A DNA stretch of 64,000 nt from Methanofollis aquaemaris (lineage in GTDB: Archaea; Halobacteriota; Methanomicrobia; Methanomicrobiales; Methanofollaceae), in the NCBI RefSeq assembly GCF_017357525.1, contig NZ_CP036172.1, forward strand, positions 1,090,561 through 1,154,560. The letters run 5' to 3'. Positions 1 to 64,000 of this stretch are shown piece after piece. A model generated the notes under the pieces. The model saw only the letters and a list, made by a program, of their open reading frames with translations, was not told where the DNA came from and searched no databases. Every line of letters starts with the position of its first letter. Within the stretch, counting starts at the first letter, position 1. Made by a program: the position numbers and the translations under genes.

Positions 1-1
1 C

Positions 2-430
2 CAGGGGAAAGAGTGGCCGCGCTTCTCAGACCACGACGTCCCGGTCGCCTCCGCGGCTCACGGGATCAGGGGGACCGTCGACAAGATCGACCCTGCGCTC
101 CCGGCCTTCGCACTTACCAGAGCAAGCGAGGCGCCGCAGGCCGGAGTCTGGGGAGCCGACCGGGTCAGGGTCGCCGGTTTTATCGCCTGCGTCAGGGAGA
201 GCCTCGGACTCGAGGTAAGCGGCGGGTGGGTGGAGTACGTCCCCTCTGGCGTCCTCAGATTCTGCACCCCCGGCCCCAGGGACCGGCGGGTGATGCTCAG
301 GGCGGTCGATGCCGCAAAAAAAGTTGAAGAGGGACAGATCCCGAGAAAACCGCTCAACCCGCCGTGCGCCAGGTGCCCGCACGAGGAGCGGTGCGCACCC
401 GGACCGCGGCGACTCTCGGACCTGCTGTGA
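2..430 (+). CDS. Cas4-like (DUF83) nuclease-family protein, 3' part
   Basis: The frame is open from the window edge to a TGA, giving 142 residues of a protein whose start lies outside. It contains an early GTVDKID segment like the G-x-V-D motif of the PD-(D/E)XK fold in Cas4/DUF83 proteins, and a C-terminal cysteine cluster (PPCARCPHEERC) like the Fe-S cysteines of that family. The segment where Cas4 has its catalytic lysine and the Q-x3-Y helix reads FALTRAS and DRVRVAGF, so the usual Lys and Gln are not obvious and the protein may be inactive or divergent. No cas genes or CRISPR array are visible nearby, so a role in spacer acquisition is not supported. The family call is inference from motifs. 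Confidence 0.6.
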   Translation, partial: QGKEWPRFSDHDVPVASAAHGIRGTVDKIDPALPAFALTRASEAPQAGVWGADRVRVAGFIACVRESLGLEVSGGWVEYVPSGVLRFCTPGPRDRRVMLRAVDAAKKVEEGQIPRKPLNPPCARCPHEERCAPGPRRLSDLL

Positions 431-913
431 GATGGCTCTCTGGATTTTCCCCTTCCGAAACGTGAATCGAGAATCGACCACCCGGCGCGAAGAGGGGGGA
501 AGGCGTGATGATCTGGGCGTGCCGCCCATATTGTAGAATTGCTCATGAGGCGAAAGCACGCCTCAAGCATACGAGATGAACATTTCTCGCCGCACGATCG
601 CTCATTTCAAGACTGAAGAACCGATGGGAATCGTGTTCCATCGCCGCCCCCGCCTATCCTCATCGTGGGGGGTCCGGGGGCAAAGCCCCCCGGCGCGAGA
701 CTCCGGGAAATATTCTGCGATGAGGGCGGCACACCTGATCATCACGCCTTCCCGAACATCGGTGCCGGGGGGCGGCGATTGAAAGGGATCGGCCCACACG
801 CTGAAGCGTTGCTCAGAACAATGTTCAACCGCGTATGCTTGAGCCCAAAACTCATGCCGAATTCTACAGAGCCGAAAAAAGAGATTTATGCAGGAAGAGG
901 GGGTTCCCCCCTC
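431..913. repeat. Repeat-rich spacer with two opposed copies of a dispersed element
   Basis: I see no credible gene here. One copy on the plus strand runs from GGCGTGATGATC (about 501) through TGTAGAATT (533) to CTCAAGCATACG and GAACATT (585). A second copy is on the minus strand, with its TGTAGAATT end at 868 and its GGCGTGATGATC end near 750. The order of the two sub-blocks differs between the copies. Between them is a near-perfect GC hairpin, CCGGGGGC/GCCCCCGG, at 674-693. Related pieces occur near 8141-8205, 12575-12720, 14625-14790 and 30396-30410. Confidence 0.6.
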
Positions 914-1840
914 TCAGGCCTGTTCCATCAGCGTCTTCGAGACGATATACTCGCCCTTCGCCTCGCGGGTCGTGCCCACGATGAGCCACTGTGTATCGCC
1001 GTGCTGCTCCAGGACACCCTGGGCCTCGATCACCTCGCCCGCGAGGGCCTGCCCCGAATAGGTGTGGGTGAACGAGATCACCCGCGAGACCGACTCGTGC
1101 TCCACCTCATAGACCGCAGGGGAGTCGAAGGCGTTGGAGGCGTCGGTGACCGTCGCCTCGATCCGCGTTCTTCCGAGTTCCTTGCCCTTCCCCGCGGGGG
1201 CCGAGGCGAGGGCGTCGTACGACCGCGTATACAGGAGGTCGAAGTAGGTGTCGCCGAACTCCCCCCGGTTCCATTTGCGCGACTCGTGGAGGACGAAGGC
1301 ATCGAAGGAGATCTCGGGGATACGTTTGGTGTAGACCTTCCGCCACATCTCCTCGCTCATCCGCGGGAGTTTCCCGGCCTCGACCAGTTTTTTCAGTCTG
1401 GCCTGGGCCGTGAACCATGCTGGCCCATAGACCACCAGGTCGATGTCGGAGGCCCCGTTCTCCAGACCGAGCACCCGCGATCCCGTGCATCCGACCGCAC
1501 CTGCCGGGAGATCGAAACAGTTGAGAAGGCGCTGAACGCGGGGATCGCGCGAGGCGATCCAGTCCATCCGCTCGTCGGGCTTGTAGACCTTCGTGACGTC
1601 GCTAAGCGGCACGCGGTGGAGGGTGTCGAGGTACTCGGGCTTGTGCTCCCTGATATATTCGAACGCAGGTTCGAAGTCCAGTTTGGTGTACCGCCGGCCC
1701 TCCGGGTTCACCCGCTCCCCGTGCTCGTCGGGGACGTACCTGAGCACGCACCCGACCCGTTCGTCGTTGTCATATGCCGAGACGGCGTAGATATGGCCGT
1801 CGGTATCCTCGATAAAATCACGTAGTCTGATCGCGTTCAT
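914..1840 (-). CDS. Predicted archaeal nucleotidyltransferase (COG1665-like)
   Basis: The 308-aa protein carries a pol-beta-type nucleotidyltransferase signature at residues 120-139: G-S-R, then S-D-I-D-L-V, with Asp132 and Asp134 as the likely metal-binding pair. The rest looks like a single soluble domain with no membrane segment or signal peptide. The ATG at 1838-1840 overlaps the stop of the upstream tsaC gene in an ATGA arrangement, which fixes the start and implies translational coupling. It is the last gene of the three-gene minus-strand operon. Its substrate is unknown; the family is a conserved archaeal group usually annotated only as a predicted nucleotidyltransferase. Confidence 0.7.
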   Translation of the reverse strand: MNAIRLRDFIEDTDGHIYAVSAYDNDERVGCVLRYVPDEHGERVNPEGRRYTKLDFEPAFEYIREHKPEYLDTLHRVPLSDVTKVYKPDERMDWIASRDPRVQRLLNCFDLPAGAVGCTGSRVLGLENGASDIDLVVYGPAWFTAQARLKKLVEAGKLPRMSEEMWRKVYTKRIPEISFDAFVLHESRKWNRGEFGDTYFDLLYTRSYDALASAPAGKGKELGRTRIEATVTDASNAFDSPAVYEVEHESVSRVISFTHTYSGQALAGEVIEAQGVLEQHGDTQWLIVGTTREAKGEYIVSKTLMEQA

Positions 1841-2418
1841 TCCAATGCTCCCAGAAATGCTCCGACCTCCTCGACCTTCGCACCGGGCCGCAGAACCTTC
1901 CGGTGCACGAGGTCGACGACGGTGCTCGGCGTCCCGGGGAGGACGCCGCCGTCGATGAGATAGTCGTGGGGGACGTGGACCTGATCGACGGTGATCGGGT
2001 CGGGCCCTCCGTGGATATTCGCGCTCGTCGCCGTGATGGGGGCGTCGAGTTCCCGGATCAGGGCGAGGGCGACCGGGTGGTCCGGGAACCTGACCCCGAT
2101 ATTCCCGGTGCCCCCGGTGAGAGTGGCCGGAAGGCATGACTTCGCCTTCAGCACGACCGTCACCGGACCGGGCAGGAAACGGTCTACGAACGCCTCGGCC
2201 ACATTGTCGAGACGGGCGATCGCACCGAGCATCTCGATGTCGCTGACCGCGACCGAGACCGGCATGGAGGGCGGGCGCATCTTCGCCTCGTACACCCGCT
2301 CGACGGCAAGTTCGGAGAGTGCATCGGCCCCGAGGCCGTAGATCGTGTCGGTCGGGTAGACCACCAGTCCGTCGCGCCTGAGCACGCGGACCGCCTTCTG
2401 GATGACCGCTTCGTCCAT
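1837..2418 (-). CDS. tsaC: Threonylcarbamoyl-AMP synthase, Sua5/YciO/YrdC family
   Basis: The 193-aa protein is a single YrdC-fold domain. It should make threonylcarbamoyl-AMP from threonine, bicarbonate and ATP, the first step of tRNA t6A modification. Visible motifs are PTDTIYGLG (22-30), the K-x-R-P-P-S-x-P segment (46-53) and TSANIHG (131-137). I chose the ATG at 2418 over an upstream start because AGGAG lies just before it and the upstream gene stops at 2420. A second t6A gene, pcc1 of the KEOPS complex, lies at 11544-11774 in this window, though not in the same operon. The family call is firm; the exact subfamily (TsaC versus YciO) is less so. Confidence 0.85.
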   Translation of the reverse strand: MDEAVIQKAVRVLRRDGLVVYPTDTIYGLGADALSELAVERVYEAKMRPPSMPVSVAVSDIEMLGAIARLDNVAEAFVDRFLPGPVTVVLKAKSCLPATLTGGTGNIGVRFPDHPVALALIRELDAPITATSANIHGGPDPITVDQVHVPHDYLIDGGVLPGTPSTVVDLVHRKVLRPGAKVEEVGAFLGALE

Positions 2419-2419
2419 C

Positions 2420-3175
2420 TTAAAACTCCTGCCCGCGGACACGGGCGATATTGAAGACTGCACGTTTCGAAACGTGCATCACGGCAAAGACCCCGGCCTG
2501 GATGGGATCGGTGACCACCAGGTCGGCGTGCTTGGGGACGCTCCCGGCCATCTTCAGGGCGATGACCGGGATCCCGGCCGCCCGCACCCGGTCGACCGCC
2601 GTCGAGATCGTCCCTCCCATCAGGGATCCGGCCAGGACCAGGATCGAGGCTCTGGGGAGGCGGGCGACGGCCTCAACAGCCTCGGCAAGATTTTTTTCAC
2701 CGACGAGCGGGATGGTGTCCACCGAGATCCGCTCGCCCCTGATGTTGTGGCGGTCGGCCTCGTTCACCGCCCCGAGCGCCACCTGCGCCACCTGGGCTCC
2801 GCCGCCGAAGATGATCACTCTGGATCCGAAGATCTTGGAGAAGGTGTCGAGGGTGGTGACCTGGTGCATCGTCGGAACGGCTAGAAGGTCGGCGATCACC
2901 TTCCCGATCCCGCCTGCACACTCGACCTCGAAATAAAAGAGCGCTCTTCCCGCGTGGTCGCCCGAGTGCAGGATCGACTGCTGGACCGTCACCACGTTCG
3001 CTCCGTTTGCAGCCATAATTGCGGCGATGTCGCGCAGGACGCCGGGCTGATTCTCGGCGATGATGCTGACGGCATGGAGTTCGAGGATATCAAGTGCGTG
3101 CAGATGTTCAGACTCTTCCATATGCAGCAGAGACAGGAATTTGGCCTGTCCCCCTCCTTTTGCGATAAGAATCAT
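2420..3175 (-). CDS. ACT-domain protein of methanogens (DUF5612-like)
   Basis: This reading frame of 251 codons has an ACT domain near its N-terminus (about 25-100: HAVSIIAENQPGVLRDIAAIM), followed by a roughly 150-residue conserved region ending in a sugar-isomerase-like or phosphatase-like alpha/beta stretch (SILVLAGSLMGGTIS). ACT domains bind amino acids, so a regulatory role in amino-acid metabolism is plausible; some relatives are described as predicted regulators of homoserine dehydrogenase. The start is uncertain: the ATG at 3175 and an internal ATG at 3121 are both possible, and neither has a clear ribosome binding site. It is the first gene of the operon with tsaC and the nucleotidyltransferase. 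Confidence 0.7.
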   Translation of the reverse strand: MILIAKGGGQAKFLSLLHMEESEHLHALDILELHAVSIIAENQPGVLRDIAAIMAANGANVVTVQQSILHSGDHAGRALFYFEVECAGGIGKVIADLLAVPTMHQVTTLDTFSKIFGSRVIIFGGGAQVAQVALGAVNEADRHNIRGERISVDTIPLVGEKNLAEAVEAVARLPRASILVLAGSLMGGTISTAVDRVRAAGIPVIALKMAGSVPKHADLVVTDPIQAGVFAVMHVSKRAVFNIARVRGQEF

Positions 3176-3253
3176 TGACCGCCGTACACTTTAAGGTGTT
3201 TCATTCTGCGCATCGCGCGGCGAGGAGAGGCGAGGGTCGCCCCCCGTGCGACG

Positions 3254-3266
3254 GAGTATAAAGTCT
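3254..3266 (-). promoter_or_regulatory. TATA promoter for the ACT-tsaC-nucleotidyltransferase operon
   Basis: On the minus strand the bases read GACTTTATACTCC, a TATA-like box inside a small GGAG/CTCC inverted repeat. Transcription would start about 25 bases downstream, near 3235, giving a 60-base leader to the 3175 start. The rest of 3176-3410 holds no gene. Confidence 0.45.
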
Positions 3267-3392
3267 CCGGTTTGTGATAGGGGGTAGATGAGTAGATCCT
3301 GAAAGAGGGGAGCATCCTCTCTTCGATTCTTGACCGACCCGCTCTAATTTATCTCAATATAGGGCGTGAGGGTTCCCCCCACACAGCGCCGC

Positions 3393-3399
3393 AAAAAAA
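3393..3399 (-). terminator. Oligo-T terminator after the siroheme Fe-S gene
   Basis: Seven consecutive T on the minus strand begin 12 bases after the stop of the 3411-4250 gene. Archaeal RNA polymerase terminates at such runs. Confidence 0.5.
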
Positions 3400-3410
3400 G
3401 ATCGAAGCCC

Positions 3411-4250
3411 TTACCGTTCGAGCCCGAGGGCAGCAAAGACCTCATCCGGCCCGAGGCGGTCGAGCATCTGGCCGAGACGTTCGCCCTTCCGGGTGTGCTC
3501 CGCGAAGTAGTCGATGACCCTCGCGACGAGGGCGGGGACCTCCTCTTCGGGGACGAGTCCGGCGAGGCGGGTGCCGGCCCTGACCCGGCGTCCGGCCTGG
3601 CCGCCGAGGAAGAGGGTGAGCCCCTGCTCGCGGACCGAGATGGCGTCCTTCGGGCAGACGGCGATGCAGTCCCCGCACCCGATGCAACGCTCCGACGAGA
3701 AGACGAACGTCCCCTCGTCGATCGAGACCACGCCCTCCCGGCAGAGTCGCACACAGGCGCCGCACCCGATGCAGGCGTCGGCGTCGAAGGTGGGGTAGGC
3801 ACGGCCCATCAGCCCGATGTCGTTGAACTGCACTCTGGAGCAGTTGTTCGGGCACCCGGCGATCCCGATCTTGATTTTTCTGGGGAGGGGCCGGCCGCCC
3901 TGCGCCTCCTCGATCGTCCGGGCGAGAACCTGGGTATCGGCGCACCCGTGCCGGCAGACCGTACCCTTGCAGGCGACGACCGACCGCACCGTCGGGCCGG
4001 TGCTCCCGGTCTCCAGACCCGCCGCCTTGAGGGCCGCGGCGACGGCCCCGGCGTCCTCGCGCTTCACCCAGGGGATCTCGAGGTTCAGCCTGAAGGTCGC
4101 TCCCACATAGTCGCGGCCGTACTTCTTCGCCGCCGCGGCGACGGCCTCCAGTTGTTCGGCCGTGAGGTTCCCGGCCGGGGCCTTCACCCTCACCGAGACA
4201 TAGCCCTTTTCTTTCTGCGGCAGGACGCCGTCCAGTTTTGTGCCCGTCAT
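3411..4250 (-). CDS. Small siroheme/4Fe-4S sulfite reductase-like protein with ferredoxin domain
   Basis: The 279-aa protein joins a nitrite/sulfite reductase half-domain to two 4Fe-4S ferredoxin motifs. Cys94, Cys99 and Cys103 followed by Cys133 and Cys137 (GCPNNC) form the siroheme-[4Fe-4S] region. Cys160/163/166/170 and Cys189/192/195/199 are classic C-x2-C-x2-C-x3-C clusters. This layout matches the small dissimilatory sulfite reductase-like proteins of methanogens, whose physiological reaction is not settled; sulfite, nitrite or another oxyanion are candidates. The spacing of the first cysteine pair (C-x4-C) is slightly shorter than the usual C-x5-C. It follows thiM-thiE in the same direction, 9 bases after thiE, so it probably shares their transcript. 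Confidence 0.85.
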   Translation of the reverse strand: MTGTKLDGVLPQKEKGYVSVRVKAPAGNLTAEQLEAVAAAAKKYGRDYVGATFRLNLEIPWVKREDAGAVAAALKAAGLETGSTGPTVRSVVACKGTVCRHGCADTQVLARTIEEAQGGRPLPRKIKIGIAGCPNNCSRVQFNDIGLMGRAYPTFDADACIGCGACVRLCREGVVSIDEGTFVFSSERCIGCGDCIAVCPKDAISVREQGLTLFLGGQAGRRVRAGTRLAGLVPEEEVPALVARVIDYFAEHTRKGERLGQMLDRLGPDEVFAALGLER

Positions 4251-4259
4251 GTGTCAGGA

Positions 4260-4937
4260 TCAGGGTTGGACCGGATCCGGCATCAATCTGCCCGATGCAA
4301 CGAGCAGATCGGCTTTTGCCGCAGTGATGATAACTTTCATCCGGCGAGCCGCTTGAACCGCATCCTCCTGGCCGACGACTGCGGAGACGACGGCGACACC
4401 GTCGGCGCCCGCGGCGATGACCTCGGCCACGTTTTCAGGGCCGATGCCGCCGATCCCGAGCAGGGGGAGGGCGACCGAGGATCTGATCTCGCGCAGAGTT
4501 CTAAGCCCGTGGCCTGGCCCGGCGTCGGCCTTGGTGCCGGTCGAGAAGGTGGGGCTGAGTGCGAGATAGTCCGCACCCCCCACCACTGCGGTCGTCGCCT
4601 CAACGACGTCCCCGACCGAGACTCCGATGAGGAAACCCGGCGGGGCGAGGGCCCGCGCCTCCTCCACCGGGAGATCGTCCTGCCCCAGGTGGACGCCGTC
4701 GGCCCCGGCCGCGAGGGCGACGTCCAGACGGTCGTTGACGATGAAGAGGGCTCCGGCCGTCGAGGTGACCGCACGGATCCCCCGCGCCGTCCTCAGGAGG
4801 TCGGCGGTGCACATCTGTTTGTCCCGCAACTGGACCACATCGGCCCCGCCGGCGACAGCGAGACGGGCCTGGTCGAAGTGGGAGCGGCCGCGGCCGACCT
4901 CGCTGTCGGTGACGACGTACAGGTCGTACGCCACCAT
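4260..4937 (-). CDS. thiE: Thiamine-phosphate synthase
   Basis: The 225-aa TIM-barrel protein condenses hydroxymethylpyrimidine diphosphate with hydroxyethylthiazole phosphate to make thiamine phosphate. Family motifs are QLRDK (36-40), the VNDR segment (67-70), GVHLGQDDLP (81-90) and the phosphate-binding GIGGI near residue 160. Length is normal for the family, with an extra hydrophobic and basic tail. Its ATG shares one base with the thiM stop in a TGATG arrangement, so the two are translationally coupled. No TPP riboswitch is visible upstream of the operon. Confidence 0.93.
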   Translation of the reverse strand: MVAYDLYVVTDSEVGRGRSHFDQARLAVAGGADVVQLRDKQMCTADLLRTARGIRAVTSTAGALFIVNDRLDVALAAGADGVHLGQDDLPVEEARALAPPGFLIGVSVGDVVEATTAVVGGADYLALSPTFSTGTKADAGPGHGLRTLREIRSSVALPLLGIGGIGPENVAEVIAAGADGVAVVSAVVGQEDAVQAARRMKVIITAAKADLLVASGRLMPDPVQP

Positions 4938-5737
4938 CAGACGACCTCCAGCCGCGCCTCCTCTTCGAGATCTTCGGGCGTCAGGCGGTAGAGTTCATCG
5001 AAGAGCGCCGTCCTGAACGAGTACGGTCCCCGCGCGCAGGCGGCTGCGTGCTCGCCCGCACGCCCGAAGGCGACGAGGGCCGCCGCCGCACCGACGAGGG
5101 GATCGTCGGCGACGGCCACGAACGAACCGACCACCGAGGAGGCCATGCACCCGGTGCCTGAGAGACGGTCCATCATCACATGGCCGTTCCCGACCAGGAC
5201 TACGCGGTTCCCGTCGGTGACGACATCGGTCTCGTCGGTCATCGCCACCACCGTGCCGGTCGCCAGGGCGCAGGCCTTTGCGGTCTCGACCGGGTCGCCG
5301 GCAAGCCCGCACGAGTCCACGCCCCGCACCTTCCCGCCCATGCCGGCGAGGACACCGATCTCCCCGGCATTTCCTTTCAGCACCGCGACCTTCACCTCTC
5401 TGAGGATCCGCAGCACCGCCTCGGTCCGCAGCGCCGTCGCCCCGGCGCCCACCGGATCGAGGACGACCGGCACGCCGAGTTCGTTCGCCCGCTTGCCCGC
5501 GAGGAGCATCGACTCCACCTGGGCCGGGTTGAGCGTCCCGATGTTGAGGACGAGCGCCCCGGCCGCCGCGACCATCTCGGCCGACTCTTCGGCGGCCTCG
5601 GCCATCACCGGGGCGGCCCCAGCGCAGATAGTGATGTTCGCGCAGTCGTTGATCGTCACGGTGTTGGTGATATGGTGTACGAGCGGCCGAGTCTCCCGCA
5701 GGCGCGAGAGGAGGGCAGCGCAGATCTTTGCGTCCAT
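4937..5737 (-). CDS. thiM: Hydroxyethylthiazole kinase
   Basis: The 266-aa ribokinase-fold protein phosphorylates 4-methyl-5-(2-hydroxyethyl)thiazole for salvage into thiamine. The N-terminal substrate motif VHHITNTVTINDCAN starts at residue 20, and the ATP/catalytic region SGTGCM has the family cysteine at 197. Length is typical. Together with thiE downstream it makes a two-enzyme thiazole salvage and coupling unit. The start at 5737 lies 52 bases after the stop of the small gene at 5790, so the upstream genes may be on the same message. Confidence 0.93.
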   Translation of the reverse strand: MDAKICAALLSRLRETRPLVHHITNTVTINDCANITICAGAAPVMAEAAEESAEMVAAAGALVLNIGTLNPAQVESMLLAGKRANELGVPVVLDPVGAGATALRTEAVLRILREVKVAVLKGNAGEIGVLAGMGGKVRGVDSCGLAGDPVETAKACALATGTVVAMTDETDVVTDGNRVVLVGNGHVMMDRLSGTGCMASSVVGSFVAVADDPLVGAAAALVAFGRAGEHAAACARGPYSFRTALFDELYRLTPEDLEEEARLEVV

Positions 5738-5789
5738 GGTTATGATGAAAATGGGTCGGATGAGATGAGAGGTGTTGCGGTGGGGGCAG

Positions 5790-6107
5790 TCACCTGCCGT
5801 ACAGGTGCTCGTGCACCCGCGTCATGAGCGCCGCCTCGCGCCGCTTCAATGTCCGGAGGTCGGGGTCGCCGTCGCGGTACAGCGCGAAGAGCGAATACAG
5901 AAAGTCGGCCGTCAGGTCGATCACCTCGCGCCTGAACCGCACCTCGACCGTCGTGTCCCCGGCAAACCCCTTGATGGAGAAACAGTCGGGCTTCTCGAAG
6001 GTGTAGAAGCCCTCGCCGACGCCCGGCATCGCCGTCACCGTCCCAAAATCTTTGAGGTACGAGAAGAACTCCGCGGTCAGGGGAGCGCTGAGGACAAACT
6101 CCTTCAT
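5790..6107 (-). CDS. Conserved hypothetical protein, 105 aa
   Basis: I do not recognise this family. The protein starts MKEFVLSAPL and ends VHEHLYGR, is soluble and of mixed charge, and has no cysteine cluster or membrane helix. One Cys (in the PDCFSIKGF stretch) sits near the middle. I chose the ATG at 6107 because residues upstream of it are low-complexity and overlap the aminotransferase gene. It lies between a cysteine-desulfurase homologue and the thiamine genes, which suggests but does not show a link to sulfur chemistry. The ribosome binding site is weak. Confidence 0.55.
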   Translation of the reverse strand: MKEFVLSAPLTAEFFSYLKDFGTVTAMPGVGEGFYTFEKPDCFSIKGFAGDTTVEVRFRREVIDLTADFLYSLFALYRDGDPDLRTLKRREAALMTRVHEHLYGR

Positions 6108-6129
6108 CTGGGTGCCGTCGGCACAGGAC

Positions 6130-7317
6130 TTATGCCGAATCGACCTGACGATCCGCATGGCGTGCCACCTCCCTGATCGCGCGGGCCGCGGTTCTGCATT
6201 CCTCGTCGGTCGTGAACCAGGAGAGGCTGAGCCGCACACAGCCTTTCCCGTCGTCGATGGCCCGGTGCACCAGAGGGGCGCAGTGGAGCCCGGGCCTCCC
6301 GACCACCCCGTAGGCGCGGGCCAGGACGAACCCGAGATCGTCGTCGTCCATTTCCCGGATGGAGAAGGAGACGATCGGGAGCGCGGGGCGCTCGGTGTAG
6401 ACGAGGATGTTTGGCTCTTCCTTGAGTTCCCGGATGATCAGTGCCGTCTGGCGTTCGGCCTTCTCCGCGATCGCGTCCGTGCCGACCGAGCGGACGAACT
6501 CCACGCCGGCCGCGAGCGCCGCCAGGCCGGGGTGGTTGGGTGTCCCGGCCTCGAACCGCTCCGGCATCTCCCGCGGCTGGAGGAGGGAGAACGAATCGGT
6601 CCCGGTGCCCCCGACCCGCACCGGTGCCACGGCTTCGGGGTCGCGGATATAGAACCCGCCGGTCCCGGAGATCCCGAAGAGACCCTTGTGCCCGGTGAAG
6701 ACGTAGGCGTCGACCGGGAGCGCCCCCAGGTCCACCGGAATATGCCCGGCGGTCTGCGCCCCGTCGACGATGAAATAGATCCCGTGCTCGTGGAGGATCT
6801 CCCCGATCGCTCCGACGTCCTGGACAGTGCCGAGGACGTTGCTCCCGTGCGCCATGACCATGAGCCCGGTCTCCGGGCGAATGACCGCCCGGACCGCCGC
6901 GGGTGAGACGAACCCGTCCTCCTCGAAGGGGAGGACGGTGAGACTGATCCGCCCCTCGTGTTCCAGTTCGTGGAGCGGCCGGAGCACCGAGTTGTGGTCG
7001 AGGGCAGTGGTCAGGACATGGCAGGGACCGGGATGGGCGGCGAGGAATCCGTGGATGAGAAGGTTGAGCGAGTCGGTGGCATTCAGGGTGAAGATATAGT
7101 GCTCCGGAGGCCCGGCATGGAAGAGGCAGGCCAGGGCCTCGCGGGCGAGGGTCGGGTAGTCCTCGCCCTGCGTCCCCGCGGTCCGTCCCGACCCGAAGAC
7201 CGGGGCGGCGAGGGCGGTCGTGACCGCGGCGATCACCTCCGGGGGTTTGGGCCAGGTCGTCGCGGCGTTGTTCAGGTAGATTATCGGTTGATCGTCTCTC
7301 ATGCTCTTCTCTGTCAC
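6130..7317 (-). CDS. Class V aminotransferase, cysteine desulfurase-family protein
   Basis: The 395-aa PLP enzyme has the family hallmarks: YLNNAATTWPKP at the N-terminus, His108 in DHNS, Asp185 in the VDGAQ stretch and the Schiff-base Lys211 in TGHKG. Cys346 in GLHCAP is where cysteine desulfurases and selenocysteine lyases hold the persulfide. It therefore probably moves sulfur from cysteine, though related proteins act on other substrates. The GTG/ATG choice is unimportant; an ATG at residue 6 (MRDDQ) is an alternative start at 7302. The next gene begins 23 bases after its stop, and thiM-thiE and the siroheme protein follow, giving a sulfur-linked neighbourhood. Confidence 0.85.
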   Translation of the reverse strand: MTEKSMRDDQPIIYLNNAATTWPKPPEVIAAVTTALAAPVFGSGRTAGTQGEDYPTLAREALACLFHAGPPEHYIFTLNATDSLNLLIHGFLAAHPGPCHVLTTALDHNSVLRPLHELEHEGRISLTVLPFEEDGFVSPAAVRAVIRPETGLMVMAHGSNVLGTVQDVGAIGEILHEHGIYFIVDGAQTAGHIPVDLGALPVDAYVFTGHKGLFGISGTGGFYIRDPEAVAPVRVGGTGTDSFSLLQPREMPERFEAGTPNHPGLAALAAGVEFVRSVGTDAIAEKAERQTALIIRELKEEPNILVYTERPALPIVSFSIREMDDDDLGFVLARAYGVVGRPGLHCAPLVHRAIDDGKGCVRLSLSWFTTDEECRTAARAIREVARHADRQVDSA

Positions 7318-7396
7318 TGTAATCTGCCGAACACACGAAAAACGTGATGGTAAGGGACATCAGGGCATGCTGCACCGCAGAGTCGGGAATACACGA

Positions 7397-7975
7397 TCAG
7401 GAGAGGAACGCAGAGACGATCCCATCGAGGAGTCCTTCTGATCCATACTGTTCTCCGTACGCCTTTTTCGCCAGTGCCAGGTGATTCAAGGACTCGTCCA
7501 TGGCACGGTCCCCCAGTCCCCAGTAATATTTTTCTCCGGTGAGGTTCGACTCCATCAGAGTCCGGGCCCGCTTCATCTCATACTCGCACGCGAGCAGACC
7601 GCACTCGTCCGCAAGACAATACTCCTCCTTTATACCCTCGAACCGGTCAGATACCGGCATCGAAGCGAGGGCCTGCATCCTCTTCTCATAGACCGCCCTC
7701 TGGGTTTCAGCGATCTGGTACATCTTCTGATAATCTCCGGCCAGTTCCGCGCCGATGGTCGCGTCCCACCTCCCCATCGGCAGGTCATTGCACGCGTCCA
7801 GATACGCGACGTCTTCATCGGTCAAGTTCTGATCCTGGGAATCATCCCGGACCTGAAGACACCCGCACGATGCCGAGGCGAAGAGAAGAAGAAACACGAT
7901 CCATACGACCAGACCGATTCCAGAAAAGGTACGACGACCACCAGGACTTTTTTGTATCATGAAATTTTGTATCAT
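7397..7975 (-). CDS. Putative lipoprotein, 192 aa
   Basis: The protein begins MIQNFMIQKS, has a hydrophobic segment (about 20-36, GLVVWIVFLLLFASA) and then a Cys in ASCGC, which looks like a lipobox, so it is probably exported and lipid-anchored. The mature part is helical and rich in charged residues with several cysteines. I do not recognise a family. I chose the ATG at 7975 because GGAGTGG precedes it; the ATG 15 bases further in has no such site. The two starts sit in a direct repeat of TTTTGTATCATGAAA-type sequence, so the first five codons look like a small duplication. Confidence 0.6.
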   Translation of the reverse strand: MIQNFMIQKSPGGRRTFSGIGLVVWIVFLLLFASASCGCLQVRDDSQDQNLTDEDVAYLDACNDLPMGRWDATIGAELAGDYQKMYQIAETQRAVYEKRMQALASMPVSDRFEGIKEEYCLADECGLLACEYEMKRARTLMESNLTGEKYYWGLGDRAMDESLNHLALAKKAYGEQYGSEGLLDGIVSAFLS

Positions 7976-8285
7976 GAAAACGCCCACTCCAATGCTCGGA
8001 CGACTCATGCCCCGCATCGAAGGGAGGGGGCGGAGGAAAACTCAACTCCATGCGCCGCCGACATACCATTCATGATACCATATATGACGATTTTAATATT
8101 GTGATCGGTTTCTGGTTTCGTTGAATCAGGCACGGGCCGTGAGTGCGCCTCAAGCATGCCGCATGAACATTGGTGGAAGGATCCTTGATCCCTCTCAATC
8201 GCGACCAGGCGACGGGGAGGGCACCACCCGCGCTTTTTTGCGATCATTCGACAAAGACCTCAATTGCACACGACGCGGTGGACCC
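7976..8285. other. Gene-free spacer with an AT-rich promoter region and a repeat copy
   Basis: Around 8075-8110 is an AT-rich stretch (CATATATGACG, TTTTAATATT) that can serve as the promoter of the lipoprotein gene on the minus strand. At 8141-8205 is a copy of the dispersed element seen in the first kilobase, with CCTCAAGCAT, GAACATT and GATCCCTCTCAATCGC in the same order as on the minus strand of the 868-770 copy. I see no gene. Confidence 0.5.
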
Positions 8286-9482
8286 ATGCAGTACAGGACC
8301 GTACCGAAAAACGGCGACAAACTCTCCGCACTCGGCTTTGGCGCCATGCGTCTCCCGACACGGATGGGCCGGATCGACGAGGGGCGCGCGATCAAACAGA
8401 TCAGGAGCGCCATCGAGAGCGGCGTCAACTATCTCGACACCGCCTACCCCTATCATGGCGGCGAGAGCGAGAAAATTCTGGGCAAGGCCCTCGAAGACGG
8501 GTACCGGGAACAGGTGAAGATCGCCGACAAACTTTCGCCCTGGCTCGTCAACTCGCGGGAAGAGATGGAGCAGATCCTGGACGTGCAACTCAGACGGCTC
8601 AGGACCGATCATATCGATTACTATCTCCTCCACATGCTCGATGCGCGGTCGTGGAAAAAACTGGTCGACCTGGACGTCTTCGCATTTCTGGAGGCGGCAC
8701 GGGACGCAGGGAAGATCACCAACATCGGATTCTCCTTTCACGGCGACCGCAAGACCTTCAGGGAGATCGTCGACGCCTATGACTGGACAATGTGCCAGAT
8801 CCAGTACAACATCCTCGACGAGAACCTCCAGGCCGGAAGAGAGGGACTGGAATATGCGGCGTCAAAAAAGATCGCCGTGATGATCATGGAACCCCTGCGG
8901 GGAGGGATGCTTGCCCGCGACCTGCCTGACGAGGCGCAGGCAATCTACGACCGCCCAGGGCTCTCCCGCTCCCCCGCAGACTGGGCGCTGCGATGGATCT
9001 GGGACCACCCCGACGTGACGATCGTCCTCTCGGGGATGAACGACGAACGCCACATCCGGGAGAACCTCCTGACCTGCGAAGACGCCCTGCCCGGTTCGAT
9101 GAGCAGTGCCGAGCATGCCGTCGTCGACGAGGTGAGGGCCGTCTACAAACGGTTGATCCGGGTCGACTGCACCGGGTGTGCGTACTGCATGCCCTGCCCC
9201 TTCGGCGTCGACATCCCGCAGTGCTTCCACTTCTACAACCAGTATCACATGACCGGCAACCGGATCATGACGCGGGGATTTTACATCGGGCAGGTGATCG
9301 GGTTTGACGGCGATCCGTCCAACGCCTCGCGCTGCCGGAGTTGCGGGAAATGCGTCGGGACATGTCCGCAGGGGATCGCGATTCCCGACGAACTGAAGAA
9401 GGTCAGGCGAGACCTCGACGGTCTTGCTACAAAACTGATGACGCCGCTGGTGAAGATGGTGATGAAGCGGCGGAAAGAGTGA
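8286..9482 (+). CDS. Aldo/keto reductase with C-terminal 4Fe-4S ferredoxin domain
   Basis: The 398-aa protein has an aldo/keto reductase barrel with the catalytic set Asp51, Tyr56, Lys82 and His116. After residue 290 comes an iron-sulfur domain with Cys296/299/302/305 and Cys351/354/357/361. Such fusions are common in methanogens and clostridia and are thought to couple carbonyl reduction to ferredoxin-type electron carriers; the substrate is unknown. I chose the ATG at 8286, where the barrel's first strand begins (MQYRTVPKNG), because the upstream open frame is repeat sequence. A GGTGGA stretch stands 4-9 bases ahead. It is a single-gene unit followed by a tRNA on the other strand. Confidence 0.9.
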   Translation: MQYRTVPKNGDKLSALGFGAMRLPTRMGRIDEGRAIKQIRSAIESGVNYLDTAYPYHGGESEKILGKALEDGYREQVKIADKLSPWLVNSREEMEQILDVQLRRLRTDHIDYYLLHMLDARSWKKLVDLDVFAFLEAARDAGKITNIGFSFHGDRKTFREIVDAYDWTMCQIQYNILDENLQAGREGLEYAASKKIAVMIMEPLRGGMLARDLPDEAQAIYDRPGLSRSPADWALRWIWDHPDVTIVLSGMNDERHIRENLLTCEDALPGSMSSAEHAVVDEVRAVYKRLIRVDCTGCAYCMPCPFGVDIPQCFHFYNQYHMTGNRIMTRGFYIGQVIGFDGDPSNASRCRSCGKCVGTCPQGIAIPDELKKVRRDLDGLATKLMTPLVKMVMKRRKE

Positions 9483-9556
9483 GGGATCGCCGCAGTGAAG
9501 CAGAGCGCATGCTCTCCTGCCAGGACAAACACACAAAACAAATCAGAAAATCTGCA

Positions 9557-9627
9557 TGCGATAGCCGGGATTCGAACCCGAGTTAGTGGCTTGGGAAGCC
9601 ACTGTCCTACCACTAGACTACTATCGC
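9557..9627 (-). tRNA. tRNA-Gly (anticodon CCC)
   Basis: Read on the minus strand, a 7-bp acceptor stem (GCGATAG/CTATCGC) closes a full cloverleaf. The anticodon stem GTGGC/GCCAC holds the loop TTCCCAA, giving anticodon CCC for GGG codons. The T arm has the TTCGAAT loop, and the discriminator is A. No CCA is encoded and no intron is present. Confidence 0.95.
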
Positions 9628-9653
9628 CTGAACCATATTTCATTGGCGTTCCC

Positions 9654-9665
9654 GGATTATAAAGG
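9654..9665 (-). promoter_or_regulatory. TATA box of the tRNA-Gly gene
   Basis: The minus strand reads CCTTTATAATCC about 27-38 bases before the tRNA 5' end, the usual archaeal TATA distance. Confidence 0.6.
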
Positions 9666-9725
9666 TTCTTTCTCCCCCGGCCCCGGCACCGGAAAGGGCG
9701 ACAGCCTTAAGACCACAGCATTGCA

Positions 9726-9736
9726 TTATATATACA
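9726..9736 (+). promoter_or_regulatory. rps15: TATA box of the S15 operon
   Basis: ATTATATATAC is a strong archaeal TATA element. Start of transcription is expected about 25 bases downstream, near 9752, which is where the structured leader's outer stem begins. Confidence 0.7.
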
Positions 9737-9751
9737 GCACTGAACGGTGCT

Positions 9752-9867
9752 GGCTGACGTAAGTCCGACGTGCCCCATGGCACGGCCCGGAGTGGCTCGG
9801 GATTACAGAGAGGTCAGTAGCAATACTGCTCTTTTCTGGACTTACTCTGGTCAATGTGAGGTAGAAT
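9752..9867 (+). ncRNA. Candidate structured RNA leader upstream of S15
   Basis: An outer stem pairs GTAAGTCC (9759-9766) with GGACTTAC (9838-9845), extended past a bulge by TGAC/GTCA. Inside are three hairpins: CGTGCC/GGCACG with a CCAT loop (9769-9784); CCC-GAG/CTC-GGG (86-101 of the 9700s block, 9786-9801); and AGAG/CTCT plus CAGTA/TACTG capped by a GCAA tetraloop (9807-9832). The predicted start of transcription coincides with the first stem base. GAGGT just before the S15 ATG follows the structure. It may be an S15 or operon regulatory element, or a separate small RNA. No family is recognised. Confidence 0.55.
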
Positions 9868-10326
9868 ATGGCACGAATGCATGCACGGCGGAGGGGTAAA
9901 TCCGGATCGGTCGCTCCGTACCGCACCGAAGCACCAGAGTGGTGTGGGATCTCCGGGGAAGAGGCCGTGAAGGTCGTCATCGACCTCCGCAAGACGGGCA
10001 AATCCAGCAGCGAGATCGGGTTTATCCTCAGGGACAAGTACGGTATCCCCGACATCAAACTCGTAGCCGGTAAGAAGATCGGCGAGATCCTCGAAGAGAA
10101 CGGGCTTGGCACCGACATCCCCGAGGACCTCAGGAACCTCATCGTCAAGGCGCTCGCGATGCGCAAGCACCTTGAGGAGAACAAGAAAGACCTGCACAAC
10201 AAGCGGCAGCTCCAGCTCACCGAGTCCAAGGTGCGCCGTCTTGTGAAGTATTACCGGTCGAGCGGGAAACTCGCTGCGGACTGGACATACAAACCAGAGA
10301 CTGCCGAAATCCTCCTCTCCAGATAA
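9868..10326 (+). CDS. rps15: Small ribosomal subunit protein S15 (uS15)
   Basis: The 152-aa archaeal/eukaryal-type S15 binds the 16S rRNA central domain. The N-terminal basic MARMHARRRGKSGS stretch and the C-terminal S15 fold (KDLHNKRQLQLTESKVRRL) are diagnostic. Length is normal for archaea. A GAGGT ribosome binding site precedes the ATG. It starts a four-gene plus-strand run with a DHH phosphoesterase 3 bases later, then pcc1 and S3Ae. The structured leader upstream could allow feedback control, as S15 does in bacteria, but that is inference. Confidence 0.96.
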   Translation: MARMHARRRGKSGSVAPYRTEAPEWCGISGEEAVKVVIDLRKTGKSSSEIGFILRDKYGIPDIKLVAGKKIGEILEENGLGTDIPEDLRNLIVKALAMRKHLEENKKDLHNKRQLQLTESKVRRLVKYYRSSGKLAADWTYKPETAEILLSR

Positions 10327-10329
10327 GTC

Positions 10330-11547
10330 ATGTCCATCCAGGCCGTTGCCGAAGAGGTTGCAGACCGGATCCTCGCCGCCGACTTCATCGAAGTCTACGC
10401 CCACCATGACGCCGACGGGATCGCCGCAGGGGCGATCCTCTGCCAGGCGATCCTCAGAGCGGGCGGGCGGTTCAGGCTGCGGGTGCGTCGGACCATCAGC
10501 GCGGACGACATCGTCCACCCTGAATCGACGCTCCTCTGCGACCTCGGCGCCGGCCTTGCCGACCTGCCCGAGAGCGTGATGGTCGTCGACCATCATGTCC
10601 CCCACTTCGAGGGGGCATATCACGTCAACCCGCGCCTCGCCGGCATCGACGGGGAACGGGAACTCTCGGCTTCAGGGACGGCATACCTGGTGGCACAGGC
10701 GCTCGGCGACCACCGCGACCTGGTCGGCCTCGCACTCATCGGGATCTACGGGGACAGACAGGAGTTCACCGGGAAAAATCGGGAGATCCTCAACGACGGG
10801 ATCGCCAACGGCTACATCTCCCCGGAAAAAGGACTCCTTCTCCCCGGACGCGGGATGCGCGAGGCCCTCGAGACCGCCATCGACCCCTACATCAGAGGAG
10901 TGAGCGGGCGCCCCGAGACGGTGACCGGGATCCTCGAACACGCGGTCGGCGAGGAGGAGGTCGCCGAAGATCTCCTCCTCTCCCTGCTCGTGCTCGAGGC
11001 CGGCGGCGATGTCGCACCCTCGGTCTTTTCACGACTCTACGGCGAACGCTACCGGCTCGAACGCGAGGTCGTCGAAGACGCCCGCACCCTTGCCGCACTC
11101 GTCGACGGTTGCGGCCAGGAAGGCCGGGGCGGCCTCGCCGCCTCAGTCTGTCTCAGGTCGCCCGGCGCCGTCGAAGAGGCCTTCGGGGTGGCACAGACGC
11201 ACCGGCGCCGGGTGCTTGCCGGCGTCGAGGGGGCCAGACCCCTCGACAGGAGCGGGCGAGTCTACGGCGTCGAGGACGCAGGTGCCGCGAGTGGCGTGGC
11301 CGACTGCCTGGCCTTCGACCTGAAGCGAGACGCCCCCGTGGCGGTCCTCGCCCCGCGAGACGACACATGGCAGGTCTCGGCACGCTGTCCGCCAGGAGTG
11401 GAGGCCGACCTGGAGTTCATCCTCCGCGACCTCGCCGCAACCCTGGGCGGGTCGGGCGGCGGTCACCGGAACCGGGGCGGTGCCTCGATTCCGGCCGACC
11501 AGGTCGAAGCGTTCAGAGACGAGTTCATCAAGGCGGTGGCCTCATGA
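10330..11547 (+). CDS. DHH-family phosphoesterase, archaeal RecJ-like
   Basis: The 405-aa protein has the DHH superfamily motifs: HHDADG (25-30), CDLG (69-72) and VVDHHVP (84-90), with a C-terminal DHHA1-type GGGHRNRGG segment near residue 380. These bind two metal ions and cut phosphodiesters in single-stranded DNA, RNA or small nucleotides. Archaeal relatives include the GINS-associated nuclease and RecJ2-type exonucleases; I cannot say which this is. It sits 3 bases after S15, and its TGA overlaps the pcc1 ATG, so it is co-translated within a ribosomal/KEOPS operon. Confidence 0.88.
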   Translation: MSIQAVAEEVADRILAADFIEVYAHHDADGIAAGAILCQAILRAGGRFRLRVRRTISADDIVHPESTLLCDLGAGLADLPESVMVVDHHVPHFEGAYHVNPRLAGIDGERELSASGTAYLVAQALGDHRDLVGLALIGIYGDRQEFTGKNREILNDGIANGYISPEKGLLLPGRGMREALETAIDPYIRGVSGRPETVTGILEHAVGEEEVAEDLLLSLLVLEAGGDVAPSVFSRLYGERYRLEREVVEDARTLAALVDGCGQEGRGGLAASVCLRSPGAVEEAFGVAQTHRRRVLAGVEGARPLDRSGRVYGVEDAGAASGVADCLAFDLKRDAPVAVLAPRDDTWQVSARCPPGVEADLEFILRDLAATLGGSGGGHRNRGGASIPADQVEAFRDEFIKAVAS

Positions 11548-11774
11548 TCGGCATCAAGGGCCGGATCACCACCGAGAGCGCCAGAAGCAGATGCGTCGCG
11601 GCCTCTCTCGCCCCGGACAATCTCACCGGGATGGAGACCAGGGCACAGGGCCCGGCGGTCGTGACCGAGGTCACCGGCACCCACCTGCGCTCGGTGATCG
11701 CATCGGCGGACGATTATCTGATGAACCTCGCCATCGCCGAGGAGGTCTGTGCGGATGTCTCGGAAGAACCCTGA
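11544..11774 (+). CDS. pcc1: KEOPS complex subunit Pcc1
   Basis: This 76-aa protein (MIGIKGRITTES to CADVSEEP) matches the small Pcc1 subunit, which forms the dimer platform that holds Kae1 in the KEOPS complex for tRNA t6A synthesis. Features are the short beta-beta-alpha layout and the closing LRSVIASADDYLMNLAIAEE helix. The ATG overlaps the upstream stop as ATGA, which sets the start even though the frame is open further upstream. The position between DHH phosphoesterase and S3Ae is a familiar archaeal order. Its enzyme partner TsaC is at 1837-2418. Confidence 0.82.
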   Translation: MIGIKGRITTESARSRCVAASLAPDNLTGMETRAQGPAVVTEVTGTHLRSVIASADDYLMNLAIAEEVCADVSEEP

Positions 11775-11856
11775 CACCTCAAAACGACCTGGAAATATGA
11801 CAAAACTGGTTGGAGAAACAGAGCAGAGGTTTAAATTCTTATAATAAGGTGATTTC

Positions 11857-12456
11857 ATGGCAAAGAGAAAACAGGTTGGAAAGCGGGTCGAGGGCTGGAA
11901 GGCCAAGTCCTGGTACAAGGTCTATGGCCCCGAAGCCTTCGGCAAGGCCTATCTCGGCGATACGATCTCCGCCGACCCCGAGAAAGTAGCGGGACGCGTG
12001 CTGCAGACCACGCTCGGCGAGATCTCTCACGACTACGGAAAGCAGCACATCAAGATGCGCTTTAAGATCAACAACGTGGCAGGTGACGCGGCATACACCG
12101 AGTTCGTCGGGCACGAGATCACCCGCGACTACATGCGCGGGCTGGTGAAGAGGAAGACCTCGCGGATCGACTCTATCGTCCTGACCAACACGAAGGACGG
12201 GAAGAAGGTACGGGTCACCGTCACCTGCTTCACCATCAACCGTGCCGAAAACAGTCAGATCCACGCGATCAGGGGGACGATCATGAAGAACCTCCTCGAC
12301 ACGGCGGCGCAGAACACCTTCGACGAGTTCTCCAAGATGATCGTCTCCGGCGATCTCGCCAAGGAAACCTTCAAGGCCATCAAGACCATCTTCCCGGTCC
12401 GCCGGGTCGAGGTCATCAAGAGCAGGGTCGAGACCCCGGTCTCGTTCGTGGCCTGA
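11857..12456 (+). CDS. rps3ae: Small ribosomal subunit protein S3Ae (eS1)
   Basis: The 199-aa protein is the archaeal eS1 homologue found near the mRNA exit of the small subunit. It starts MAKRKQVGKRVEGWKAKSWY and contains GDTISADPEKVAGRV and RKTSRIDSI, all typical. A strong GGTGATTTC ribosome binding site stands immediately before the ATG. It ends the S15 operon; a seven-T run at 12465-12471 follows as a likely terminator. The 82-base gap before it holds only a 15-codon open frame. Confidence 0.96.
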   Translation: MAKRKQVGKRVEGWKAKSWYKVYGPEAFGKAYLGDTISADPEKVAGRVLQTTLGEISHDYGKQHIKMRFKINNVAGDAAYTEFVGHEITRDYMRGLVKRKTSRIDSIVLTNTKDGKKVRVTVTCFTINRAENSQIHAIRGTIMKNLLDTAAQNTFDEFSKMIVSGDLAKETFKAIKTIFPVRRVEVIKSRVETPVSFVA

Positions 12457-12464
12457 ACACTCTC

Positions 12465-12471
12465 TTTTTTT
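12465..12471 (+). terminator. Oligo-T terminator of the S15-S3Ae operon
   Basis: A run of seven T begins nine bases after the S3Ae stop, with no further gene until 12863. Confidence 0.6.
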
Positions 12472-12862
12472 CTGAAAATTGTCCCCGCAGAGCCCATGCT
12501 CTCTGTGGAGAAACTTTTGATCTCGCTCCTCACGACCGGAAAGCGGGCGGGAACAGAAGGTCGCCAATCGAATGCACTTGAACGGTGGACATTTTTGACC
12601 GTGAAGAAAACGCCGGGGATGAGTACGCCCCCTTCATGATCTTCTCGCCGCCTTCCCGGCCCTATCGCAATCCCGGGGGTTCCGGGGGCGCGCAGCGCCT
12701 CTCCCGCAGCCCGACCTCTCCCGATCTCGGGGGCCGACGGTGTCATGGCCTATCCCGACGGTTCCTGCAGAAGAAAGGACAATCGATCTCATAAAAAATT
12801 CCAAACTCCTCCCTGTACCCATCGAAGAGATTGAAAATACTCATAAGCCCCCGAGATGAGAG
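12472..12862. repeat. Spacer with a degenerate copy of the dispersed intergenic element
   Basis: No gene is supported. From about 12575 the bases GGACATTTTTGACCGTGAAGAA, then a CGCCTTCCC block and the GGGGGTTCCGGGGGC motif, parallel the elements near 560-690 and 14630-14750. A GGCGC/GCGCC hairpin lies at about 12686-12698. The last 60 bases are AT-richer and probably hold the promoter of the next gene. Confidence 0.45.
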
Positions 12863-13783
12863 ATGTACAGTTTCATGGAGAACGGAGTTCAGAACTGGCT
12901 CCACCAGTGTTCACTCCCTGACGGCACCGAACTCCAGGAGCACACCCTGAAGACCGAGAGGAACATGATCATCGGGGATCGGTGCACCATCGATTACGGG
13001 CTGAAAGGGGAGGACATTATCGTATGCGAGTTTTGCACGCTCAACGGGAGCGTTATTGCGGACGGAGACGTGCGGATCGATAACTGGTGTGAGATTAACG
13101 GAGATGTGATCGTGGCCGAGGACGCGTACCTCGGCGAGGGGGTTAAAGTCCACGGCAGACTGATCGTCCAGGGCGACCTCGACATCGGGGACAACGTGCA
13201 GATCGACCGCGGTTTCGAGGCGAAAGGATGGATCTCGATCCGCAACCCGATGCCGGTGATCGTCTACCTTCTTCTCTATGTGATGACCCTCCTCAAGATG
13301 GAGGACCAGAACGAGATCGAAGACGCCCTCTCTGAACTCTTTGGAGATGAAGACGAAGAAGACCAGAACGAAAAAGCACCCCTCCTCATCCCTTCAGGCT
13401 CGCACCTCGACATGAAGGTCTTCTCTGTCCCGGCGGCCATGAGCATCGGAGACGGGTGCCGTCTCCATGGAAACATCAGGGCCAATTCGGTGGATGTGGG
13501 GAACGGCACGACTATCTTTGGGAGCCTGAGGGCACACGGCACCATCGGGATCGGCCCCGAGACAAAGGTGCACGGAAATGTCGAGGGAGAAGACGAGGTC
13601 ATGATTGCGGAACAGGTCCGCATCCTCGGCGATGTCGTCGCCGACTCCCTTGTCCTCCATGAGGAGGCGCGTGTCGACGGAGTCATCAGGGCGCCGCAAG
13701 GGGTGCGGATCGATCGAAAAGCGGAGAACAACGGCGATGAAAGCAGCGAAAATTCTGGAATTGGACAGCCTGAACTTTGTTGA
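12863..13783 (+). CDS. Bactofilin-like/polymer-forming beta-solenoid protein
   Basis: The 306-aa protein is made of short hexapeptide-like repeats (IIGDRCTIDYG, VIADGDVRIDN, VIVAEDAYLGEGVKVHG, LIVQGDLDIGDNV) typical of a left-handed or bactofilin beta-solenoid. A hydrophobic helix (MPVIVYLLLYVMTLL, about 131-145) and an acidic linker (GDEDEEDQNE) split it into two solenoid halves. This suggests a membrane-attached scaffold with a solenoid on each side of one helix. Function is unknown. The last 47 bases overlap the next gene, so the two are coupled. The ATG at 12863 is the first in frame; MENG four codons on is an alternative. Confidence 0.7.
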   Translation: MYSFMENGVQNWLHQCSLPDGTELQEHTLKTERNMIIGDRCTIDYGLKGEDIIVCEFCTLNGSVIADGDVRIDNWCEINGDVIVAEDAYLGEGVKVHGRLIVQGDLDIGDNVQIDRGFEAKGWISIRNPMPVIVYLLLYVMTLLKMEDQNEIEDALSELFGDEDEEDQNEKAPLLIPSGSHLDMKVFSVPAAMSIGDGCRLHGNIRANSVDVGNGTTIFGSLRAHGTIGIGPETKVHGNVEGEDEVMIAEQVRILGDVVADSLVLHEEARVDGVIRAPQGVRIDRKAENNGDESSENSGIGQPELC

Positions 13784-14573
13784 AGGCTCTTTTGCGGATC
13801 TGGCGGACCCCGAATCGGCCCTGCCGATCCTCTCCTGTCGACCGGAGGAGGGGAGGCTCCTTGTCGACGAGAATGAGGATCTCCTGGCGGTCGCATTCAA
13901 AACCGGCGACGACTGGATCGGGGCGAGTTATCTCTTCCACCCGCCTGAGAGCGAGGTGATCGATCTCTTCGACGAGATCGATGCCGAGATGTATCAGGAG
14001 AAGCGGGAGGTCTGGGCGGCGGCGATGCGGGAGTATTACAGCACCGAACTGCTCCGCACGGTCAGCCCGACGATGGAGGATATCCCTCCCGACCGGCAGG
14101 ACAAGATTGTGGATCTTGTCAGGGAGGTCTGGGAAGAAAAAGAGGGAGGGGTCTGCCTTGACTGTTGCTGCGGTTCGGGAGTCGGCGCGGCCGCGCTCAG
14201 GTCGATCGGGATGCGGCCGCTGGCCTACGATCACGACCCGACCCTGCTCGCCCTCGGGTTGGGGGAGGGGCGGCTCCTGACCGACGAGACGGCCTGCATC
14301 GACGCCACCGACGCGACGGTCTATTTCAGCCCGGCACCTTACGGGGCGGTCTTCATGATGGGGACGATCCGCTCCTTCGACGCCGAGATCTGGGAGGCGA
14401 TCACCGCGGAACTGCTGGAACTCTCCGAAGAGACTCTCATCACCGTCGCCACCGAGGAAGAAATCAGACTCGTTGCAGAGTGGTGCCGTCTGGCGGGCAG
14501 GACGACCGAGGTCAGGGAGAACACGCGCGATCCCATCTACGATCGCTGGGTCTGCCTGGCGAGAAGAGGGTGA
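13737..14573 (+). CDS. Methyltransferase-like conserved protein, 278 aa
   Basis: Residues 141-150 read LDCCCGSGVG, the glycine-rich SAM-binding motif I of class I methyltransferases, followed by an acidic residue after the next strand (LAYDHDP) as motif II. The N-terminal 120 residues resemble nothing I know. A late stretch (LITVATEEEIRLVAEWCRLAG) fits the end of a Rossmann fold. The substrate is unknown. The ATG lies inside the upstream solenoid gene; the reading frame is open further up but the protein homologous part begins here. Translational coupling to the solenoid gene suggests a shared role, with no direct proof. Confidence 0.6.
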   Translation: MKAAKILELDSLNFVEGSFADLADPESALPILSCRPEEGRLLVDENEDLLAVAFKTGDDWIGASYLFHPPESEVIDLFDEIDAEMYQEKREVWAAAMREYYSTELLRTVSPTMEDIPPDRQDKIVDLVREVWEEKEGGVCLDCCCGSGVGAAALRSIGMRPLAYDHDPTLLALGLGEGRLLTDETACIDATDATVYFSPAPYGAVFMMGTIRSFDAEIWEAITAELLELSEETLITVATEEEIRLVAEWCRLAGRTTEVRENTRDPIYDRWVCLARRG

Positions 14574-14972
14574 CATTCCCCTGGCGGCGAGTCAAGAACA
14601 CAGGGTCACCACCAATAGACTACAATTATTGGCCGTGAAGAAATTCTCGGCCCTGTAGAAACCATCCTCTTTTCATCCCTTCAACCCCCCTATGACCGAA
14701 TCCATCGCCTTCCCTCATTCTTGCACCGGGGGCAACGCCCCCGGCGAGAACATGTGGGAAGGCGTGAGAGCGGGAACGATTGATGGGGAGGACGGCAACG
14801 GGCTCTGGAAACACTCACCTCTCCACCATAAGGAGAGTGATTAAGGATCTCACCAGAGCCATTTCTTCTATCAGAAAAAATAGCGGAGCGCCGGGTCTCA
14901 TGAGAGCACATCCACCGATTGCAATCGATCGGCCCGGTGGATTTCTTTCAGAAAAGCGTTTCAGGAAAAATG
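14574..14972. repeat. Spacer with dispersed element and perfect GC hairpin
   Basis: No gene is supported. GGCCGTGAAGAAATTCTCGG at about 14632 and ATCGCCTTCCC at 14704 match the other element copies. The 8-bp hairpin CCGGGGGC/GCCCCCGG with an AAC loop is at 14726-14744, followed by GGAAGGCGTGAGAG. The pieces occur in the same order as near 560-760. Confidence 0.5.
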
Positions 14973-15137
14973 TCAGGCGAGGGGGTCGTATTTTTTCAGT
15001 CTGTCGATCACGGCATCGGCAGGCGGAATGACCTCTGCGTGTTCCCCGATGAAGGTTCGCACTGCCTCCTCACCCTGAACAATTTTTCCGCAGTCAAGTC
15101 CGTCTCCTTTGATTTTTCTGGCAAATGACCACGACAT
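14973..15137 (-). CDS. Small conserved protein, 54 aa
   Basis: The protein starts MSWSFARKIKGDG, includes LDCGKIVQGEE and ends DRLKKYDPLA. It is compact and charged with one cysteine and no membrane helix. I believe similar short proteins exist in other methanogens but I cannot name a family. I chose the ATG at 15137 because GGAG stands seven bases before it; the frame is open for 14 more codons upstream. It is isolated between a repeat spacer and the surface-protein block. Confidence 0.6.
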   Translation of the reverse strand: MSWSFARKIKGDGLDCGKIVQGEEAVRTFIGEHAEVIPPADAVIDRLKKYDPLA

Positions 15138-15449
15138 CTCGTTTCTCCGATCCTGGGGCTGGGTCTGTCCCCTGTTCATGGCAGAATATTCTCATCTTAT
15201 GGCATAAATAATGTTTCATTTTCAATATATTTTTTAATCTGTTAGAGGGAGTTTGAAATACATTAACCTCGATGGTTTCGGCTTCAAGGGTATGAAGAGG
15301 GATATATCCGGGAGATCCGATCAGGTCTGCCCTGAGACCGCACGGCGGTCAAATCGCAGACCTCAGATCCGGGAGAAGAGCAGAGAAGAGATCCGCGGGA
15401 AAAATGAGAATTGATTTCGACCCCTAAGATCATCCACAGGGCCGAGTTT
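15138..15449. other. Gene-free AT-rich spacer
   Basis: The bases from about 15190 to 15260 are strongly AT-rich (TTTCATTTTCAATATATTTTTTAATC) and can hold the promoter of the small minus-strand gene. Between 15300 and 15449, downstream of the 370-aa surface-protein gene, I see no gene and no clear oligo-T terminator. Confidence 0.4.
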
Positions 15450-16562
15450 TCACTTCTGTCTCCACATGACATATCCCCCGACCGCCAGTGTGCAGAGGAG
15501 CAGCAGTCCTCCGGCCCCGATCAGCGCCCAGGGAGTCTCTCCGGCGGTCGGTGCCGGTTGTGGTTCATCCGGCCCGATCGTGGTGACCGTAGCGGCCGGG
15601 CGGTCCGCCGAGGCCGCCACCGATTCTGGAGTGGCCCATGAGAGGGCGAAGAGGCTGAAGTGCGAGACGCGGGCGGTCACCGTCCGCGTGGCCGGGTCAA
15701 TGGTGGCGGGGACTTCCTGCCAGGCCCCGCTCTCGGGGTTGTACCACATCACCGTCAGGGTGGCCGGGTCGCCGATCTCCTCCCACTCTTCCGCGGAGAG
15801 CGTGTAGGTGAGGGTGATCGGCGGGTCGAAGGTGGCGCCGGCCGGGCCGCAACTGAGGGCGAACCCGACCGTCGTCCCCGGCGGGATCGGCGGCGTGCCG
15901 GTCAGTCCGGCCTTTTTGACGGTCACTTCACCGAGCGGCTCGCCGTCCCGGTCGCGGGCGACCGTGCCCTCCCTGAGAGTCACCGAGCCGACGCCGTCGC
16001 CGGTCCGCACGGTTACGCTCTCGGTCAGTTCACCGCTCTTTGTCATCAGGAGAGAGGCGCGTTCGACGGACGTCGTCTGAGTCGCGGTCGGGGCGGGCGG
16101 GTTGGAGACCGGGGACGGTCCGCCGCCACCGCCACTGCCACCGCTCGACGGAGGGTTCGGCTTCGGCGTCGGCGTCACATCGCCGCTCCCGACGCTCAGG
16201 TCAACGCGGCTCGTGCCTTTCGGGGTGAAGGTCGCCGTCTCTTTCGCCGTCTCCCCGTCGACCAGGAAGGTGATCGTCTCGCCGGCGAGGTCGTCGGTAC
16301 CAAGGACCAGCAGTTTCTCGCCTGCATGCCGGGTGGAGCCGCCGTACGTCCCGTCCGCCGCGGTCGTCACCGGCCCGTACGTCTCGCCGCCCAGCACCGC
16401 CGTGATCTCGATGTCGGCCGGTGCCGGGGAGCCGTCGATCGTCACGCTCCCTTTGAACTCATGGGGAAAAACGGGGACGCCCCCGTCGGCCGCCGCCGCC
16501 CCTGCGACGAGGCCGCAGAGGAGGAGGAGCACCGCAATGCTTTGCCAGGTCTTCATCTTCAC
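15450..16562 (-). CDS. Membrane-anchored surface protein, 370 aa
   Basis: A signal peptide (KTWQSIAVLLLLCGLVAGAAAA) leads into an Ig/carboxypeptidase-regulatory-like domain (about 30-125), a Pro/Gly/Ser linker (PTPKPNPPSSGGSGGGGG), a beta domain (about 165-310) that ends VSHFSLFALSW, and a C-terminal helix (TPWALIGAGGLLLLCTLAVGGYVMW) with RQK after it. It should sit outside the cell, anchored by the C-terminus. The start is a GTG at 16562 overlapping the stop of the giant gene upstream (GTGA); an ATG two codons in is equally likely. The two surface proteins are thus translationally coupled and may act together. Confidence 0.8.
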   Translation of the reverse strand: MKMKTWQSIAVLLLLCGLVAGAAAADGGVPVFPHEFKGSVTIDGSPAPADIEITAVLGGETYGPVTTAADGTYGGSTRHAGEKLLVLGTDDLAGETITFLVDGETAKETATFTPKGTSRVDLSVGSGDVTPTPKPNPPSSGGSGGGGGPSPVSNPPAPTATQTTSVERASLLMTKSGELTESVTVRTGDGVGSVTLREGTVARDRDGEPLGEVTVKKAGLTGTPPIPPGTTVGFALSCGPAGATFDPPITLTYTLSAEEWEEIGDPATLTVMWYNPESGAWQEVPATIDPATRTVTARVSHFSLFALSWATPESVAASADRPAATVTTIGPDEPQPAPTAGETPWALIGAGGLLLLCTLAVGGYVMWRQK

Positions 16563-19500
16563 GCCCCGATGGCGCAGAGTTCTGCGGCATCGCTCATGTA
16601 CAGCCAGTAGCCGTTCATCGGTTCCATCGTCCGCATCTCACCGTGCCGTCCCTCGGCGCCGCGGATGATCGAGGTCTCGTATTCCTGTGCGCCGGCGTCG
16701 AAGCCGATGACGGTGGCCCAGCAGTTCTCGATCGACCTGAGGGTGTTGGCCGCGGGTTCGGCGATGGTGTCGGTGAACCCGATCGCGTTCCAGCCCTCGT
16801 CAAGGGTCTTCTCCGGCGGGGTCGCAATGCCGCCGGTGTCGAAGACGAGCGGGATATTGTAGGTGGAGTTGGCATAGATCCAGATCCCGTCGAGCGGTCT
16901 GAACGCTTCTTCAGAACTCATCGCCTCCCACCGTGCGGTCCCGTTGTACAGGAGCACTGAGTGGTCGGCGGTGTCCACCTCGTCGAAGACGGCGATGGTG
17001 TCGTGGCCGGGGGCGAGGGTCTTGGGGGTCGAGACAAAGTTCCAGCCGGGGAGGAGAGTGATCGAGGTCGGGGCGGGGTCGAAGTGGACCGCGACGCTCT
17101 CGCCTTCGAAGACCGTCACCGTCTCCTCAGCCTCAAGATATCCATCGAGACTCACGGTGACGAGGTGCTCGCCGACCGGGATGTTGGTGAGTGTGGTGTT
17201 CGTCTGCTCCCCGGTGTCTTCTCCGTCAAGGAAGATCCTGGCACCGTCCGGGGAGGAGGTGACCGCGATGCTTCCCGAGGGTTCGGCGAGGGTGAATTCG
17301 ACCGAGATGGTTTCGTTGTCGACGACGGTCACGGTCGTCGAGGCGTCCATGTACCCGGACTTCGTCACGGTGATGGTGTGTTCGCCGATGGCGATGTCTT
17401 CGAGGAGAGCATCTGTTGTCTCCCCGGTGTCCACATCGTCCAGGAAGATCGTGGCACCTTCAGGCGTCGAGGTGACGGCGATGCACCCGACCGCTTCCTC
17501 AAGGTCGAGGTGGGCGATCGCGGTCTCGTTCTCCATGATGGTGACATCGGTCGCCGCCTCGCGGTACCCCTCCATCTTCAGGGTGACGGTGTGGTCGCCG
17601 ACGGCGATCCCCTCGAGGGTGGTGTCGGTCGTCTCGCCGGTGTCGGCGCCGTCGATGAAGATCGAAGCGCCGTCGGGAGTCGAGGTGACGGCGAGGCTGC
17701 TGGTGAGGGTGGTCAGGGTCAGGTCGACGGTTGCGGTCTCGTCTTCGACGACGGTGACCGTCGCCGAGGCGTCGGCGTAGTCGTCCCTCTTCAGGGTGAC
17801 CACGTGCTCGCCGACCGGGATCTCCTCAAGGGTGGCGGGGGTCACGAGACCGGTGTCCTCACCGTCGAGGAAGATCGTCGCTCCCTCCGGCGTCGAAGTC
17901 ACCGCGATGCACCCTGTCGGGACCGGGTAGGTCATCACCAGGAAGGCAGCCGCCGCCTCCATGTAGTCGGCGCTGCTCCGGAACGCCGCAACATTCCCTT
18001 CAGCAGAAAGGAGCGAGGTGACGTCGCGTTCTGCCGCACCGATCTGGCTCTGCCCGGTGGAGTTCCAGGCGTCGGTCCACACCTCGTCGTTGAAGATGAG
18101 TTCGCCTTCGTTCGGGCCTGCGCCGGGTGCGAGGGCGACGAGGGTTGCGTTGAGGGCGTCGGCGGTGTCAATGGTGAAGGGAGCGTAGGCGGTCGCCTCG
18201 TCAGGGGTGGTCGCCTGGCCGCTGCCGCCGTACAGGAGGTCGAAACCCTCGTTGATGACGATGGTGTGCGGGGCGGTGACTCGATCGTCGTAGACCACCG
18301 CAAGCACCATCCCGCGTACCGAGACGTTCCCGCCGCCGGGGAAGGTGCTGGTGAGGACGGCGGCGTTCGCGTCCTTGTTGAAGGCGTCCTTCACATCATA
18401 GACGGTCATGCCGTACGGGTATGAACTGCCCCACAGCTTCTCGTCGGCGTAGAAGGCGGCCTTTTCAACGGCCACATCGTTGAAGGTCAGTTCCACTGCG
18501 TCGGGGAAGACCGGGCCTTTGTCCCAGGTGTAGGGGACGTAGAGTCGTGCGGCGGTGACGGTGGCGTTCTCGGGGATCGAAAGGTCGTCTGCCGTCCAGT
18601 TTGCGGTGTACGCCTTCCAATTGCTCTTGGCGCTCAGGTACGCACTGTCGCCCGAAGAGTACGCCAGGTCGCCGCGGACGGTGTAGGTCGCCGCAGTGGT
18701 GAGGTCGTCACCGTCGGTCCACCGCTTGCCGCGGTACCCGTTGTCGACGACGGTCTTCTCGATGGTGCGAATGTTGTTCTCTTCGTTCGATTCAGAGATC
18801 ACATCCTCCGCATCGGCGGTGACGGTGAACGTCGCCGGCTCCCCCGCCGCACGCACCGTCCCGTCGGTCCAGGTGAGAGTAACATTCGCACCCGCGGGGA
18901 GGCCGTCGGGCACGGCGACCGTGCCGATGACTCCGCTCACGTTGAATTCGGCCGCGAACGCACCGGCATCAGCGGTACCGATGTTCGTGATCTTTGTCGA
19001 GTAGGTGTTCTCGCCTGCAGAGAAGATCTCGTTCTTGTTGGGGGCGAGGGTCGAGATCGTCAGGTCGGGTGCGGCGGGTTCAGTGTATTCAACGACCAGA
19101 ACCTGCTGGAGAGCGGCCATGCCCCCGCTGGTCGTGCCCTGGACGGCAGCCTCGTTACCGGTCGCGTTGAGGAGGCCGGTGACGTCGAAGGTCTGTGCAG
19201 AGGCGGTGTTCAAAGTACCATGCCAGGCGTTCGTCGCCACGACGTTGCCGTTGAAAATCAGGTTGCCTTCATCGGGTCCGGCGCTGCCCACGAAACTGTA
19301 CAGCGTGGCGCTCCGGACGCCGGCGGGGTCGATCTCCATGCCGGTGAAGGGTGCGTAGGCGGTCGCTTCTTCCATGGTCGTGCCGTAGCCGGACTCGGAA
19401 TACCCGAGTTCGTCGCACTCCTCGTTGATGAAGATCTGTTTCCTGGTGGCGGTCGGGTCACTGTAGATCACCGCAAGAGTGCTCGGGTACAGGGCGTTCT

Positions 19501-22500
19501 TGTTGCCGGTGTTCGGCATCGTGACGAGGATGTTGTCACCATCTCTGACTAAGAAACTCGTGACGTTGACAACGTAGAGGCCGTATTCGTAGTCGGCAAA
19601 GGCGCCGAAGTTGCTCTTGTCCATGTACGGCGTGCCGAGCGCGAGGGTGTTGTCGTTGAAGGTTGCCGTCAGGTTCGGCAGTCCGCCGGGGGTCTGGTCC
19701 CAGTTGTACGAGACGTACAGCCAGGCCTTCTCGACGGTGGCGCCGTCGGGGACGGGCAGGTCACCGGCGGTCCAGGTCTCCGTCCGGTCGGTCCAGCCGA
19801 CCGATTTATAGGCGGACTCGGGCTGGGTGGAGGAGACGATGTCACCGCGGAGGTCGTAGGTGTGCTGCGTCGTGATGTTGCTGCCCCCCTCCCAGTACAG
19901 CCCTTTGCCCTTGTACCCGTTGTAGCGCACATTCTTGACAGGGCTGGTCTTGTTGTTGTTGCTCTCGTCGGTCTCGACGATCAGGTTCTCCGGGTCGAGG
20001 ACGGCGGTGTAGGTGACGGTGCCGCCTTCGAGATCGCGGATCGTCGGGTCGATGAGAATTACATCGGTCTGCTCACCGCCCGACAGTGACGAAACGACCG
20101 TTGAGTTTATCGCAACCGTGCCGTTCGATACATCGCTCGCATACAGGGCCACCGTGATGTTGGAGGCGTCGGCGGGGCCGCTGTTCGTGACTTTCTGAAT
20201 CTTGACGGGGTTAGAGTCCTTTGCAAAGACCGCACTGGCGGGCACCGGGTTCACGATGCCGCCGATGATCAGGTCGACCCCCTGTGGCGCTTCACTGATG
20301 GAGATATAATTGTTCTTCACCTCGGAGTCGCTGCCGGCCGCGGTCGTGATGGTAAGATTGACCGAGTAGTTCCCTGCAGTTTCGTAGGTGTACTCGGGGT
20401 TCGGGTCTGTGCTGTCGATGGAACCGTCGTTCTCAAAGTCCCAGGCCCAGGACGTGGTGCTATTGGTTCCGATCGCACTGATGCCGTCGAGGACCAGGTT
20501 GACACCCCCCGGACCATCTAATTCGGTTCCTATAAGAGAGAAAGTGACAGTCTGCATCCCCGTATACGAAGATGTGTCAATCGTCACCGTTCTCCATTTA
20601 TTATCATTATACGCTTTCTGCCAGACGACATCGTCTCCGATGAACACTTTTACTGCAGAATAACCTCCACCCATCAACTCTTCTCCATAACAGTAAGAGA
20701 ATTTCAGCGAGTTGGCGTTGGTCAAGTCGACATCCTGCGATATGTTGGCAGCACCGCTCCCGATATAGCCGTCGGCTTCCATTTCAATGTTCGCCACGGA
20801 GTTCCTCATTCTTACTGTACCTAAACTCCTGGAGATGGTCCAACCGGATGAACCGGCCTCGAACCCCCCATTCACGATACGTTCCGAACTGCCACTGCTG
20901 CTGCTCTGGTCGGCGAACTGAACGGTTAAGGGTGCGATACCCGATGTCGGTGTTGCCGTGAAGGCGGCGAGCGGCGCGGTGGTGTTCGTTACGATAATGT
21001 AGCCCGTCTTGACTTCGTCGTCGGAACCGTGACTGTTGGCGGCGGTGAGTTTCACGGAGTAGACGCCGGGGGCCATAAAGGTGTAGGAGGGGTTCTGGAG
21101 CGTGCTGTCTTCAGTTCCGTCGTTGTCGAAGTCCCAGGCCCAGGAAACCGGATCGTAGGCAGACTGGTCGGTGAACTGGACGGTCAACGGAGCAGGGCCC
21201 GAGGGGGGCGTCGCGGTGAACGCAGCAAGTGGCGTGGTACCCGCAACTGTGATGTAATCTGCCTTCGTCTCATAATCAGATCCTGCTGCGTTTGTTGCCG
21301 TCAGATTCACCGCGTAAATGCCGGCCGATGTGTACGTATGTGATGGATTCTGCTCTGTACTGTCTACTATCCCATCATTGTCGAAGTCCCAGGCCCATGA
21401 CCTGGGTGAATTCACCGACTGGTCAGTGAAGGAAACAGTGAGGGGTGTATCTCCACGAACCGGTGTGGCGGTGAAGTTTGCTACCGGTACTACCGGGGTG
21501 GTGACGATGATGTAGTCTGTCTTCACAGTGGAATTGCTTCCACCTCCGTTAGAAACCGTGAGGTTGACCGTATAGGTGCCGGGCACATTGTAGGTGTGAG
21601 TGGGATGCTGGTCGTTACTGTCGATGATACCATCGTTATCGAAGTCCCAGGCCCAGAGCAGAGGTAAATTCGTAGACTCGTCCATGAAGTTGACGGTGAG
21701 CGGTGCGTCGCCGCAGGCTGGCGTTCCGCTGAATTCAGCAACAGGTACCGGCGCCGAAGTCGTGCCGACACGTGTATCCAGCATGTTGTTGCTTTCTTCT
21801 ATTTCATCAACCGCATTTTCGGGATCTACAACGACAGTCATCGTATAAGCGTATACAGTGCCGTCGGGTGTCCAGTGCAGATCCACACTCGTGCTGCCGC
21901 CGGCTGCAAGCCCGGACACGGTCTGCGTATCCACGAACTTCCTGTCCGCCATAAGAGAGACGTTAAATGCAGATGCATCAATATTACCGGAATTTCTAAC
22001 TGTTGCAGTCATGGTATTGACGGTGCCGGCGGTCACATACATCGGAGTGAGACTCAGCGGGACCAGGTCGACAGTATCATACTCTATTGTAAGGCCGTGC
22101 AGGACAACGGAACAGTAATTATCCCCTCCGCGTCCCACGTTAACGGTCTGGTTCTCGGCCACAAGAGAATCTTTTACATTGTCCCACCTGATATAGTTGA
22201 AATACTCGCCGCTTGCCGAATCAGCAGCACCTGAGAGTGAATTCCCGTTAAAATCCTCGTAGTTATATCCTGTAAGATGGGTTGAATAGAGACTTGCACT
22301 ATTCACTTCGTCGAGATCTATAGTACCATTGAAATACGTCGTTGAATTGTCTACTCCATATCCTACATAATCATCATAATGCATCCAGTCAAGACCTTCG
22401 GCAACCCAGTATTCTGCCCGGGATTTGCTTTCATTTTGCAATACGACGACAAGCGTACTGCCGTACTGCCTGCCGTCTCCTCCGGAGGTCGAATCGATTG

Positions 22501-22852
22501 TTGCAGTATTTGTTTCACCCGGGACGATGTAGTCTGTGACATTGTAGGGGATCCACGTTACACCCATATCGGAGGAATAACAAGATGGAGAAGCCGGGAA
22601 GGCATGTCCGTTGAATGTGGTGTAGATTGGGGGGGCCGCACACCATATCCCAACATAATACTTTGCAAAAATTACGGTGCCGTCTGGTACGTCAAAGTTA
22701 TTTGTACTATTTTTAGAGTACCAGTTTGCCGTGGAGTCCACATAGACTTCACCCCGCACGGTATCGTGCGCTATTACAGGTAAAGCTGCGGCAGTGCCGA
22801 CAAGCAGCAGGAGTACCAGCACCAGCAGCGCAGATTTCGTATACTGGCTCAT
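16559..22852 (-). CDS. Giant secreted protein with CARDB, PKD, DUF3344-like and PEGA domains, 2097 aa
   Basis: After a signal peptide (MSQYTKSALLVLVLLLLVGTAAALP) come a DUF3344-like domain, a CARDB domain, four PKD domains with WAWDFDNDG-type cores, a second CARDB, a DUF3344-like domain (from YKGKGLYWEGG), a third CARDB, another DUF3344-like domain (from YRGKRWTDGDD), four PEGA repeats (each like GCIAVTSTPEGATIFLDGEDTG) and a C-terminal LLPGWNFVSTPK region. The fourth PKD is split by an insertion. There is no C-terminal membrane helix, so it may be held by its coupled 370-aa neighbour. I chose the ATG at 22852: GAGGTG precedes it, and a 30-codon open frame stops two bases upstream. Function is probably adhesion or cell-surface structure. 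Confidence 0.88.
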   Translation of the reverse strand: MSQYTKSALLVLVLLLLVGTAAALPVIAHDTVRGEVYVDSTANWYSKNSTNNFDVPDGTVIFAKYYVGIWCAAPPIYTTFNGHAFPASPSCYSSDMGVTWIPYNVTDYIVPGETNTATIDSTSGGDGRQYGSTLVVVLQNESKSRAEYWVAEGLDWMHYDDYVGYGVDNSTTYFNGTIDLDEVNSASLYSTHLTGYNYEDFNGNSLSGAADSASGEYFNYIRWDNVKDSLVAENQTVNVGRGGDNYCSVVLHGLTIEYDTVDLVPLSLTPMYVTAGTVNTMTATVRNSGNIDASAFNVSLMADRKFVDTQTVSGLAAGGSTSVDLHWTPDGTVYAYTMTVVVDPENAVDEIEESNNMLDTRVGTTSAPVPVAEFSGTPACGDAPLTVNFMDESTNLPLLWAWDFDNDGIIDSNDQHPTHTYNVPGTYTVNLTVSNGGGSNSTVKTDYIIVTTPVVPVANFTATPVRGDTPLTVSFTDQSVNSPRSWAWDFDNDGIVDSTEQNPSHTYTSAGIYAVNLTATNAAGSDYETKADYITVAGTTPLAAFTATPPSGPAPLTVQFTDQSAYDPVSWAWDFDNDGTEDSTLQNPSYTFMAPGVYSVKLTAANSHGSDDEVKTGYIIVTNTTAPLAAFTATPTSGIAPLTVQFADQSSSSGSSERIVNGGFEAGSSGWTISRSLGTVRMRNSVANIEMEADGYIGSGAANISQDVDLTNANSLKFSYCYGEELMGGGYSAVKVFIGDDVVWQKAYNDNKWRTVTIDTSSYTGMQTVTFSLIGTELDGPGGVNLVLDGISAIGTNSTTSWAWDFENDGSIDSTDPNPEYTYETAGNYSVNLTITTAAGSDSEVKNNYISISEAPQGVDLIIGGIVNPVPASAVFAKDSNPVKIQKVTNSGPADASNITVALYASDVSNGTVAINSTVVSSLSGGEQTDVILIDPTIRDLEGGTVTYTAVLDPENLIVETDESNNNKTSPVKNVRYNGYKGKGLYWEGGSNITTQHTYDLRGDIVSSTQPESAYKSVGWTDRTETWTAGDLPVPDGATVEKAWLYVSYNWDQTPGGLPNLTATFNDNTLALGTPYMDKSNFGAFADYEYGLYVVNVTSFLVRDGDNILVTMPNTGNKNALYPSTLAVIYSDPTATRKQIFINEECDELGYSESGYGTTMEEATAYAPFTGMEIDPAGVRSATLYSFVGSAGPDEGNLIFNGNVVATNAWHGTLNTASAQTFDVTGLLNATGNEAAVQGTTSGGMAALQQVLVVEYTEPAAPDLTISTLAPNKNEIFSAGENTYSTKITNIGTADAGAFAAEFNVSGVIGTVAVPDGLPAGANVTLTWTDGTVRAAGEPATFTVTADAEDVISESNEENNIRTIEKTVVDNGYRGKRWTDGDDLTTAATYTVRGDLAYSSGDSAYLSAKSNWKAYTANWTADDLSIPENATVTAARLYVPYTWDKGPVFPDAVELTFNDVAVEKAAFYADEKLWGSSYPYGMTVYDVKDAFNKDANAAVLTSTFPGGGNVSVRGMVLAVVYDDRVTAPHTIVINEGFDLLYGGSGQATTPDEATAYAPFTIDTADALNATLVALAPGAGPNEGELIFNDEVWTDAWNSTGQSQIGAAERDVTSLLSAEGNVAAFRSSADYMEAAAAFLVMTYPVPTGCIAVTSTPEGATIFLDGEDTGLVTPATLEEIPVGEHVVTLKRDDYADASATVTVVEDETATVDLTLTTLTSSLAVTSTPDGASIFIDGADTGETTDTTLEGIAVGDHTVTLKMEGYREAATDVTIMENETAIAHLDLEEAVGCIAVTSTPEGATIFLDDVDTGETTDALLEDIAIGEHTITVTKSGYMDASTTVTVVDNETISVEFTLAEPSGSIAVTSSPDGARIFLDGEDTGEQTNTTLTNIPVGEHLVTVSLDGYLEAEETVTVFEGESVAVHFDPAPTSITLLPGWNFVSTPKTLAPGHDTIAVFDEVDTADHSVLLYNGTARWEAMSSEEAFRPLDGIWIYANSTYNIPLVFDTGGIATPPEKTLDEGWNAIGFTDTIAEPAANTLRSIENCWATVIGFDAGAQEYETSIIRGAEGRHGEMRTMEPMNGYWLYMSDAAELCAIGA
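20455..20885 (-). other. Domain inserted inside the fourth PKD repeat
   Basis: The PKD core is interrupted after FADQSSSSGSS and resumes at TSWAWDFENDG. The about 140-residue insert begins RIVNGGFEAGSSGW and ends LDGISAIGTN, a pattern seen in carbohydrate-binding-like beta-sandwich domains. Its DNA is visibly more AT-rich than the flanks. Confidence 0.65.
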
Positions 22853-22854
22853 GT

Positions 22855-22947
22855 TCAACACCTCAAAATGCAGGAACGCGGTACATTCGCGGGCGCAGCC
22901 ATGCAAAGCAGTGCAGCGATACAGAGAATCAGTAATTTTTGTCGCAT
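22855..22947 (-). CDS. Possible 30-aa secreted leader peptide
   Basis: An ATG at 22947 opens a 30-codon frame, MRQKLLILCIAALLCMAAPA then NVPRSCILRC, whose stop lies two bases before the ATG of the giant protein. It looks like a signal peptide with a very short tail. GGAG lies about 11 bases upstream. It could be a translated leader that couples to the giant gene, or a relic of an older gene. Too short to be sure. Confidence 0.35.
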   Translation of the reverse strand: MRQKLLILCIAALLCMAAPANVPRSCILRC

Positions 22948-23060
22948 ATTTTGCTCAACTCCATGATTGTGAAGATATCCGGCTCTTCCCACGACCCTGA
23001 TCAAAAGATGGAATGACGAGGAGGGACGGCTCGGTGTATAGAAGTGTAATTATTTGATCG

Positions 23061-23070
23061 CATATATACC
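23061..23070 (-). promoter_or_regulatory. TATA box upstream of the giant surface-protein operon
   Basis: GGTATATATG on the minus strand would start transcription near 23040, ahead of the 30-codon frame and the giant gene. Nothing else is evident in 23071-23349. Confidence 0.5.
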
Positions 23071-23349
23071 CGGATCGTTCACACTCGATCATATCTTTTT
23101 TATAGATCATCTGATCTCCGGCACACGAAACAAAAAATCGTATTCATGCCCGGTGAGGCGGACAGCCCCGCACCCGGCGCTCTATCCTGCAACCCGAAAG
23201 GAGAAGGCGGCCGTCGGCCGAATGCCCGCGCCGGCCAAAATATTAGGGAGGCGGACCTCAGGGATCAGACAATTCTCTCCGGAGCAGAGATCAAAACGAC
23301 ACACTGCGACGACCCGCACCGGCCCCCGTCACGCCCTGAGGGCGGCAAT

Positions 23350-23373
23350 TCGATCGGAAAAAAAGATATGAGA
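23350..23373 (-). terminator. Oligo-T terminator of the helicase operon
   Basis: Immediately after the helicase stop the minus strand carries a run of seven T (complement of 23358-23364). Confidence 0.5.
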
Positions 23374-25395
23374 TCAGGCGTCCTCTTTTCTGACCTCGGC
23401 ACAGTCGATCTCGGCCGCGATCTCGAGAGGATCGTCGATCTTCTTCACCAGGTGGCGCACCAGCAGCAACCGCTCGACCCCGATGAAATGCCTGGCCATC
23501 ACCCCGGCAAGTTCGGAGAGCTCGATATGCCCCTGCTTGCGCTTGACCAACCGGTGCTTCTGGAGCATCTCAAGCACCGGCTCGGTGGTCCCGACCATCT
23601 GCTGCTCCATCCACCGCACCTCGGCCTCGTCGCCCTTGCAGACGACGGCATTCGCGGCAAACTCCTCCGAACTCCCCTCGACATCGTAGACCGGGGCCAC
23701 CTCCTCCATCTCGCCCTTGAGCAGAGCGATCGCCATCTCCTCCTCGGTCACCTTCGACGTCCTCGAGTACGAACCCCCCGGCTCGGCAAGGAGGACGATC
23801 CGCCCCCGGTCATGGAAATCCGGCCGCCCCGCCCGACCGAGCATCTGGTTGAACTCCTGGACCGTGAGCCACTTGATCCCCATCGCAAGAGCATCGAAGA
23901 CCACCTGGGACGCCGGGAAGTCCACCCCCGCGGCAAGAGCGGCGGTCGTCACCACGCAGGCGATCTTCTGCGACCCGAAGAGCTCCTCGACATGCCGACG
24001 CTCCTTTGCGGTGAGCCCCGAGTGGTACGGGCGGGCCGTGTTCGCCCCGATGGCATCGGCGAGCGTGTGACACCTCGCCCTGGAGTTGGTGAAGACGATC
24101 GTCTGCCCCTGGTAGCCCTTCGACGACCGCCTGGCAAACTCCTCCCTCACCATCGACTTGATGAACTGCACCTTCTTCTTCTTCTCGCAGAAGATGAGGT
24201 GGCGGTCGAGCGGCACCGGCCTGCTGTCGTACCGGATCAATTTTGCATTGAGTTTTCCGGCCAGCACATTCGGCAACCCGATCGTCGCCGAAAGATAAAG
24301 GAACTGGGCCTTCGGAGACGTCTTCTTGATCCTGGCGATCAGCCCGTCGAGACGATGACCCCGCTCGGGCTCCTCCAGGTTCTGGACCTCGTCGATGACC
24401 ACCGTCCCGACATCTTTGAGTTGCCGGCCGTTGCGGAAGATCGTGTCGACCCCCTCGTAGGTCCCGACGATGATCTGCGCCCGCGTGTTCCGCTCGCCCA
24501 CCGGCCTCGTCTCAGGCAGGTTGAGCCGACTCGTTCCCGTCTGGAGCGAGACCGAGGCCAGATCCTTGTACCGTTCCCTGAACCTGAAGTACTTCTGGTT
24601 GGCAAGGGCCACGAGCGGGACCAGGAAGAGCAGACGCCCGCCCTTTTCGAGCAGGTTCTTCATCCCCGCCATCTCCCCGACAAACGTCTTGCCGCTCGCC
24701 GTCGCCGAGACGACCAGGAGATCCTTCCCTTCGAGGAGCCCGCCATTGACCGCGAGCTGCTGCACCGGCGTAAGATACTCCACCCCCGACGCCTTCGCAA
24801 ACGCCGGCGGCACCGGAACCTGGGTGATATGGCGGGTCGTGATCGGCTTGACCGCCTCCATCCGGTCGAAGAGCGTCTGGGACGGATCCCGCTGTTCGGG
24901 CTGGAGCAGCCCGAGCACCCGGTCGACGTCCTTGTACGACTCCAGCAGCGCCCTGATATGCTGGAACGAACGGTGCCCGAACTGCCCCAGGTACCCCATC
25001 TCCCGTCGCAGTTCGCGTTCCGCACAGTCCATGCAGACCCGCTCGCGCCCGTACTTCACCGCGTTCTTCTTGTTGAGCACCGTGACCCGGTCTTCGAGGA
25101 GACAGGTCCGGCAGAGCGGAGCCGACGACGTCGAGACCTGGAAATCACCGAGAAAAGCCATGAGCGCCGGGTCCGGCTTCGTGATCCAGATCTTCGAACT
25201 GCGGATGAGGTCGACGAGCTGTTTCGTCGGCACCTTCTGATAATTTCGCCGTCCCGGCTTTCGGGTCTTGAAATCGACCGGGCGATACCCCTTCGCCGTT
25301 GAAGTCAACCCGAAAACACCGGTATCGAGAACCTTCTTTCCATTATAGATGATCAGCCGGTATGACCCTCGTTGGGGGACGATGATGACCGTCAT
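23374..25395 (-). CDS. Archaeal superfamily II DEAD/DEAH helicase (COG1202-like)
   Basis: The 673-aa protein has an N-terminal region with a zinc-binding C-x2-C...C-x2-C set (Cys95, 98, 121, 124), then a helicase core with Walker A ATASGKT (231-237), DEVQ in motif II (335-338), SAT in motif III and QMLGRAGRPDF in motif VI. It is an ATP-driven Ski2-like DNA or RNA helicase. The family is archaeal and its exact job is unsettled. Its ATG overlaps the stop of the upstream regulator gene (ATGA), and this pairing appears to be a stable archaeal arrangement, hinting that the two work together. Confidence 0.88.
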   Translation of the reverse strand: MTVIIVPQRGSYRLIIYNGKKVLDTGVFGLTSTAKGYRPVDFKTRKPGRRNYQKVPTKQLVDLIRSSKIWITKPDPALMAFLGDFQVSTSSAPLCRTCLLEDRVTVLNKKNAVKYGRERVCMDCAERELRREMGYLGQFGHRSFQHIRALLESYKDVDRVLGLLQPEQRDPSQTLFDRMEAVKPITTRHITQVPVPPAFAKASGVEYLTPVQQLAVNGGLLEGKDLLVVSATASGKTFVGEMAGMKNLLEKGGRLLFLVPLVALANQKYFRFRERYKDLASVSLQTGTSRLNLPETRPVGERNTRAQIIVGTYEGVDTIFRNGRQLKDVGTVVIDEVQNLEEPERGHRLDGLIARIKKTSPKAQFLYLSATIGLPNVLAGKLNAKLIRYDSRPVPLDRHLIFCEKKKKVQFIKSMVREEFARRSSKGYQGQTIVFTNSRARCHTLADAIGANTARPYHSGLTAKERRHVEELFGSQKIACVVTTAALAAGVDFPASQVVFDALAMGIKWLTVQEFNQMLGRAGRPDFHDRGRIVLLAEPGGSYSRTSKVTEEEMAIALLKGEMEEVAPVYDVEGSSEEFAANAVVCKGDEAEVRWMEQQMVGTTEPVLEMLQKHRLVKRKQGHIELSELAGVMARHFIGVERLLLVRHLVKKIDDPLEIAAEIDCAEVRKEDA

Positions 25396-26204
25396 GGCAA
25401 AATGAGGTCGTGGATCACGTACGTGAGGCCGGCATTCTCAAGCCTCTTCAGGAAATCGGTAAACTCTTCGTCGACGATGAGAATCGCACACTCCACCCCG
25501 TGGAAGGCGGCCTCGATCACACCTTCCCGCGAGCCGAACGAGATGTCGGGCTTACGTCCGACACTTTTCATCACGACCGCGGCTTCGAGCCCGGCGATCC
25601 CCACCTGCTGGACGCCGGCGAGCACTCCCCGCACCCCGGCCAGGTCCATCTTCCTGGAACCGCCCCGCTCGATCCGCGGCACCTTGAGGACATGCACCGT
25701 TCCCTCGGCATGATCGATGAGCCCGGTGAGCCTCGCGACCCCGACGTCCTGCCCGGCCTCGGCGTCGGCGATCACCTCACCCATCGCACTCTGTTCGGTC
25801 TTCGAGGCGTAGAGCCAGCCGTCCTTCATGAAGACCCCGACCGCGTCGCCCTTGTGGAGAGGTTCGGCCGCGACCGCCGGCCAGACCCGCACCTTCTGGA
25901 TCACATCGCGGGTGACATGGCGGGCATAGTTCTCCAGCACCTCGGCATTGGCAAGCACCCACTCGATCCCCTCCTTGGTGACCTCGTAGCGACCCCTGCC
26001 ATAGGCCGAGACGAAGCCGTCGTCGGCAAGTTCTCGAATGTATTCGGAGACCGCCTGGGGCGTCACCCCCATCTTCTCAGCGACCTCCTGCTGCCTGACC
26101 GCCGGTTGATGCTCGGCGACCTCGACCAGAATCTGAAAACGCGTGATCTCCCGTTTGCTTCGGAGGAGTGAAGCCACCGGATCTTCACCGGCTGTCTTCG
26201 ACAT
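25392..26204 (-). CDS. Winged-helix transcriptional regulator (COG1497-like)
   Basis: The 270-aa protein has an N-terminal winged helix-turn-helix (about 20-85: ILVEVAEHQPAVRQQEVAEKMGVTPQAVSEYIRELADDGFV), then a long C-terminal domain with no cysteine cluster. It reads as an archaeal predicted regulator. The start is the ATG at 26204, inside the end of the upstream gene (20-base overlap). It overlaps the helicase start by four bases. The ligand and targets are unknown; a link to the helicase is inferred from coupling. Confidence 0.8.
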   Translation of the reverse strand: MSKTAGEDPVASLLRSKREITRFQILVEVAEHQPAVRQQEVAEKMGVTPQAVSEYIRELADDGFVSAYGRGRYEVTKEGIEWVLANAEVLENYARHVTRDVIQKVRVWPAVAAEPLHKGDAVGVFMKDGWLYASKTEQSAMGEVIADAEAGQDVGVARLTGLIDHAEGTVHVLKVPRIERGGSRKMDLAGVRGVLAGVQQVGIAGLEAAVVMKSVGRKPDISFGSREGVIEAAFHGVECAILIVDEEFTDFLKRLENAGLTYVIHDLILP

Positions 26205-26697
26205 ACATCAACCCCTGCCCCTTCACGTCAAGGTTCGGGATCCGCTTGGTGAGACCCTTGACATAGAGCGGAGATACCCCATACTTCCTGGCAATATCAG
26301 CGATAGACGTGTTCCCGACATTCAACTCGTCTTCTACATGGGTGACCATCGTCCGCAGGTTCTCGTCGGTCGATAGTGCCAGGTAGATGATATCGGCCAG
26401 GTCGGTCATCGTACACTGGAAGTTCGCCCTGAAACCACCATAGGTGGTCCGGTATTCTTTGCTCGGCATATCGCCCGGTTTGGGCATCCGCCACTGTTCC
26501 TCGATGAGATTGCCCTTCTTCAGGATCGATAGACACGGCCCGACGCAGGTGCTGTCGCACTCTTCGCAGAGTTCTTGCTCGGTCATCCACTGTTTGTTTA
26601 AAAGTCCATAGATCTCTTTGAATTTCGGATTGTTAAATGTCAACAAGAGAGGCACGATCTCAACGGGATCATTCACTATCCTGATATGACCTGTCAC
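26185..26697 (-). CDS. Archaeal transcriptional regulator with a cysteine cluster, 170 aa
   Basis: Residues 25-60 look like a winged-helix half with four cysteines, Cys44, Cys47, Cys51 and Cys55 (CEECDSTCVGPC), which could bind zinc or an Fe-S cluster. The C-terminal part has a second helix-turn-helix-like region (TSIADIARKYGVSPLYVKGLTKRIP). The start is a GTG at 26697; a GTG at 26676 is possible and would fit a near-leaderless message from the TATA box at 26704-26719. It shares this control region with divergent hypF, so a metal- or redox-sensing role is an attractive guess. Confidence 0.65.
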   Translation of the reverse strand: MTGHIRIVNDPVEIVPLLLTFNNPKFKEIYGLLNKQWMTEQELCEECDSTCVGPCLSILKKGNLIEEQWRMPKPGDMPSKEYRTTYGGFRANFQCTMTDLADIIYLALSTDENLRTMVTHVEDELNVGNTSIADIARKYGVSPLYVKGLTKRIPNLDVKGQGLMYVEDSR

Positions 26698-26703
26698 GCA
26701 AAA

Positions 26704-26719
26704 CCCTATTTATATAGGG
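26704..26719. promoter_or_regulatory. Palindromic TATA element between the regulator and hypF
   Basis: CCCTATTTATATAGGG is a perfect 6-bp inverted repeat around TTAT. It contains TATA in both directions and could serve both divergent genes, or be an operator for the 170-aa regulator. Confidence 0.5.
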
Positions 26720-26753
26720 CACTGTAACCCAATAAACCTTTGCAGGTCGCGCA

Positions 26754-28973
26754 ATGCAAAACAGAGGAAAGATCATCATCCGAGGAATCGTGCAGGGCGT
26801 CGGATTTCGCCCTTTCGTCTATGCTCTCGCCGAGAAATACGATATATCAGGATGGGTAAAAAACCTCGGGAGCCGGGTCGAGATTGCCGCTTCCGGTGCG
26901 CGCTTTTCCGAATTTTGTCAGGCGGTGGCCGGGGGGACGCCCCTCTCGGTCATCGACTCGGTCGAGGTGCTGCCTCTTGACGAGGAGGCGGCAGAGCCGG
27001 GGTTTGTGATCAAACCGAGCGGCACAGGGACACTGGACGGACTGATCACCCCGGACGTCGCCGTCTGCGACGAGTGTATCAGGGACATTTTCACGCCCGG
27101 CGGACGGTACGAGAACTACTGGGCGACCTCGTGCGTCAACTGCGGGCCGCGCTACAGCATCATCAGGAGCCTCCCGTACGACCGGGAGCGGACGGCGATG
27201 GAGGAGTTCCCGATGTGCGATGCCTGCGGTGCGGAGTACACCGATCCGGGGTGCCGGCGACATCATGCCCAGACGATCGCGTGCGACGCCTGCGGGCCGG
27301 GCCTCGCCCTCTTCGACACGGAGGGGAAGGCGTGCGGGGGCGACGATCCGGTCGGCGCCGCGGCGGCGATGCTCGACGCCGGGGCGGTCCTCGCCATCCG
27401 GGGGGTCGGCGGGTTCCATCTTGCCTGCACCGAGGAGGCGGCCGGGACGCTCAAGGCCAGACTTGGCCGGCCCGAGCAACCGCTGGCGGTGATGATGAAG
27501 GAGGATGTGGTGGAGCGCTATGTCGAGCCGATGGCATGGGACCGCGAGGCGCTCACCAGCCGCGTCCGCCCGATCGTCGTGATGAAGAAGCGGGAGGCCG
27601 CGGCCAACCCCGGACTCTCGTCTCTCCACACCCTCGGCGTGATGCTCCCCTACACCGGGCTCCACCACCTCCTCTTCGCCCGCCTCGACCACGACCTCCT
27701 GGTCATGACCAGCGCCAACGTGCCGGGGACGCCGATGATCACCGCCACCCCCGACGCCCTCGCCCGTCTCGGCGGGACAGTCGACGGGTTCCTGGTCCAC
27801 GACCGCGAGATCGTGAACCGGTGCGACGACTCGGTGGTGCGGGATGGTCATATCATCAGGCTCTCGCGAGGCATCGCCCCCAAAAGGTTGCAGATCGATC
27901 TCGGTGAGCGGTGCATCCTGGGGGTGGGGCCCGAACTCAACGCCACCACGACGATCTACCGGCACGGGTTCGCCGTCACCTCCCCGCATGTCGGGAACGT
28001 GCGAAACCCCCAGACCCTCGCCTACCTGCAGGAGACGGTGGAGAAGATCGGCGGACTGCTCGGCGCCGAATTCGAGGTGATCGCCCACGACCTCCACCCG
28101 CAGTTTCTCTCGACGCGGTACGCCCGCACACTCGCGGAGGAGTGCGGCGCCGAACTCGTCGCGGTCCAGCACCACCGCGCCCATATCGCGGCGACGACGC
28201 GGGAGGAGTGCGTCGGGATCGCCATCGACGGCGTGGGCTACGGCGACGACGGCACCATCTGGGGCGGCGAGATCTTTGCCGGGGCCGCGCCTCACCTGGA
28301 GCGGACGGCCCACCTGGAGAGTGTCGGGATGCCTGGCGGCGACCTCGCGACAAAGTTCCCGGAACGGATGCTCTACGGGATCCTCCCCGAAGAGCGGACC
28401 CTCGACCTCCTCGCCTCCCGCGGCTGGGGCGAGACCGAACGCGGGGTGCTGGCCCGCCAGGTCGAACGGGGATTCAATGTGGCGCAGACCAGCAGCACCG
28501 GTCGGGTGCTCGACGCCGCCTCGGCCCTTCTCGGGATCTGCCGGGAGCGGACCTATGACGGGGAACCGGCGATGAAGCTGGAGGCTGTGGCGGCCGGGGG
28601 CACCCCGCAGACCTGGGATCTCTCCTTCGGGCGCGACGGCGCCTGCGAGATCCTGGAGACCTCGGCCCTCCTCGCCACGGCCTTCGACGCCTACGAGAGC
28701 GGGACAAAGGTCGCCGACGTCGCCGCCTCGGTCCAGTACAACCTTGCCCGCGGGGTGGCCGACCTCGCGGTGAGGACCGCACACGAACGCGGGATCAAGA
28801 GGGTCGCCCTCTCAGGCGGGGTGGCCTACAACCAACAGATCAGGGAGACGATCCGCTCGGTCGTCGAGGGCGAGGGCCTGGACCTCGTCGTCAGCCGCGA
28901 GTACCCCCTCGGCGACGGGTGCATCAGCCTCGGCCAGTGCGTCTGGGCCGGGGCGCTCCTGGCGGAGCGGTAG
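26754..28973 (+). CDS. hypF: [NiFe] hydrogenase maturation carbamoyltransferase HypF
   Basis: The 739-aa enzyme makes the cyanide ligand precursor of [NiFe] hydrogenases by moving the carbamoyl group of carbamoyl phosphate to HypE. Domains in order are an acylphosphatase domain (GIVQGVGFRPFVY, 11-23), two zinc-finger pairs (CDEC...CVNC and CDAC...CDAC), a YrdC domain and a C-terminal Kae1-like domain (ending GDGCISLGQCVWAG). Length is normal. Methanogens need it for their F420-reducing and energy-converting hydrogenases. No other hyp genes are in the window. It ends 4 bases before a convergent gene. Confidence 0.95.
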   Translation: MQNRGKIIIRGIVQGVGFRPFVYALAEKYDISGWVKNLGSRVEIAASGARFSEFCQAVAGGTPLSVIDSVEVLPLDEEAAEPGFVIKPSGTGTLDGLITPDVAVCDECIRDIFTPGGRYENYWATSCVNCGPRYSIIRSLPYDRERTAMEEFPMCDACGAEYTDPGCRRHHAQTIACDACGPGLALFDTEGKACGGDDPVGAAAAMLDAGAVLAIRGVGGFHLACTEEAAGTLKARLGRPEQPLAVMMKEDVVERYVEPMAWDREALTSRVRPIVVMKKREAAANPGLSSLHTLGVMLPYTGLHHLLFARLDHDLLVMTSANVPGTPMITATPDALARLGGTVDGFLVHDREIVNRCDDSVVRDGHIIRLSRGIAPKRLQIDLGERCILGVGPELNATTTIYRHGFAVTSPHVGNVRNPQTLAYLQETVEKIGGLLGAEFEVIAHDLHPQFLSTRYARTLAEECGAELVAVQHHRAHIAATTREECVGIAIDGVGYGDDGTIWGGEIFAGAAPHLERTAHLESVGMPGGDLATKFPERMLYGILPEERTLDLLASRGWGETERGVLARQVERGFNVAQTSSTGRVLDAASALLGICRERTYDGEPAMKLEAVAAGGTPQTWDLSFGRDGACEILETSALLATAFDAYESGTKVADVAASVQYNLARGVADLAVRTAHERGIKRVALSGGVAYNQQIRETIRSVVEGEGLDLVVSREYPLGDGCISLGQCVWAGALLAER

Positions 28974-28977
28974 GAGG

Positions 28978-29727
28978 TCACCACACCCGCGGCATCCGGT
29001 GCCGCCGGCGGACGCCGCGGAGAAAGTCGTCCGTCGCCCTGGCCCGTCGCTCGATCGTCCGGCGGTCGCACCCGCCGCGTGCCAGTTCTTCATCGATGAC
29101 GGCCTCCACATCGTTCACCCATGCGGCGGCGTACTCCGAGAGAGCGGCGTGCTTGAACCTGGAGACGGTCTCGAAGGCTGTCTCATGAAAGCAGAACTTG
29201 TCGAAGAAGAGGTCGTCGATCCCTGACCGCACCCGGTCCCTCATCAGGTACCGCACCGAGAGCGGGCCGAAACAGAGGCGCCCCACCGGTTCGCCGGCGT
29301 CGTCGTACCCGAGACACGCGAGCGGCGGCGTCCTCAACAGCACCCCCGACCGCGAGGCAAGCATCCGGTTCGCCGCCGCGATCGCCCGCCGGTCGGCGGC
29401 GAGGTCGCGGAGAGAATAGGGTTCTCGCGGGAGGAGGAGACACTCGACAGTGCAGGGGTCGGGGGTCGTCCTGACTTTTGTCCGGAACTTCAGGGCCCGC
29501 CTGCCTGAGGCACTTGGAGACGCCCCGCCGCCGTCGAAGGTCATCCCGACGGCGCCGACCAGGTCGTGGAGATCAGAGGCGAGGGTGTACTGCCCCGGAG
29601 GTTCGGGGTAATGGCACTGCACCGAGAACCAGAAATTGAGCCAGGGTTTTCTGAAGAAGGGCACCTCACCAGGATCCAGGTCTCCACCCCCACACACCGG
29701 GGCCGACCGGCCGGCCGCCAGTGCCAT
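28978..29727 (-). CDS. Conserved hypothetical protein, 249 aa
   Basis: I do not recognise this family. The protein is rich in Arg and aromatic residues, has no signal peptide or membrane helix, and has scattered cysteines (about 6) without a clear motif. The stretch FDKFCFHETAFETVSRFKHAALSEYAAAWVNDVEAVIDEEL is helical. The start at 29727 lies about 20 bases from a TATA box at 29745-29755, so the message is nearly leaderless. It is convergent with hypF and divergent from the 64-aa gene. Confidence 0.6.
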   Translation of the reverse strand: MALAAGRSAPVCGGGDLDPGEVPFFRKPWLNFWFSVQCHYPEPPGQYTLASDLHDLVGAVGMTFDGGGASPSASGRRALKFRTKVRTTPDPCTVECLLLPREPYSLRDLAADRRAIAAANRMLASRSGVLLRTPPLACLGYDDAGEPVGRLCFGPLSVRYLMRDRVRSGIDDLFFDKFCFHETAFETVSRFKHAALSEYAAAWVNDVEAVIDEELARGGCDRRTIERRARATDDFLRGVRRRHRMPRVW

Positions 29728-29744
29728 TGAGATACATCAACCAC

Positions 29745-29755
29745 GATATATAAAA
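29745..29755. promoter_or_regulatory. Divergent TATA box
   Basis: GATATATAAAA lies between two divergent genes. It would serve the 64-aa gene on the plus strand (start near 29775) and probably the 249-aa gene on the minus strand with almost no leader. Confidence 0.55.
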
Positions 29756-29798
29756 GATATAAATCTTATGAAATCAGTGGAGGAGACGGTGAAGACGT

Positions 29799-29993
29799 AT
29801 GCAATGCACGGCCTATGCCCACCTCTCTGAAGAGAAACTCAAACAGCTCCGGAAAATTGAGGAAGAGTTCGGGACCGTCCTCGTGGCCTACGAGAAGGTT
29901 CCGGCATTTGCCGCTCTCTCCGATGACGAGGTCAGGGAAGTACGGGAAAAAGAGAAGAAACTCGGCAAGATCCTCATCGCCTACGAACAGTGA
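29799..29993 (+). CDS. Small conserved protein, 64 aa
   Basis: The protein is made of two similar halves, each ending VLVAYEK or ILIAYEQ, with charged helices (LSEEKLKQLRKIEEEFG and LSDDEVREVREKEKKLG), so it is an internal duplication of about 30 residues. Function is unknown. GGTGA stands about six bases before the ATG, which supports translation. A promoter TATA box lies upstream. Confidence 0.65.
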   Translation: MQCTAYAHLSEEKLKQLRKIEEEFGTVLVAYEKVPAFAALSDDEVREVREKEKKLGKILIAYEQ

Positions 29994-30008
29994 CGAAGGT
30001 CACCCATC

Positions 30009-30365
30009 TCACTCTTTTTGAAAAGGGATCGCGCCATAGCCAGGGTCCATGTCGACGGCCACCGCCTCCCAGACCTGTTCGAGCGGACCGAGACGTTTCG
30101 AGAGGTCGGCTGTCAGGCAGCGGAAACGATAGCAGCGGACGATGTCGGCATAATCGTCACGGCGGAAAGAGTCACGCCCGCCCGGAGGGGCGAGACAGTG
30201 GACGCAATCATGGGTCACGACCACCATCCCCCGCCCTATCCTCTCGCGAGACAGCAGAACAGATGCGGTGAAGGGGGACGGCTCGTCCTTGATCATCACG
30301 CATTCCCCGGCGTCGCAACCCCAAAGATAGAACCCGGACAGGAGAGAACTGATACTCCGGATCAT
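30009..30365 (-). CDS. Hypothetical protein, 118 aa
   Basis: This protein of 118 residues begins MIRSISSLLSGFYLWGC and has several cysteines (in CDAGEC and HDCVHC) but no known domain. The HDCVHC and CYRFRC pairs could bind a metal. I chose the ATG at 30365, with GAGGG about nine bases upstream; longer starts are possible. Just upstream (30396-30410) is a fragment of the dispersed element. It is uncertain whether this gene is expressed. Confidence 0.45.
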   Translation of the reverse strand: MIRSISSLLSGFYLWGCDAGECVMIKDEPSPFTASVLLSRERIGRGMVVVTHDCVHCLAPPGGRDSFRRDDYADIVRCYRFRCLTADLSKRLGPLEQVWEAVAVDMDPGYGAIPFQKE

Positions 30366-30478
30366 TCTCATAGCCCTCGACCATGAACCGGGAGCACGCC
30401 TCAGGCATACCGGACGGAAAAACACCCCACAGATCGCCAGGGCTCGACCCCTCGCACCTGCACAAACAACCGGACCGA

Positions 30479-30497
30479 ACGAACAGAAAAGAAAAAA
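30479..30497 (-). terminator. Pyrimidine/T-rich terminator of the P1 operon
   Basis: The minus strand reads CTTTTTTCTTTTCTG just after the P1 stop, two T clusters typical of archaeal termination. Confidence 0.55.
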
Positions 30498-30500
30498 GAT

Positions 30501-30818
30501 TTAGCCGAAGAGGGCACCGAGACCGGCCATACCGGACTCTTCCTTCTCTTCCTCAGCCTCTTCCTCAGCCTCTTCCTCGACAGCCGGAGCGGCTGCGGCG
30601 GCGGCGGCGGCCGGAGCGGCTGCGACCGGAGCGACGGCGGCCTTGGAGATGGCCTCTTCAATGTCCACACCGTCGAGTGCGGCCACGAGGGCCTTCACAC
30701 GGGCGTCGTCAGCTTCGATACCGGCAGCGGAGAGAACCGTCTTGACGTTCTCCTCGTTGATGTCCTTGCCTGCGTTGTGCAGGAGCAGTGCAGCGTAGAT
30801 GTACTCCATGATTTTCAC
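30501..30818 (-). CDS. rpl12: Ribosomal stalk protein P1 (L12 of archaea)
   Basis: The 105-aa acidic protein is the archaeal P1, which forms the ribosomal stalk that recruits translation factors. The N-terminus is [21 protein letters not shown], followed by an Ala-rich hinge and the terminal [16 protein letters not shown] that binds factors. The same tail ends the L10 gene upstream. AGGTGAAAATC precedes the ATG. It is the last gene of the L11-L1-L10-P1 block. Confidence 0.97.
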
Positions 30819-30854
30819 CTATATCTCAATTTACAAATATGAATGATATTCTGT

Positions 30855-31871
30855 TCATCCGAAGAGAGCCCCAAGACCGGCCATGCCGGACTCTTCCTTC
30901 TCCTCTTCTTCCTCTTCTTCCTCTTCGGCGGGGGCTTCCTCAGCAGCCGGCGCTGCGGCTGCGGGTGCGGCTGCGGCAGCCGCAAAAGCCTGCGTGATCG
31001 ACTCGTCGAGTTCGAACCCGCCTTCGGAGGCCTTCATGGCGATAGCAAGCATCTCGCGGTATGCCCGTCCGACGATGAGGTCGGCGACATCCTTCTCGTA
31101 GATGCACGCCTCGACCGCCAGGTTCCTGGCTTCCTGTGCCGCCTTGCCGACGATGGTTTCCGTCGTCAACGGCGTCAGGATCGTTGCGTTCACCGAGAGG
31201 TTGAATGCCTGCTGGGCCGCGAGCGTAATCTGGTTGAGGTAGACCGTCTCGTCGATCGCCAGAGTCTCGGGCGCAAAGATCGTACCGTCCTGGAACGCCG
31301 CCTTGAGAATAAGGCCCACGTCCATCGGCTTGATCTCGAGTTTCGCCAGGACGCCGGCTATCTTTGCGTTGATAACCTCGCCCTTCTTGACGACCGTCTT
31401 GGTCTCCCTGATCTTGACCTTCCCGCCCTCGATCATCGCCGGCACCCCAGCCTGCTGGAGTTCACCGACGATCGGACCCGGCTTGAAGCTCGTGGGCCCC
31501 TTCGCGACGACGATGTCCTCAGGCGCCGTCTCGCCGGGCTTGGCGGCCATCTTCGTCTTGGTCAGCTCGAGTTGCTTGTAGAGCTTGAAGGGGTTCTCCT
31601 TCGTGAAGATGAGCGCACTCTGCCCTGAGATATGCCCGCCCATCTCGACCACATCGCCACCGATCTCGTTGAGGGCATGATGAGTGAGCGTTTTGCGGGC
31701 CATCTTGATCTCAGCGACCCCGCGGAGATTCTGCCTGATGTCCTGGAGCTGGCTTGCCGGAATCCCGTGCATATCGACCAGCCCGACCACCGGGTACTCT
31801 GCGAAGCGCTGCTTGATCTCCTCGACCTGCTCGCGCTTCCACGCGGGCAGGTGGTGCGTGTAGAGACCCAT
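30855..31871 (-). CDS. rpl10: Large ribosomal subunit protein L10 (P0)
   Basis: The 338-aa archaeal P0 binds 23S rRNA near the sarcin-ricin region and holds P1 dimers. It has the conserved LVDMHGIPASQLQDIR and SGQSALIFT stretches, an Ala-rich hinge, a poly-Glu region and the terminal [24 protein letters not shown] precedes the ATG, which lies one base from the L1 stop. It is co-transcribed with L1 and P1. Confidence 0.97.
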   Translation of the reverse strand: MGLYTHHLPAWKREQVEEIKQRFAEYPVVGLVDMHGIPASQLQDIRQNLRGVAEIKMARKTLTHHALNEIGGDVVEMGGHISGQSALIFTKENPFKLYKQLELTKTKMAAKPGETAPEDIVVAKGPTSFKPGPIVGELQQAGVPAMIEGGKVKIRETKTVVKKGEVINAKIAGVLAKLEIKPMDVGLILKAAFQDGTIFAPETLAIDETVYLNQITLAAQQAFNLSVNATILTPLTTETIVGKAAQEARNLAVEACIYEKDVADLIVGRAYREMLAIAMKASEGGFELDESITQAFAAAAAAPAAAAPAAEEAPAEEEEEEEEEKEESGMAGLGALFG

Positions 31872-31872
31872 C

Positions 31873-32517
31873 TCAGATCACCCTCACTGCCGGTCCCATC
31901 GTTGTCTTGACATAGACCGAGCGGATGTTCTGCGGACCCTGCTCCAACGCCGTCTCGATCTTCTTGAGGATCGCGTCGATGTTCTCCGCGATCTCCTCGG
32001 GCGCCATCTGGGTGCTGCCCACCGGGGCGTGGAAGACCTTCTTGTCCTTGGACCTGACCTTCACCGACGTCTTGAGTCGCTCGATGATCGGGCGGACATC
32101 CGTTCCGGTCGGAATCGGCGTCGGCATCCTCCCGCGCGGACCGAGCCTCGGACCGAGCCAGCGACCTACCTGACCCATCACGCTCGTCTCCGCAAGGAAG
32201 AAGCGATACTCGTTCGCAACCTTGCGTGCTTCACGAGGTTCGCCGCCGAGCCGCTCAATCTCCTCGGGACTGATGATCAGATCGACCCCGGCCTCTTTGG
32301 CCTGCGTCGTGATCTCGCCCTTTCCGAGTACAGCGACCTTAATCGGAGTGCCCAGACCGTTGGGAAGATTTATAGTCTCGTCGATACGGTTTTTGGGCTG
32401 CGCCATGTCGATGTTCTTGAGGTTGATGGTAATATCAACGCTCTCCTGGAACTTTCGTTCAGGCGCAGTCTCCAGGGCCGTTTTCACGGCCTCCAATATC
32501 TGCTGTTTCTCAACCAT
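31873..32517 (-). CDS. rpl1: Large ribosomal subunit protein L1
   Basis: The 214-aa protein forms the L1 stalk. It carries the conserved T-D-V-R stretch and LGPRLGPRGRMPTPIPTGTDV. In methanogens L1 is a known autogenous repressor that binds its own mRNA, and a hairpin covers the ribosome binding site here (32526-32560). GGAGGT stands seven bases before the ATG. It follows L11 by 53 bases. Confidence 0.97.
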   Translation of the reverse strand: MVEKQQILEAVKTALETAPERKFQESVDITINLKNIDMAQPKNRIDETINLPNGLGTPIKVAVLGKGEITTQAKEAGVDLIISPEEIERLGGEPREARKVANEYRFFLAETSVMGQVGRWLGPRLGPRGRMPTPIPTGTDVRPIIERLKTSVKVRSKDKKVFHAPVGSTQMAPEEIAENIDAILKKIETALEQGPQNIRSVYVKTTMGPAVRVI

Positions 32518-32525
32518 TGAGAACC

Positions 32526-32560
32526 TCCATAGTCTGCGACCTTGTTCGATCTCCTATGGA
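32526..32560 (-). promoter_or_regulatory. Hairpin at the L1 ribosome binding site, candidate L1 operator
   Basis: TCCATAG and CTATGGA, 7 bp, pair around a 21-base loop that itself can form GATC/GGTC. The stem's 3' arm runs into the GGAGGT of L1. Autogenous repression by L1 binding its mRNA is known in Methanococcus, where the site differs in position. That this hairpin is the site is inference. Confidence 0.4.
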
Positions 32561-32570
32561 TGAATACCGA

Positions 32571-33047
32571 TTACTCCTCAAGGACGCCGTCGAACTCGCC
32601 CGCATCGATAGCGGCCAGCATCTCCTTGGGTGCACGGCCTTCGACCGTTACACCTACTGAGACACAGGTCCCGACGACCTCTTTCACTGCCGTCTTAAGA
32701 CGGTAGGAGAGCATGTCGTCGAACTTCATGCGTGCGATCCTGACAGCGGCCTCGAGCGGCAGATCACCCACAAACTGGGTGGCAGGCTCACCAGATCCCT
32801 TTGCGATACCAACTTCCTTCATGACCAGGGCCGTCGTCGGCGGAATACCGACGGAGACGGTGAAGTTCTTCTTGTCGTCGACTTCGACCTTCACCGGCAC
32901 CTGCATGCCATTGAATTCTGCGGTCTTCTTATTGATCTCGTCAATGACCGCTTTTACGTTGATACCGAGGGGACCCAGAGCAGGACCGATAGGCGGCCCT
33001 GCCGTTGCTCTGCCTCCGGGTACCAATACCTCGACCGTTTCTGCCAT
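32571..33047 (-). CDS. rpl11: Large ribosomal subunit protein L11
   Basis: The 158-aa protein binds the GTPase-associated region of 23S rRNA. The N-terminal domain has GGRATAGPPIGPALGPLGINVK, and the C-terminal domain has KGSGEPATQFVGDLPLEAAVRIA. GGTGATAAGCT precedes the ATG. Length is normal for archaea. Upstream 33048-33155 contains an AT-rich TTTTAATAG that may be an internal promoter. Confidence 0.97.
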   Translation of the reverse strand: MAETVEVLVPGGRATAGPPIGPALGPLGINVKAVIDEINKKTAEFNGMQVPVKVEVDDKKNFTVSVGIPPTTALVMKEVGIAKGSGEPATQFVGDLPLEAAVRIARMKFDDMLSYRLKTAVKEVVGTCVSVGVTVEGRAPKEMLAAIDAGEFDGVLEE

Positions 33048-33155
33048 AGCTTATCACCATGCTTTCCCCGCGAGGGTACTATGCTTGGGTTGACTAAGGT
33101 TTTCCGGGCCGACTATTAAAACTATCACTTTCGCGTGAAAAGAGGGGAAGAAGGA

Positions 33156-33632
33156 TCAGGATTCGCCCCGGTCGATCACCCGGACATTATCGCCGCGCAC
33201 GGTGATCGGGATCGGGACCATCGACTCGTAGAGTTCAACGGTAATCTCTTCTTTGTTTGAATCGACCCGTTTGACCACGGCCTTCTCGCCCTTGAACGGC
33301 CCTGCGATCAACTCGACGATCGTACCCTCGTCGATCCCCGTGACCGTCGGTTTCGGTTCGAGATAATGGGCGATTTCCTCCATTTTCGTCTCGCCGGGCA
33401 CCACGACTCGGGCGCTCGGCACGCTCTCGATCAGTTCGGCGATCCGCGCGAAGGGTTCGGCCGCTTCGATGAGGACATACCCCTTCAGTTCGTCAGGCGA
33501 CACCACGGAGAGCACCTTGAACGAAGGGTCGTGCAACACCGCACGGTAAAGCGAGTCCACGACCGCACGCTCCTGCTTTGCCGTCGTCTTGATGGCAAAG
33601 ATCCTGATCTCGGGTTCCTCAGTCATGAGCAT
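33156..33632 (-). CDS. nusG: Transcription elongation factor Spt5 (NusG)
   Basis: The 158-aa protein has an NGN domain (about 8-90) and a KOW domain (IVELIAGPFKGEKAVVKRVD, about 105-124). It closes the RNA polymerase clamp and links transcription to translation. Its ATG at 33632 shares one base with the secE stop (TGATG); a second ATG two codons in gives MTEEPEIR and is equally plausible. The order ftsZ-secE-nusG-L11-L1-L10-P1 is standard for euryarchaea. Confidence 0.94.
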   Translation of the reverse strand: MLMTEEPEIRIFAIKTTAKQERAVVDSLYRAVLHDPSFKVLSVVSPDELKGYVLIEAAEPFARIAELIESVPSARVVVPGETKMEEIAHYLEPKPTVTGIDEGTIVELIAGPFKGEKAVVKRVDSNKEEITVELYESMVPIPITVRGDNVRVIDRGES

Positions 33633-33832
33633 CAGTGCATCGGCGCGGTCATGATCACGTAGATAATGAATCCCAGGAGCCCGATGATGAACACCCCTAT
33701 CGCGGCGACGATGGCGATCTTGGTGAACTCATCCCGGGTCGGCGTCCGCGCCAGCTTCAGGACGCGCATGTACTTTTTAAAGAACTCCTCGTTGATGGAG
33801 CTCATCTTCACAGACTCAGTGCTGATAGCCAT
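33632..33832 (-). CDS. secE: Preprotein translocase subunit SecE
   Basis: The 66-aa protein has an amphipathic N-terminal stretch (FFKKYMRVLKLARTPTRDEF) and one membrane helix (IVAAIGVFIIGLLGFIIYVIMT), as archaeal SecE does. It clamps the SecY channel. GAGGTGA lies about eight bases before the ATG, in the short gap after ftsZ. Confidence 0.94.
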   Translation of the reverse strand: MAISTESVKMSSINEEFFKKYMRVLKLARTPTRDEFTKIAIVAAIGVFIIGLLGFIIYVIMTAPMH

Positions 33833-33841
33833 ATATATATT

Positions 33842-34936
33842 TCACCTCAGGAAGTCGATGTCAAATTCCTTGGAAACCTTGGGGAGAGATTTGCGTTCGT
33901 TTCGCCCATATATTTGTGGGGAGTTTACCCCGGTAACCACGAGCATCGTGCGCATACTGCCCTGCATATCAGGGTCGACCTGCGCGCCCCAGATGATCCG
34001 CGCACTCGGATCGATGCGATCGTAGACCTCCTGGACCACGCCTTCGGCCTCGACCATCGTCATGTCGGGACCGCCGACGACATTGACGAGCGCGGCGGTC
34101 GCGCCGGATATGTCCACGTCGAGGAGGGGGGAGCGCAGCGCTTTTTTGACCGAGTCGGCCGCCTTGTCCTCGGAGTCCGACTCGCCCATCCCGATCATGG
34201 CGACGCCGCCGCGTTCCATGACGGTGCGCACGTCGGCGAAGTCCAGGTTCACGAGACCGGGCACGGTGATCAACTCGGTGATCCCCTTGACCGCCCGCAT
34301 CAGCACCTCGTCGGCCACCTTGAAGGCGGCATAGAGGGGAAGGCGCGGGACGACTTCGAGCAGACGGTCGTTGGGGACGACGATGACCGTGTCGGCCACG
34401 TCGCGCAACCTCTCCAGGCCGGCCTCGGCGTTCTCCATCCTGATCGTTCCCTCGGAGGTGAACGGCAGCGTGACGATGGCGATCGTCAGCGCCCCTTCCT
34501 CACGGGCGGCTTTCGCCACCACCGGGGCGGAACCGGTGCCGGTACCGCCGCCGAGACCGGTCGTGATGAATACCATGTCGGCCCCGCCAAGGGCGGCCTT
34601 GATCTGGTCTTCGTTCTCGAGGGCCGCCTCTTCGCCGATCTGGGGGATCGAACCTGCGCCCAGGCCGCGGGTCCGCTGCCTGCCGATGAGGATCCGCGTG
34701 TCGGCCCTCGTCCGGATCAGGTGCTGGGCGTCGGTGTTGACCGCCACCAGTCTGGCACCGGTGACGCCCTCCTCGGCGATCCTGCTCATGGTGTTCGAGC
34801 CGCCGCCGCCGCACCCGACGACGACGACCTCGGTCCTGAGCTCGCGCAGGAGCGCCTCAAGTTCGTCATCGGGCTGGACGGACCCCTCATATTCGTCTTG
34901 TGCCCGTGATAATGCCTCTTCAACAATGGACTTCAT
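33842..34936 (-). CDS. ftsZ: Cell division protein FtsZ
   Basis: The 364-aa tubulin-like GTPase has the G-box [10 protein letters not shown] (129-138), GCGGGGSN at 41-48 and the catalytic T7-loop NLDFADV (about 230). It polymerises into the division ring. The conserved archaeal N-terminal extension [18 protein letters not shown] is present, which fits the FtsZ1 type. The ATG overlaps the end of dtdA by 17 bases, so translation is coupled to that gene. It heads the secE-nusG run. Confidence 0.96.
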
Positions 34937-36248
34937 CGATATACCTCTCCAACCCCGGGATGTGAATGCGGGTCACACTGCTCGACTGTACCATGGATGG
35001 GGTGACCGTTGCGTCCCCGACCTCGACGGCACAGCCGCCGGAAAGTTTCCCAAAGAGGGGGCCTTTCGGAACTCCCAGCGCCCGGGCCTTGCCGGGGTCA
35101 AAACGCGTCCTGGTGATGACAAGGTCGTCCCCGTCGGCAACAGTGCTCCACCGTACATCTATGATATTAATACACAGGGATATGATATCATGTATTATTT
35201 CTTCGCTTTGATTTTTGAAGGTAATGAATGACGGAGAGGTGTTGCCGTTGGGGGTGGCGATGTGGGCCGCCCGGAGACGGTCGAGTCCTTCCCTGAGGGC
35301 GTGCTGGTCGGACCGTTCGGCTTCCTTGAGGAGTTCGTCGGGAACCTGGACGGCGATAAGGTCGCCCTCCCCTTCCAGTCCGCCGGGATGGACCCGGCCG
35401 CCGGGGACGGTTCGCTCGGCCGCTGCCCTGAGCGCGGCATAGGTCTCCCAGGAGAGGGTGCCGATCTCCGCGATCTCTCCTTCCGAGAGGACCGGCACCC
35501 CGAGGGCCGAGAGGTGCGCGTCGATCGTGCCGATCTCTTCTTTCGAGAGGGCCTTGCGGTCGAGGTACGCAGCGACCGCACCGGTCTCTTCGACCATCGT
35601 TGTGATCAGATCGCGGTCCAGGGAGGGTACGACGCGCGAGGGGGCGATGTGCCCGAAGGCCCCTCGGGAGGTGAGGGTGATCTCGGTCTGCCTGACCGCG
35701 TAGTGGGTGCCCCCAAACCCGACGAGGGGGATCACGGGGGTGGGCGCGGCCTCGAGGACGGCGCGCGCGGCGGCGTCGGCGGCGGCCGGATCGTTCCATT
35801 CGGTCTCGGTCGACCCGATCTCGACGAAGAGGGAGGGGGTCGAGAGGGTGGTGGGGCCGTGGTGGGTGGCCTCGTAACTGGCCCGGTATCCGGGCGGGGC
35901 GTGGCGGGCCATGCCGCGGAGGACGGCGTGCATCATGGCCGGGGCCGCGGGGGCGAGGGTCCGGGCCTCGCCGCCGTAGACCGGGTCGCCGTAGTTGCCG
36001 GTGACGTGGACGGTGAGGGCCGGGAGGGGGTGGCTGCTGCTGTGCCTGGAGAGGAAGAGGAGGAGGTCGGCGCCGAGATCGGTGTCGGCTCCCTCGGCGT
36101 AGATGAGTCTCTCGTCGATCTCGCGGAAGGTGAGGTCTGCGGCCCGGAGGAGGGGCCAGTCTTCCCGTTCCCCGAGGAGTGCCTTGAGCCGTCGGGCGAG
36201 GTTGGTGCCCGCCGGGTCCAGACGGGAGGAGAGGAGGGCGATGTGCAT
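34920..36248 (-). CDS. dtdA: D-aminoacyl-tRNA deacylase DtdA with C-terminal extension
   Basis: The 442-aa protein contains the archaeal/plant GEK1-type deacylase region: [25 protein letters not shown], the [24 protein letters not shown] motif and VGFGGTHYA, which remove D-amino acids from tRNA. Most archaeal DtdA proteins that I recall are near 270 aa; about 150 further residues follow here, ending [12 protein letters not shown] see no known domain in the tail. I chose the ATG at 36248 ([14 protein letters not shown]). The frame is open far upstream only as an antisense shadow of moeA. It overlaps ftsZ. Confidence 0.85.
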
Positions 36249-36444
36249 ACAGAGCATCGGTGCCGCAGGGGCTAAAATCTTGTCAGGGTGGTGCGGGCAG
36301 GTGGAGGGGGATCGTCCGGAGGGTGTTCCCGACCGGGACGAGTCTGAGATAGGCTCGCGTGACCGCCGCCGGAGATTCCCGCACCCGGCCTTCACCCCTC
36401 GCCTCAGGGGAAATACTATCTTTTTGAAGGGCAATCTCATCTTC

Positions 36445-36627
36445 ATGGACAAAGAGTTGATCGAGAAAGTCTTCGCGGAGTCCGGAATCACCACCGAGAT
36501 CCGCTGCGAGGAGGCATTCGCCATCTGCGAAAAATATGATATCTCCAGGATGGACATCGCCAGGTATTGCAATCGCCACGACCCGAAGATCAAGATCCGC
36601 GCCTGCCAGCTGGGCTGCTTCAAATGA
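36445..36627 (+). CDS. Small conserved methanogen protein with C-terminal CQLGC, 60 aa
   Basis: The protein starts MDKELIEKVFAESG and ends IRACQLGCFK, with a helix-turn-helix-like middle (EAFAICEKYDISRMDIARYC). The closing C-x3-C and two further cysteines might bind a metal, but that is not known. The ATG follows a repeat-free AT-rich stretch. Its stop overlaps the moeA ATG by four bases, so translation is coupled, hinting at a role in molybdenum or tungsten cofactor metabolism. Confidence 0.65.
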   Translation: MDKELIEKVFAESGITTEIRCEEAFAICEKYDISRMDIARYCNRHDPKIKIRACQLGCFK

Positions 36628-37826
36628 GTCTTTTTCTTGAGGTGGTGCCGGTCGGCGAGGCGGTCGAAGTCGCTCGCTCGATCGCATCTGAGGTCGGCAC
36701 CGAGGAGGTCGGGCTCAAGGACGCCCTCCACCGGGTGCTTGCCGGGGACGTCACTGCCACCGGCGACCTCCCCGGTTTCGACCGTTCGGTGGTGGACGGC
36801 TACGCCGTGACGGCCGGGGACACCACCGGGGCCTCGGAGGCGCTGCCTGCCATGCTCACGCTCAGGGGAAGAATCGAGATGGGCCGGGCGCCGCCCGGCA
36901 CCGTGGAGAGCGGGTTCTGCTGGTATATCCCGACCGGCGGGGTGCTGCCGCCGGGTGCCGACGCCGTTGCCATGGTCGAGTATTCCGAGGTGCTGGAAGA
37001 CGAGGTGCTCATCCACCGGGCGGTGGCGCCCGGCGAGAACGTCCTCGGTCATGACGAGGACTTCCCGGAAGGGGCGGTCGTCCTCCCGGCAGGCCGACGG
37101 CTCAACCCGCAGGACCTCGGGGTGCTCGCCTCGGCCGGCGTGACCCGCGTGCCGGTGAAGAAGATCCCGGTCGTGGGGATCATCTCGACCGGGAACGAGG
37201 TGGTGCCGGCCGACGCACCCCTCGCCCCCGGACGGGTGCGGGACGCCAACTCGTATCTCTGCGCCGGGTTTGCCCGCGAGCACGGGTGCGAGGCGAAGAG
37301 GTACGGCATCGTGAAAGACGACCCCGCACTCCTCAGGCCGATCCTCACGCGGGCGGTGGAGGAGTGCGACCTCGTCCTCATCTCCGGAGGTTCGTCCAAG
37401 GACGTGCGGGACATGAGCGCCGCAATGATCGGCGAACTCGGCGAGGTGCTCGTCCATGGCATCGCCCTTTCGCCGGGCAAACCGACGATCATCGGGCACG
37501 TGGGGAAGACCCCGGTCATCGGGCTGCCCGGCCATCCGGGCTCGGCCTACATCGTCCTCACCACCATCGTCGCCCCGCTCCTCGCCCTCGCCGCCGGTGC
37601 GCCGGTGCCCGAACGACGGGTGCGGGTGCGCCTGGCCGCGAACATCCCCTCGGCCAAAGGCCGGGAGGACCATGTGCGGGTCAGGATCGAGAACGGCGAG
37701 GCGGTCCCGGTCTTCGGGAAGTCAGGGCTCCTCAACACTCTCGTCAGGAGCGACGGGGTCGTCGTCGTCCCGGCAAGCCGGGAAGGCTTTGAGGAGGGCG
37801 ACGAGGTGGAGGTGGTCCTGTGGTAA
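36624..37826 (+). CDS. moeA: Molybdopterin molybdenumtransferase MoeA
   Basis: The 400-aa protein inserts molybdate or tungstate into adenylated molybdopterin. The four MoeA domains are visible, with GDLPGFDRSVVDGYAV, the molybdopterin-binding SGGSSKDVRDM, and KPTIIGHVGKTPVIGLPGHPGSA. The start is the ATG overlapping the small upstream gene. Its stop overlaps the next gene's GTG start by 7 bases. Methanogens need the cofactor for formylmethanofuran and formate dehydrogenases. Confidence 0.93.
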   Translation: MSLFLEVVPVGEAVEVARSIASEVGTEEVGLKDALHRVLAGDVTATGDLPGFDRSVVDGYAVTAGDTTGASEALPAMLTLRGRIEMGRAPPGTVESGFCWYIPTGGVLPPGADAVAMVEYSEVLEDEVLIHRAVAPGENVLGHDEDFPEGAVVLPAGRRLNPQDLGVLASAGVTRVPVKKIPVVGIISTGNEVVPADAPLAPGRVRDANSYLCAGFAREHGCEAKRYGIVKDDPALLRPILTRAVEECDLVLISGGSSKDVRDMSAAMIGELGEVLVHGIALSPGKPTIIGHVGKTPVIGLPGHPGSAYIVLTTIVAPLLALAAGAPVPERRVRVRLAANIPSAKGREDHVRVRIENGEAVPVFGKSGLLNTLVRSDGVVVVPASREGFEEGDEVEVVLW

Positions 37827-39679
37827 GACGCTACCTCGACCTCGTCTCTCTCGACCGGGCGCTCGAAATCATCAGGGATGAATGCGGCGGGCGGCCTGGC
37901 ACCGAGACGGTCCCGCTCGACGAGGCCGCCGGGCGGGTGACCGCGGCCCCGATCTTCGCGCGGTTCTCGGTGCCCGGCGTCCACATCTCCGCGATGGACG
38001 GGATCGCCGTGCGGAGTGCGGACACGCGGGGCGCGAGAGAGACGCGGGCGGTCACCCTGCCCGACGCTCTCCGGGTGAACACCGGCAACCTTGTCCCCAA
38101 CCAGTACGACGCCGTCGTGATGATCGAGGACGTCTGGCTCGGCGAGGACGGTACGTACACCATCAGGAAACCGGCCGCACCCTGGCAGCATGTCAGACCG
38201 GTGGGCGAGGACATCGGCGAGTCGGAGATGATCCTCCCCTCCCTGCACACGGTCAGGCCCCACGAACTCGGTGCCCTGGCGGCGTACGGGGTGACCGAGG
38301 TGGCGGTGCTCGCCCTCCGCGCCGGGATCATCCCGACCGGGACCGAACTGGTGCCGCCGGGCACCAGGCCGGGGCCGGGGCAGGCGGTGGAGAGCAACTC
38401 GCTGATGGCCGCGGCCCATCTCCGGTCTCTCGGGGTGACGCCGAAGCGGTACGGGATCGTCCCCGACGAGCCCGACCTGATCAGGGCGACGATCGAGCAG
38501 GGGATCGAGGAGAACGATCTCCTCATCGTCTCCGCGGGCTCGTCGGCCGGGACGCGGGACTTCACCGCCTCGCTCATCGCCGAACTCGGCGAGGTGCTCG
38601 TGCACGGGGTCGGGATCAAACCGGCCAAGCCGGTGATCATCGGGAAGGTCCGGGGCAAACCGGTCATCGGGCTGCCCGGCTATCCGCTGGCGGCCTTCAC
38701 GATCCTGCGCGAGGTGATCACCCCGCTCGTCGCCGGCTACGGTTTCCCGGTCCCTGACGCAGAGACGGTCGAGGCCGCACTCACCACCACCCTCCACTCG
38801 GACATCGGGACCGACGAGTTCGTCCTCCTCTCGGTGGGCCGGATCGGCGACCGCTGGGTGGCCGTCCCGCAGTCGCGGGGCGCGGGGGTCCAGATGAGTG
38901 CGGTGCGGGCGAACGCCGTGATGACGATCCCGTCCGCCAAGGAAGGGGTCGAGGCCGGCGAGTCGGTCACTGCCCGTCTCATGGTCCCGCACCGGCAGGC
39001 ACGCGAGGTGGTGCTGATCACCGGGAGCCACGACCCGGCCCTCGACCACCTCGCCGACCTGGTGAGGCCGCAGGGCGTGGAGGTCCACTCCACCCATGTC
39101 GGGTCGATGGGCGGGCTGCTCACCCTCAAAAAGCGGCAGTGCCATGCGGCGCCGATGCACCTGCTGGGCGCGGACGGGGAGTACAACCTCCCGTACCTCA
39201 GAAAATATATGCCGAACGAAGATCTCGTCTGCGTCTGCGTGGCCGAGCGTGAGCAGGGGCTCATCGCCCGCGAACCGGTCGCCTTCGGGGATCTCCCGAA
39301 CCTGCGGTATGCCAACCGGCAGAAGGGTTCGGGCACCAGGATCCTCCTCGACCATCTCCTCAAAGAGCAGGGGACCGACCCGGCGACCATCGCCGGATAC
39401 GACCGGGAGTTCACCACCCACCTCGGCGTCGCCCTGGCCGTCCGGTCAGGCGAGGCCGAGTGCGGGATGGGGGTGTACTCCGCGGCGAAGGCGCTCGGCC
39501 TGGCCTTCACGCCGGTCGCCACCGAACGCTACGAGCTGGTCCTCCATGCCGATACCCTCGACGACCCGCGGGTGGACGCCATCCTCAGGGCAATCTCGTC
39601 CGAGGAGTTCAAAGGGGTGCTCACCGCTCTCGGCGGGTACCGGGTCAGTGAGACAGGCGTGCGGCGCGGACTGCCGTGA
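37820..39679 (+). CDS. MoeA-type protein fused to a periplasmic-binding-like domain
   Basis: The 619-aa protein is a second MoeA homologue (1-395; VPGVHISAMDGIAV, SAGSSAGTRDF, GLPGYPLAAF) joined to a type-2 periplasmic-binding-protein-like domain (396-619; VVLITGSHDPALDHL, NRQKGSGTRILLDHLL). This fusion is common in archaea and may use the C-terminal domain to sense molybdate, tungstate or pterin. It starts with GTG. The moeA genes overlap by 7 bases, so both products are made together. The 3' end overlaps a convergent gene by 35 bases. Confidence 0.9.
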   Translation: MVRRYLDLVSLDRALEIIRDECGGRPGTETVPLDEAAGRVTAAPIFARFSVPGVHISAMDGIAVRSADTRGARETRAVTLPDALRVNTGNLVPNQYDAVVMIEDVWLGEDGTYTIRKPAAPWQHVRPVGEDIGESEMILPSLHTVRPHELGALAAYGVTEVAVLALRAGIIPTGTELVPPGTRPGPGQAVESNSLMAAAHLRSLGVTPKRYGIVPDEPDLIRATIEQGIEENDLLIVSAGSSAGTRDFTASLIAELGEVLVHGVGIKPAKPVIIGKVRGKPVIGLPGYPLAAFTILREVITPLVAGYGFPVPDAETVEAALTTTLHSDIGTDEFVLLSVGRIGDRWVAVPQSRGAGVQMSAVRANAVMTIPSAKEGVEAGESVTARLMVPHRQAREVVLITGSHDPALDHLADLVRPQGVEVHSTHVGSMGGLLTLKKRQCHAAPMHLLGADGEYNLPYLRKYMPNEDLVCVCVAEREQGLIAREPVAFGDLPNLRYANRQKGSGTRILLDHLLKEQGTDPATIAGYDREFTTHLGVALAVRSGEAECGMGVYSAAKALGLAFTPVATERYELVLHADTLDDPRVDAILRAISSEEFKGVLTALGGYRVSETGVRRGLP

Positions 39680-40091
39680 GCACCGCCTCTTCGGGGGTGA
39701 GGCAGGGAAAGACCCCGTCGATCTCCCAGGTCTTCACCCCGAAGACCGCTTTTTTCATCGTGAGCGCAAGGGCGATCTCGGAGAGCGTGCCGTACGCCCC
39801 GCCGACCGCCACGACCGCATCGGCCGACCCGACGACGAGGGCGTTTCGCGCATGCCCCAGGCCGCTCCTCACCACGATATCGACGTACGGGTTCTCGCCG
39901 GCGGTTCCCGGAATGATCCCGACCGTTCTCCCGCCGCCCTCCTTCGCCCCCCGACACGCCGCTTCCATCACACCGCCGAGCCCTCCGCAGACGACGGCGG
40001 CCCCGTTCTGTGCAAGGAGGTAACCGACGGTCTCTGCGGCCTCGACCTCTTCAGGCGATGCGTCTCCGGCACCGATGACAGCGATCTGCAT
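39645..40091 (-). CDS. SLOG-superfamily protein (TIGR00725-like), possible molybdenum-cofactor carrier
   Basis: The 148-aa Rossmann-like protein has VIGAGDASPEE, GGLGGVMEAACRGAKEGGGRTVGIIPG and GGAYGTLSEIALAL, which are hallmarks of the LOG/TIGR00725 group. Some members, such as the algal molybdenum cofactor carrier protein, bind that cofactor. It is not a catalytic decarboxylase. I chose the ATG at 40091 (MQIAVIGAG). The two moeA genes next door, convergent and overlapping by 35 bases at the 3' ends, support a cofactor role but do not prove it. A TATA box on its strand lies near 40143-40152. Confidence 0.75.
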   Translation of the reverse strand: MQIAVIGAGDASPEEVEAAETVGYLLAQNGAAVVCGGLGGVMEAACRGAKEGGGRTVGIIPGTAGENPYVDIVVRSGLGHARNALVVGSADAVVAVGGAYGTLSEIALALTMKKAVFGVKTWEIDGVFPCLTPEEAVLTAVRAARLSH

Positions 40092-40142
40092 ACCGCGATC
40101 TTTGGTGGGCGAGGCCAAAATTCTCCCGCCTCTTCGGGAAAC

Positions 40143-40152
40143 TTATATATAC
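40143..40152. promoter_or_regulatory. Divergent TATA box, leaderless plus-strand start
   Basis: TTATATATAC lies between two divergent genes. On the plus strand its expected start point falls at or within a few bases of the deacetylase ATG (40175), so that message is probably leaderless. On the minus strand the start would be about 25 bases before the SLOG gene's ATG. Confidence 0.6.
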
Positions 40153-40174
40153 CAATTCCGGTCCAGATGGGGTC

Positions 40175-41209
40175 ATGCGGGGGGAAGTCAATCTTGAACG
40201 CCGGGCCATCTCTCTTCTTTCAGCCGTCTTGAGCCCTTCAGGTGCGTGCGACGCGTACCGAAACCTTCGGAGCGGTCTCGGAGGCGGGACAACGATCTAT
40301 ACCTTCCACCGCGTGGGCCCCCAGCGTCATGACTGGCTTATCCCCACCATGGAGACCGCCGAGTTCGAGCGGACGGTTCGATGGCTTGCCGAACACCACC
40401 GCATCCTCCCTCTCAGCGAGGTCGTGAAAGCCCTCAGGGAGGGGCGGGAACTGCCCGAAGGCACCGCCGCGGTCACCTTCGACGACGGTTACCAGGACAT
40501 CCACACCCATGCCTGGCCGGTGCTCCAGAGATACGGGGTGCCGGCCACGGTCTTTCTCACCACCGGCCCCATCGACCGCCGGGAACTCTTCTGGTTCGAC
40601 CGGTTCAGGCACGTCATCCACACCACCGGGAAAACGAGATTCGAGGTGGAAGGACTCGGAGAGATCCCGCTCAGGACGCGGGACGAGCGGTTCAGGGCCG
40701 TCACGCTCATCGAACGAAACATCCTCAAGGTCGCCGACGAGGCCGAGAAACTCGCGTGCATCGGTGCGATCGAGGACGACCTCGACGTGGACCCGCCCGA
40801 GATCGGGGACGACTACATCCTCACCTGGGAGCAGGTGCGCGAGATGGGGCAGGACAGCGTCAGTTTCGGTTCCCACACGGTCACCCACCCGCAACTCACC
40901 CACATCCCTCTCAAGCAGGCGGCGAGGGAGATCAGGTGTTCGAAGGAGCGGATCGAGCGGGAGACCGGAAAAGAGATCCTCTTCTTCTCGTACCCCAACG
41001 GGGGCGCCGCCGACACCTCGGCGGAGATCGAAACTCTGGTCAGCGAGGCCGGGTACCTCTCGGCCTTCTGCGGGATACCGGGACCGGTCAGGGCCGGGAA
41101 CAACCTCTTCAGGCTCAACCGGATCTTCTCGGGCTGGGACTTCGACACCTTCAAGTTCTTCGGCTCCGGGGCGTTTGCCGACCTTGCCTGGTTCCATTTC
41201 AGACGGTGA
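40175..41209 (+). CDS. Polysaccharide deacetylase (NodB-type)
   Basis: The 344-aa protein has the NodB catalytic signature: TFDDGYQD (101-108) and SHTVTHPQL with His234 and His238, plus YTFHRVGP at the N-terminus. It removes N- or O-acyl groups from a polysaccharide by a metal-dependent mechanism. There is no clear signal peptide or membrane helix, so its substrate may be a cytoplasmic glycan precursor. It precedes a GNAT-like gene by 6 bases and converges on an ACP-ligase operon, suggesting surface glycan tailoring. Confidence 0.88.
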   Translation: MRGEVNLERRAISLLSAVLSPSGACDAYRNLRSGLGGGTTIYTFHRVGPQRHDWLIPTMETAEFERTVRWLAEHHRILPLSEVVKALREGRELPEGTAAVTFDDGYQDIHTHAWPVLQRYGVPATVFLTTGPIDRRELFWFDRFRHVIHTTGKTRFEVEGLGEIPLRTRDERFRAVTLIERNILKVADEAEKLACIGAIEDDLDVDPPEIGDDYILTWEQVREMGQDSVSFGSHTVTHPQLTHIPLKQAAREIRCSKERIERETGKEILFFSYPNGGAADTSAEIETLVSEAGYLSAFCGIPGPVRAGNNLFRLNRIFSGWDFDTFKFFGSGAFADLAWFHFRR

Positions 41210-41215
41210 TGCATC

Positions 41216-42283
41216 ATGAATGTGCGGACTATTCAAACCGATGAGTATGAAGGCCTTGCGACCTTCCTTGCAACGCAGGTCGAAGCCGACCCGGCTGATC
41301 TCTGGATGCGCCGGTTTACGATGTGGTGGGACGAGAACCCCGCGATGGACGAGACGGTTCCGCGAGGGTGGATGATCGAGGACGACGACCATGAGGTCGC
41401 CGGGTTCCTGGGCAACATCCCGGTGCCCTTCTGGGTGGACGGCAAAGACGCCCTTGCCCGCGCCGCCTCATCCTGGTATGTCCGCTCCGAGGTGCGCGGG
41501 GTGCTCGGGCTCCAGTTGAACATCGCCTACTCGCGCCAGAAAGACGCCGACCTCTTCATCAGGACGACCCCGAACGAACTGGTCCAGGCGATGTTGCCGC
41601 GCCTGGGGTTCACCAGGATCCCGTTCCCCGCCGGCGGCCGGGAGTACCTCTCGGTCTTCGACTACGGGGGGGCGGCGGCGCTGTACGGGGCGAGTCCTGG
41701 AGCGGGGGGAACAAAACGGACCCTCTCCTCGATCGCCCGCGGCCCGCTCTCCGCGGTCTCGCCGTACCTGAGGAAAAAAAATGGTGTCGCCCCCGGCGCA
41801 TGGGAGGTCTGCACCGGGTGCGGGGAGGAGTTCGACGCACTCTGGGAAGCGCACCGCACGCCGGGCACCGCCTCGGTGGCGCGGGACGCAAAGACTCTGG
41901 AGTGGCTCTACTTCTCCGAGACCGTCGCCGGGAAGAGGATGGTCGTCGCATGCCGGGACGACGAGGGGGCGCTGAACGGTTACTGCGCCTTCGACCTGCT
42001 CACCCCGTACGGCGCCGGGGTGCGGGTGCTCCTCCTCCGCGACGCCTTTCTCCCCGACCGGGCGAGCGCCCGGACGGCGGTCGCCGCAGGCAAAGCGCTT
42101 GCCGAGGAGAAAAAAGCTGCCACCGTCGCCTTCTGGCCGGCGTCGCCCGAGATGGAGGAGGTGCTCAGGGCCGAGACCACCACCTCCAGACCGATCGACT
42201 ACAGTTACTTCTACCGCTGGGGCAGGGCCGGGCCGGCCGGGCTCCTCCCCTCGACCGTCGACCCCGACCGCGGGACGCTGTAA
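41216..42283 (+). CDS. GNAT/FemAB-like acyltransferase-family protein
   Basis: The 355-aa protein has a tandem GNAT-like layout: an N-terminal half (MNVRTIQTDEYEGL ... VRSEVRGVLGLQLNIAY) and a C-terminal half (YCAFDLLTPYGAGVRVLLLRDAFLPD). Such proteins transfer acyl or aminoacyl groups; FemAB relatives act on cell-wall precursors. It is co-oriented with the deacetylase by 6 bases and faces the ACP/ligase genes 66 bases away. The donor could be an acyl-ACP made by that operon. That is inference; donor and acceptor are unknown. Confidence 0.65.
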   Translation: MNVRTIQTDEYEGLATFLATQVEADPADLWMRRFTMWWDENPAMDETVPRGWMIEDDDHEVAGFLGNIPVPFWVDGKDALARAASSWYVRSEVRGVLGLQLNIAYSRQKDADLFIRTTPNELVQAMLPRLGFTRIPFPAGGREYLSVFDYGGAAALYGASPGAGGTKRTLSSIARGPLSAVSPYLRKKNGVAPGAWEVCTGCGEEFDALWEAHRTPGTASVARDAKTLEWLYFSETVAGKRMVVACRDDEGALNGYCAFDLLTPYGAGVRVLLLRDAFLPDRASARTAVAAGKALAEEKKAATVAFWPASPEMEEVLRAETTTSRPIDYSYFYRWGRAGPAGLLPSTVDPDRGTL

Positions 42284-42349
42284 CCGTTCTCACGTTTCCA
42301 CCGAACCACCGGGACGGCGACAGAGACGGGAAGGCCGAGAGCGGATCGG

Positions 42350-43897
42350 TCAGAGGATGGTGCCGTCCCCTGCCTCTCCTCGTCCGTGGATCGGTCCGAT
42401 CTCCTCGTACCCTCCCACCTCCTCCCCGGCCCGGAGAGCGGCGACCGCCGCCTTCAGCCTGATCAGGTCCACCTTGTCCGAGGCATTGAGGGGCATCGAC
42501 TCCGCAAAGACCACTGCCTTTGGCACCTTGTACGACGGGAGGGTGGTCTGGCAGAGGTACATGATCTCGTCGCGAAGCACGCCTGAAGGTTCTCCGACCG
42601 CCTGGACGACGGCGATCGCCGCCTCGCCCATCAGTTCGTCGGGCACCGCAATGACCGCGGTCTCGCTCACCGTCTCCAGAGTGTTGATGAGGTCTTCCAC
42701 CTCCCTCGGGGTGATCCGGTGCCCCGCCGACTTGATGACCGTGTTGCCGCGGCCCTTGAAATAGACATACCCGTCCTCGTCGACGGTGGCGAGGTCGCCG
42801 GTGTACAGTCGGCCGTCTTTCAGTTTTGCCGCGGTCCCCACCGGATCCCTGAAGTAGCCCTGCATGGGAGTCCTGCTCAGCACCGTGATCTCGCCGATCT
42901 CGCCGGGGTCCACCGGCCTGCCGTCCGGGCGCAGGACTTCCAGGGTGACGCCGGGCATCCCCTTGCCCAGCGACCCGATCTTCTCGTGGATCAGGCGCGG
43001 GTCGAGGACCGAGATCCTGGCCGTCGCCTCGGTGGCGCCATAGTAGATGTAGAGATCTTTCTCAGGGAAGGCGCCGGTGATCGTTCTGACGTACTTCTCC
43101 TCCAGGTGCCCCCCGCCGCAGGTCATGTAGCGGAGGCTCGGGAGCGCGGCCTTGAGGAAGGGAGTGCGGTGGATGAGGATCTGGTAGGTGCTCGGCACGC
43201 CGTAGATCCCGGTGCACCCGTAATCATCGATCTCTAAGATGACGGTCCCGAGGAAGATCGCGGTGTGCAGGACCACGCTCCCGCCGACCCTGAGATGGGT
43301 GTGCATGACCGAGACGCCGTAGCAGTAGGTGAAGGGGAGGACCGCACACGCCCGGTCATCCTCGGTGAGGTGCATCACTTCGAGGATCGCCTCGCTGTTG
43401 GTCACCAGGTTCCAGTGGGAGATCATCACCCCCTTCTTCTCCCCGGTGCTCCCCGAGGTGAAGAGGATCTGGGCCGTCTCGTCGTCCGCAGTCTCGACCA
43501 CCCATTCCTCGTCGGTCGCCGGGAGGGCGGCAAGGTCGGCCTCGGAGAAGAGCGGCCACCCGTCGCGGATCTTGGAGCGGTACTTCTCCTGGACACAGCA
43601 GCACCTGAATTTGCAGAGGTCGCCGATCTTTTCGAGCTGGTCTTTTGCGACCCTCGTCTCGACGAGCACCGCGATGTTCCCGCTCTTCATTGCGGCAAGG
43701 TAGCAGAGGGTGAAAAAAAGACTGTTCTCCGCGAGGACCAGGATCCGTTTCCCCCTCCCGTAAGTCCGCCCGAAGTGCCGGGCCAGGGCGTTCACCTTCC
43801 GGAAGAGTTCGCGGTGGGTGATCGTCTCTCTGGGCCCGGCGATAAAGAGGGTGTCGCGTTCCCGGCTGTTTTCCAGGAGATAGTCGACAAAGTTCAT
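42350..43897 (-). CDS. Acyl-CoA/acyl-ACP ligase, AMP-forming
   Basis: The 515-aa adenylating enzyme activates a carboxylic acid as an acyl-AMP and then loads a thiol. The ATP-binding loop LFTSGSTGEKKG (145-156), YYGATEATARIS, YTGDLATVDEDGYVYFKGR and the C-terminal Lys in NASDKVDL are all present. The substrate is unknown. The gene follows the ACP by a short overlap (ACP stop and ligase start overlap), so the ligase probably loads that carrier. Confidence 0.88.
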   Translation of the reverse strand: MNFVDYLLENSRERDTLFIAGPRETITHRELFRKVNALARHFGRTYGRGKRILVLAENSLFFTLCYLAAMKSGNIAVLVETRVAKDQLEKIGDLCKFRCCCVQEKYRSKIRDGWPLFSEADLAALPATDEEWVVETADDETAQILFTSGSTGEKKGVMISHWNLVTNSEAILEVMHLTEDDRACAVLPFTYCYGVSVMHTHLRVGGSVVLHTAIFLGTVILEIDDYGCTGIYGVPSTYQILIHRTPFLKAALPSLRYMTCGGGHLEEKYVRTITGAFPEKDLYIYYGATEATARISVLDPRLIHEKIGSLGKGMPGVTLEVLRPDGRPVDPGEIGEITVLSRTPMQGYFRDPVGTAAKLKDGRLYTGDLATVDEDGYVYFKGRGNTVIKSAGHRITPREVEDLINTLETVSETAVIAVPDELMGEAAIAVVQAVGEPSGVLRDEIMYLCQTTLPSYKVPKAVVFAESMPLNASDKVDLIRLKAAVAALRAGEEVGGYEEIGPIHGRGEAGDGTIL

Positions 43898-44145
43898 TCC
43901 TCTCCCTCCTCGAGATGGGAGAAGACGACCCCTTTCACCCTGCCGAAGTCCTCCATCTCGACGATCTCCTCCATCTCCAGGGTGATCCCGAAGGCCTCCT
44001 CCAGGGCCGCCACCAGTTCGAGATGCTTGAGCGAGTCCCAGAGTTCGTACGAGTTGTAACTGATATCGTCAGAGAGGTCTGATTCTCGAACACCGATCAC
44101 GTCGCAGAAGATTTTTTCTATTCTCTGTTGAGGCCCCTTTTCCAT
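43894..44145 (-). CDS. Acyl carrier protein
   Basis: The 83-aa acidic protein has the phosphopantetheine site WDSLKHLEL with Ser38, in a four-helix ACP pattern (KIFCDVIGVRE, LWDSLKHLELVAALEEAFG). It carries acyl groups as thioesters on 4'-phosphopantetheine. Archaea lack the usual fatty-acid synthase, so a discrete ACP is noteworthy. GGAGGGGGACGG precedes the ATG, which is inside the end of the acpS gene. The ligase starts 4 bases before its stop, so all three are coupled. Confidence 0.85.
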   Translation of the reverse strand: MEKGPQQRIEKIFCDVIGVRESDLSDDISYNSYELWDSLKHLELVAALEEAFGITLEMEEIVEMEDFGRVKGVVFSHLEEGEE

Positions 44146-44510
44146 CCGTCCCCCTCCGTCGCAAGCGCACAGGCGACCGCAATGTCCCCATCGTGCGAAA
44201 GACTGACGAGGACAGTGACCATACCGGCATCCCGACATATTAAAGTAACGGAGGGCACCCCTGACGGCCCGTTTGTGATCTCGATTTCGTTCATTGCAAT
44301 GCCGTCATACCCGATGGAGGAGAGGGCTTTGGTCACCGCTTCTTTGCCGGCGAACCTGGCCGCGAGGTGGGGGGCCGGATGCTCCCTGGAGAAGCAGTAG
44401 GCGATCTCCTTCGCGGTGAAGACGCGTTCGAGGAAGTGGCGGTCGTGTTCGAGGGACTTCTCTTTGAAACGTGGGATCGAGACAACATCGGTGCCGATGC
44501 CGGGTATCAT
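44118..44510 (-). CDS. acpS: Holo-[acyl-carrier-protein] synthase, AcpS type
   Basis: The 130-aa protein has the AcpS motifs GIGTDVVSIPRF (with Asp8), RFAGKEAVTKAL (with Glu57) and SLSHDGDIAVACAL. It transfers 4'-phosphopantetheine from CoA to the ACP. I chose the ATG at 44510 (MIPGIGTD) because the family begins there; the frame is open further up. It heads the acpS-ACP-ligase operon. Upstream near 44645-44690 the sequence TGAAACGCT occurs twice on the minus strand. Confidence 0.85.
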   Translation of the reverse strand: MIPGIGTDVVSIPRFKEKSLEHDRHFLERVFTAKEIAYCFSREHPAPHLAARFAGKEAVTKALSSIGYDGIAMNEIEITNGPSGVPSVTLICRDAGMVTVLVSLSHDGDIAVACALATEGDGWKRGLNRE

Positions 44511-44715
44511 CAGGCCGGAAATATCACGCACGGGCATATAGATGTTGTGGACAGCGGGATGGTGGGGGAGCGGGACGGCAAACGGTCGGAGAGGCGCGAG
44601 AGGGAAGGTAGGCGAACAGAGAGTCATGACAACTGGATGAGCGTTTCATCAGAGTCAAATCTTTAGAAATAGCGTTTCAGTTCTCCTGTCACTACCAAAA
44701 AAAGGTGGTGAGTCT

Positions 44716-47700
44716 CTACCTCATCCTCCGGACCACCACCGCGACGAGGAGGAGGGCGAGCGCCCCGCCGACGACGAGCAGCATGGAGGGGAAGGGCGTC
44801 GGGGTATTGGGTGGGGTCGGGCCTGCCGCCGCCGGTGGCGTCGTCAGCGTCTCGACCGTATCCGCCGGTGCGGCAGGGGTCATCACCGGGGTCTCAACCG
44901 CTGAGGGTTCGCCGCCGATCGCGAAGAGCGAGAAGCCCGGACTCCTGGCCGAGAAGTGCCAGGAAGTCTCGTCCTCCCTGACGACCTCGGTGGAGAGGGG
45001 CTGCCACTCGCCGTCGTGGTAGCGGTACAGCACCACGTCGGCCGGATCGAGGCCGTGCTCATCGAGCCACGTCTTCGGGACGCTGAAGGAGAAGACGGCG
45101 CCCTCGATCGCATCGTCGGTCGTGCGGTAAAGCGTCACCTCGGCGTACTCGTAGACCGACCCGGCCGGGGCATCGACGTCGCCGGGCCGACTGGTCTTTC
45201 CGACGGTGATCATGACCTCCGGGATCTCTTCTCCGGCCGTCACCCTGACTTCGTAGATGGCCGAGTTCGGGAGCGTCAGCGAGGCGGTCCCGCCGGCCGG
45301 GATCTTCCCTGCCGACCCGGACGAGGCGGTCGAGCGCCCGCCGGCAGAGGTGGTCGAACGGCCTTCGTTGGATCGGGGAGTAGAGACAATAACAGTCTGT
45401 TCTGCAGTCGATGCACCGTAGGCGTTGGAGACCGTCAACCGCACCGTGTAGGTGCCTGCCTGCTCGTAACGGTGGGCGGGATTTAGATCGGTCGAGGTGG
45501 CGCCGTCGCCGAAGTCCCATGACCGGGCGCTGATATCGCCGGTCGACCTGTCGGTGAAGGCGACGTCCAGCGGGGCGTTGCCTTTGACCGGCGAGACGTT
45601 AAAGTCGGCGGCCGGGGGTGCGAGGACGGTGACGGTCCTGGTGGTGGCGTTGGTGGCCTCGCCGGTGCTCACCGTGAGGGTGAGCAGGTAGGTGCCGGGG
45701 GTATCGTAGGTGACGCTCCGGTTGATCTCGGCCGGTGTGGTGCCATTGATCGCCCGGCCGTCGCCGAGGTCGAGGCGCCACCTTTCAGGCGTACCGGCAC
45801 TGCCGACGTTGACGCCGACGGTGAAGGGAGCGTTGCCTTCGGTGGCCGAGAGGTAGAGGACGGGTTCGGGACCGGGGCCTGGGCCAGGATCGGGCATGCC
45901 GACGACGATCTCAACCGTGCGGACGAGGCGGACGAGGTCGCTCCCTTCTCCCCATCCCGCGGTCAGGGTGGCGATGTACGTCCCGGCCTTCTCGTAGGTG
46001 TGAAACGGCCAGTAGCACGGGCTCGATTCGTTGCCCTCGCCGAAGGTCCAGACGATGCGGTCGGGTGCGGGGCCGGTGAACCCGGTGTCGAAGGAGACAT
46101 TGAGGGGAGCGGAACCCTGCCTTGGCGCGGCATAGCCCCGGACATCGACCTCACCGACCTCGACGGTCACCCTTTCGGTCGTGCCGGCGGAGATCTCGAC
46201 CACTGCCCGTCCGTAGGTCGTCGCCCCGACCACCTCGACGGTGTGGGTGCCGGCCGGGAGGAAGAAGGCGCCCGAGGGCGGGGTGTGGGCGGCGACGGCC
46301 GTCGCACGGGTGGCGAAGAAGTCGGCGGTCCGGGTGGTGTTCACCCCGTCGACATAGACGAATCCACCGAGAGCGGAGGCGCGGATCAGCGCCGTCCCGC
46401 GGTCCCCGTCGTACATCAGCGGGAGGTGGTCGGTGCCGAGGCCGTCGATAGTCAGGTTCTGGTCGCAGATGCCGTCGAAGTCGGCGTCTGTTCCCCATTC
46501 TGAGATATTCTGGTTGGGGTCACGCAGCCAGAGGTTGCCGCCCAGATACGGACCGCCCGCGATGTTCGTGCCAGGAGTGCGGGTGGTGTTGAGGACGGCG
46601 GTGGAACCATATGCATGAATGTTGGTGGGGTTGTCAAAGCGACAGTTGGCAATTACCCCATTTTCGCACAGCCCAATGTATGCGCCGCCGCCCCCAACAA
46701 GTCTTGCGGTATTGTTGGTGAAGGTAGTGGTGGTGATGGTGGCGTTATGGCAACTATGTACGTATGCGCCGCCGCCCCCAAGTCTTGCGGTGTTGTTGGT
46801 GAAGGTGGTGGTGGTAAGCGTGGCAGCATCGCACAACGAGAAGCATGCCCCACCGCCGTACCACATCGCCGTGTTGTTGGTGAAGGAGGTGGTGGTGACC
46901 GTGGCGTTATGGCAACTATGTACGTATGCGCCGCCGCTGTTCGCCAGTGCGCTGTTGCCGGTGAACACCGTCCCCTCCACCTGGAGGTCGTCGACATACT
47001 CGGCGTAGAGCGCACCGCCGGATGCATAGGACGGAGAGGATCCATGGATCCAGCTCACCTCGTTGCCGGCAAAGGTGCAGTCGGTGATGGTGAGGCGCAC
47101 CAGGGGGTTTTCAGCGGTCGCACCTGCGGCATGGATCCCGGCCCCGTTGCCGCTCTCCAGCCGGTTCCCGGAGATGTTGAGGCCGCAAAACGTTGCGTTG
47201 TCCGCAGTGACGGTGAAGGCCGGGGCAGTGCGCGATGTGTTGGTGATGAGCGGCCGGACAGGCGAGCCCTCCCAGCGTCGAATGGTCACGTTCGGTTTGT
47301 CGATGATAAACCCGCCGTTGTAGGTGTGACCCTCCACGCCCCAGATATGGACGGTGTCGCCTTCACCGAGATCGGTGATCTCCAGGAGACTGGTGAAGTT
47401 CCCGCCGCCTACGAACCTGGAGACATACCAGTTCATCGGGTGGATAATCTCAGCGAGGTCGAAAGTGAGGGGATCGTTCTCGCCGGGGATGATGGTGACC
47501 GACTTCACGCTGGGGACGCAGCCCTCCTTCTGCACCGAAATAAGGTGGTCCCCGACCGGGAGGTAGAAGGTATTGTTCGCGGTGCGGCTGGTGTTCGTGC
47601 CGTCGACGAAGACGAAGGCGCCGTCGGCAGAGGGCGTGGCGTTGATCGGGACCGTCCCGCCGTACACCAGCGGCAGATGGTCGGTGCCGAGGCCCTGGAT

Positions 47701-50700
47701 GGTCAGTGCCTGGTCGCAGATGCCGTCGAAGTCGGCGTCTGTTCCCCATTCTGAGATATTCTGGTTGGGGTCACGCAGCCAGAGGTTGCCGCCGAGGTAC
47801 GGACCGCCCCCGATGTTCGTGCCAGGAGTGCGGGTGGTGTTGAGGACAGCGGTGGAACCATATGCATAGATGTTGGTGGGGTTGTCGAAGCGGCAGTTGG
47901 CGAGCATGACGCCCGTACATCCTCCAAAGCCCGCACCGCCGCCGCGCCATGCGATGTTATTGAGGAAGGTGTTGTTGGTGATAGTAGCGGCATCGCACGA
48001 AGAGAATCGTGCCCCGCCGCCGTCCGCCCATGCAGTGTTGCCGGAGAATTTGGTGTCGGTGAGCGTGGCGGCATCGCAGTTCTCGAAATATGCCCCGGCA
48101 CCCTGGCCTGCGTGATTGGTGGTGAGCGTGGCGTTGATACACACCGCGTTCCTCGAATCACTGAAGTATATCCCGCCGCCCTCCTCCATTGCGGTGTTGT
48201 CGGTGAAGGCGGTGGAAGTGAGCGTGGCGTTCTCGCACATGTTGATGTATGCCCCGCCGCCGGGCCCTCTTGCACTGTTGCCGGTGAACGTCGTCCCCTT
48301 CACCAGGAGGTCGTCGACATATTCGGCAGAGACCGCACCGCCGCATGTCGTGTCCCCTTCAACCGCGTTCCCGGCAAAGGTGCAGTCAATGATGGTGAGG
48401 CCCGTCAGAGGGGTTCCCGGATCTCCGATGGCATTGATCCCGGCCCCGTTGCCGCTCTCCAGCCGGTTCCCGGAGATGTTGAGGTCGCGGAAGGTGGCGT
48501 TGTCCGCAGTGACGGTGAAGGTCGGGGCGGTGTGTGAGGTGTTGGTGATGAGCGGCTGGACGGGCGATCCCTCCCAGCGTTGTACGGTGACGTTCGGTGC
48601 GTCGATGACGATTCCGCCCTCATAGGCATAGTTCTCCACCCCCCAGAGGTGAATGATGTCGCCTGTGCCGATCCCGGGGATCGCGGAGATGTTCGTGTAG
48701 TTCCCTATGCCACCTGGCGGGGAGATGTACCAGTTCATCGGGTGCGTGATCTCGGTGAGGTCGAAGGTGAGGGGATCGTTCTCGCCAGGGACAATGGTGA
48801 CCGACTTCTCGCCGGGGAGATAGCCATTCTTATGTACCGAAATAAGGTGGTCCCCGACCGGCAGGTAGAAGGTATTGTTCGCGGTGCGGGCGGTGTTCGT
48901 GCCGTCGACGAAGACGAAGGCGCCGTCGGCAGAGGGAGTGGCGTTGATCGGGATCGTCCCGCCGTACACCAGCGGGAGATGGTCGATACCGAAGATTCTG
49001 TTGCCGTCGGCTTCGCTGCCAAAGTGGCTGTTGTTGATGGTCAGTGCCTGGTCGCAGATGCCGTCGAAGTCGGCGTCCGCACACCACTCAGAGATGTTCT
49101 GTTCTGGATCCTGGAGCCAGAGGTTGCCGCCGAGGTACGGACCACCCTCGATGTTCGTGCCGGGAGTGCGGGTGGTGTTGAGGACGGCGGTGGATTTAGA
49201 TGCATAGATGTTGGTGGGGTTGTCGAGGTGGCAGTTGGTGAGCATGACGGCCGTACACTCCTCAAAGCCTGCCCCGCCGCCCTGGCCTGCGGTGTTGTTG
49301 GCAAATATGGTGGTGGTGAGCATGACATCTGTACACTCCGAGAAGCATGCCCCGCCGCCTTCCTGGCTGGCGGTGTTGTTGGTGAAGAGGGAAGAGACGA
49401 TGGCCGCGGCATCGCACCCCCCGAAGTATGCGCCGCCACCGAAGAGTGCGCTGTTGTCGGTGAAGGCGGTGGAGGTGATGGTGGCATTCTCGCACCCGCC
49501 GATGTTTGCGCCGCCTCCGTGTCGTGCGCTGTTGTCGGTGAAAGAGGCGCTGGTGATGGTGAGATTATCACATCCCCCAAAGATTGCACCGCCGCCGGAC
49601 CACTTTGTTGCTGTGTTGCCGGTGAAGGTGGTGTTGGTGAGGATGGCATTCGCGCACCCACTGAAGCGTGCCCCACCGCCGTCCGACCACGCCTTGTTGT
49701 TGAGGAATGAGGTGTTGGTGAGAGTGAGGGCGTCGCAGTGCTCGAAGTCTGCCCCACCGTAACTCGCCAGTACCTCGTTGTCGATGAAGACGGTGTCGGT
49801 GAAGGTGGCGGCGTCGCAGTGCTCGAAGCGTGCCCCGCCGGCGGATCCCCATACGTAGTTATCGAAGAATGTGACGTTGGTAAACGCCGCGTTCCTCGAC
49901 TCATTGAAGTATGCCCCGCCACCATAGGGGGCCATTGCGCGGTTGGAGATGAAGCCGGTGTCGGTGAACGTGGCGTTCTCACATCTCCATACATATGCCC
50001 CGCCGCCAGGCCCCCCTGCTACAAAGTTGCCGCGGAATGCCGTCCCCTCTACCTGGAGGTCGTCGACATACTCGGTGTAGAACGCACCGCCGCGTGTAGT
50101 GTTCCTTTCAACCGCGTTCCCGGCAAAGGTGCAGTCGGTGATAGTGAGGCACTTCAGAGGGGTTCCTGGATCTCCGGCGGCATGGATCCCGGCGCCGCGG
50201 CTATTATCATACTTCAACCGGTTCCCCGAGATGTCGAGGTCGAGGAAGGTGGCGTTGTCCGCGGTGACGGTGAAGGTCGGGGCGGTGTGCGAGGTGTTGG
50301 TGATGAGCGGCTGGACGGGCGATCCCTCCCAGCGTTGTACGGTGACATTCAGTGCGTCGATGGTGATCCCTCCCTCGTAGGTGTGGTTCTCCGCGCCCCA
50401 GACGTGGACGGTGTCGCCCTCGCCGAGATCGGTGATCGCCAGGAGACCGGTGATGTTCTCATACGAGTGGGGGTTGCCGGTGCCGGGTACCGGGGAGACG
50501 TACCAGTCTCTCGGGTGCGTGCCCGGAGGGGGGTCGGCGAGGGCAACCACCGGAGCGGCCGCCGGGGCGGGTGCGGCGGTGACGTTGATATCGACCGCGG
50601 TGGTGTTTGTGACAGACGCGCTCTCGTTGACGGCGGTGAGGCCGACGACGTGGGTACCGGGCTCAAGGAACGTGTGGGTGAAGTCCGACTCGTTCCCGGC

Positions 50701-50994
50701 CGCCGCGACGCCGTCGACCGTCCAGGTCCAGAGGTCGACCGCAAGACCCGCGGCCGCACCCGAGAACCTGACCGTGAGCGGTACCGGACCGGTGGGCGGG
50801 TCGGCGGCGAGCGCGAGGTTCAACGCCGGGGTGGTGGCGTTCGTGATGTTCGCAGGCGGTTCGGGTGGCGCAAGTGTTTCAAACAGCCCTGCACCCTCCT
50901 CGCCACCGGTGACCGGCAGGACGAGACAGACCAGGACCGCGAGCAGTACTCCGAAAAATACTATATTTCTTCGAATAGGGGGGACTTTTTCCAT
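44716..50994 (-). CDS. Giant surface protein with PKD, three beta-helix/PEGA units and C-terminal anchor, 2092 aa
   Basis: A signal peptide (NIVFFGVLLAVLVCLVLPVTGG) is followed by a PKD domain, then three long units. Each unit starts HPxxWYVS, holds a right-handed beta-helix of GGGAYF...C..A.LT.T.FT.N.A repeats, then a DxDxDGICD calcium-type loop and a PEGA-like domain (FVFVDGTNT...LPVGDHLISV). Two PKD-type domains, a PGF-pre-PGF-like domain (SAGKIPAGG ... FSLFAIGG), a Thr/Pro linker, TPFP, one helix and RRMR end it. GAGGAGG lies before the ATG. It is likely a cell-surface adhesin or glycan-binding protein. Confidence 0.9.
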   Translation of the reverse strand: MEKVPPIRRNIVFFGVLLAVLVCLVLPVTGGEEGAGLFETLAPPEPPANITNATTPALNLALAADPPTGPVPLTVRFSGAAAGLAVDLWTWTVDGVAAAGNESDFTHTFLEPGTHVVGLTAVNESASVTNTTAVDINVTAAPAPAAAPVVALADPPPGTHPRDWYVSPVPGTGNPHSYENITGLLAITDLGEGDTVHVWGAENHTYEGGITIDALNVTVQRWEGSPVQPLITNTSHTAPTFTVTADNATFLDLDISGNRLKYDNSRGAGIHAAGDPGTPLKCLTITDCTFAGNAVERNTTRGGAFYTEYVDDLQVEGTAFRGNFVAGGPGGGAYVWRCENATFTDTGFISNRAMAPYGGGAYFNESRNAAFTNVTFFDNYVWGSAGGARFEHCDAATFTDTVFIDNEVLASYGGADFEHCDALTLTNTSFLNNKAWSDGGGARFSGCANAILTNTTFTGNTATKWSGGGAIFGGCDNLTITSASFTDNSARHGGGANIGGCENATITSTAFTDNSALFGGGAYFGGCDAAAIVSSLFTNNTASQEGGGACFSECTDVMLTTTIFANNTAGQGGGAGFEECTAVMLTNCHLDNPTNIYASKSTAVLNTTRTPGTNIEGGPYLGGNLWLQDPEQNISEWCADADFDGICDQALTINNSHFGSEADGNRIFGIDHLPLVYGGTIPINATPSADGAFVFVDGTNTARTANNTFYLPVGDHLISVHKNGYLPGEKSVTIVPGENDPLTFDLTEITHPMNWYISPPGGIGNYTNISAIPGIGTGDIIHLWGVENYAYEGGIVIDAPNVTVQRWEGSPVQPLITNTSHTAPTFTVTADNATFRDLNISGNRLESGNGAGINAIGDPGTPLTGLTIIDCTFAGNAVEGDTTCGGAVSAEYVDDLLVKGTTFTGNSARGPGGGAYINMCENATLTSTAFTDNTAMEEGGGIYFSDSRNAVCINATLTTNHAGQGAGAYFENCDAATLTDTKFSGNTAWADGGGARFSSCDAATITNNTFLNNIAWRGGGAGFGGCTGVMLANCRFDNPTNIYAYGSTAVLNTTRTPGTNIGGGPYLGGNLWLRDPNQNISEWGTDADFDGICDQALTIQGLGTDHLPLVYGGTVPINATPSADGAFVFVDGTNTSRTANNTFYLPVGDHLISVQKEGCVPSVKSVTIIPGENDPLTFDLAEIIHPMNWYVSRFVGGGNFTSLLEITDLGEGDTVHIWGVEGHTYNGGFIIDKPNVTIRRWEGSPVRPLITNTSRTAPAFTVTADNATFCGLNISGNRLESGNGAGIHAAGATAENPLVRLTITDCTFAGNEVSWIHGSSPSYASGGALYAEYVDDLQVEGTVFTGNSALANSGGAYVHSCHNATVTTTSFTNNTAMWYGGGACFSLCDAATLTTTTFTNNTARLGGGGAYVHSCHNATITTTTFTNNTARLVGGGGAYIGLCENGVIANCRFDNPTNIHAYGSTAVLNTTRTPGTNIAGGPYLGGNLWLRDPNQNISEWGTDADFDGICDQNLTIDGLGTDHLPLMYDGDRGTALIRASALGGFVYVDGVNTTRTADFFATRATAVAAHTPPSGAFFLPAGTHTVEVVGATTYGRAVVEISAGTTERVTVEVGEVDVRGYAAPRQGSAPLNVSFDTGFTGPAPDRIVWTFGEGNESSPCYWPFHTYEKAGTYIATLTAGWGEGSDLVRLVRTVEIVVGMPDPGPGPGPEPVLYLSATEGNAPFTVGVNVGSAGTPERWRLDLGDGRAINGTTPAEINRSVTYDTPGTYLLTLTVSTGEATNATTRTVTVLAPPAADFNVSPVKGNAPLDVAFTDRSTGDISARSWDFGDGATSTDLNPAHRYEQAGTYTVRLTVSNAYGASTAEQTVIVSTPRSNEGRSTTSAGGRSTASSGSAGKIPAGGTASLTLPNSAIYEVRVTAGEEIPEVMITVGKTSRPGDVDAPAGSVYEYAEVTLYRTTDDAIEGAVFSFSVPKTWLDEHGLDPADVVLYRYHDGEWQPLSTEVVREDETSWHFSARSPGFSLFAIGGEPSAVETPVMTPAAPADTVETLTTPPAAAGPTPPNTPTPFPSMLLVVGGALALLLVAVVVRRMR

Positions 50995-51090
50995 TTCAGA
51001 CCTCCTCGGGAACCGAACGCCGACCTCATGGGATAGGGGGTGAGGCCGTTTCCGTCGGTGCAGGATTATTCGCTGCCTTTAATATCAAGT

Positions 51091-51103
51091 ATTATATATA
51101 TTT
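51091..51103 (-). promoter_or_regulatory. Promoter of the 2092-aa surface gene
   Basis: The minus strand has an A-rich BRE followed by ATATATATAAT, 97 bases before the ATG. The same layout precedes the two paralogues at 97 and 98 bases. Confidence 0.65.
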
Positions 51104-51211
51104 TTGTTTTTAACTCCGCGGGCCGCGAAAGAACGAATAAGGCATAGATCTGGAAGAACAGACGTGCGAGAGATTCGGGGATCACAGAGGCCGGCGAAAT
51201 GAGCGCAGCAT

Positions 51212-51360
51212 GGAGGGGGCCGCCGTCGATCTTCGGAAGAGAGGGGAAGACGGAGAGATGGCCCTAAAAAAAGTGGAGGGTTCTATCTCGTCCTCCATAC
51301 CGCGACGGCGACGAGGAGGAGGACGATCGCCCCGCCGACGACGAGCAGCATCGTGGGGAA
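51212..51360. repeat. Near-identical intergenic/3'-end duplicate (copy 1)
   Basis: Bases 51212-51360 match 55272-55420 with a constant offset of 4060 and only a few substitutions, covering the spacer, the oligo-T terminator (seven A on the plus strand near 51267) and the last codons of the surface gene. Confidence 0.8.
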
Positions 51361-54300
51361 GGGGGTTTGTGTCCCGGCGGGCGTCGGGCCTGCGGGCAGC
51401 GACGTCACGAATGTCTCGACGGTCTCCACCGGTGCGGCGGGCGTCATCGCCGGCGTCGATACCGGCGAAGGGTCGCCGCCGATCGCAAAGAGGGAGAAGC
51501 CCGGACTCCTGGCCGAGAAGTGCCAGGCGGTCCCGTCCTCACCGGTGACCCCGGTGGGGAGGGCGACCCACTCACCGTCATGGTAGCGGTACAACACCAC
51601 GTCGGCCGGATCGAGCCCGTGCTCATCGAACCACGTCTTCGGGACGCTGAAGGAGAAGACGACGCCCTCGATCGCATTGTCGGTCGTGTGATAGATGGTC
51701 ACCTCGGCGTACTCGTAGACCGACCCGGCCGGGGCATCGACGCCGGAGGGACGACCGGTCGTCCCGATGGTGACCAGAATCTTCTGGATCTCTTCTCCGG
51801 CGGTCACCCTGACTTCATAGATGCCGGAGTTCGGGAGCATGAGCGAGGCGGTGCCGCCGGCCGGAATCTTCCCTGCCGACCCGGCCGAGTCGGTCGAGCG
51901 GCCGCCATGGGAACCGGGAGACGAAGGAGTCGAGGGTTCGAGGACGGTGATGTTCACGGTGCGGACGAGGGTGACGAGGTCGCTCTTCTCTCCCCACGCG
52001 GCGGTGAGCGTGGCGGTGTAGGTTCCGGCCTTCTCGTAGGTGTGGTGAGGCCAGTAGCACGGGCTCGATTCGTTGCCGTCGCCGAAGGTCCAGGTGTGGC
52101 GGTCGGACTCGGGATCGGGGAACCAGGTGTCGAAGGAGACGTCGAGGGGTGCGAAGCCCTGCCCCGGTATCGCGTAGCCCCGGATCTCGACCTCGCTCAC
52201 CTCGACGGTCACCCGTTCGGTCGCACCGGCGGAGAGGTCGACCGAAGCCCGCCCGTAGGTCGTCGCCCCGACCACCTCGACCGTGTGGTTCCCGACCGTG
52301 AGATAGAAGGCGTCGTTCGCGGTGCGGGTGGTGTTCATACCGTCGACGAAGACGAAAGCGCCGTCGGCGGACGTGGCGTTGATCACCACCGTGCCGCCGC
52401 CGTGCATCAGCGGGAGGAAGTCGGTGCCGAAGAGGAATGCGGGGTCTCTGTTGGCGATGTTCTGCGCTTCGTCGCAGATGCCGTCGAAGTCTGCGTCCGT
52501 GCCCCACTCCGAGATGTTCTGTTTGGGATCCTGGAGCCAGAGGTTGCCGCCGAGGTACGGGCCGCCGGCGATGTTCGCGCCCGGAGTGCGGGCGTCGTTG
52601 AAGACGGCGCCGAAGGACATGTGTGCAAAGATGTTGGTGGGGTTGTCGAAGCGGCAGTCGGTGACCCTGGCAGCACGGGAATCCTCGAAGTATGCCCCGC
52701 CGCCATATTCCGCGGCGGTGTTGCGGTCGAAGGCGGTGCCGGTGAGCGTGGCGGCAGGGGAAGAGAGGAAATATGCCCCGCCGCCATGTTCCGCAGCGGT
52801 GTTGCCGGTGACATTGGTGTCGGCGAGCGTGGCGCGACGGCTAAAATAGAAGTATGCGCCGCCGCCGTCGGTTGCGGTGTTGTTGGTGAAGGTGGTGGCG
52901 GTGAGCGCGGCGTCGGATGAAAGGGTGAAGTCTGCCCCGCCGCCTCCGAATCGTGCGCTGTTGCCGATGAAGGAGGTGCCGGTGAGCGTGACGACATCGC
53001 ATCCCGTGAAGTCCGCCCCACCGCCCCAGTCTGCGCTGTTGCCGGAGAACGCCGTCCCCTCCATCAGGATGTCGTCGACGTATCGGGCGGAGAGCGCACC
53101 GCCGCATGCGGATGTCCCGTTCGCCTCGTTCCCGACGAAGGTGCAGTCGGCGACGGTGAGGCGCTTCAGGTGGTTTCCTGAATCCCCGGTGACATTGATC
53201 CCGGCGCCGCGGCTGTTGTCATCGTTCAACCGGTTGCCCGAGATGTTGAGGCCGCGGAAGGTGGCGTTGTCGGCGGTGACGGTGAAGGCGGGGGCGGTGT
53301 GCGAGGTGTTGGTGATGAGCGGTCGGACGGGCGATCCCTCCCACCGCTGAATGGTCACGTCGGGTTTGTCGATGACGACCCCGCCCTCGTAGATGTGGCC
53401 CTCGACACCCCGGAGGTGGACGGTGTCGCCCGCGTCGAGATCGGGGATCGCGGAGATGTTCGTGAAATTGCCGTCGCCCGGCACCGGGGAGACATACCAG
53501 TCCATCGGGTGGATGATCTCGGTGAGGTCGAAGGCGAGGGGATCGTTCGCGCCGGCGGTGACAGTGATCCGCTTCTCGCCGGGGAGATACCCGTCCTTCT
53601 TCACAAAGATCGTGTGCTCCCCGACCGGGAGGTAGAAGGCGTCGTTCGCGGTGCGGGTGGTGTTCGCGCCGTCGACGAAGACGAAGGCGTCGTCGGCGGG
53701 CGTGGCGTTGATCTCCACCGTGCCGCCGTGCACCAGCGGGAGGGCGTCGGTGCCGAAGACTCTGCCGGCGTTCCTATTGATGGTCAGCGCTCCGTCGCAG
53801 ATGCCGTCGAAGTCGGCGTCCGCACACCACTCCGAAATGTTCTGCGCGGGGTCCTGGAGCCAGAGGTTGCCGCCGAGGTACGGCCCGCCCGCGATGTTCG
53901 TGCCGGGAGTGCGGACGGTGTTGAGGGTGGTGGCGTCGGAGTTTTCTGCAAAGATGTTGGTGGGGTTGTCGAAGCGGCAGTTGGTGAGCGTGGCTTCACC
54001 GCAGTCCACGAAGTATGCCCCGCCGCCGCCCTGTCCGGCGGTGTTGTTGGTGAAGGTGGTGGCGGTGAGCGTGGCGGCATTGAAATTCTGGAAATACGCC
54101 CCGCCGCCGCCGGATGCGCTGTTGCCAGTGAAGGTGGTGCCGGTGAGCGTGGCGGCATAGCAGGTTATGAAGTAGGCCCCGCCGCCGTAGTATTGTGCGG
54201 TGTTGTTGGTGAAGGTGGTGCCGGTGAGCCTGGCGGCATTGCACGAGGAGAAGTAGGCCCCGCCGCCGTAGTATTGTGCGGTGTTGTTGGTGAAGGTGGT

Positions 54301-55056
54301 GCCGGTGAGCCTGGCGGCATGGCACAAGGAGAAGTAGGCCCCGCCGCCGCACCAATTCGCGGTGTTGTTGGTGAACGTCGTCCCCTCCACCAGGAGGGCG
54401 TCGACGTACAGGGCAGAGAGCGCACCGCCGTCTGTATCCGTCCCCGTCACCTTGTTCCCGGCAAAGGTGCAGTTCGTTATGGTGAGACGCTGGAGGTGGG
54501 TGTTGAAATCTGTACTGGTGGCGTTGATCCCGGCACCGCGGACATCTGCACCATCCAGGTGGTTGCCGGAGATGTTGAGGTTGCGGAAGGTGGCGTTGTC
54601 CGCGATGACGGTGAAGGCCGCCGCGGTGTGGTTGGTGCTGGTGATGAGCGGTCGGACGGGCGATCCCTCCCACCGCTGAATGGTCACGTCGGGTTTGTCG
54701 ATGACGATCCCGCCCTCGTACGTATGCCCGGCCGCGCCCCAGATGTGGACGGTGTCGCCCTCGCCGAGGTCGGTGAGGTTGAGAAGGCCGGTGATGTTCG
54801 CATACGAGTGGGGGTTGCCGTCGCCCGGCACCGGGGAGACGTACCAGTCCCGCGGGTGAGTGCCCGCGGGGGCGGCCATCAGAGCAGGTGCGGCGGCGAG
54901 CGAGAGGTCGAGCGCCGGGGCGGTGGCGTTCGTGAGGTTCAGAGGCGGCCCTGCGTCGTCTTCGCCGCCGGCGACCGGGAGGACGAGACAGACCAGGACC
55001 GCGAGCAGGACTACATAAAAGAGTCTATTTCTCCGAATAGGGGGGATTTTTTCCAT
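51283..55056 (-). CDS. Giant surface protein, paralogue with two beta-helix/PEGA units, 1257 aa
   Basis: The same plan as the 2092-aa gene but shorter: signal peptide (NRLFYVVLLAVLVCLVLPVAGG), no N-terminal PKD, two beta-helix units (starts near 54845 and 53505), then a PEGA-like and PKD-like region, the PGF-pre-PGF-like domain and the anchor (TPFPTMLLVVGGAIVLLLVAVAVWRTR). Two of its beta-helix repeats are almost identical at DNA level (54170-54331). GAGGAGG lies before the ATG. The promoter, leader and 3' end match those of its neighbours, so it arose by tandem duplication. Confidence 0.9.
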   Translation of the reverse strand: MEKIPPIRRNRLFYVVLLAVLVCLVLPVAGGEDDAGPPLNLTNATAPALDLSLAAAPALMAAPAGTHPRDWYVSPVPGDGNPHSYANITGLLNLTDLGEGDTVHIWGAAGHTYEGGIVIDKPDVTIQRWEGSPVRPLITSTNHTAAAFTVIADNATFRNLNISGNHLDGADVRGAGINATSTDFNTHLQRLTITNCTFAGNKVTGTDTDGGALSALYVDALLVEGTTFTNNTANWCGGGAYFSLCHAARLTGTTFTNNTAQYYGGGAYFSSCNAARLTGTTFTNNTAQYYGGGAYFITCYAATLTGTTFTGNSASGGGGAYFQNFNAATLTATTFTNNTAGQGGGGAYFVDCGEATLTNCRFDNPTNIFAENSDATTLNTVRTPGTNIAGGPYLGGNLWLQDPAQNISEWCADADFDGICDGALTINRNAGRVFGTDALPLVHGGTVEINATPADDAFVFVDGANTTRTANDAFYLPVGEHTIFVKKDGYLPGEKRITVTAGANDPLAFDLTEIIHPMDWYVSPVPGDGNFTNISAIPDLDAGDTVHLRGVEGHIYEGGVVIDKPDVTIQRWEGSPVRPLITNTSHTAPAFTVTADNATFRGLNISGNRLNDDNSRGAGINVTGDSGNHLKRLTVADCTFVGNEANGTSACGGALSARYVDDILMEGTAFSGNSADWGGGADFTGCDVVTLTGTSFIGNSARFGGGGADFTLSSDAALTATTFTNNTATDGGGAYFYFSRRATLADTNVTGNTAAEHGGGAYFLSSPAATLTGTAFDRNTAAEYGGGAYFEDSRAARVTDCRFDNPTNIFAHMSFGAVFNDARTPGANIAGGPYLGGNLWLQDPKQNISEWGTDADFDGICDEAQNIANRDPAFLFGTDFLPLMHGGGTVVINATSADGAFVFVDGMNTTRTANDAFYLTVGNHTVEVVGATTYGRASVDLSAGATERVTVEVSEVEIRGYAIPGQGFAPLDVSFDTWFPDPESDRHTWTFGDGNESSPCYWPHHTYEKAGTYTATLTAAWGEKSDLVTLVRTVNITVLEPSTPSSPGSHGGRSTDSAGSAGKIPAGGTASLMLPNSGIYEVRVTAGEEIQKILVTIGTTGRPSGVDAPAGSVYEYAEVTIYHTTDNAIEGVVFSFSVPKTWFDEHGLDPADVVLYRYHDGEWVALPTGVTGEDGTAWHFSARSPGFSLFAIGGDPSPVSTPAMTPAAPVETVETFVTSLPAGPTPAGTQTPFPTMLLVVGGAIVLLLVAVAVWRTR
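54170..54331. repeat. Tandem 81-bp repeat (27-aa beta-helix rung)
   Basis: Two consecutive 81-base copies, 54170-54250 and 54251-54331, differ at only a few positions. Each encodes one GGGAYFS.C.AARLTGTTFTNN rung. A third, diverged copy follows. Confidence 0.85.
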
Positions 55057-55152
55057 TTCAAACCTCCTCGGGGACCGAACGCCGACATCATGAGATATGA
55101 GGTGGTTTCGTTTCCGTCGGCGAACAAAGATTCGCTTAGTTGAATTTTTGGC

Positions 55153-55163
55153 ATTATATATGT
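55153..55163 (-). promoter_or_regulatory. Promoter of the 1257-aa surface gene
   Basis: CATATATAAT with an A-rich BRE (AAAACAAAAA) lies 97 bases before the ATG; the leader also carries the conserved CGGTCCCCGAGGAGG stretch. Confidence 0.65.
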
Positions 55164-55271
55164 TTTTGTTTTGAACTTCGACGACTACAAAAGAACGAAT
55201 GGCGCATCGATCAGGAGAAAGGACGTGCGTGAGATCCGGGGATCACGGAGGCCGGCAAAAGGACCGGAGCA

Positions 55272-55420
55272 AGGAGGGGGCCGCCGTCGATCTTCGGAAG
55301 AGAGGGGAAGACGGAGAGATGGCCCTAAAAAAAGTGGAGGGTTCTATCTCGTCCTCCATACCGCGACGGCGACGAGGAGGAGGAGGATCGCCCCGCCGAC
55401 GACGAGCAGCATCGTGGGGA
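55272..55420. repeat. Near-identical intergenic/3'-end duplicate (copy 2)
   Basis: This is the partner of 51212-51360, covering the spacer, terminator and last codons of the 2807-aa gene. It shows that the duplication includes non-coding DNA. Confidence 0.8.
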
Positions 55421-58400
55421 AGGGCGTCGGGGTATCGGCCGGCGTCGGGCCTGCGGGCGGCGACGTCACGAATGTCTCGACGGTCTCCGCCGCTGCGGCG
55501 GGCGTCATCACCGGGGTCGAGACCGCGGAGGGTTCGCCGCCGATCGCAAAGAGGAAGAAGCCCGGACTCCTGGCCGAAAAGTGCCGGGAGGTCTCGTCCT
55601 CCCCGTCGACGCTGGTCGGGAGAGGCTGCCACCCGTCGTCGTCGTAGCGGTACAGCGCCACGTCGGCGGGTTCGAGGCCGTGCTCCTCGAGCCATGTCTT
55701 CGGGACGCCGAAGGAGACGACGATCTCCTCGATCGCGTCCTCGGTCGTGTGGTAGAGCGTCACCTCGTCGTACTCGTAGACCGTGCCCGCGGGTGCGTCG
55801 ACGCCTGAGGGCCGACCGGTCTTCTTGATGGTGATCATGACCTTCGGGATATCTTCTCCGGCGGTCACCCTGACCTCGTAGATGCCCGTGCCCTTCATCT
55901 TCATGGAGGCGCTCTCTCCGGCCGGGATCGACCCGGTCGACCCTGCCGAGATGGGTGAATGGCCGCTGTTGGATTCAGAGGACGGAGTGGTCGGGGGTGC
56001 GTGGACGGTAACGGTCCCGGTGGTGATGGTGGTAAACGCGCCGGTGCTGACGGTGAGGACGAGCGGGTAGGTGCCGGCGTTCTCGTAGGTGACGCTCCGG
56101 TTGATCTCGGCCGGACTTGCGCCCTCGACCGTCCGGCCGTCGCCGAGGTCGAGGTGCCATCTCTCAGGCATCCCATCGCCGCTGACATTGATGCCGAGGG
56201 TGAAGGGGGCGTTGCCTTCGACGGCCGAGAGGTGGAGGGAGGGTGCGGGCATGCCGACGGTGAGGTTCACGGTGCGGACGAGGGTGACGAGGTCGCTCCC
56301 CTCGCCCCACGCCGCCGTCAGGGTGGCGGTGTACCGCCCGGCCTTCTCGTAGGTGTGAGACGGCCAGTAGCACGGGCTCGATTCGTTGTCGTCGCCGAAG
56401 GTCCAGGTGAGGCGGTCGGGTGCGGGGTCGGTGAACCCGGTGTCGAAGGTGACGTTGAGGGGTGCGAGGCCCTGCCGGGGTATCGCGTAGCCCTGGATCT
56501 CGACCTCGCCGACCTCGACGATCACCCGTTCGGTCGCACCGGCCGGGATGTTGACCGTTGCCCGTCCGTAGGTCGTCGCCCCGACGATCTCGACGGTGTG
56601 GTTGCCGGTCGGGAGGAAGAAGGCATCCGAAGGCGGGGTGGGTGCGGCGGCGGCCCTCGCCATCGCACGGGGTGCGGGGGCGGGGAAGTGGTCGGCGGTG
56701 CGGGTGGTGTTTGTGCCGTCGATATGCACGAACCCGCCGTGAGCGGAGGCGCGGACGAGCACGGTGCCGCGGTCCCCGCCGGTCGCGAGCGGGAGGGCGT
56801 CGGTGCCGAGGCCGGGGATGGTCGACGGCTGGTCGCAGATGCCGTCGCAGTCGATGTCAGGCCCCCATTCGGAGATGTTCTGGGCGGGATCGGTGAGCCA
56901 GAGGTTGCCGCCGAGGAACGGCCCGCCCGCGATGTTCGTGCCGCGGGTGCGGGTGGCGTTGAGGGCGCCGGTGGAGTTTTCTGCAAAGATGTTGGCGGGG
57001 TTCTCGAAGCGGCAGTCGGCGACGAAGGTGTCGTTGCACCAGGAGAGATGGGTTCCGCCGCCGACGGGTGCGTCGTTCCCGGCGAACACCGTCCTCTCCA
57101 CCGAGAGGTTGTCGACCGCCCTGGCAGAGAGCGCACCGCCGCATCCGTCTGCCGCGTTCCCGGTGAAGGTGCAGTCGGCGATGGCGAAGTGCTGTAAGGG
57201 AACTTTGCTGGATCCGCAATGCCCGGTGACGTTGATCGCACCGCCCGCATGGGCGGCGCGGTTGCCGGTGAAGGCGGAGGCGTTGAGCGTGGCGTCATCG
57301 CACTGATAGAAGTATGCACCGCCGCCGTCGTCCGCACTGTTCCCGTCAAAGGAGAGGTCGGTGAGCATGGCGGCATCGCAGTCCACCAAGTATGCTCCGC
57401 CGCCGAACTTCTCCGCGGTGTTGTTGACGAAGGTGGCGCCGGCGAGCACGGCCGCGGGGAGGGCGGCGCGATAAGATCCCGCAAAGTATGCGCCGCCGCC
57501 GAATCCTGCGGAGTTGTCGGTGAAGGCGGTGCCGGTGAGCGTGGCGCAGGAGCCTTCGGCAATGTAAAAGCGTGCGCCGCCGCCCTGGTTGGCGGCGGTG
57601 TTGTCGGTGAAGGCGGTGCCGGCGAGCGTGACGGGTCCATGTGAATATAAGAAGTCCGCCCCGCCGCCGCAACTGGAGGCGCGGTTGCCGGTGACGGTGG
57701 TGTCGGTGAGCACGGAGTCGTTGCAGAAGAGGAACTGTACCCCCCCGCCGAATCGTGCGGCGTTGTCGGTGAAGGCGGTGTCGGCGAGCACGGTGTCGTT
57801 GCAGGAGAGGAACCGTGCCCCGCCGCCGTACCTGGTGGCGTTGTTCCCGGTGAACGCCGTCCTCTCGACCAGGAGGTCGTCGACGTACCCGGCGGAGAGC
57901 GCACCGCCGCCTGCCCCTGTCCCGTTCACCGTGTTCCCGGCGAAGGTGCAGTCGGCGATGGTGAGGCGCTTCAGATGGTCTGTTTCACTGCCGGTGGCGT
58001 TGATCCCGGCGCCCAGGCCTTCGTCGTCGTCCAGGCAGTTGCCCGAGATGTCGAGGCCGCGGAAGGTGGCGTTGTTTGCGGTGACGGTGAAGGCCGGTGC
58101 GGTGTGGTTGGTGCTGGTGATGAGCGGTTTGACGGGCGAGCCTTCCCACTGTCGGATGGTTACGTCGGAGGCGTTGATGACGATCCCGCCCTCGTACGCG
58201 TGGCCGGCCACGCCCCAGATGTGGACGGTGTCGCCCTCGCCGATCTCGGGGATCTCCTGGAGACTGCTGAAGTTCCCGCTGATCGTCGAGACGTACCAGT
58301 CTATCGGGTGTGTGCTCTCCATGAGGTCGAACGTGAGGGGGTCGTTCTCGCCGGCGGTGACGTTGATGTTCTGCTCACAGGTGAAGAAACCCTCCTTGTG

Positions 58401-61400
58401 CACGGAAACCGTGTGCTCCCCGACGGGGAGGTAGAAGGCGCCGCCCGCGGTGCGGGTGGTGTTCGCGCCGTCGACGGAGACGAAGGCATCGGCGGGCGTG
58501 GCGTTGATCACCACGGTGCCGCGGTCGAGGTCGTAGATCAACGGGAGTTCGTCGGTGCCGAGGTCCGTGCTCAGCGTTCCGTCGCAGATGCCGTCGAAGT
58601 CGGCGTCCTTACCGCACTCCGAGATGTTCTGCGCGGGGTCGTTCAGCCAGAGGTTGCCGCCGAGGTACGGCCCGCCGGCGATGTTGGTGCCGGAGGCGTA
58701 GGTGCTGTTGAGGACGGCGGTGGAACCGCGTGCATGGATGTTGGTGGGGTTGTCGAGGCGGCAGTTGGTGATGGTGGCACCCGTGCAGCCTCCGAAGCCT
58801 GCCCCGCCGCCGGAGGCTGCAGTGTTGTCGGTGAAGGTGGTGCCGGTGAGTGTGGCGCCGGTGCAGAACTCGAAGTCTGCTCCGCCGCCGTAGTCGCCTG
58901 CGGTGTTTGCGGTGAAGGTGGTGCCGGTGAGCGTGGCGGCAGTGCAGAACTCGAAGATTGCACCGCCGCCGTCGGAGGATGCGGTGTTGCCGGTGAAGGC
59001 CGTTCCCTCGACCAGGAGGGCGTCGACGTATTCGGCAGAGAGCGCACCGCCGTCTGTGTTCGTCCCGTTCACGGCGTTGTCGGCGAAGGTGCAGTTCGTT
59101 ATGGTGAGGCGCTGTAAGGGGTTTCCTGAAGTCCCGACGGCGTTGATCGCGGCGCCGTTTGTATCGTTCAACGTGTTCCGTGAGATGTCGAGGTCGAGGA
59201 AGGTGGCGTTGTCGGCGGTGACGGTGAAGGCCGACGCGCCGGAGGTGCTGGTGATGAGCGGTTGCACCGGCGAACCCTCCCACCGCTTGACCGTCACGTC
59301 CGGTTTGTCGATGACGACCCCGCTGTCGTACGCGTGGCCTTCGACGCCCCAGACATGGACGGTGTCGCCCGTGCCGATCTCGGGGATCGCGGAGATGGTG
59401 GTGTAGTTGCCGCTGATCGTCGAGACGTACCAGTTCATCGGGTGGTCGATCTTCGTGAGGGTGAGGTCGAGGGGGTCGTTCTCGCCGGGGACGACGGTGA
59501 TTGTCTGCTCACCGGGGAAGTAGCCCGCCTTGTGCACCGAAATCGTGTGGTTCCCGACCGGGAGGTAGAAGGGGTTGTCCGCGGTGCGGGTGGTGTTGGT
59601 GCCGTTGATGAAGACGAAGGCGTCGGCGGGCGTGGCGTTGATCACCACCGTGCCGCCGCCGTGCATCAGCGGGAGGTGATCGGTGCCGAAGACTCCGCCA
59701 CCTCTACAATTGATCTTCAGCGGTTGGTCGCAGATGCCGTCGAAGTCGGCGTCAGCAGCCCACTCTGAGATGTTCTGCGCGGGGTCCTGGAGCCAGAGGT
59801 TGCCGCCGAGGTACGGCCCGCCCGCGATGTTCGTGCCAGACGTGCGGGTGGTGTTGAGGGTGGCGCAGAAGGAGTCCATTGCATAGATGTTGGTCGGGTT
59901 GTCGAAGCGGCAGTTGGTGAGCGTGGCGTCATCGGAGTAGTAGAAGTATGCCCCGCCGCCGTATCGTGCGTTGTTGCCGCTGAAGGTGGTGCCGGTGAGC
60001 GTGGCGGCATGGCACTCCATGAAGTATGCCCCGCCGCCGTATCGTGCGTTGTTGCCGCTGAAGGTGGTGCCGGTGAGCGTGGCGTCATCGCATCCCTGGA
60101 ACCATGCCCCGCCGCCGCTGTCCCTTGCGGTGTTGCCGGTGAAGGTGGTGCCGGTGAGCGTGGCGGCATCGCAACCGGAGAACCATGCCCCGCCACCGCC
60201 CCAGACCGCGCTGTTGCCGGTGAACGCCGTCCCCTCCACCAGGAGGGCGTCGACGTATTCGGCAGAGAGCGCACCGCCCCATGTCTCCCTCCCGGTCATC
60301 TTGTTCCCGGCAAAGGTGCAGTTCGTTATGGTGAGGCGCTTCAGGTGGTTTCCTTTTCCTGAAGACCCGGTGGCGTTGATCCCGGCGCCGCGGCTTTGAT
60401 AATAGTTCAGGTGGTTGTCGGAGATGTTGAGGTCGAGGAAGGTGGCGTTGTCGGCGGTGACGGTGAAGGCCGACGTGGTGTTGTCGGCACTGGTGATGAG
60501 CGGTTGCACCGGCGAACCCTCCCACCGTTTCACGGTCACGTTCGGTTTGTCGATGACGAACCCGCCGTCGTACGTATGCCCGGCCACGCCCCAGATATGG
60601 ATGGTGTCGCCCGCGCCGAGGTCGGGGATCTTGGAGATGTTCGTGTAGTTGCCGCTGATCGTCGAGACGTACCAGTCCATCGGGTGGATGATCTCTCTGA
60701 GGTTGAGGTCGAGGGTTTTGTTCTCGCCGGCGGTGACGGTGATCGTCTCTTCACCGGGGAGGTAGCCCGCCTTGTGCACCGAAATCATGTGCTCCCCGAC
60801 CGGGAGGTAGAAGGCATTGCCCGCGGTGCGGGAGGTGTTGGTGCCGTCGACGGAGACGAAGGCGTCGGCGGGGGTGGCGTTGATCTGCACGGTGCCTCGG
60901 TCGAGGTCGTAGATCAATGGGAGGTGGTCGGTGCCGAAGTTCGTGAGAGTCAGGTTCTCGTCGCAGATGCCGTCATAGTCGGCGTCCGCACCGCACTCAG
61001 AGATGTTCTGTTCTGGATCAGTCAGCCAGAGGTTGCCGCCGAGGTACGGCCCGCCGGCGATGTTGGTGCCGCGCTGGTAGGTACCGTTGAGGACGGCGCC
61101 GGGGGAGGAATCTGCATGGATGTTGGTGGGGTTGTCGAGGCGGCAGTCGGTGACGGTAGCGTTCTGAGAGTTCCTGAAACTTGCGCCGCCGCCGTCAGTT
61201 GCGGTGTTGCCGGTGAAGGCGGTGGCGGTGACGGTGGCGTTCGGCGACTCATAGAAGAATGCGCCGCCGCCGTACTGGCGTGCACGGTTGTCGGTGAAGG
61301 TGGCGTTGGCGACCGAGGGGTCTGGCGAAATCCAGAAGCAGAGGCCGCCGCTGTCGGTCCCTGCGGTGTTGCCGGTGAAGGTGGTGCCGGCGACCGCGGG

Positions 61401-63767
61401 GCCGGGTGATCGATAGAAGAATGCGCCGCCGCCGTACACCGTGGCGTTGTTGCCGGTGAAGGTGGTGGCGGCGAGCGTGGCGTCATTGCATTCCTCGAAC
61501 CGTGCGCCCCCGCCGCCCCAGACCGCGGTGTTGTTGGTGAACCCGGTTCCCTCGACCAGGAGGTGGTCGACGTACCGGGCATGGAGGGCGCCGCCGCATG
61601 CGGAGGTCCCGTTCGCGGCGTTGTCGGCGAAGGTGCAGTTCGTTATGGTGAGGCGCTCCAGGTGGTTTCCTGAATCCCCGGTGGCGTTGATCGCGGCGCC
61701 GTTGCCGTCCACCCGGTTCCGCGAGATGTTGAGGTCACGGAAGGTGGCGTTGTCCGCGGTGACGGTGAAGGCCGGTGCGGTCTGCGAGATGTTGGTGATG
61801 AGCGGGCGGGCGGGCGAACCTTCCCACCGTTTGACCATCACGTTCGATGCGTTGATGACGACCCCGCTATCGTACGCGTGGCCTTCGACGCCCCAGATAT
61901 GGATGGTGTCGCCGGTGCCGATCTCAGGGATGGCGGAGATGGTGGTGACGTTCAGGTCGCCGCCGAACTTTGAAACATACCAGTCCATCGGGTGGATGAT
62001 CTTCGTGAGGGTGAGGTCGAGGGGGTCGTTCTCGTCGGGGGCGACGGTGATCCGCTTCTCGCCGGTGAAGAACCCCTCCTTGTGCACCGTGACCGTGTGG
62101 TTCCCGACCGGGAGGTAGAAGGGGTTGTCCGCGGTGCGGGTGGTGTTGGTGCCGTCGACGTAGACGAAGGCGCCGTCGGCGGCGGGGGTGGCGTTGATCT
62201 GCACCGTGCCGCCGTATATGAGCGGGAGGTGGTCGGTGCCGAAGGCGCCGAGGGACAGCGGTTGGTCGCAGATGCCGTCGAAGTCGGCGTCCGCAGCCCA
62301 CTCTGAGATGTTCTGCGCGGGATCCTGGAGCCAGAGGTTGCCGCCGAGGAAGGGCCCGCCGGCGATGTTGGTGCCGGGGGTGCGGGTGGTGTTGAGGGCG
62401 GCGGCGGAGGACATCATTGTTGCATGGATGTTGGTGGGGTTGTCGAAGCGGCAGTTGGTGATGTTGACGTTCATGGAATAGTAGTAGAAGAATGCGCCGC
62501 CGCCTTCGTAAGTTGCGGTGTTGCCGGTGAAGGTGTTGCCGGTGAGCGTGGCGCGCTTGCACTCCCCGAAGTATGCCCCGCCGCCGCCTTCGTCTGCGGT
62601 GTTGCCGGTGAAGGTGGTGTTGGTGAGCGTGGCGTGATGGCAAACATTAAAGTATGCCCCGCCGCCTTCGTTTGCGGTGTTGGCGGTGAAGGTGGTGCCG
62701 GTGAGCGTGGCGGCATAGCAGCCGTGGAATAATGCCCCGCCGCCGCCGTATGTTGCGGTGTTGCCGGTGAAGGTGGTGCCGGTGAGCGTGGCGCCAGTGC
62801 AAACACTGAAGTATGCCCCGCCGCCGTAGTCTGCGCTGTTGCCGGTGAACGCCGTCCCCTCGATCAGGATGTTGTCGACGTCCTGGGCAGAGAGCGCACC
62901 GCCGCTTGCTCCCTTCCCGGTCACCGTGTTCCCGGCAAAGGTGCAGTTCGTTATGGTGAGGCGCTGTAAGTAGCGTCTTGGAGTCCCGGTGGCGTTGATC
63001 CCGGCGCCGCCCTTACCGTTCAACTGGTTGTCGGAGATGTTGAGGTCGAGGAAGGTGGCGTTGTCGGCGGTGACGGTGAAGGCCGACGCGCCGGAGGTGC
63101 TGGTGATGAGCGGTTGCACCGGCGAACCCTCCCACCGTTTCACCGTCACGTTCGGTTTGTCGATGACGAACCCCCCCTCGTACGTATGCCCCTCCACGCC
63201 CCGGATGTGGATGGTGTCGCCCGCGTCGAGATCGGTGATATCCAGGAGACTGGAGACGTTCCCGGTGCCGGTCTTGGAGACGTACCAGTCCCTGGGGTGA
63301 CCGGAACCGTCGCCGTCCGCCAGGACGACCGCCGCCGGCGCGGGTGCGGCGGCGACGTTGATATCGACCGAAGAAGTGTTCGCGACCGACGCGCTCTCGT
63401 TGACGGCGGTGAGGCCGACGACGTGGGTGCCGGGTTCGAAGAACGTGTGATTGAAGGTCGATTCGTTCCCGACCGCCGCGACACCGTCGACCGTCCAGTT
63501 CCAGAGATCGACCGCGAGGCCCTGCACCGCAGCGGTGAACCTGACCGTCAGCGGCACCGTGCCGGCGGGCGGATCGGCGGCGAGCGAGAGGTTGAGCGCC
63601 GGAACGGTGGCGTTCGTGATGTTCGAAGGCGGTTCGAGTGGCGCCGTGGTTTCAGACGGGCCCGCGCCATCCTCGCCGCCGGCGACCGGCAGGACGAGAC
63701 AGAACAGGACCGCCAGTAAAACGATGAAAAGAGCTGCATTTTTTCGGAAGGGGGGCATTTTGTTCAT
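55344..63767 (-). CDS. Giant surface protein, paralogue with five beta-helix/PEGA units, 2807 aa
   Basis: A signal peptide (NAALFIVLLAVLFCLVLPVAGG) and PKD domain precede five beta-helix units starting near 63290, 61985, 60680, 59440 and 58300, each about 1.1-1.5 kb. Each ends in a DxDxDGICD-type loop and, except the last, a PEGA-like domain. Two PKD-type domains, a PGF-pre-PGF-like domain and the anchor TPFPTMLLVVGGAILLLLVAVAVWRTR follow. I chose the ATG at 63767 (MNKMPPF), with GAGGAGG before it. The unit number differs from the paralogues (3 and 2), which suggests gain and loss by recombination. Confidence 0.9.
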   Translation of the reverse strand: MNKMPPFRKNAALFIVLLAVLFCLVLPVAGGEDGAGPSETTAPLEPPSNITNATVPALNLSLAADPPAGTVPLTVRFTAAVQGLAVDLWNWTVDGVAAVGNESTFNHTFFEPGTHVVGLTAVNESASVANTSSVDINVAAAPAPAAVVLADGDGSGHPRDWYVSKTGTGNVSSLLDITDLDAGDTIHIRGVEGHTYEGGFVIDKPNVTVKRWEGSPVQPLITSTSGASAFTVTADNATFLDLNISDNQLNGKGGAGINATGTPRRYLQRLTITNCTFAGNTVTGKGASGGALSAQDVDNILIEGTAFTGNSADYGGGAYFSVCTGATLTGTTFTGNTATYGGGGALFHGCYAATLTGTTFTANTANEGGGAYFNVCHHATLTNTTFTGNTADEGGGGAYFGECKRATLTGNTFTGNTATYEGGGAFFYYYSMNVNITNCRFDNPTNIHATMMSSAAALNTTRTPGTNIAGGPFLGGNLWLQDPAQNISEWAADADFDGICDQPLSLGAFGTDHLPLIYGGTVQINATPAADGAFVYVDGTNTTRTADNPFYLPVGNHTVTVHKEGFFTGEKRITVAPDENDPLDLTLTKIIHPMDWYVSKFGGDLNVTTISAIPEIGTGDTIHIWGVEGHAYDSGVVINASNVMVKRWEGSPARPLITNISQTAPAFTVTADNATFRDLNISRNRVDGNGAAINATGDSGNHLERLTITNCTFADNAANGTSACGGALHARYVDHLLVEGTGFTNNTAVWGGGGARFEECNDATLAATTFTGNNATVYGGGAFFYRSPGPAVAGTTFTGNTAGTDSGGLCFWISPDPSVANATFTDNRARQYGGGAFFYESPNATVTATAFTGNTATDGGGASFRNSQNATVTDCRLDNPTNIHADSSPGAVLNGTYQRGTNIAGGPYLGGNLWLTDPEQNISECGADADYDGICDENLTLTNFGTDHLPLIYDLDRGTVQINATPADAFVSVDGTNTSRTAGNAFYLPVGEHMISVHKAGYLPGEETITVTAGENKTLDLNLREIIHPMDWYVSTISGNYTNISKIPDLGAGDTIHIWGVAGHTYDGGFVIDKPNVTVKRWEGSPVQPLITSADNTTSAFTVTADNATFLDLNISDNHLNYYQSRGAGINATGSSGKGNHLKRLTITNCTFAGNKMTGRETWGGALSAEYVDALLVEGTAFTGNSAVWGGGGAWFSGCDAATLTGTTFTGNTARDSGGGAWFQGCDDATLTGTTFSGNNARYGGGAYFMECHAATLTGTTFSGNNARYGGGAYFYYSDDATLTNCRFDNPTNIYAMDSFCATLNTTRTSGTNIAGGPYLGGNLWLQDPAQNISEWAADADFDGICDQPLKINCRGGGVFGTDHLPLMHGGGTVVINATPADAFVFINGTNTTRTADNPFYLPVGNHTISVHKAGYFPGEQTITVVPGENDPLDLTLTKIDHPMNWYVSTISGNYTTISAIPEIGTGDTVHVWGVEGHAYDSGVVIDKPDVTVKRWEGSPVQPLITSTSGASAFTVTADNATFLDLDISRNTLNDTNGAAINAVGTSGNPLQRLTITNCTFADNAVNGTNTDGGALSAEYVDALLVEGTAFTGNTASSDGGGAIFEFCTAATLTGTTFTANTAGDYGGGADFEFCTGATLTGTTFTDNTAASGGGAGFGGCTGATITNCRLDNPTNIHARGSTAVLNSTYASGTNIAGGPYLGGNLWLNDPAQNISECGKDADFDGICDGTLSTDLGTDELPLIYDLDRGTVVINATPADAFVSVDGANTTRTAGGAFYLPVGEHTVSVHKEGFFTCEQNINVTAGENDPLTFDLMESTHPIDWYVSTISGNFSSLQEIPEIGEGDTVHIWGVAGHAYEGGIVINASDVTIRQWEGSPVKPLITSTNHTAPAFTVTANNATFRGLDISGNCLDDDEGLGAGINATGSETDHLKRLTIADCTFAGNTVNGTGAGGGALSAGYVDDLLVERTAFTGNNATRYGGGARFLSCNDTVLADTAFTDNAARFGGGVQFLFCNDSVLTDTTVTGNRASSCGGGADFLYSHGPVTLAGTAFTDNTAANQGGGARFYIAEGSCATLTGTAFTDNSAGFGGGAYFAGSYRAALPAAVLAGATFVNNTAEKFGGGAYLVDCDAAMLTDLSFDGNSADDGGGAYFYQCDDATLNASAFTGNRAAHAGGAINVTGHCGSSKVPLQHFAIADCTFTGNAADGCGGALSARAVDNLSVERTVFAGNDAPVGGGTHLSWCNDTFVADCRFENPANIFAENSTGALNATRTRGTNIAGGPFLGGNLWLTDPAQNISEWGPDIDCDGICDQPSTIPGLGTDALPLATGGDRGTVLVRASAHGGFVHIDGTNTTRTADHFPAPAPRAMARAAAAPTPPSDAFFLPTGNHTVEIVGATTYGRATVNIPAGATERVIVEVGEVEIQGYAIPRQGLAPLNVTFDTGFTDPAPDRLTWTFGDDNESSPCYWPSHTYEKAGRYTATLTAAWGEGSDLVTLVRTVNLTVGMPAPSLHLSAVEGNAPFTLGINVSGDGMPERWHLDLGDGRTVEGASPAEINRSVTYENAGTYPLVLTVSTGAFTTITTGTVTVHAPPTTPSSESNSGHSPISAGSTGSIPAGESASMKMKGTGIYEVRVTAGEDIPKVMITIKKTGRPSGVDAPAGTVYEYDEVTLYHTTEDAIEEIVVSFGVPKTWLEEHGLEPADVALYRYDDDGWQPLPTSVDGEDETSRHFSARSPGFFLFAIGGEPSAVSTPVMTPAAAAETVETFVTSPPAGPTPADTPTPFPTMLLVVGGAILLLLVAVAVWRTR

Positions 63768-63864
63768 TTCAAGGCCTCCTCGGGAATCGAACGCCAGCAT
63801 CATCTCTCAGGAGACAAAGGCGTTCCCGTCGGGGGGTTCGGATTCTCGCGATTGAATTTTAGAT

Positions 63865-63875
63865 ATTATATATGT
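63865..63875 (-). promoter_or_regulatory. Promoter of the 2807-aa surface gene
   Basis: CATATATAAT with the same A-rich BRE lies 98 bases before the ATG. Beyond it (63876-64000) I see no gene. Confidence 0.65.
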
Positions 63876-64000
63876 TTTTGTTTTGAACTCGATTGGCCGC
63901 GGCGGACCGAAAAAAAGATCGATTCTTTGAGGATCGGGTAAAATTGATCCCGGTATCCGGGGGCGTCCGGATTGAGAATGCACTGGACCGAACAGAGGAA

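Follow-up and report, generated by a model that had tools for sequence, protein, structure and literature searches.

A five-gene locus encoding an acyl carrier protein

We analyzed a 64,000-nucleotide stretch (the window) of the Methanofollis aquaemaris genome, a single contig of 2.75 Mb. The window carries five genes, located where the first-pass annotation had placed them from sequence alone, in two convergent operons separated by 66 bases (Table 1). On the minus strand, the genes for a holo-ACP synthase (AcpS), an acyl carrier protein (ACP) and an AMP-forming ligase form the tightly packed operon that it described: the AcpS and ACP genes share 28 bases, and the ACP stop overlaps the ligase start by 4. 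On the facing strand, a deacetylase gene ends 6 bases before the start of an acyltransferase gene of the GNAT type. The two operons overlap in genomes G006 and G007.

Table 1. Features of the locus, in window coordinates
Feature	Position	Strand	Evidence
CE4/NodB-type polysaccharide deacetylase, 344 aa	40175..41209	+	PF01522 E 4.6e-23; motifs; 79-85% identical orthologues
Tandem-GNAT N-acyltransferase, 355 aa, Eis2/NMT-like predicted fold	41216..42283	+	AF2 model, Foldseek, VIA-align; homologues beside ligase/ACP genes
AMP-forming acyl ligase (ANL superfamily), proposed acyl-ACP ligase, 515 aa	42350..43897	-	PF00501 E 1.4e-59; PF13193
Acyl carrier protein, 83 aa, Ser38 in WDSLKHLEL	43894..44145	-	PF00550 E 8.6e-9
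AcpS (holo-ACP synthase), ~130 aa	44118..44510 (start approximate; longer form possible from in-frame ATG at 44627)	-	PF01648 E 6.8e-17; TIGR00516 above cut-off
Three giant repeat-rich surface proteins	44716-63803		TPFP(S/T)-hydrophobic-R tail

Hydropathy analysis revealed no export signal or clear membrane span in any of the five proteins; a neighboring 2092-aa protein is strongly hydrophobic at its ends. Next to the block lie the genes of three giant, repeat-rich surface proteins, each of which finishes in a TPFP(S/T)-hydrophobic-R tail. The one that was scanned contains NosD, PKD, PEGA and PGF-pre-PGF domains, with no PGF-CTERM match among those listed. When the translations of the window were read by eye, we recognized neither a glycosyltransferase nor an archaeosortase gene, the latter as already annotated.

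The carrier protein, its activating enzyme and the ligase

The carrier protein is of the WDSL type, has a net charge of -15 and scores 36 bits against PF00550 (cut-off 20.8). Its WDS motif is invariant among six homologues, and Ser38 is conserved. AcpS exceeds the cut-offs of both PF01648 (61.9 vs 25 bits) and TIGR00516 (68.9 vs 59.8 bits) and conserves residues D9, E58 and K62. Since one AcpS/phosphopantetheinyl transferase (PPTase) and one ACP were detected in the genome, the two are likely partners of each other.

Archaeal ACPs have been described from a few unrelated species only, as acquisitions from bacteria by transfer (PMC3533463), and the literature that we searched offered no role for them. 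The initial view that ACP and AcpS are rare in archaea was overstated: in an order-wide survey, 44 of 232 Methanomicrobiales genomes carry AcpS. Near some of these AcpS genes lie very large adenylation-domain proteins that resemble peptide synthetases (L188:10558-18396, L186:10477-16433). A role of the M. aquaemaris ACP in a fatty-acid synthase was rejected because the genome holds no convincing ketoacyl synthase, the sole match covering 52 residues at 21.5 bits.

In the ligase, the P-loop TSGSTG is nearly invariant and the C-terminal Lys475 invariant across 23 homologues. Alignment with an NRPS adenylation domain places Cys192 at the position of the usual amino-acid-binding Asp, which is weak evidence that an alpha-amino acid may be a less likely substrate. 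Phylogenetically, the Methanofollis ligases adjoin those of genomes G097-G099 with moderate support (89/93), this group being nested among Lux-type ligases, and other GNAT-linked ligases fall on separate branches. A search of the contig collection with the ligase returned one Methanofollis contig and otherwise generic ligases only (~25-32% identity); a search of plasmids returned loci with an ACP gene directly before the ligase, mostly in polysaccharide clusters.

The deacetylase and the tandem GNAT

The deacetylase scores 82 bits against PF01522 (cut-off 23.1) and retains intact CE4 motifs, TFDDG (101-105) and HTVTH (234-238). Its 355-aa partner matches no Pfam or NCBIfam family, NodA included, while a homologue (L162) passes the PF00583 cut-off. 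An AlphaFold2 model (pLDDT 83) predicts two GNAT domains in one chain, with structural matches spanning residues 1-353 of the model. Foldseek relates the model to Eis2 (E 2.6e-13), and the best whole-model matches are N-myristoyltransferases (NMTs; VIA-align Z ~21, rmsd ~4, some 310-319 residues aligned). Eis is an aminoglycoside acetyltransferase. Both predicted fold relatives, Eis2 and the N-myristoyltransferases, act on amines, a shared fold that may hint at function and does not prove it. Of the original label "GNAT/FemAB-like", the GNAT part thus stands, and we correct the whole to tandem GNAT, Eis/NMT-like: FemAB gave no match in the Pfam and NCBIfam scans and was not among the listed structural matches, which by itself does not exclude it.

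The block is inherited as a unit in Methanofollis

The five genes are present all or none, in 4 of 12 genomes of the genus. Close orthologues of AcpS (at least 76% identity), the ligase and the deacetylase (at least 79%) and the GNAT co-occur in four genomes and are missing from the other eight of the genus. Internal gene order is constant among the four, and the neighboring moeA/TIGR00725 genes lie on the opposite side in G006. With dN/dS values of 0.04-0.34 for its genes, the block is under purifying selection. It had been proposed that the genes form one shared system, and that co-occurrence across archaeal genomes would be the check; the block is kept as a unit in the genus, and combinations of its parts are found again in distantly related archaea, as detailed below.

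Recurrence of the acyltransferase with carrier genes in other archaea

GNAT homologues were found in 14 of the 232 Methanomicrobiales genomes, and in 12 of these 14 they adjoin ligase and/or ACP genes, across several ligase lineages. In the four Methanofollis genomes the GNAT belongs to the block with ligase, ACP and AcpS. In G097-G099 it directly precedes a ligase, and a group of NadE-like, ACP and PP-loop genes lies nearby; in G098 an Sfp-type PPTase gene was seen after the ligase. G212 carries a GNAT-ligase pair; in G051 the GNAT closes an AcpS-ACP-ligase-LuxE-LuxC-FabG-transketolase operon; in G114 the order is ligase-ACP-GNAT, with nucleotide-sugar genes beside it; and in G182 and G216 the neighbors are NadE-like, ACP and PP-loop genes. 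A carrier gene near the GNAT homologue is absent in G044, and none was recognized in G218.

The deacetylase follows the same distribution. Close homologues (E<1e-70) occur in 7 of 232 genomes, exactly the 7 with a close GNAT, although these represent two lineages only and the counts are not independent. In G098 and G099 the two genes lie 27-28 kb apart on one contig, separated in G099 by a surface-protein and glycosyltransferase region. In g65, a different family of the same phylum that was detected later in the analysis, the deacetylase gene directly neighbors the GNAT gene in G280 and G317, and one or two genes lie between them in G514 and G442; a second GNAT copy in G280 (L236) lacks deacetylase and carrier neighbors. 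The ~15 kb after the G514 pair also carries FabG, NadE-like, PP-loop, ligase, ACP and Sfp-like PPTase genes. The AcpS profile found no match in the g65 genomes, in a search run without a positive control, and the Sfp-like gene of G514 was recognized by reading. That an Sfp-type enzyme stands in for AcpS with the rest retained argues that carrier chemistry is what matters in the module.

Two further observations were made at these loci. The G442 GNAT gene (L237:9338-10465) contains one in-frame TAG where its relative L233 has Lys; this is a nonsense mutation or else a pyrrolysine codon, the latter provided that the organism uses that amino acid. A group of NadE-like, DltC-like ACP and WbuX-like PP-loop genes recurs in archaea (L162:12786-15508, L165:7011-9360, L170:1208-3581, L238:1285-5120) and is echoed by asnB-ACP-ligase-nadE on Shinella, Roseateles and Azospirillum plasmids; perhaps it forms an amide from an acyl group held on the carrier.

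Relation to Lux-type operons and bacterial glycan clusters

Most of the AcpS loci that we read are AcpS-ACP-ligase-LuxE-LuxC operons, fourteen in all when extra loci of G003 and G002 are counted. The majority of the fourteen include FabG and some a split transketolase; LuxE and LuxC were confirmed with Pfam for one. Related ACP-ligase operons sit among sugar genes. Besides the block, G003 has a complete AcpS-ACP-ligase-LuxE-LuxC-FabG operon, which is located in a polysaccharide region (L014:4721-9978). LuxC (PF05893) has no match in the M. aquaemaris genome (G000), G006 or G097-G099, and this, together with purifying selection, led us to reject the block as a degenerate Lux-type operon.

In bacteria, ACP, AMP ligase, LuxE, LuxC and FabG occur in the flagellin glycosylation islands of Aeromonas group II (PMC7874193) and of Enterobacteriaceae (PMC4875605), where the authors suggest a liposugar component (PMC7874193; PMC4875605). 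The islands share a dedicated ACP-ligase pair with the block, and their archaeal version is the AcpS-ACP-ligase-LuxE-LuxC-FabG operon of many Methanomicrobiales; the block, in contrast, lacks LuxE, LuxC and FabG and has a GNAT and a deacetylase instead.

The analogy to bacterial exopolysaccharide loci drawn at the outset was right in kind, and its best parallel lies in Azospirillum. A cluster of Azospirillum ramasamyi (NZ_CP029830.1) encodes glycosyltransferases, a polysaccharide deacetylase, ACP, ligase, asnB, nadE and a GNAT. This cluster and that of A. brasilense (NZ_CP059450.1) bring together, like the block, a deacetylase, an ACP, a class I adenylate-forming ligase and a GNAT, but they have additional asnB, nadE and glycosyltransferase genes and no AcpS in the stretch. 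The archaeal GNAT profile detects the Azospirillum GNAT at E 2e-6 in a small set, and hhalign indicates a weak homology between the two (probability 75%, E 2.6e-5); a tblastn search of plasmids with the archaeal GNAT gave no match. Our literature search found no paper on the function of the Azospirillum gene set.

The more specific link to exosortase-associated loci did not hold. These share with the block the gene kinds deacetylase, acyltransferase, ligase and ACP, and in Paludibaculum, alone among the bacterial ACP-ligase loci viewed, an EpsI gene is found close to a related ACP-ligase pair. Unlike them, the block has no sorting enzyme nearby and no recognized glycosyltransferase in the window, and its ligase scores 275.9 bits against the exosortase-associated model TIGR03098, more than 300 bits under the cut-off of 592. 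Searching up- and downstream for an archaeosortase, as had been advised, points the same way: the only TIGR04125 (archaeosortase A) match in the genome, at 757419-758186, lies ~373 kb from the block at ~1.13 Mb. No paper on the exosortase/ACP/FemAB gene set was found in the literature search.

Nod-factor synthesis (NodB, NodA, NodE/NodF) is the nearest worked-out logic for the block. There, NodB, a CE4 deacetylase, frees the amine of the terminal GlcNAc, to which the N-acyltransferase NodA attaches an acyl group taken from ACP (PMC5080398). The block likewise encodes a deacetylase, an ACP and an N-acyltransferase together, a shared way of working and not of family: it has no NodA-family match and neither NodC nor a ketoacyl synthase nearby, and an AMP ligase would load its ACP.

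A candidate module for N-acylation of a surface glycan

We propose, with a probability of about 0.65, that the block is a minimal ACP-dependent module for glycan de-N-acetylation and N-acylation, of which we infer the order of action, the amino-sugar acceptor and the ACP donor. AcpS would attach phosphopantetheine to Ser38 of ACP, and the ligase would convert a free carboxylic acid to an acyl-AMP and load it onto the carrier. A cytosolic deacetylase would remove the acetyl moiety of an N-acetylated sugar in a lipid-linked or nucleotide-bound glycan precursor, and the tandem GNAT would pass the acyl group from ACP to the freed amine prior to export. The first-pass suggestion that an acyl group is activated, held on ACP and passed to a surface glycan is the best reading. 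As the genome has neither LuxC nor a convincing ketoacyl synthase, the acid must arrive by another route; and as no glycosyltransferase was recognized in the window, the genes for the glycan must be elsewhere.

Several observations count against the module. GNATs usually take acyl-CoA, and ANL enzymes often produce it. NadE and either a PP-loop or an asnB gene are frequent in the distant parallels and missing from the block; the GNAT homologues of G044 and G218 have no nearby or recognized carrier gene, respectively; and the homology between the archaeal and Azospirillum GNATs is weak.

The steps may also not act in sequence on one amine. An unlikely alternative is that the GNAT targets an amino sugar that is produced elsewhere and carried on a nucleotide, similar to bacterial pathways for N-acylated amino sugars, with the deacetylase trimming another position or polymer. 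GNAT homologues that stand beside carrier genes with no deacetylase nearby (G114, G051), and the nucleotide-sugar genes of G114, fit this, but close homologues of the deacetylase and of the GNAT occur in exactly the same genomes, and in a distant family the two genes are neighbors. It is less probable still that the GNAT acylates a protein amine from ACP in the manner of an N-myristoyltransferase, perhaps on a surface protein, the deacetylase being independent. N-myristoyltransferases are its best whole-model structural matches, and giant surface proteins adjoin the block here and lie close by in G003, with two small genes between. In G006, however, they are ~9 kb off; the pairing of deacetylase and GNAT persists across archaeal lineages and Azospirillum exopolysaccharide clusters, and elsewhere the GNAT sits in nucleotide-sugar or glycosyltransferase clusters. 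Given this variable adjacency and five enzymes without export signals, we do not regard a connection of the block with the giant surface proteins as supported. Finally, we consider it very improbable that the ACP operon works in the synthesis of lipids, fatty acids or cofactors and lies near the deacetylase and GNAT genes by chance. Fatty-acid synthesis is the classical job of ACP and AcpS (PMC3533463), but the genome offers only the short ketoacyl synthase match and no LuxC, the block is gained or lost as a unit within the genus, and related ACP-ligase operons are surrounded by sugar genes.

De- and re-acylation by way of ACP is known in bacteria and unexpected in an archaeon without a fatty-acid synthase. 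Extending the glycan module beyond Methanofollis, we suggest only tentatively that archaea lacking fatty-acid synthase employ a dedicated ACP in making surface glycans whose amino sugars are N-acylated and possibly bear lipid, through a de-acetylate/re-acylate module that they share with exopolysaccharide clusters of bacteria and that has been put together anew several times, each with other PPTases and ligases. The block gives an archaeal ACP a concrete, testable role, the decoration of a surface glycan, and ties a hitherto uncharacterized tandem-GNAT family to carrier-protein chemistry. Its natural presence and absence among Methanofollis species offers a ready comparison.
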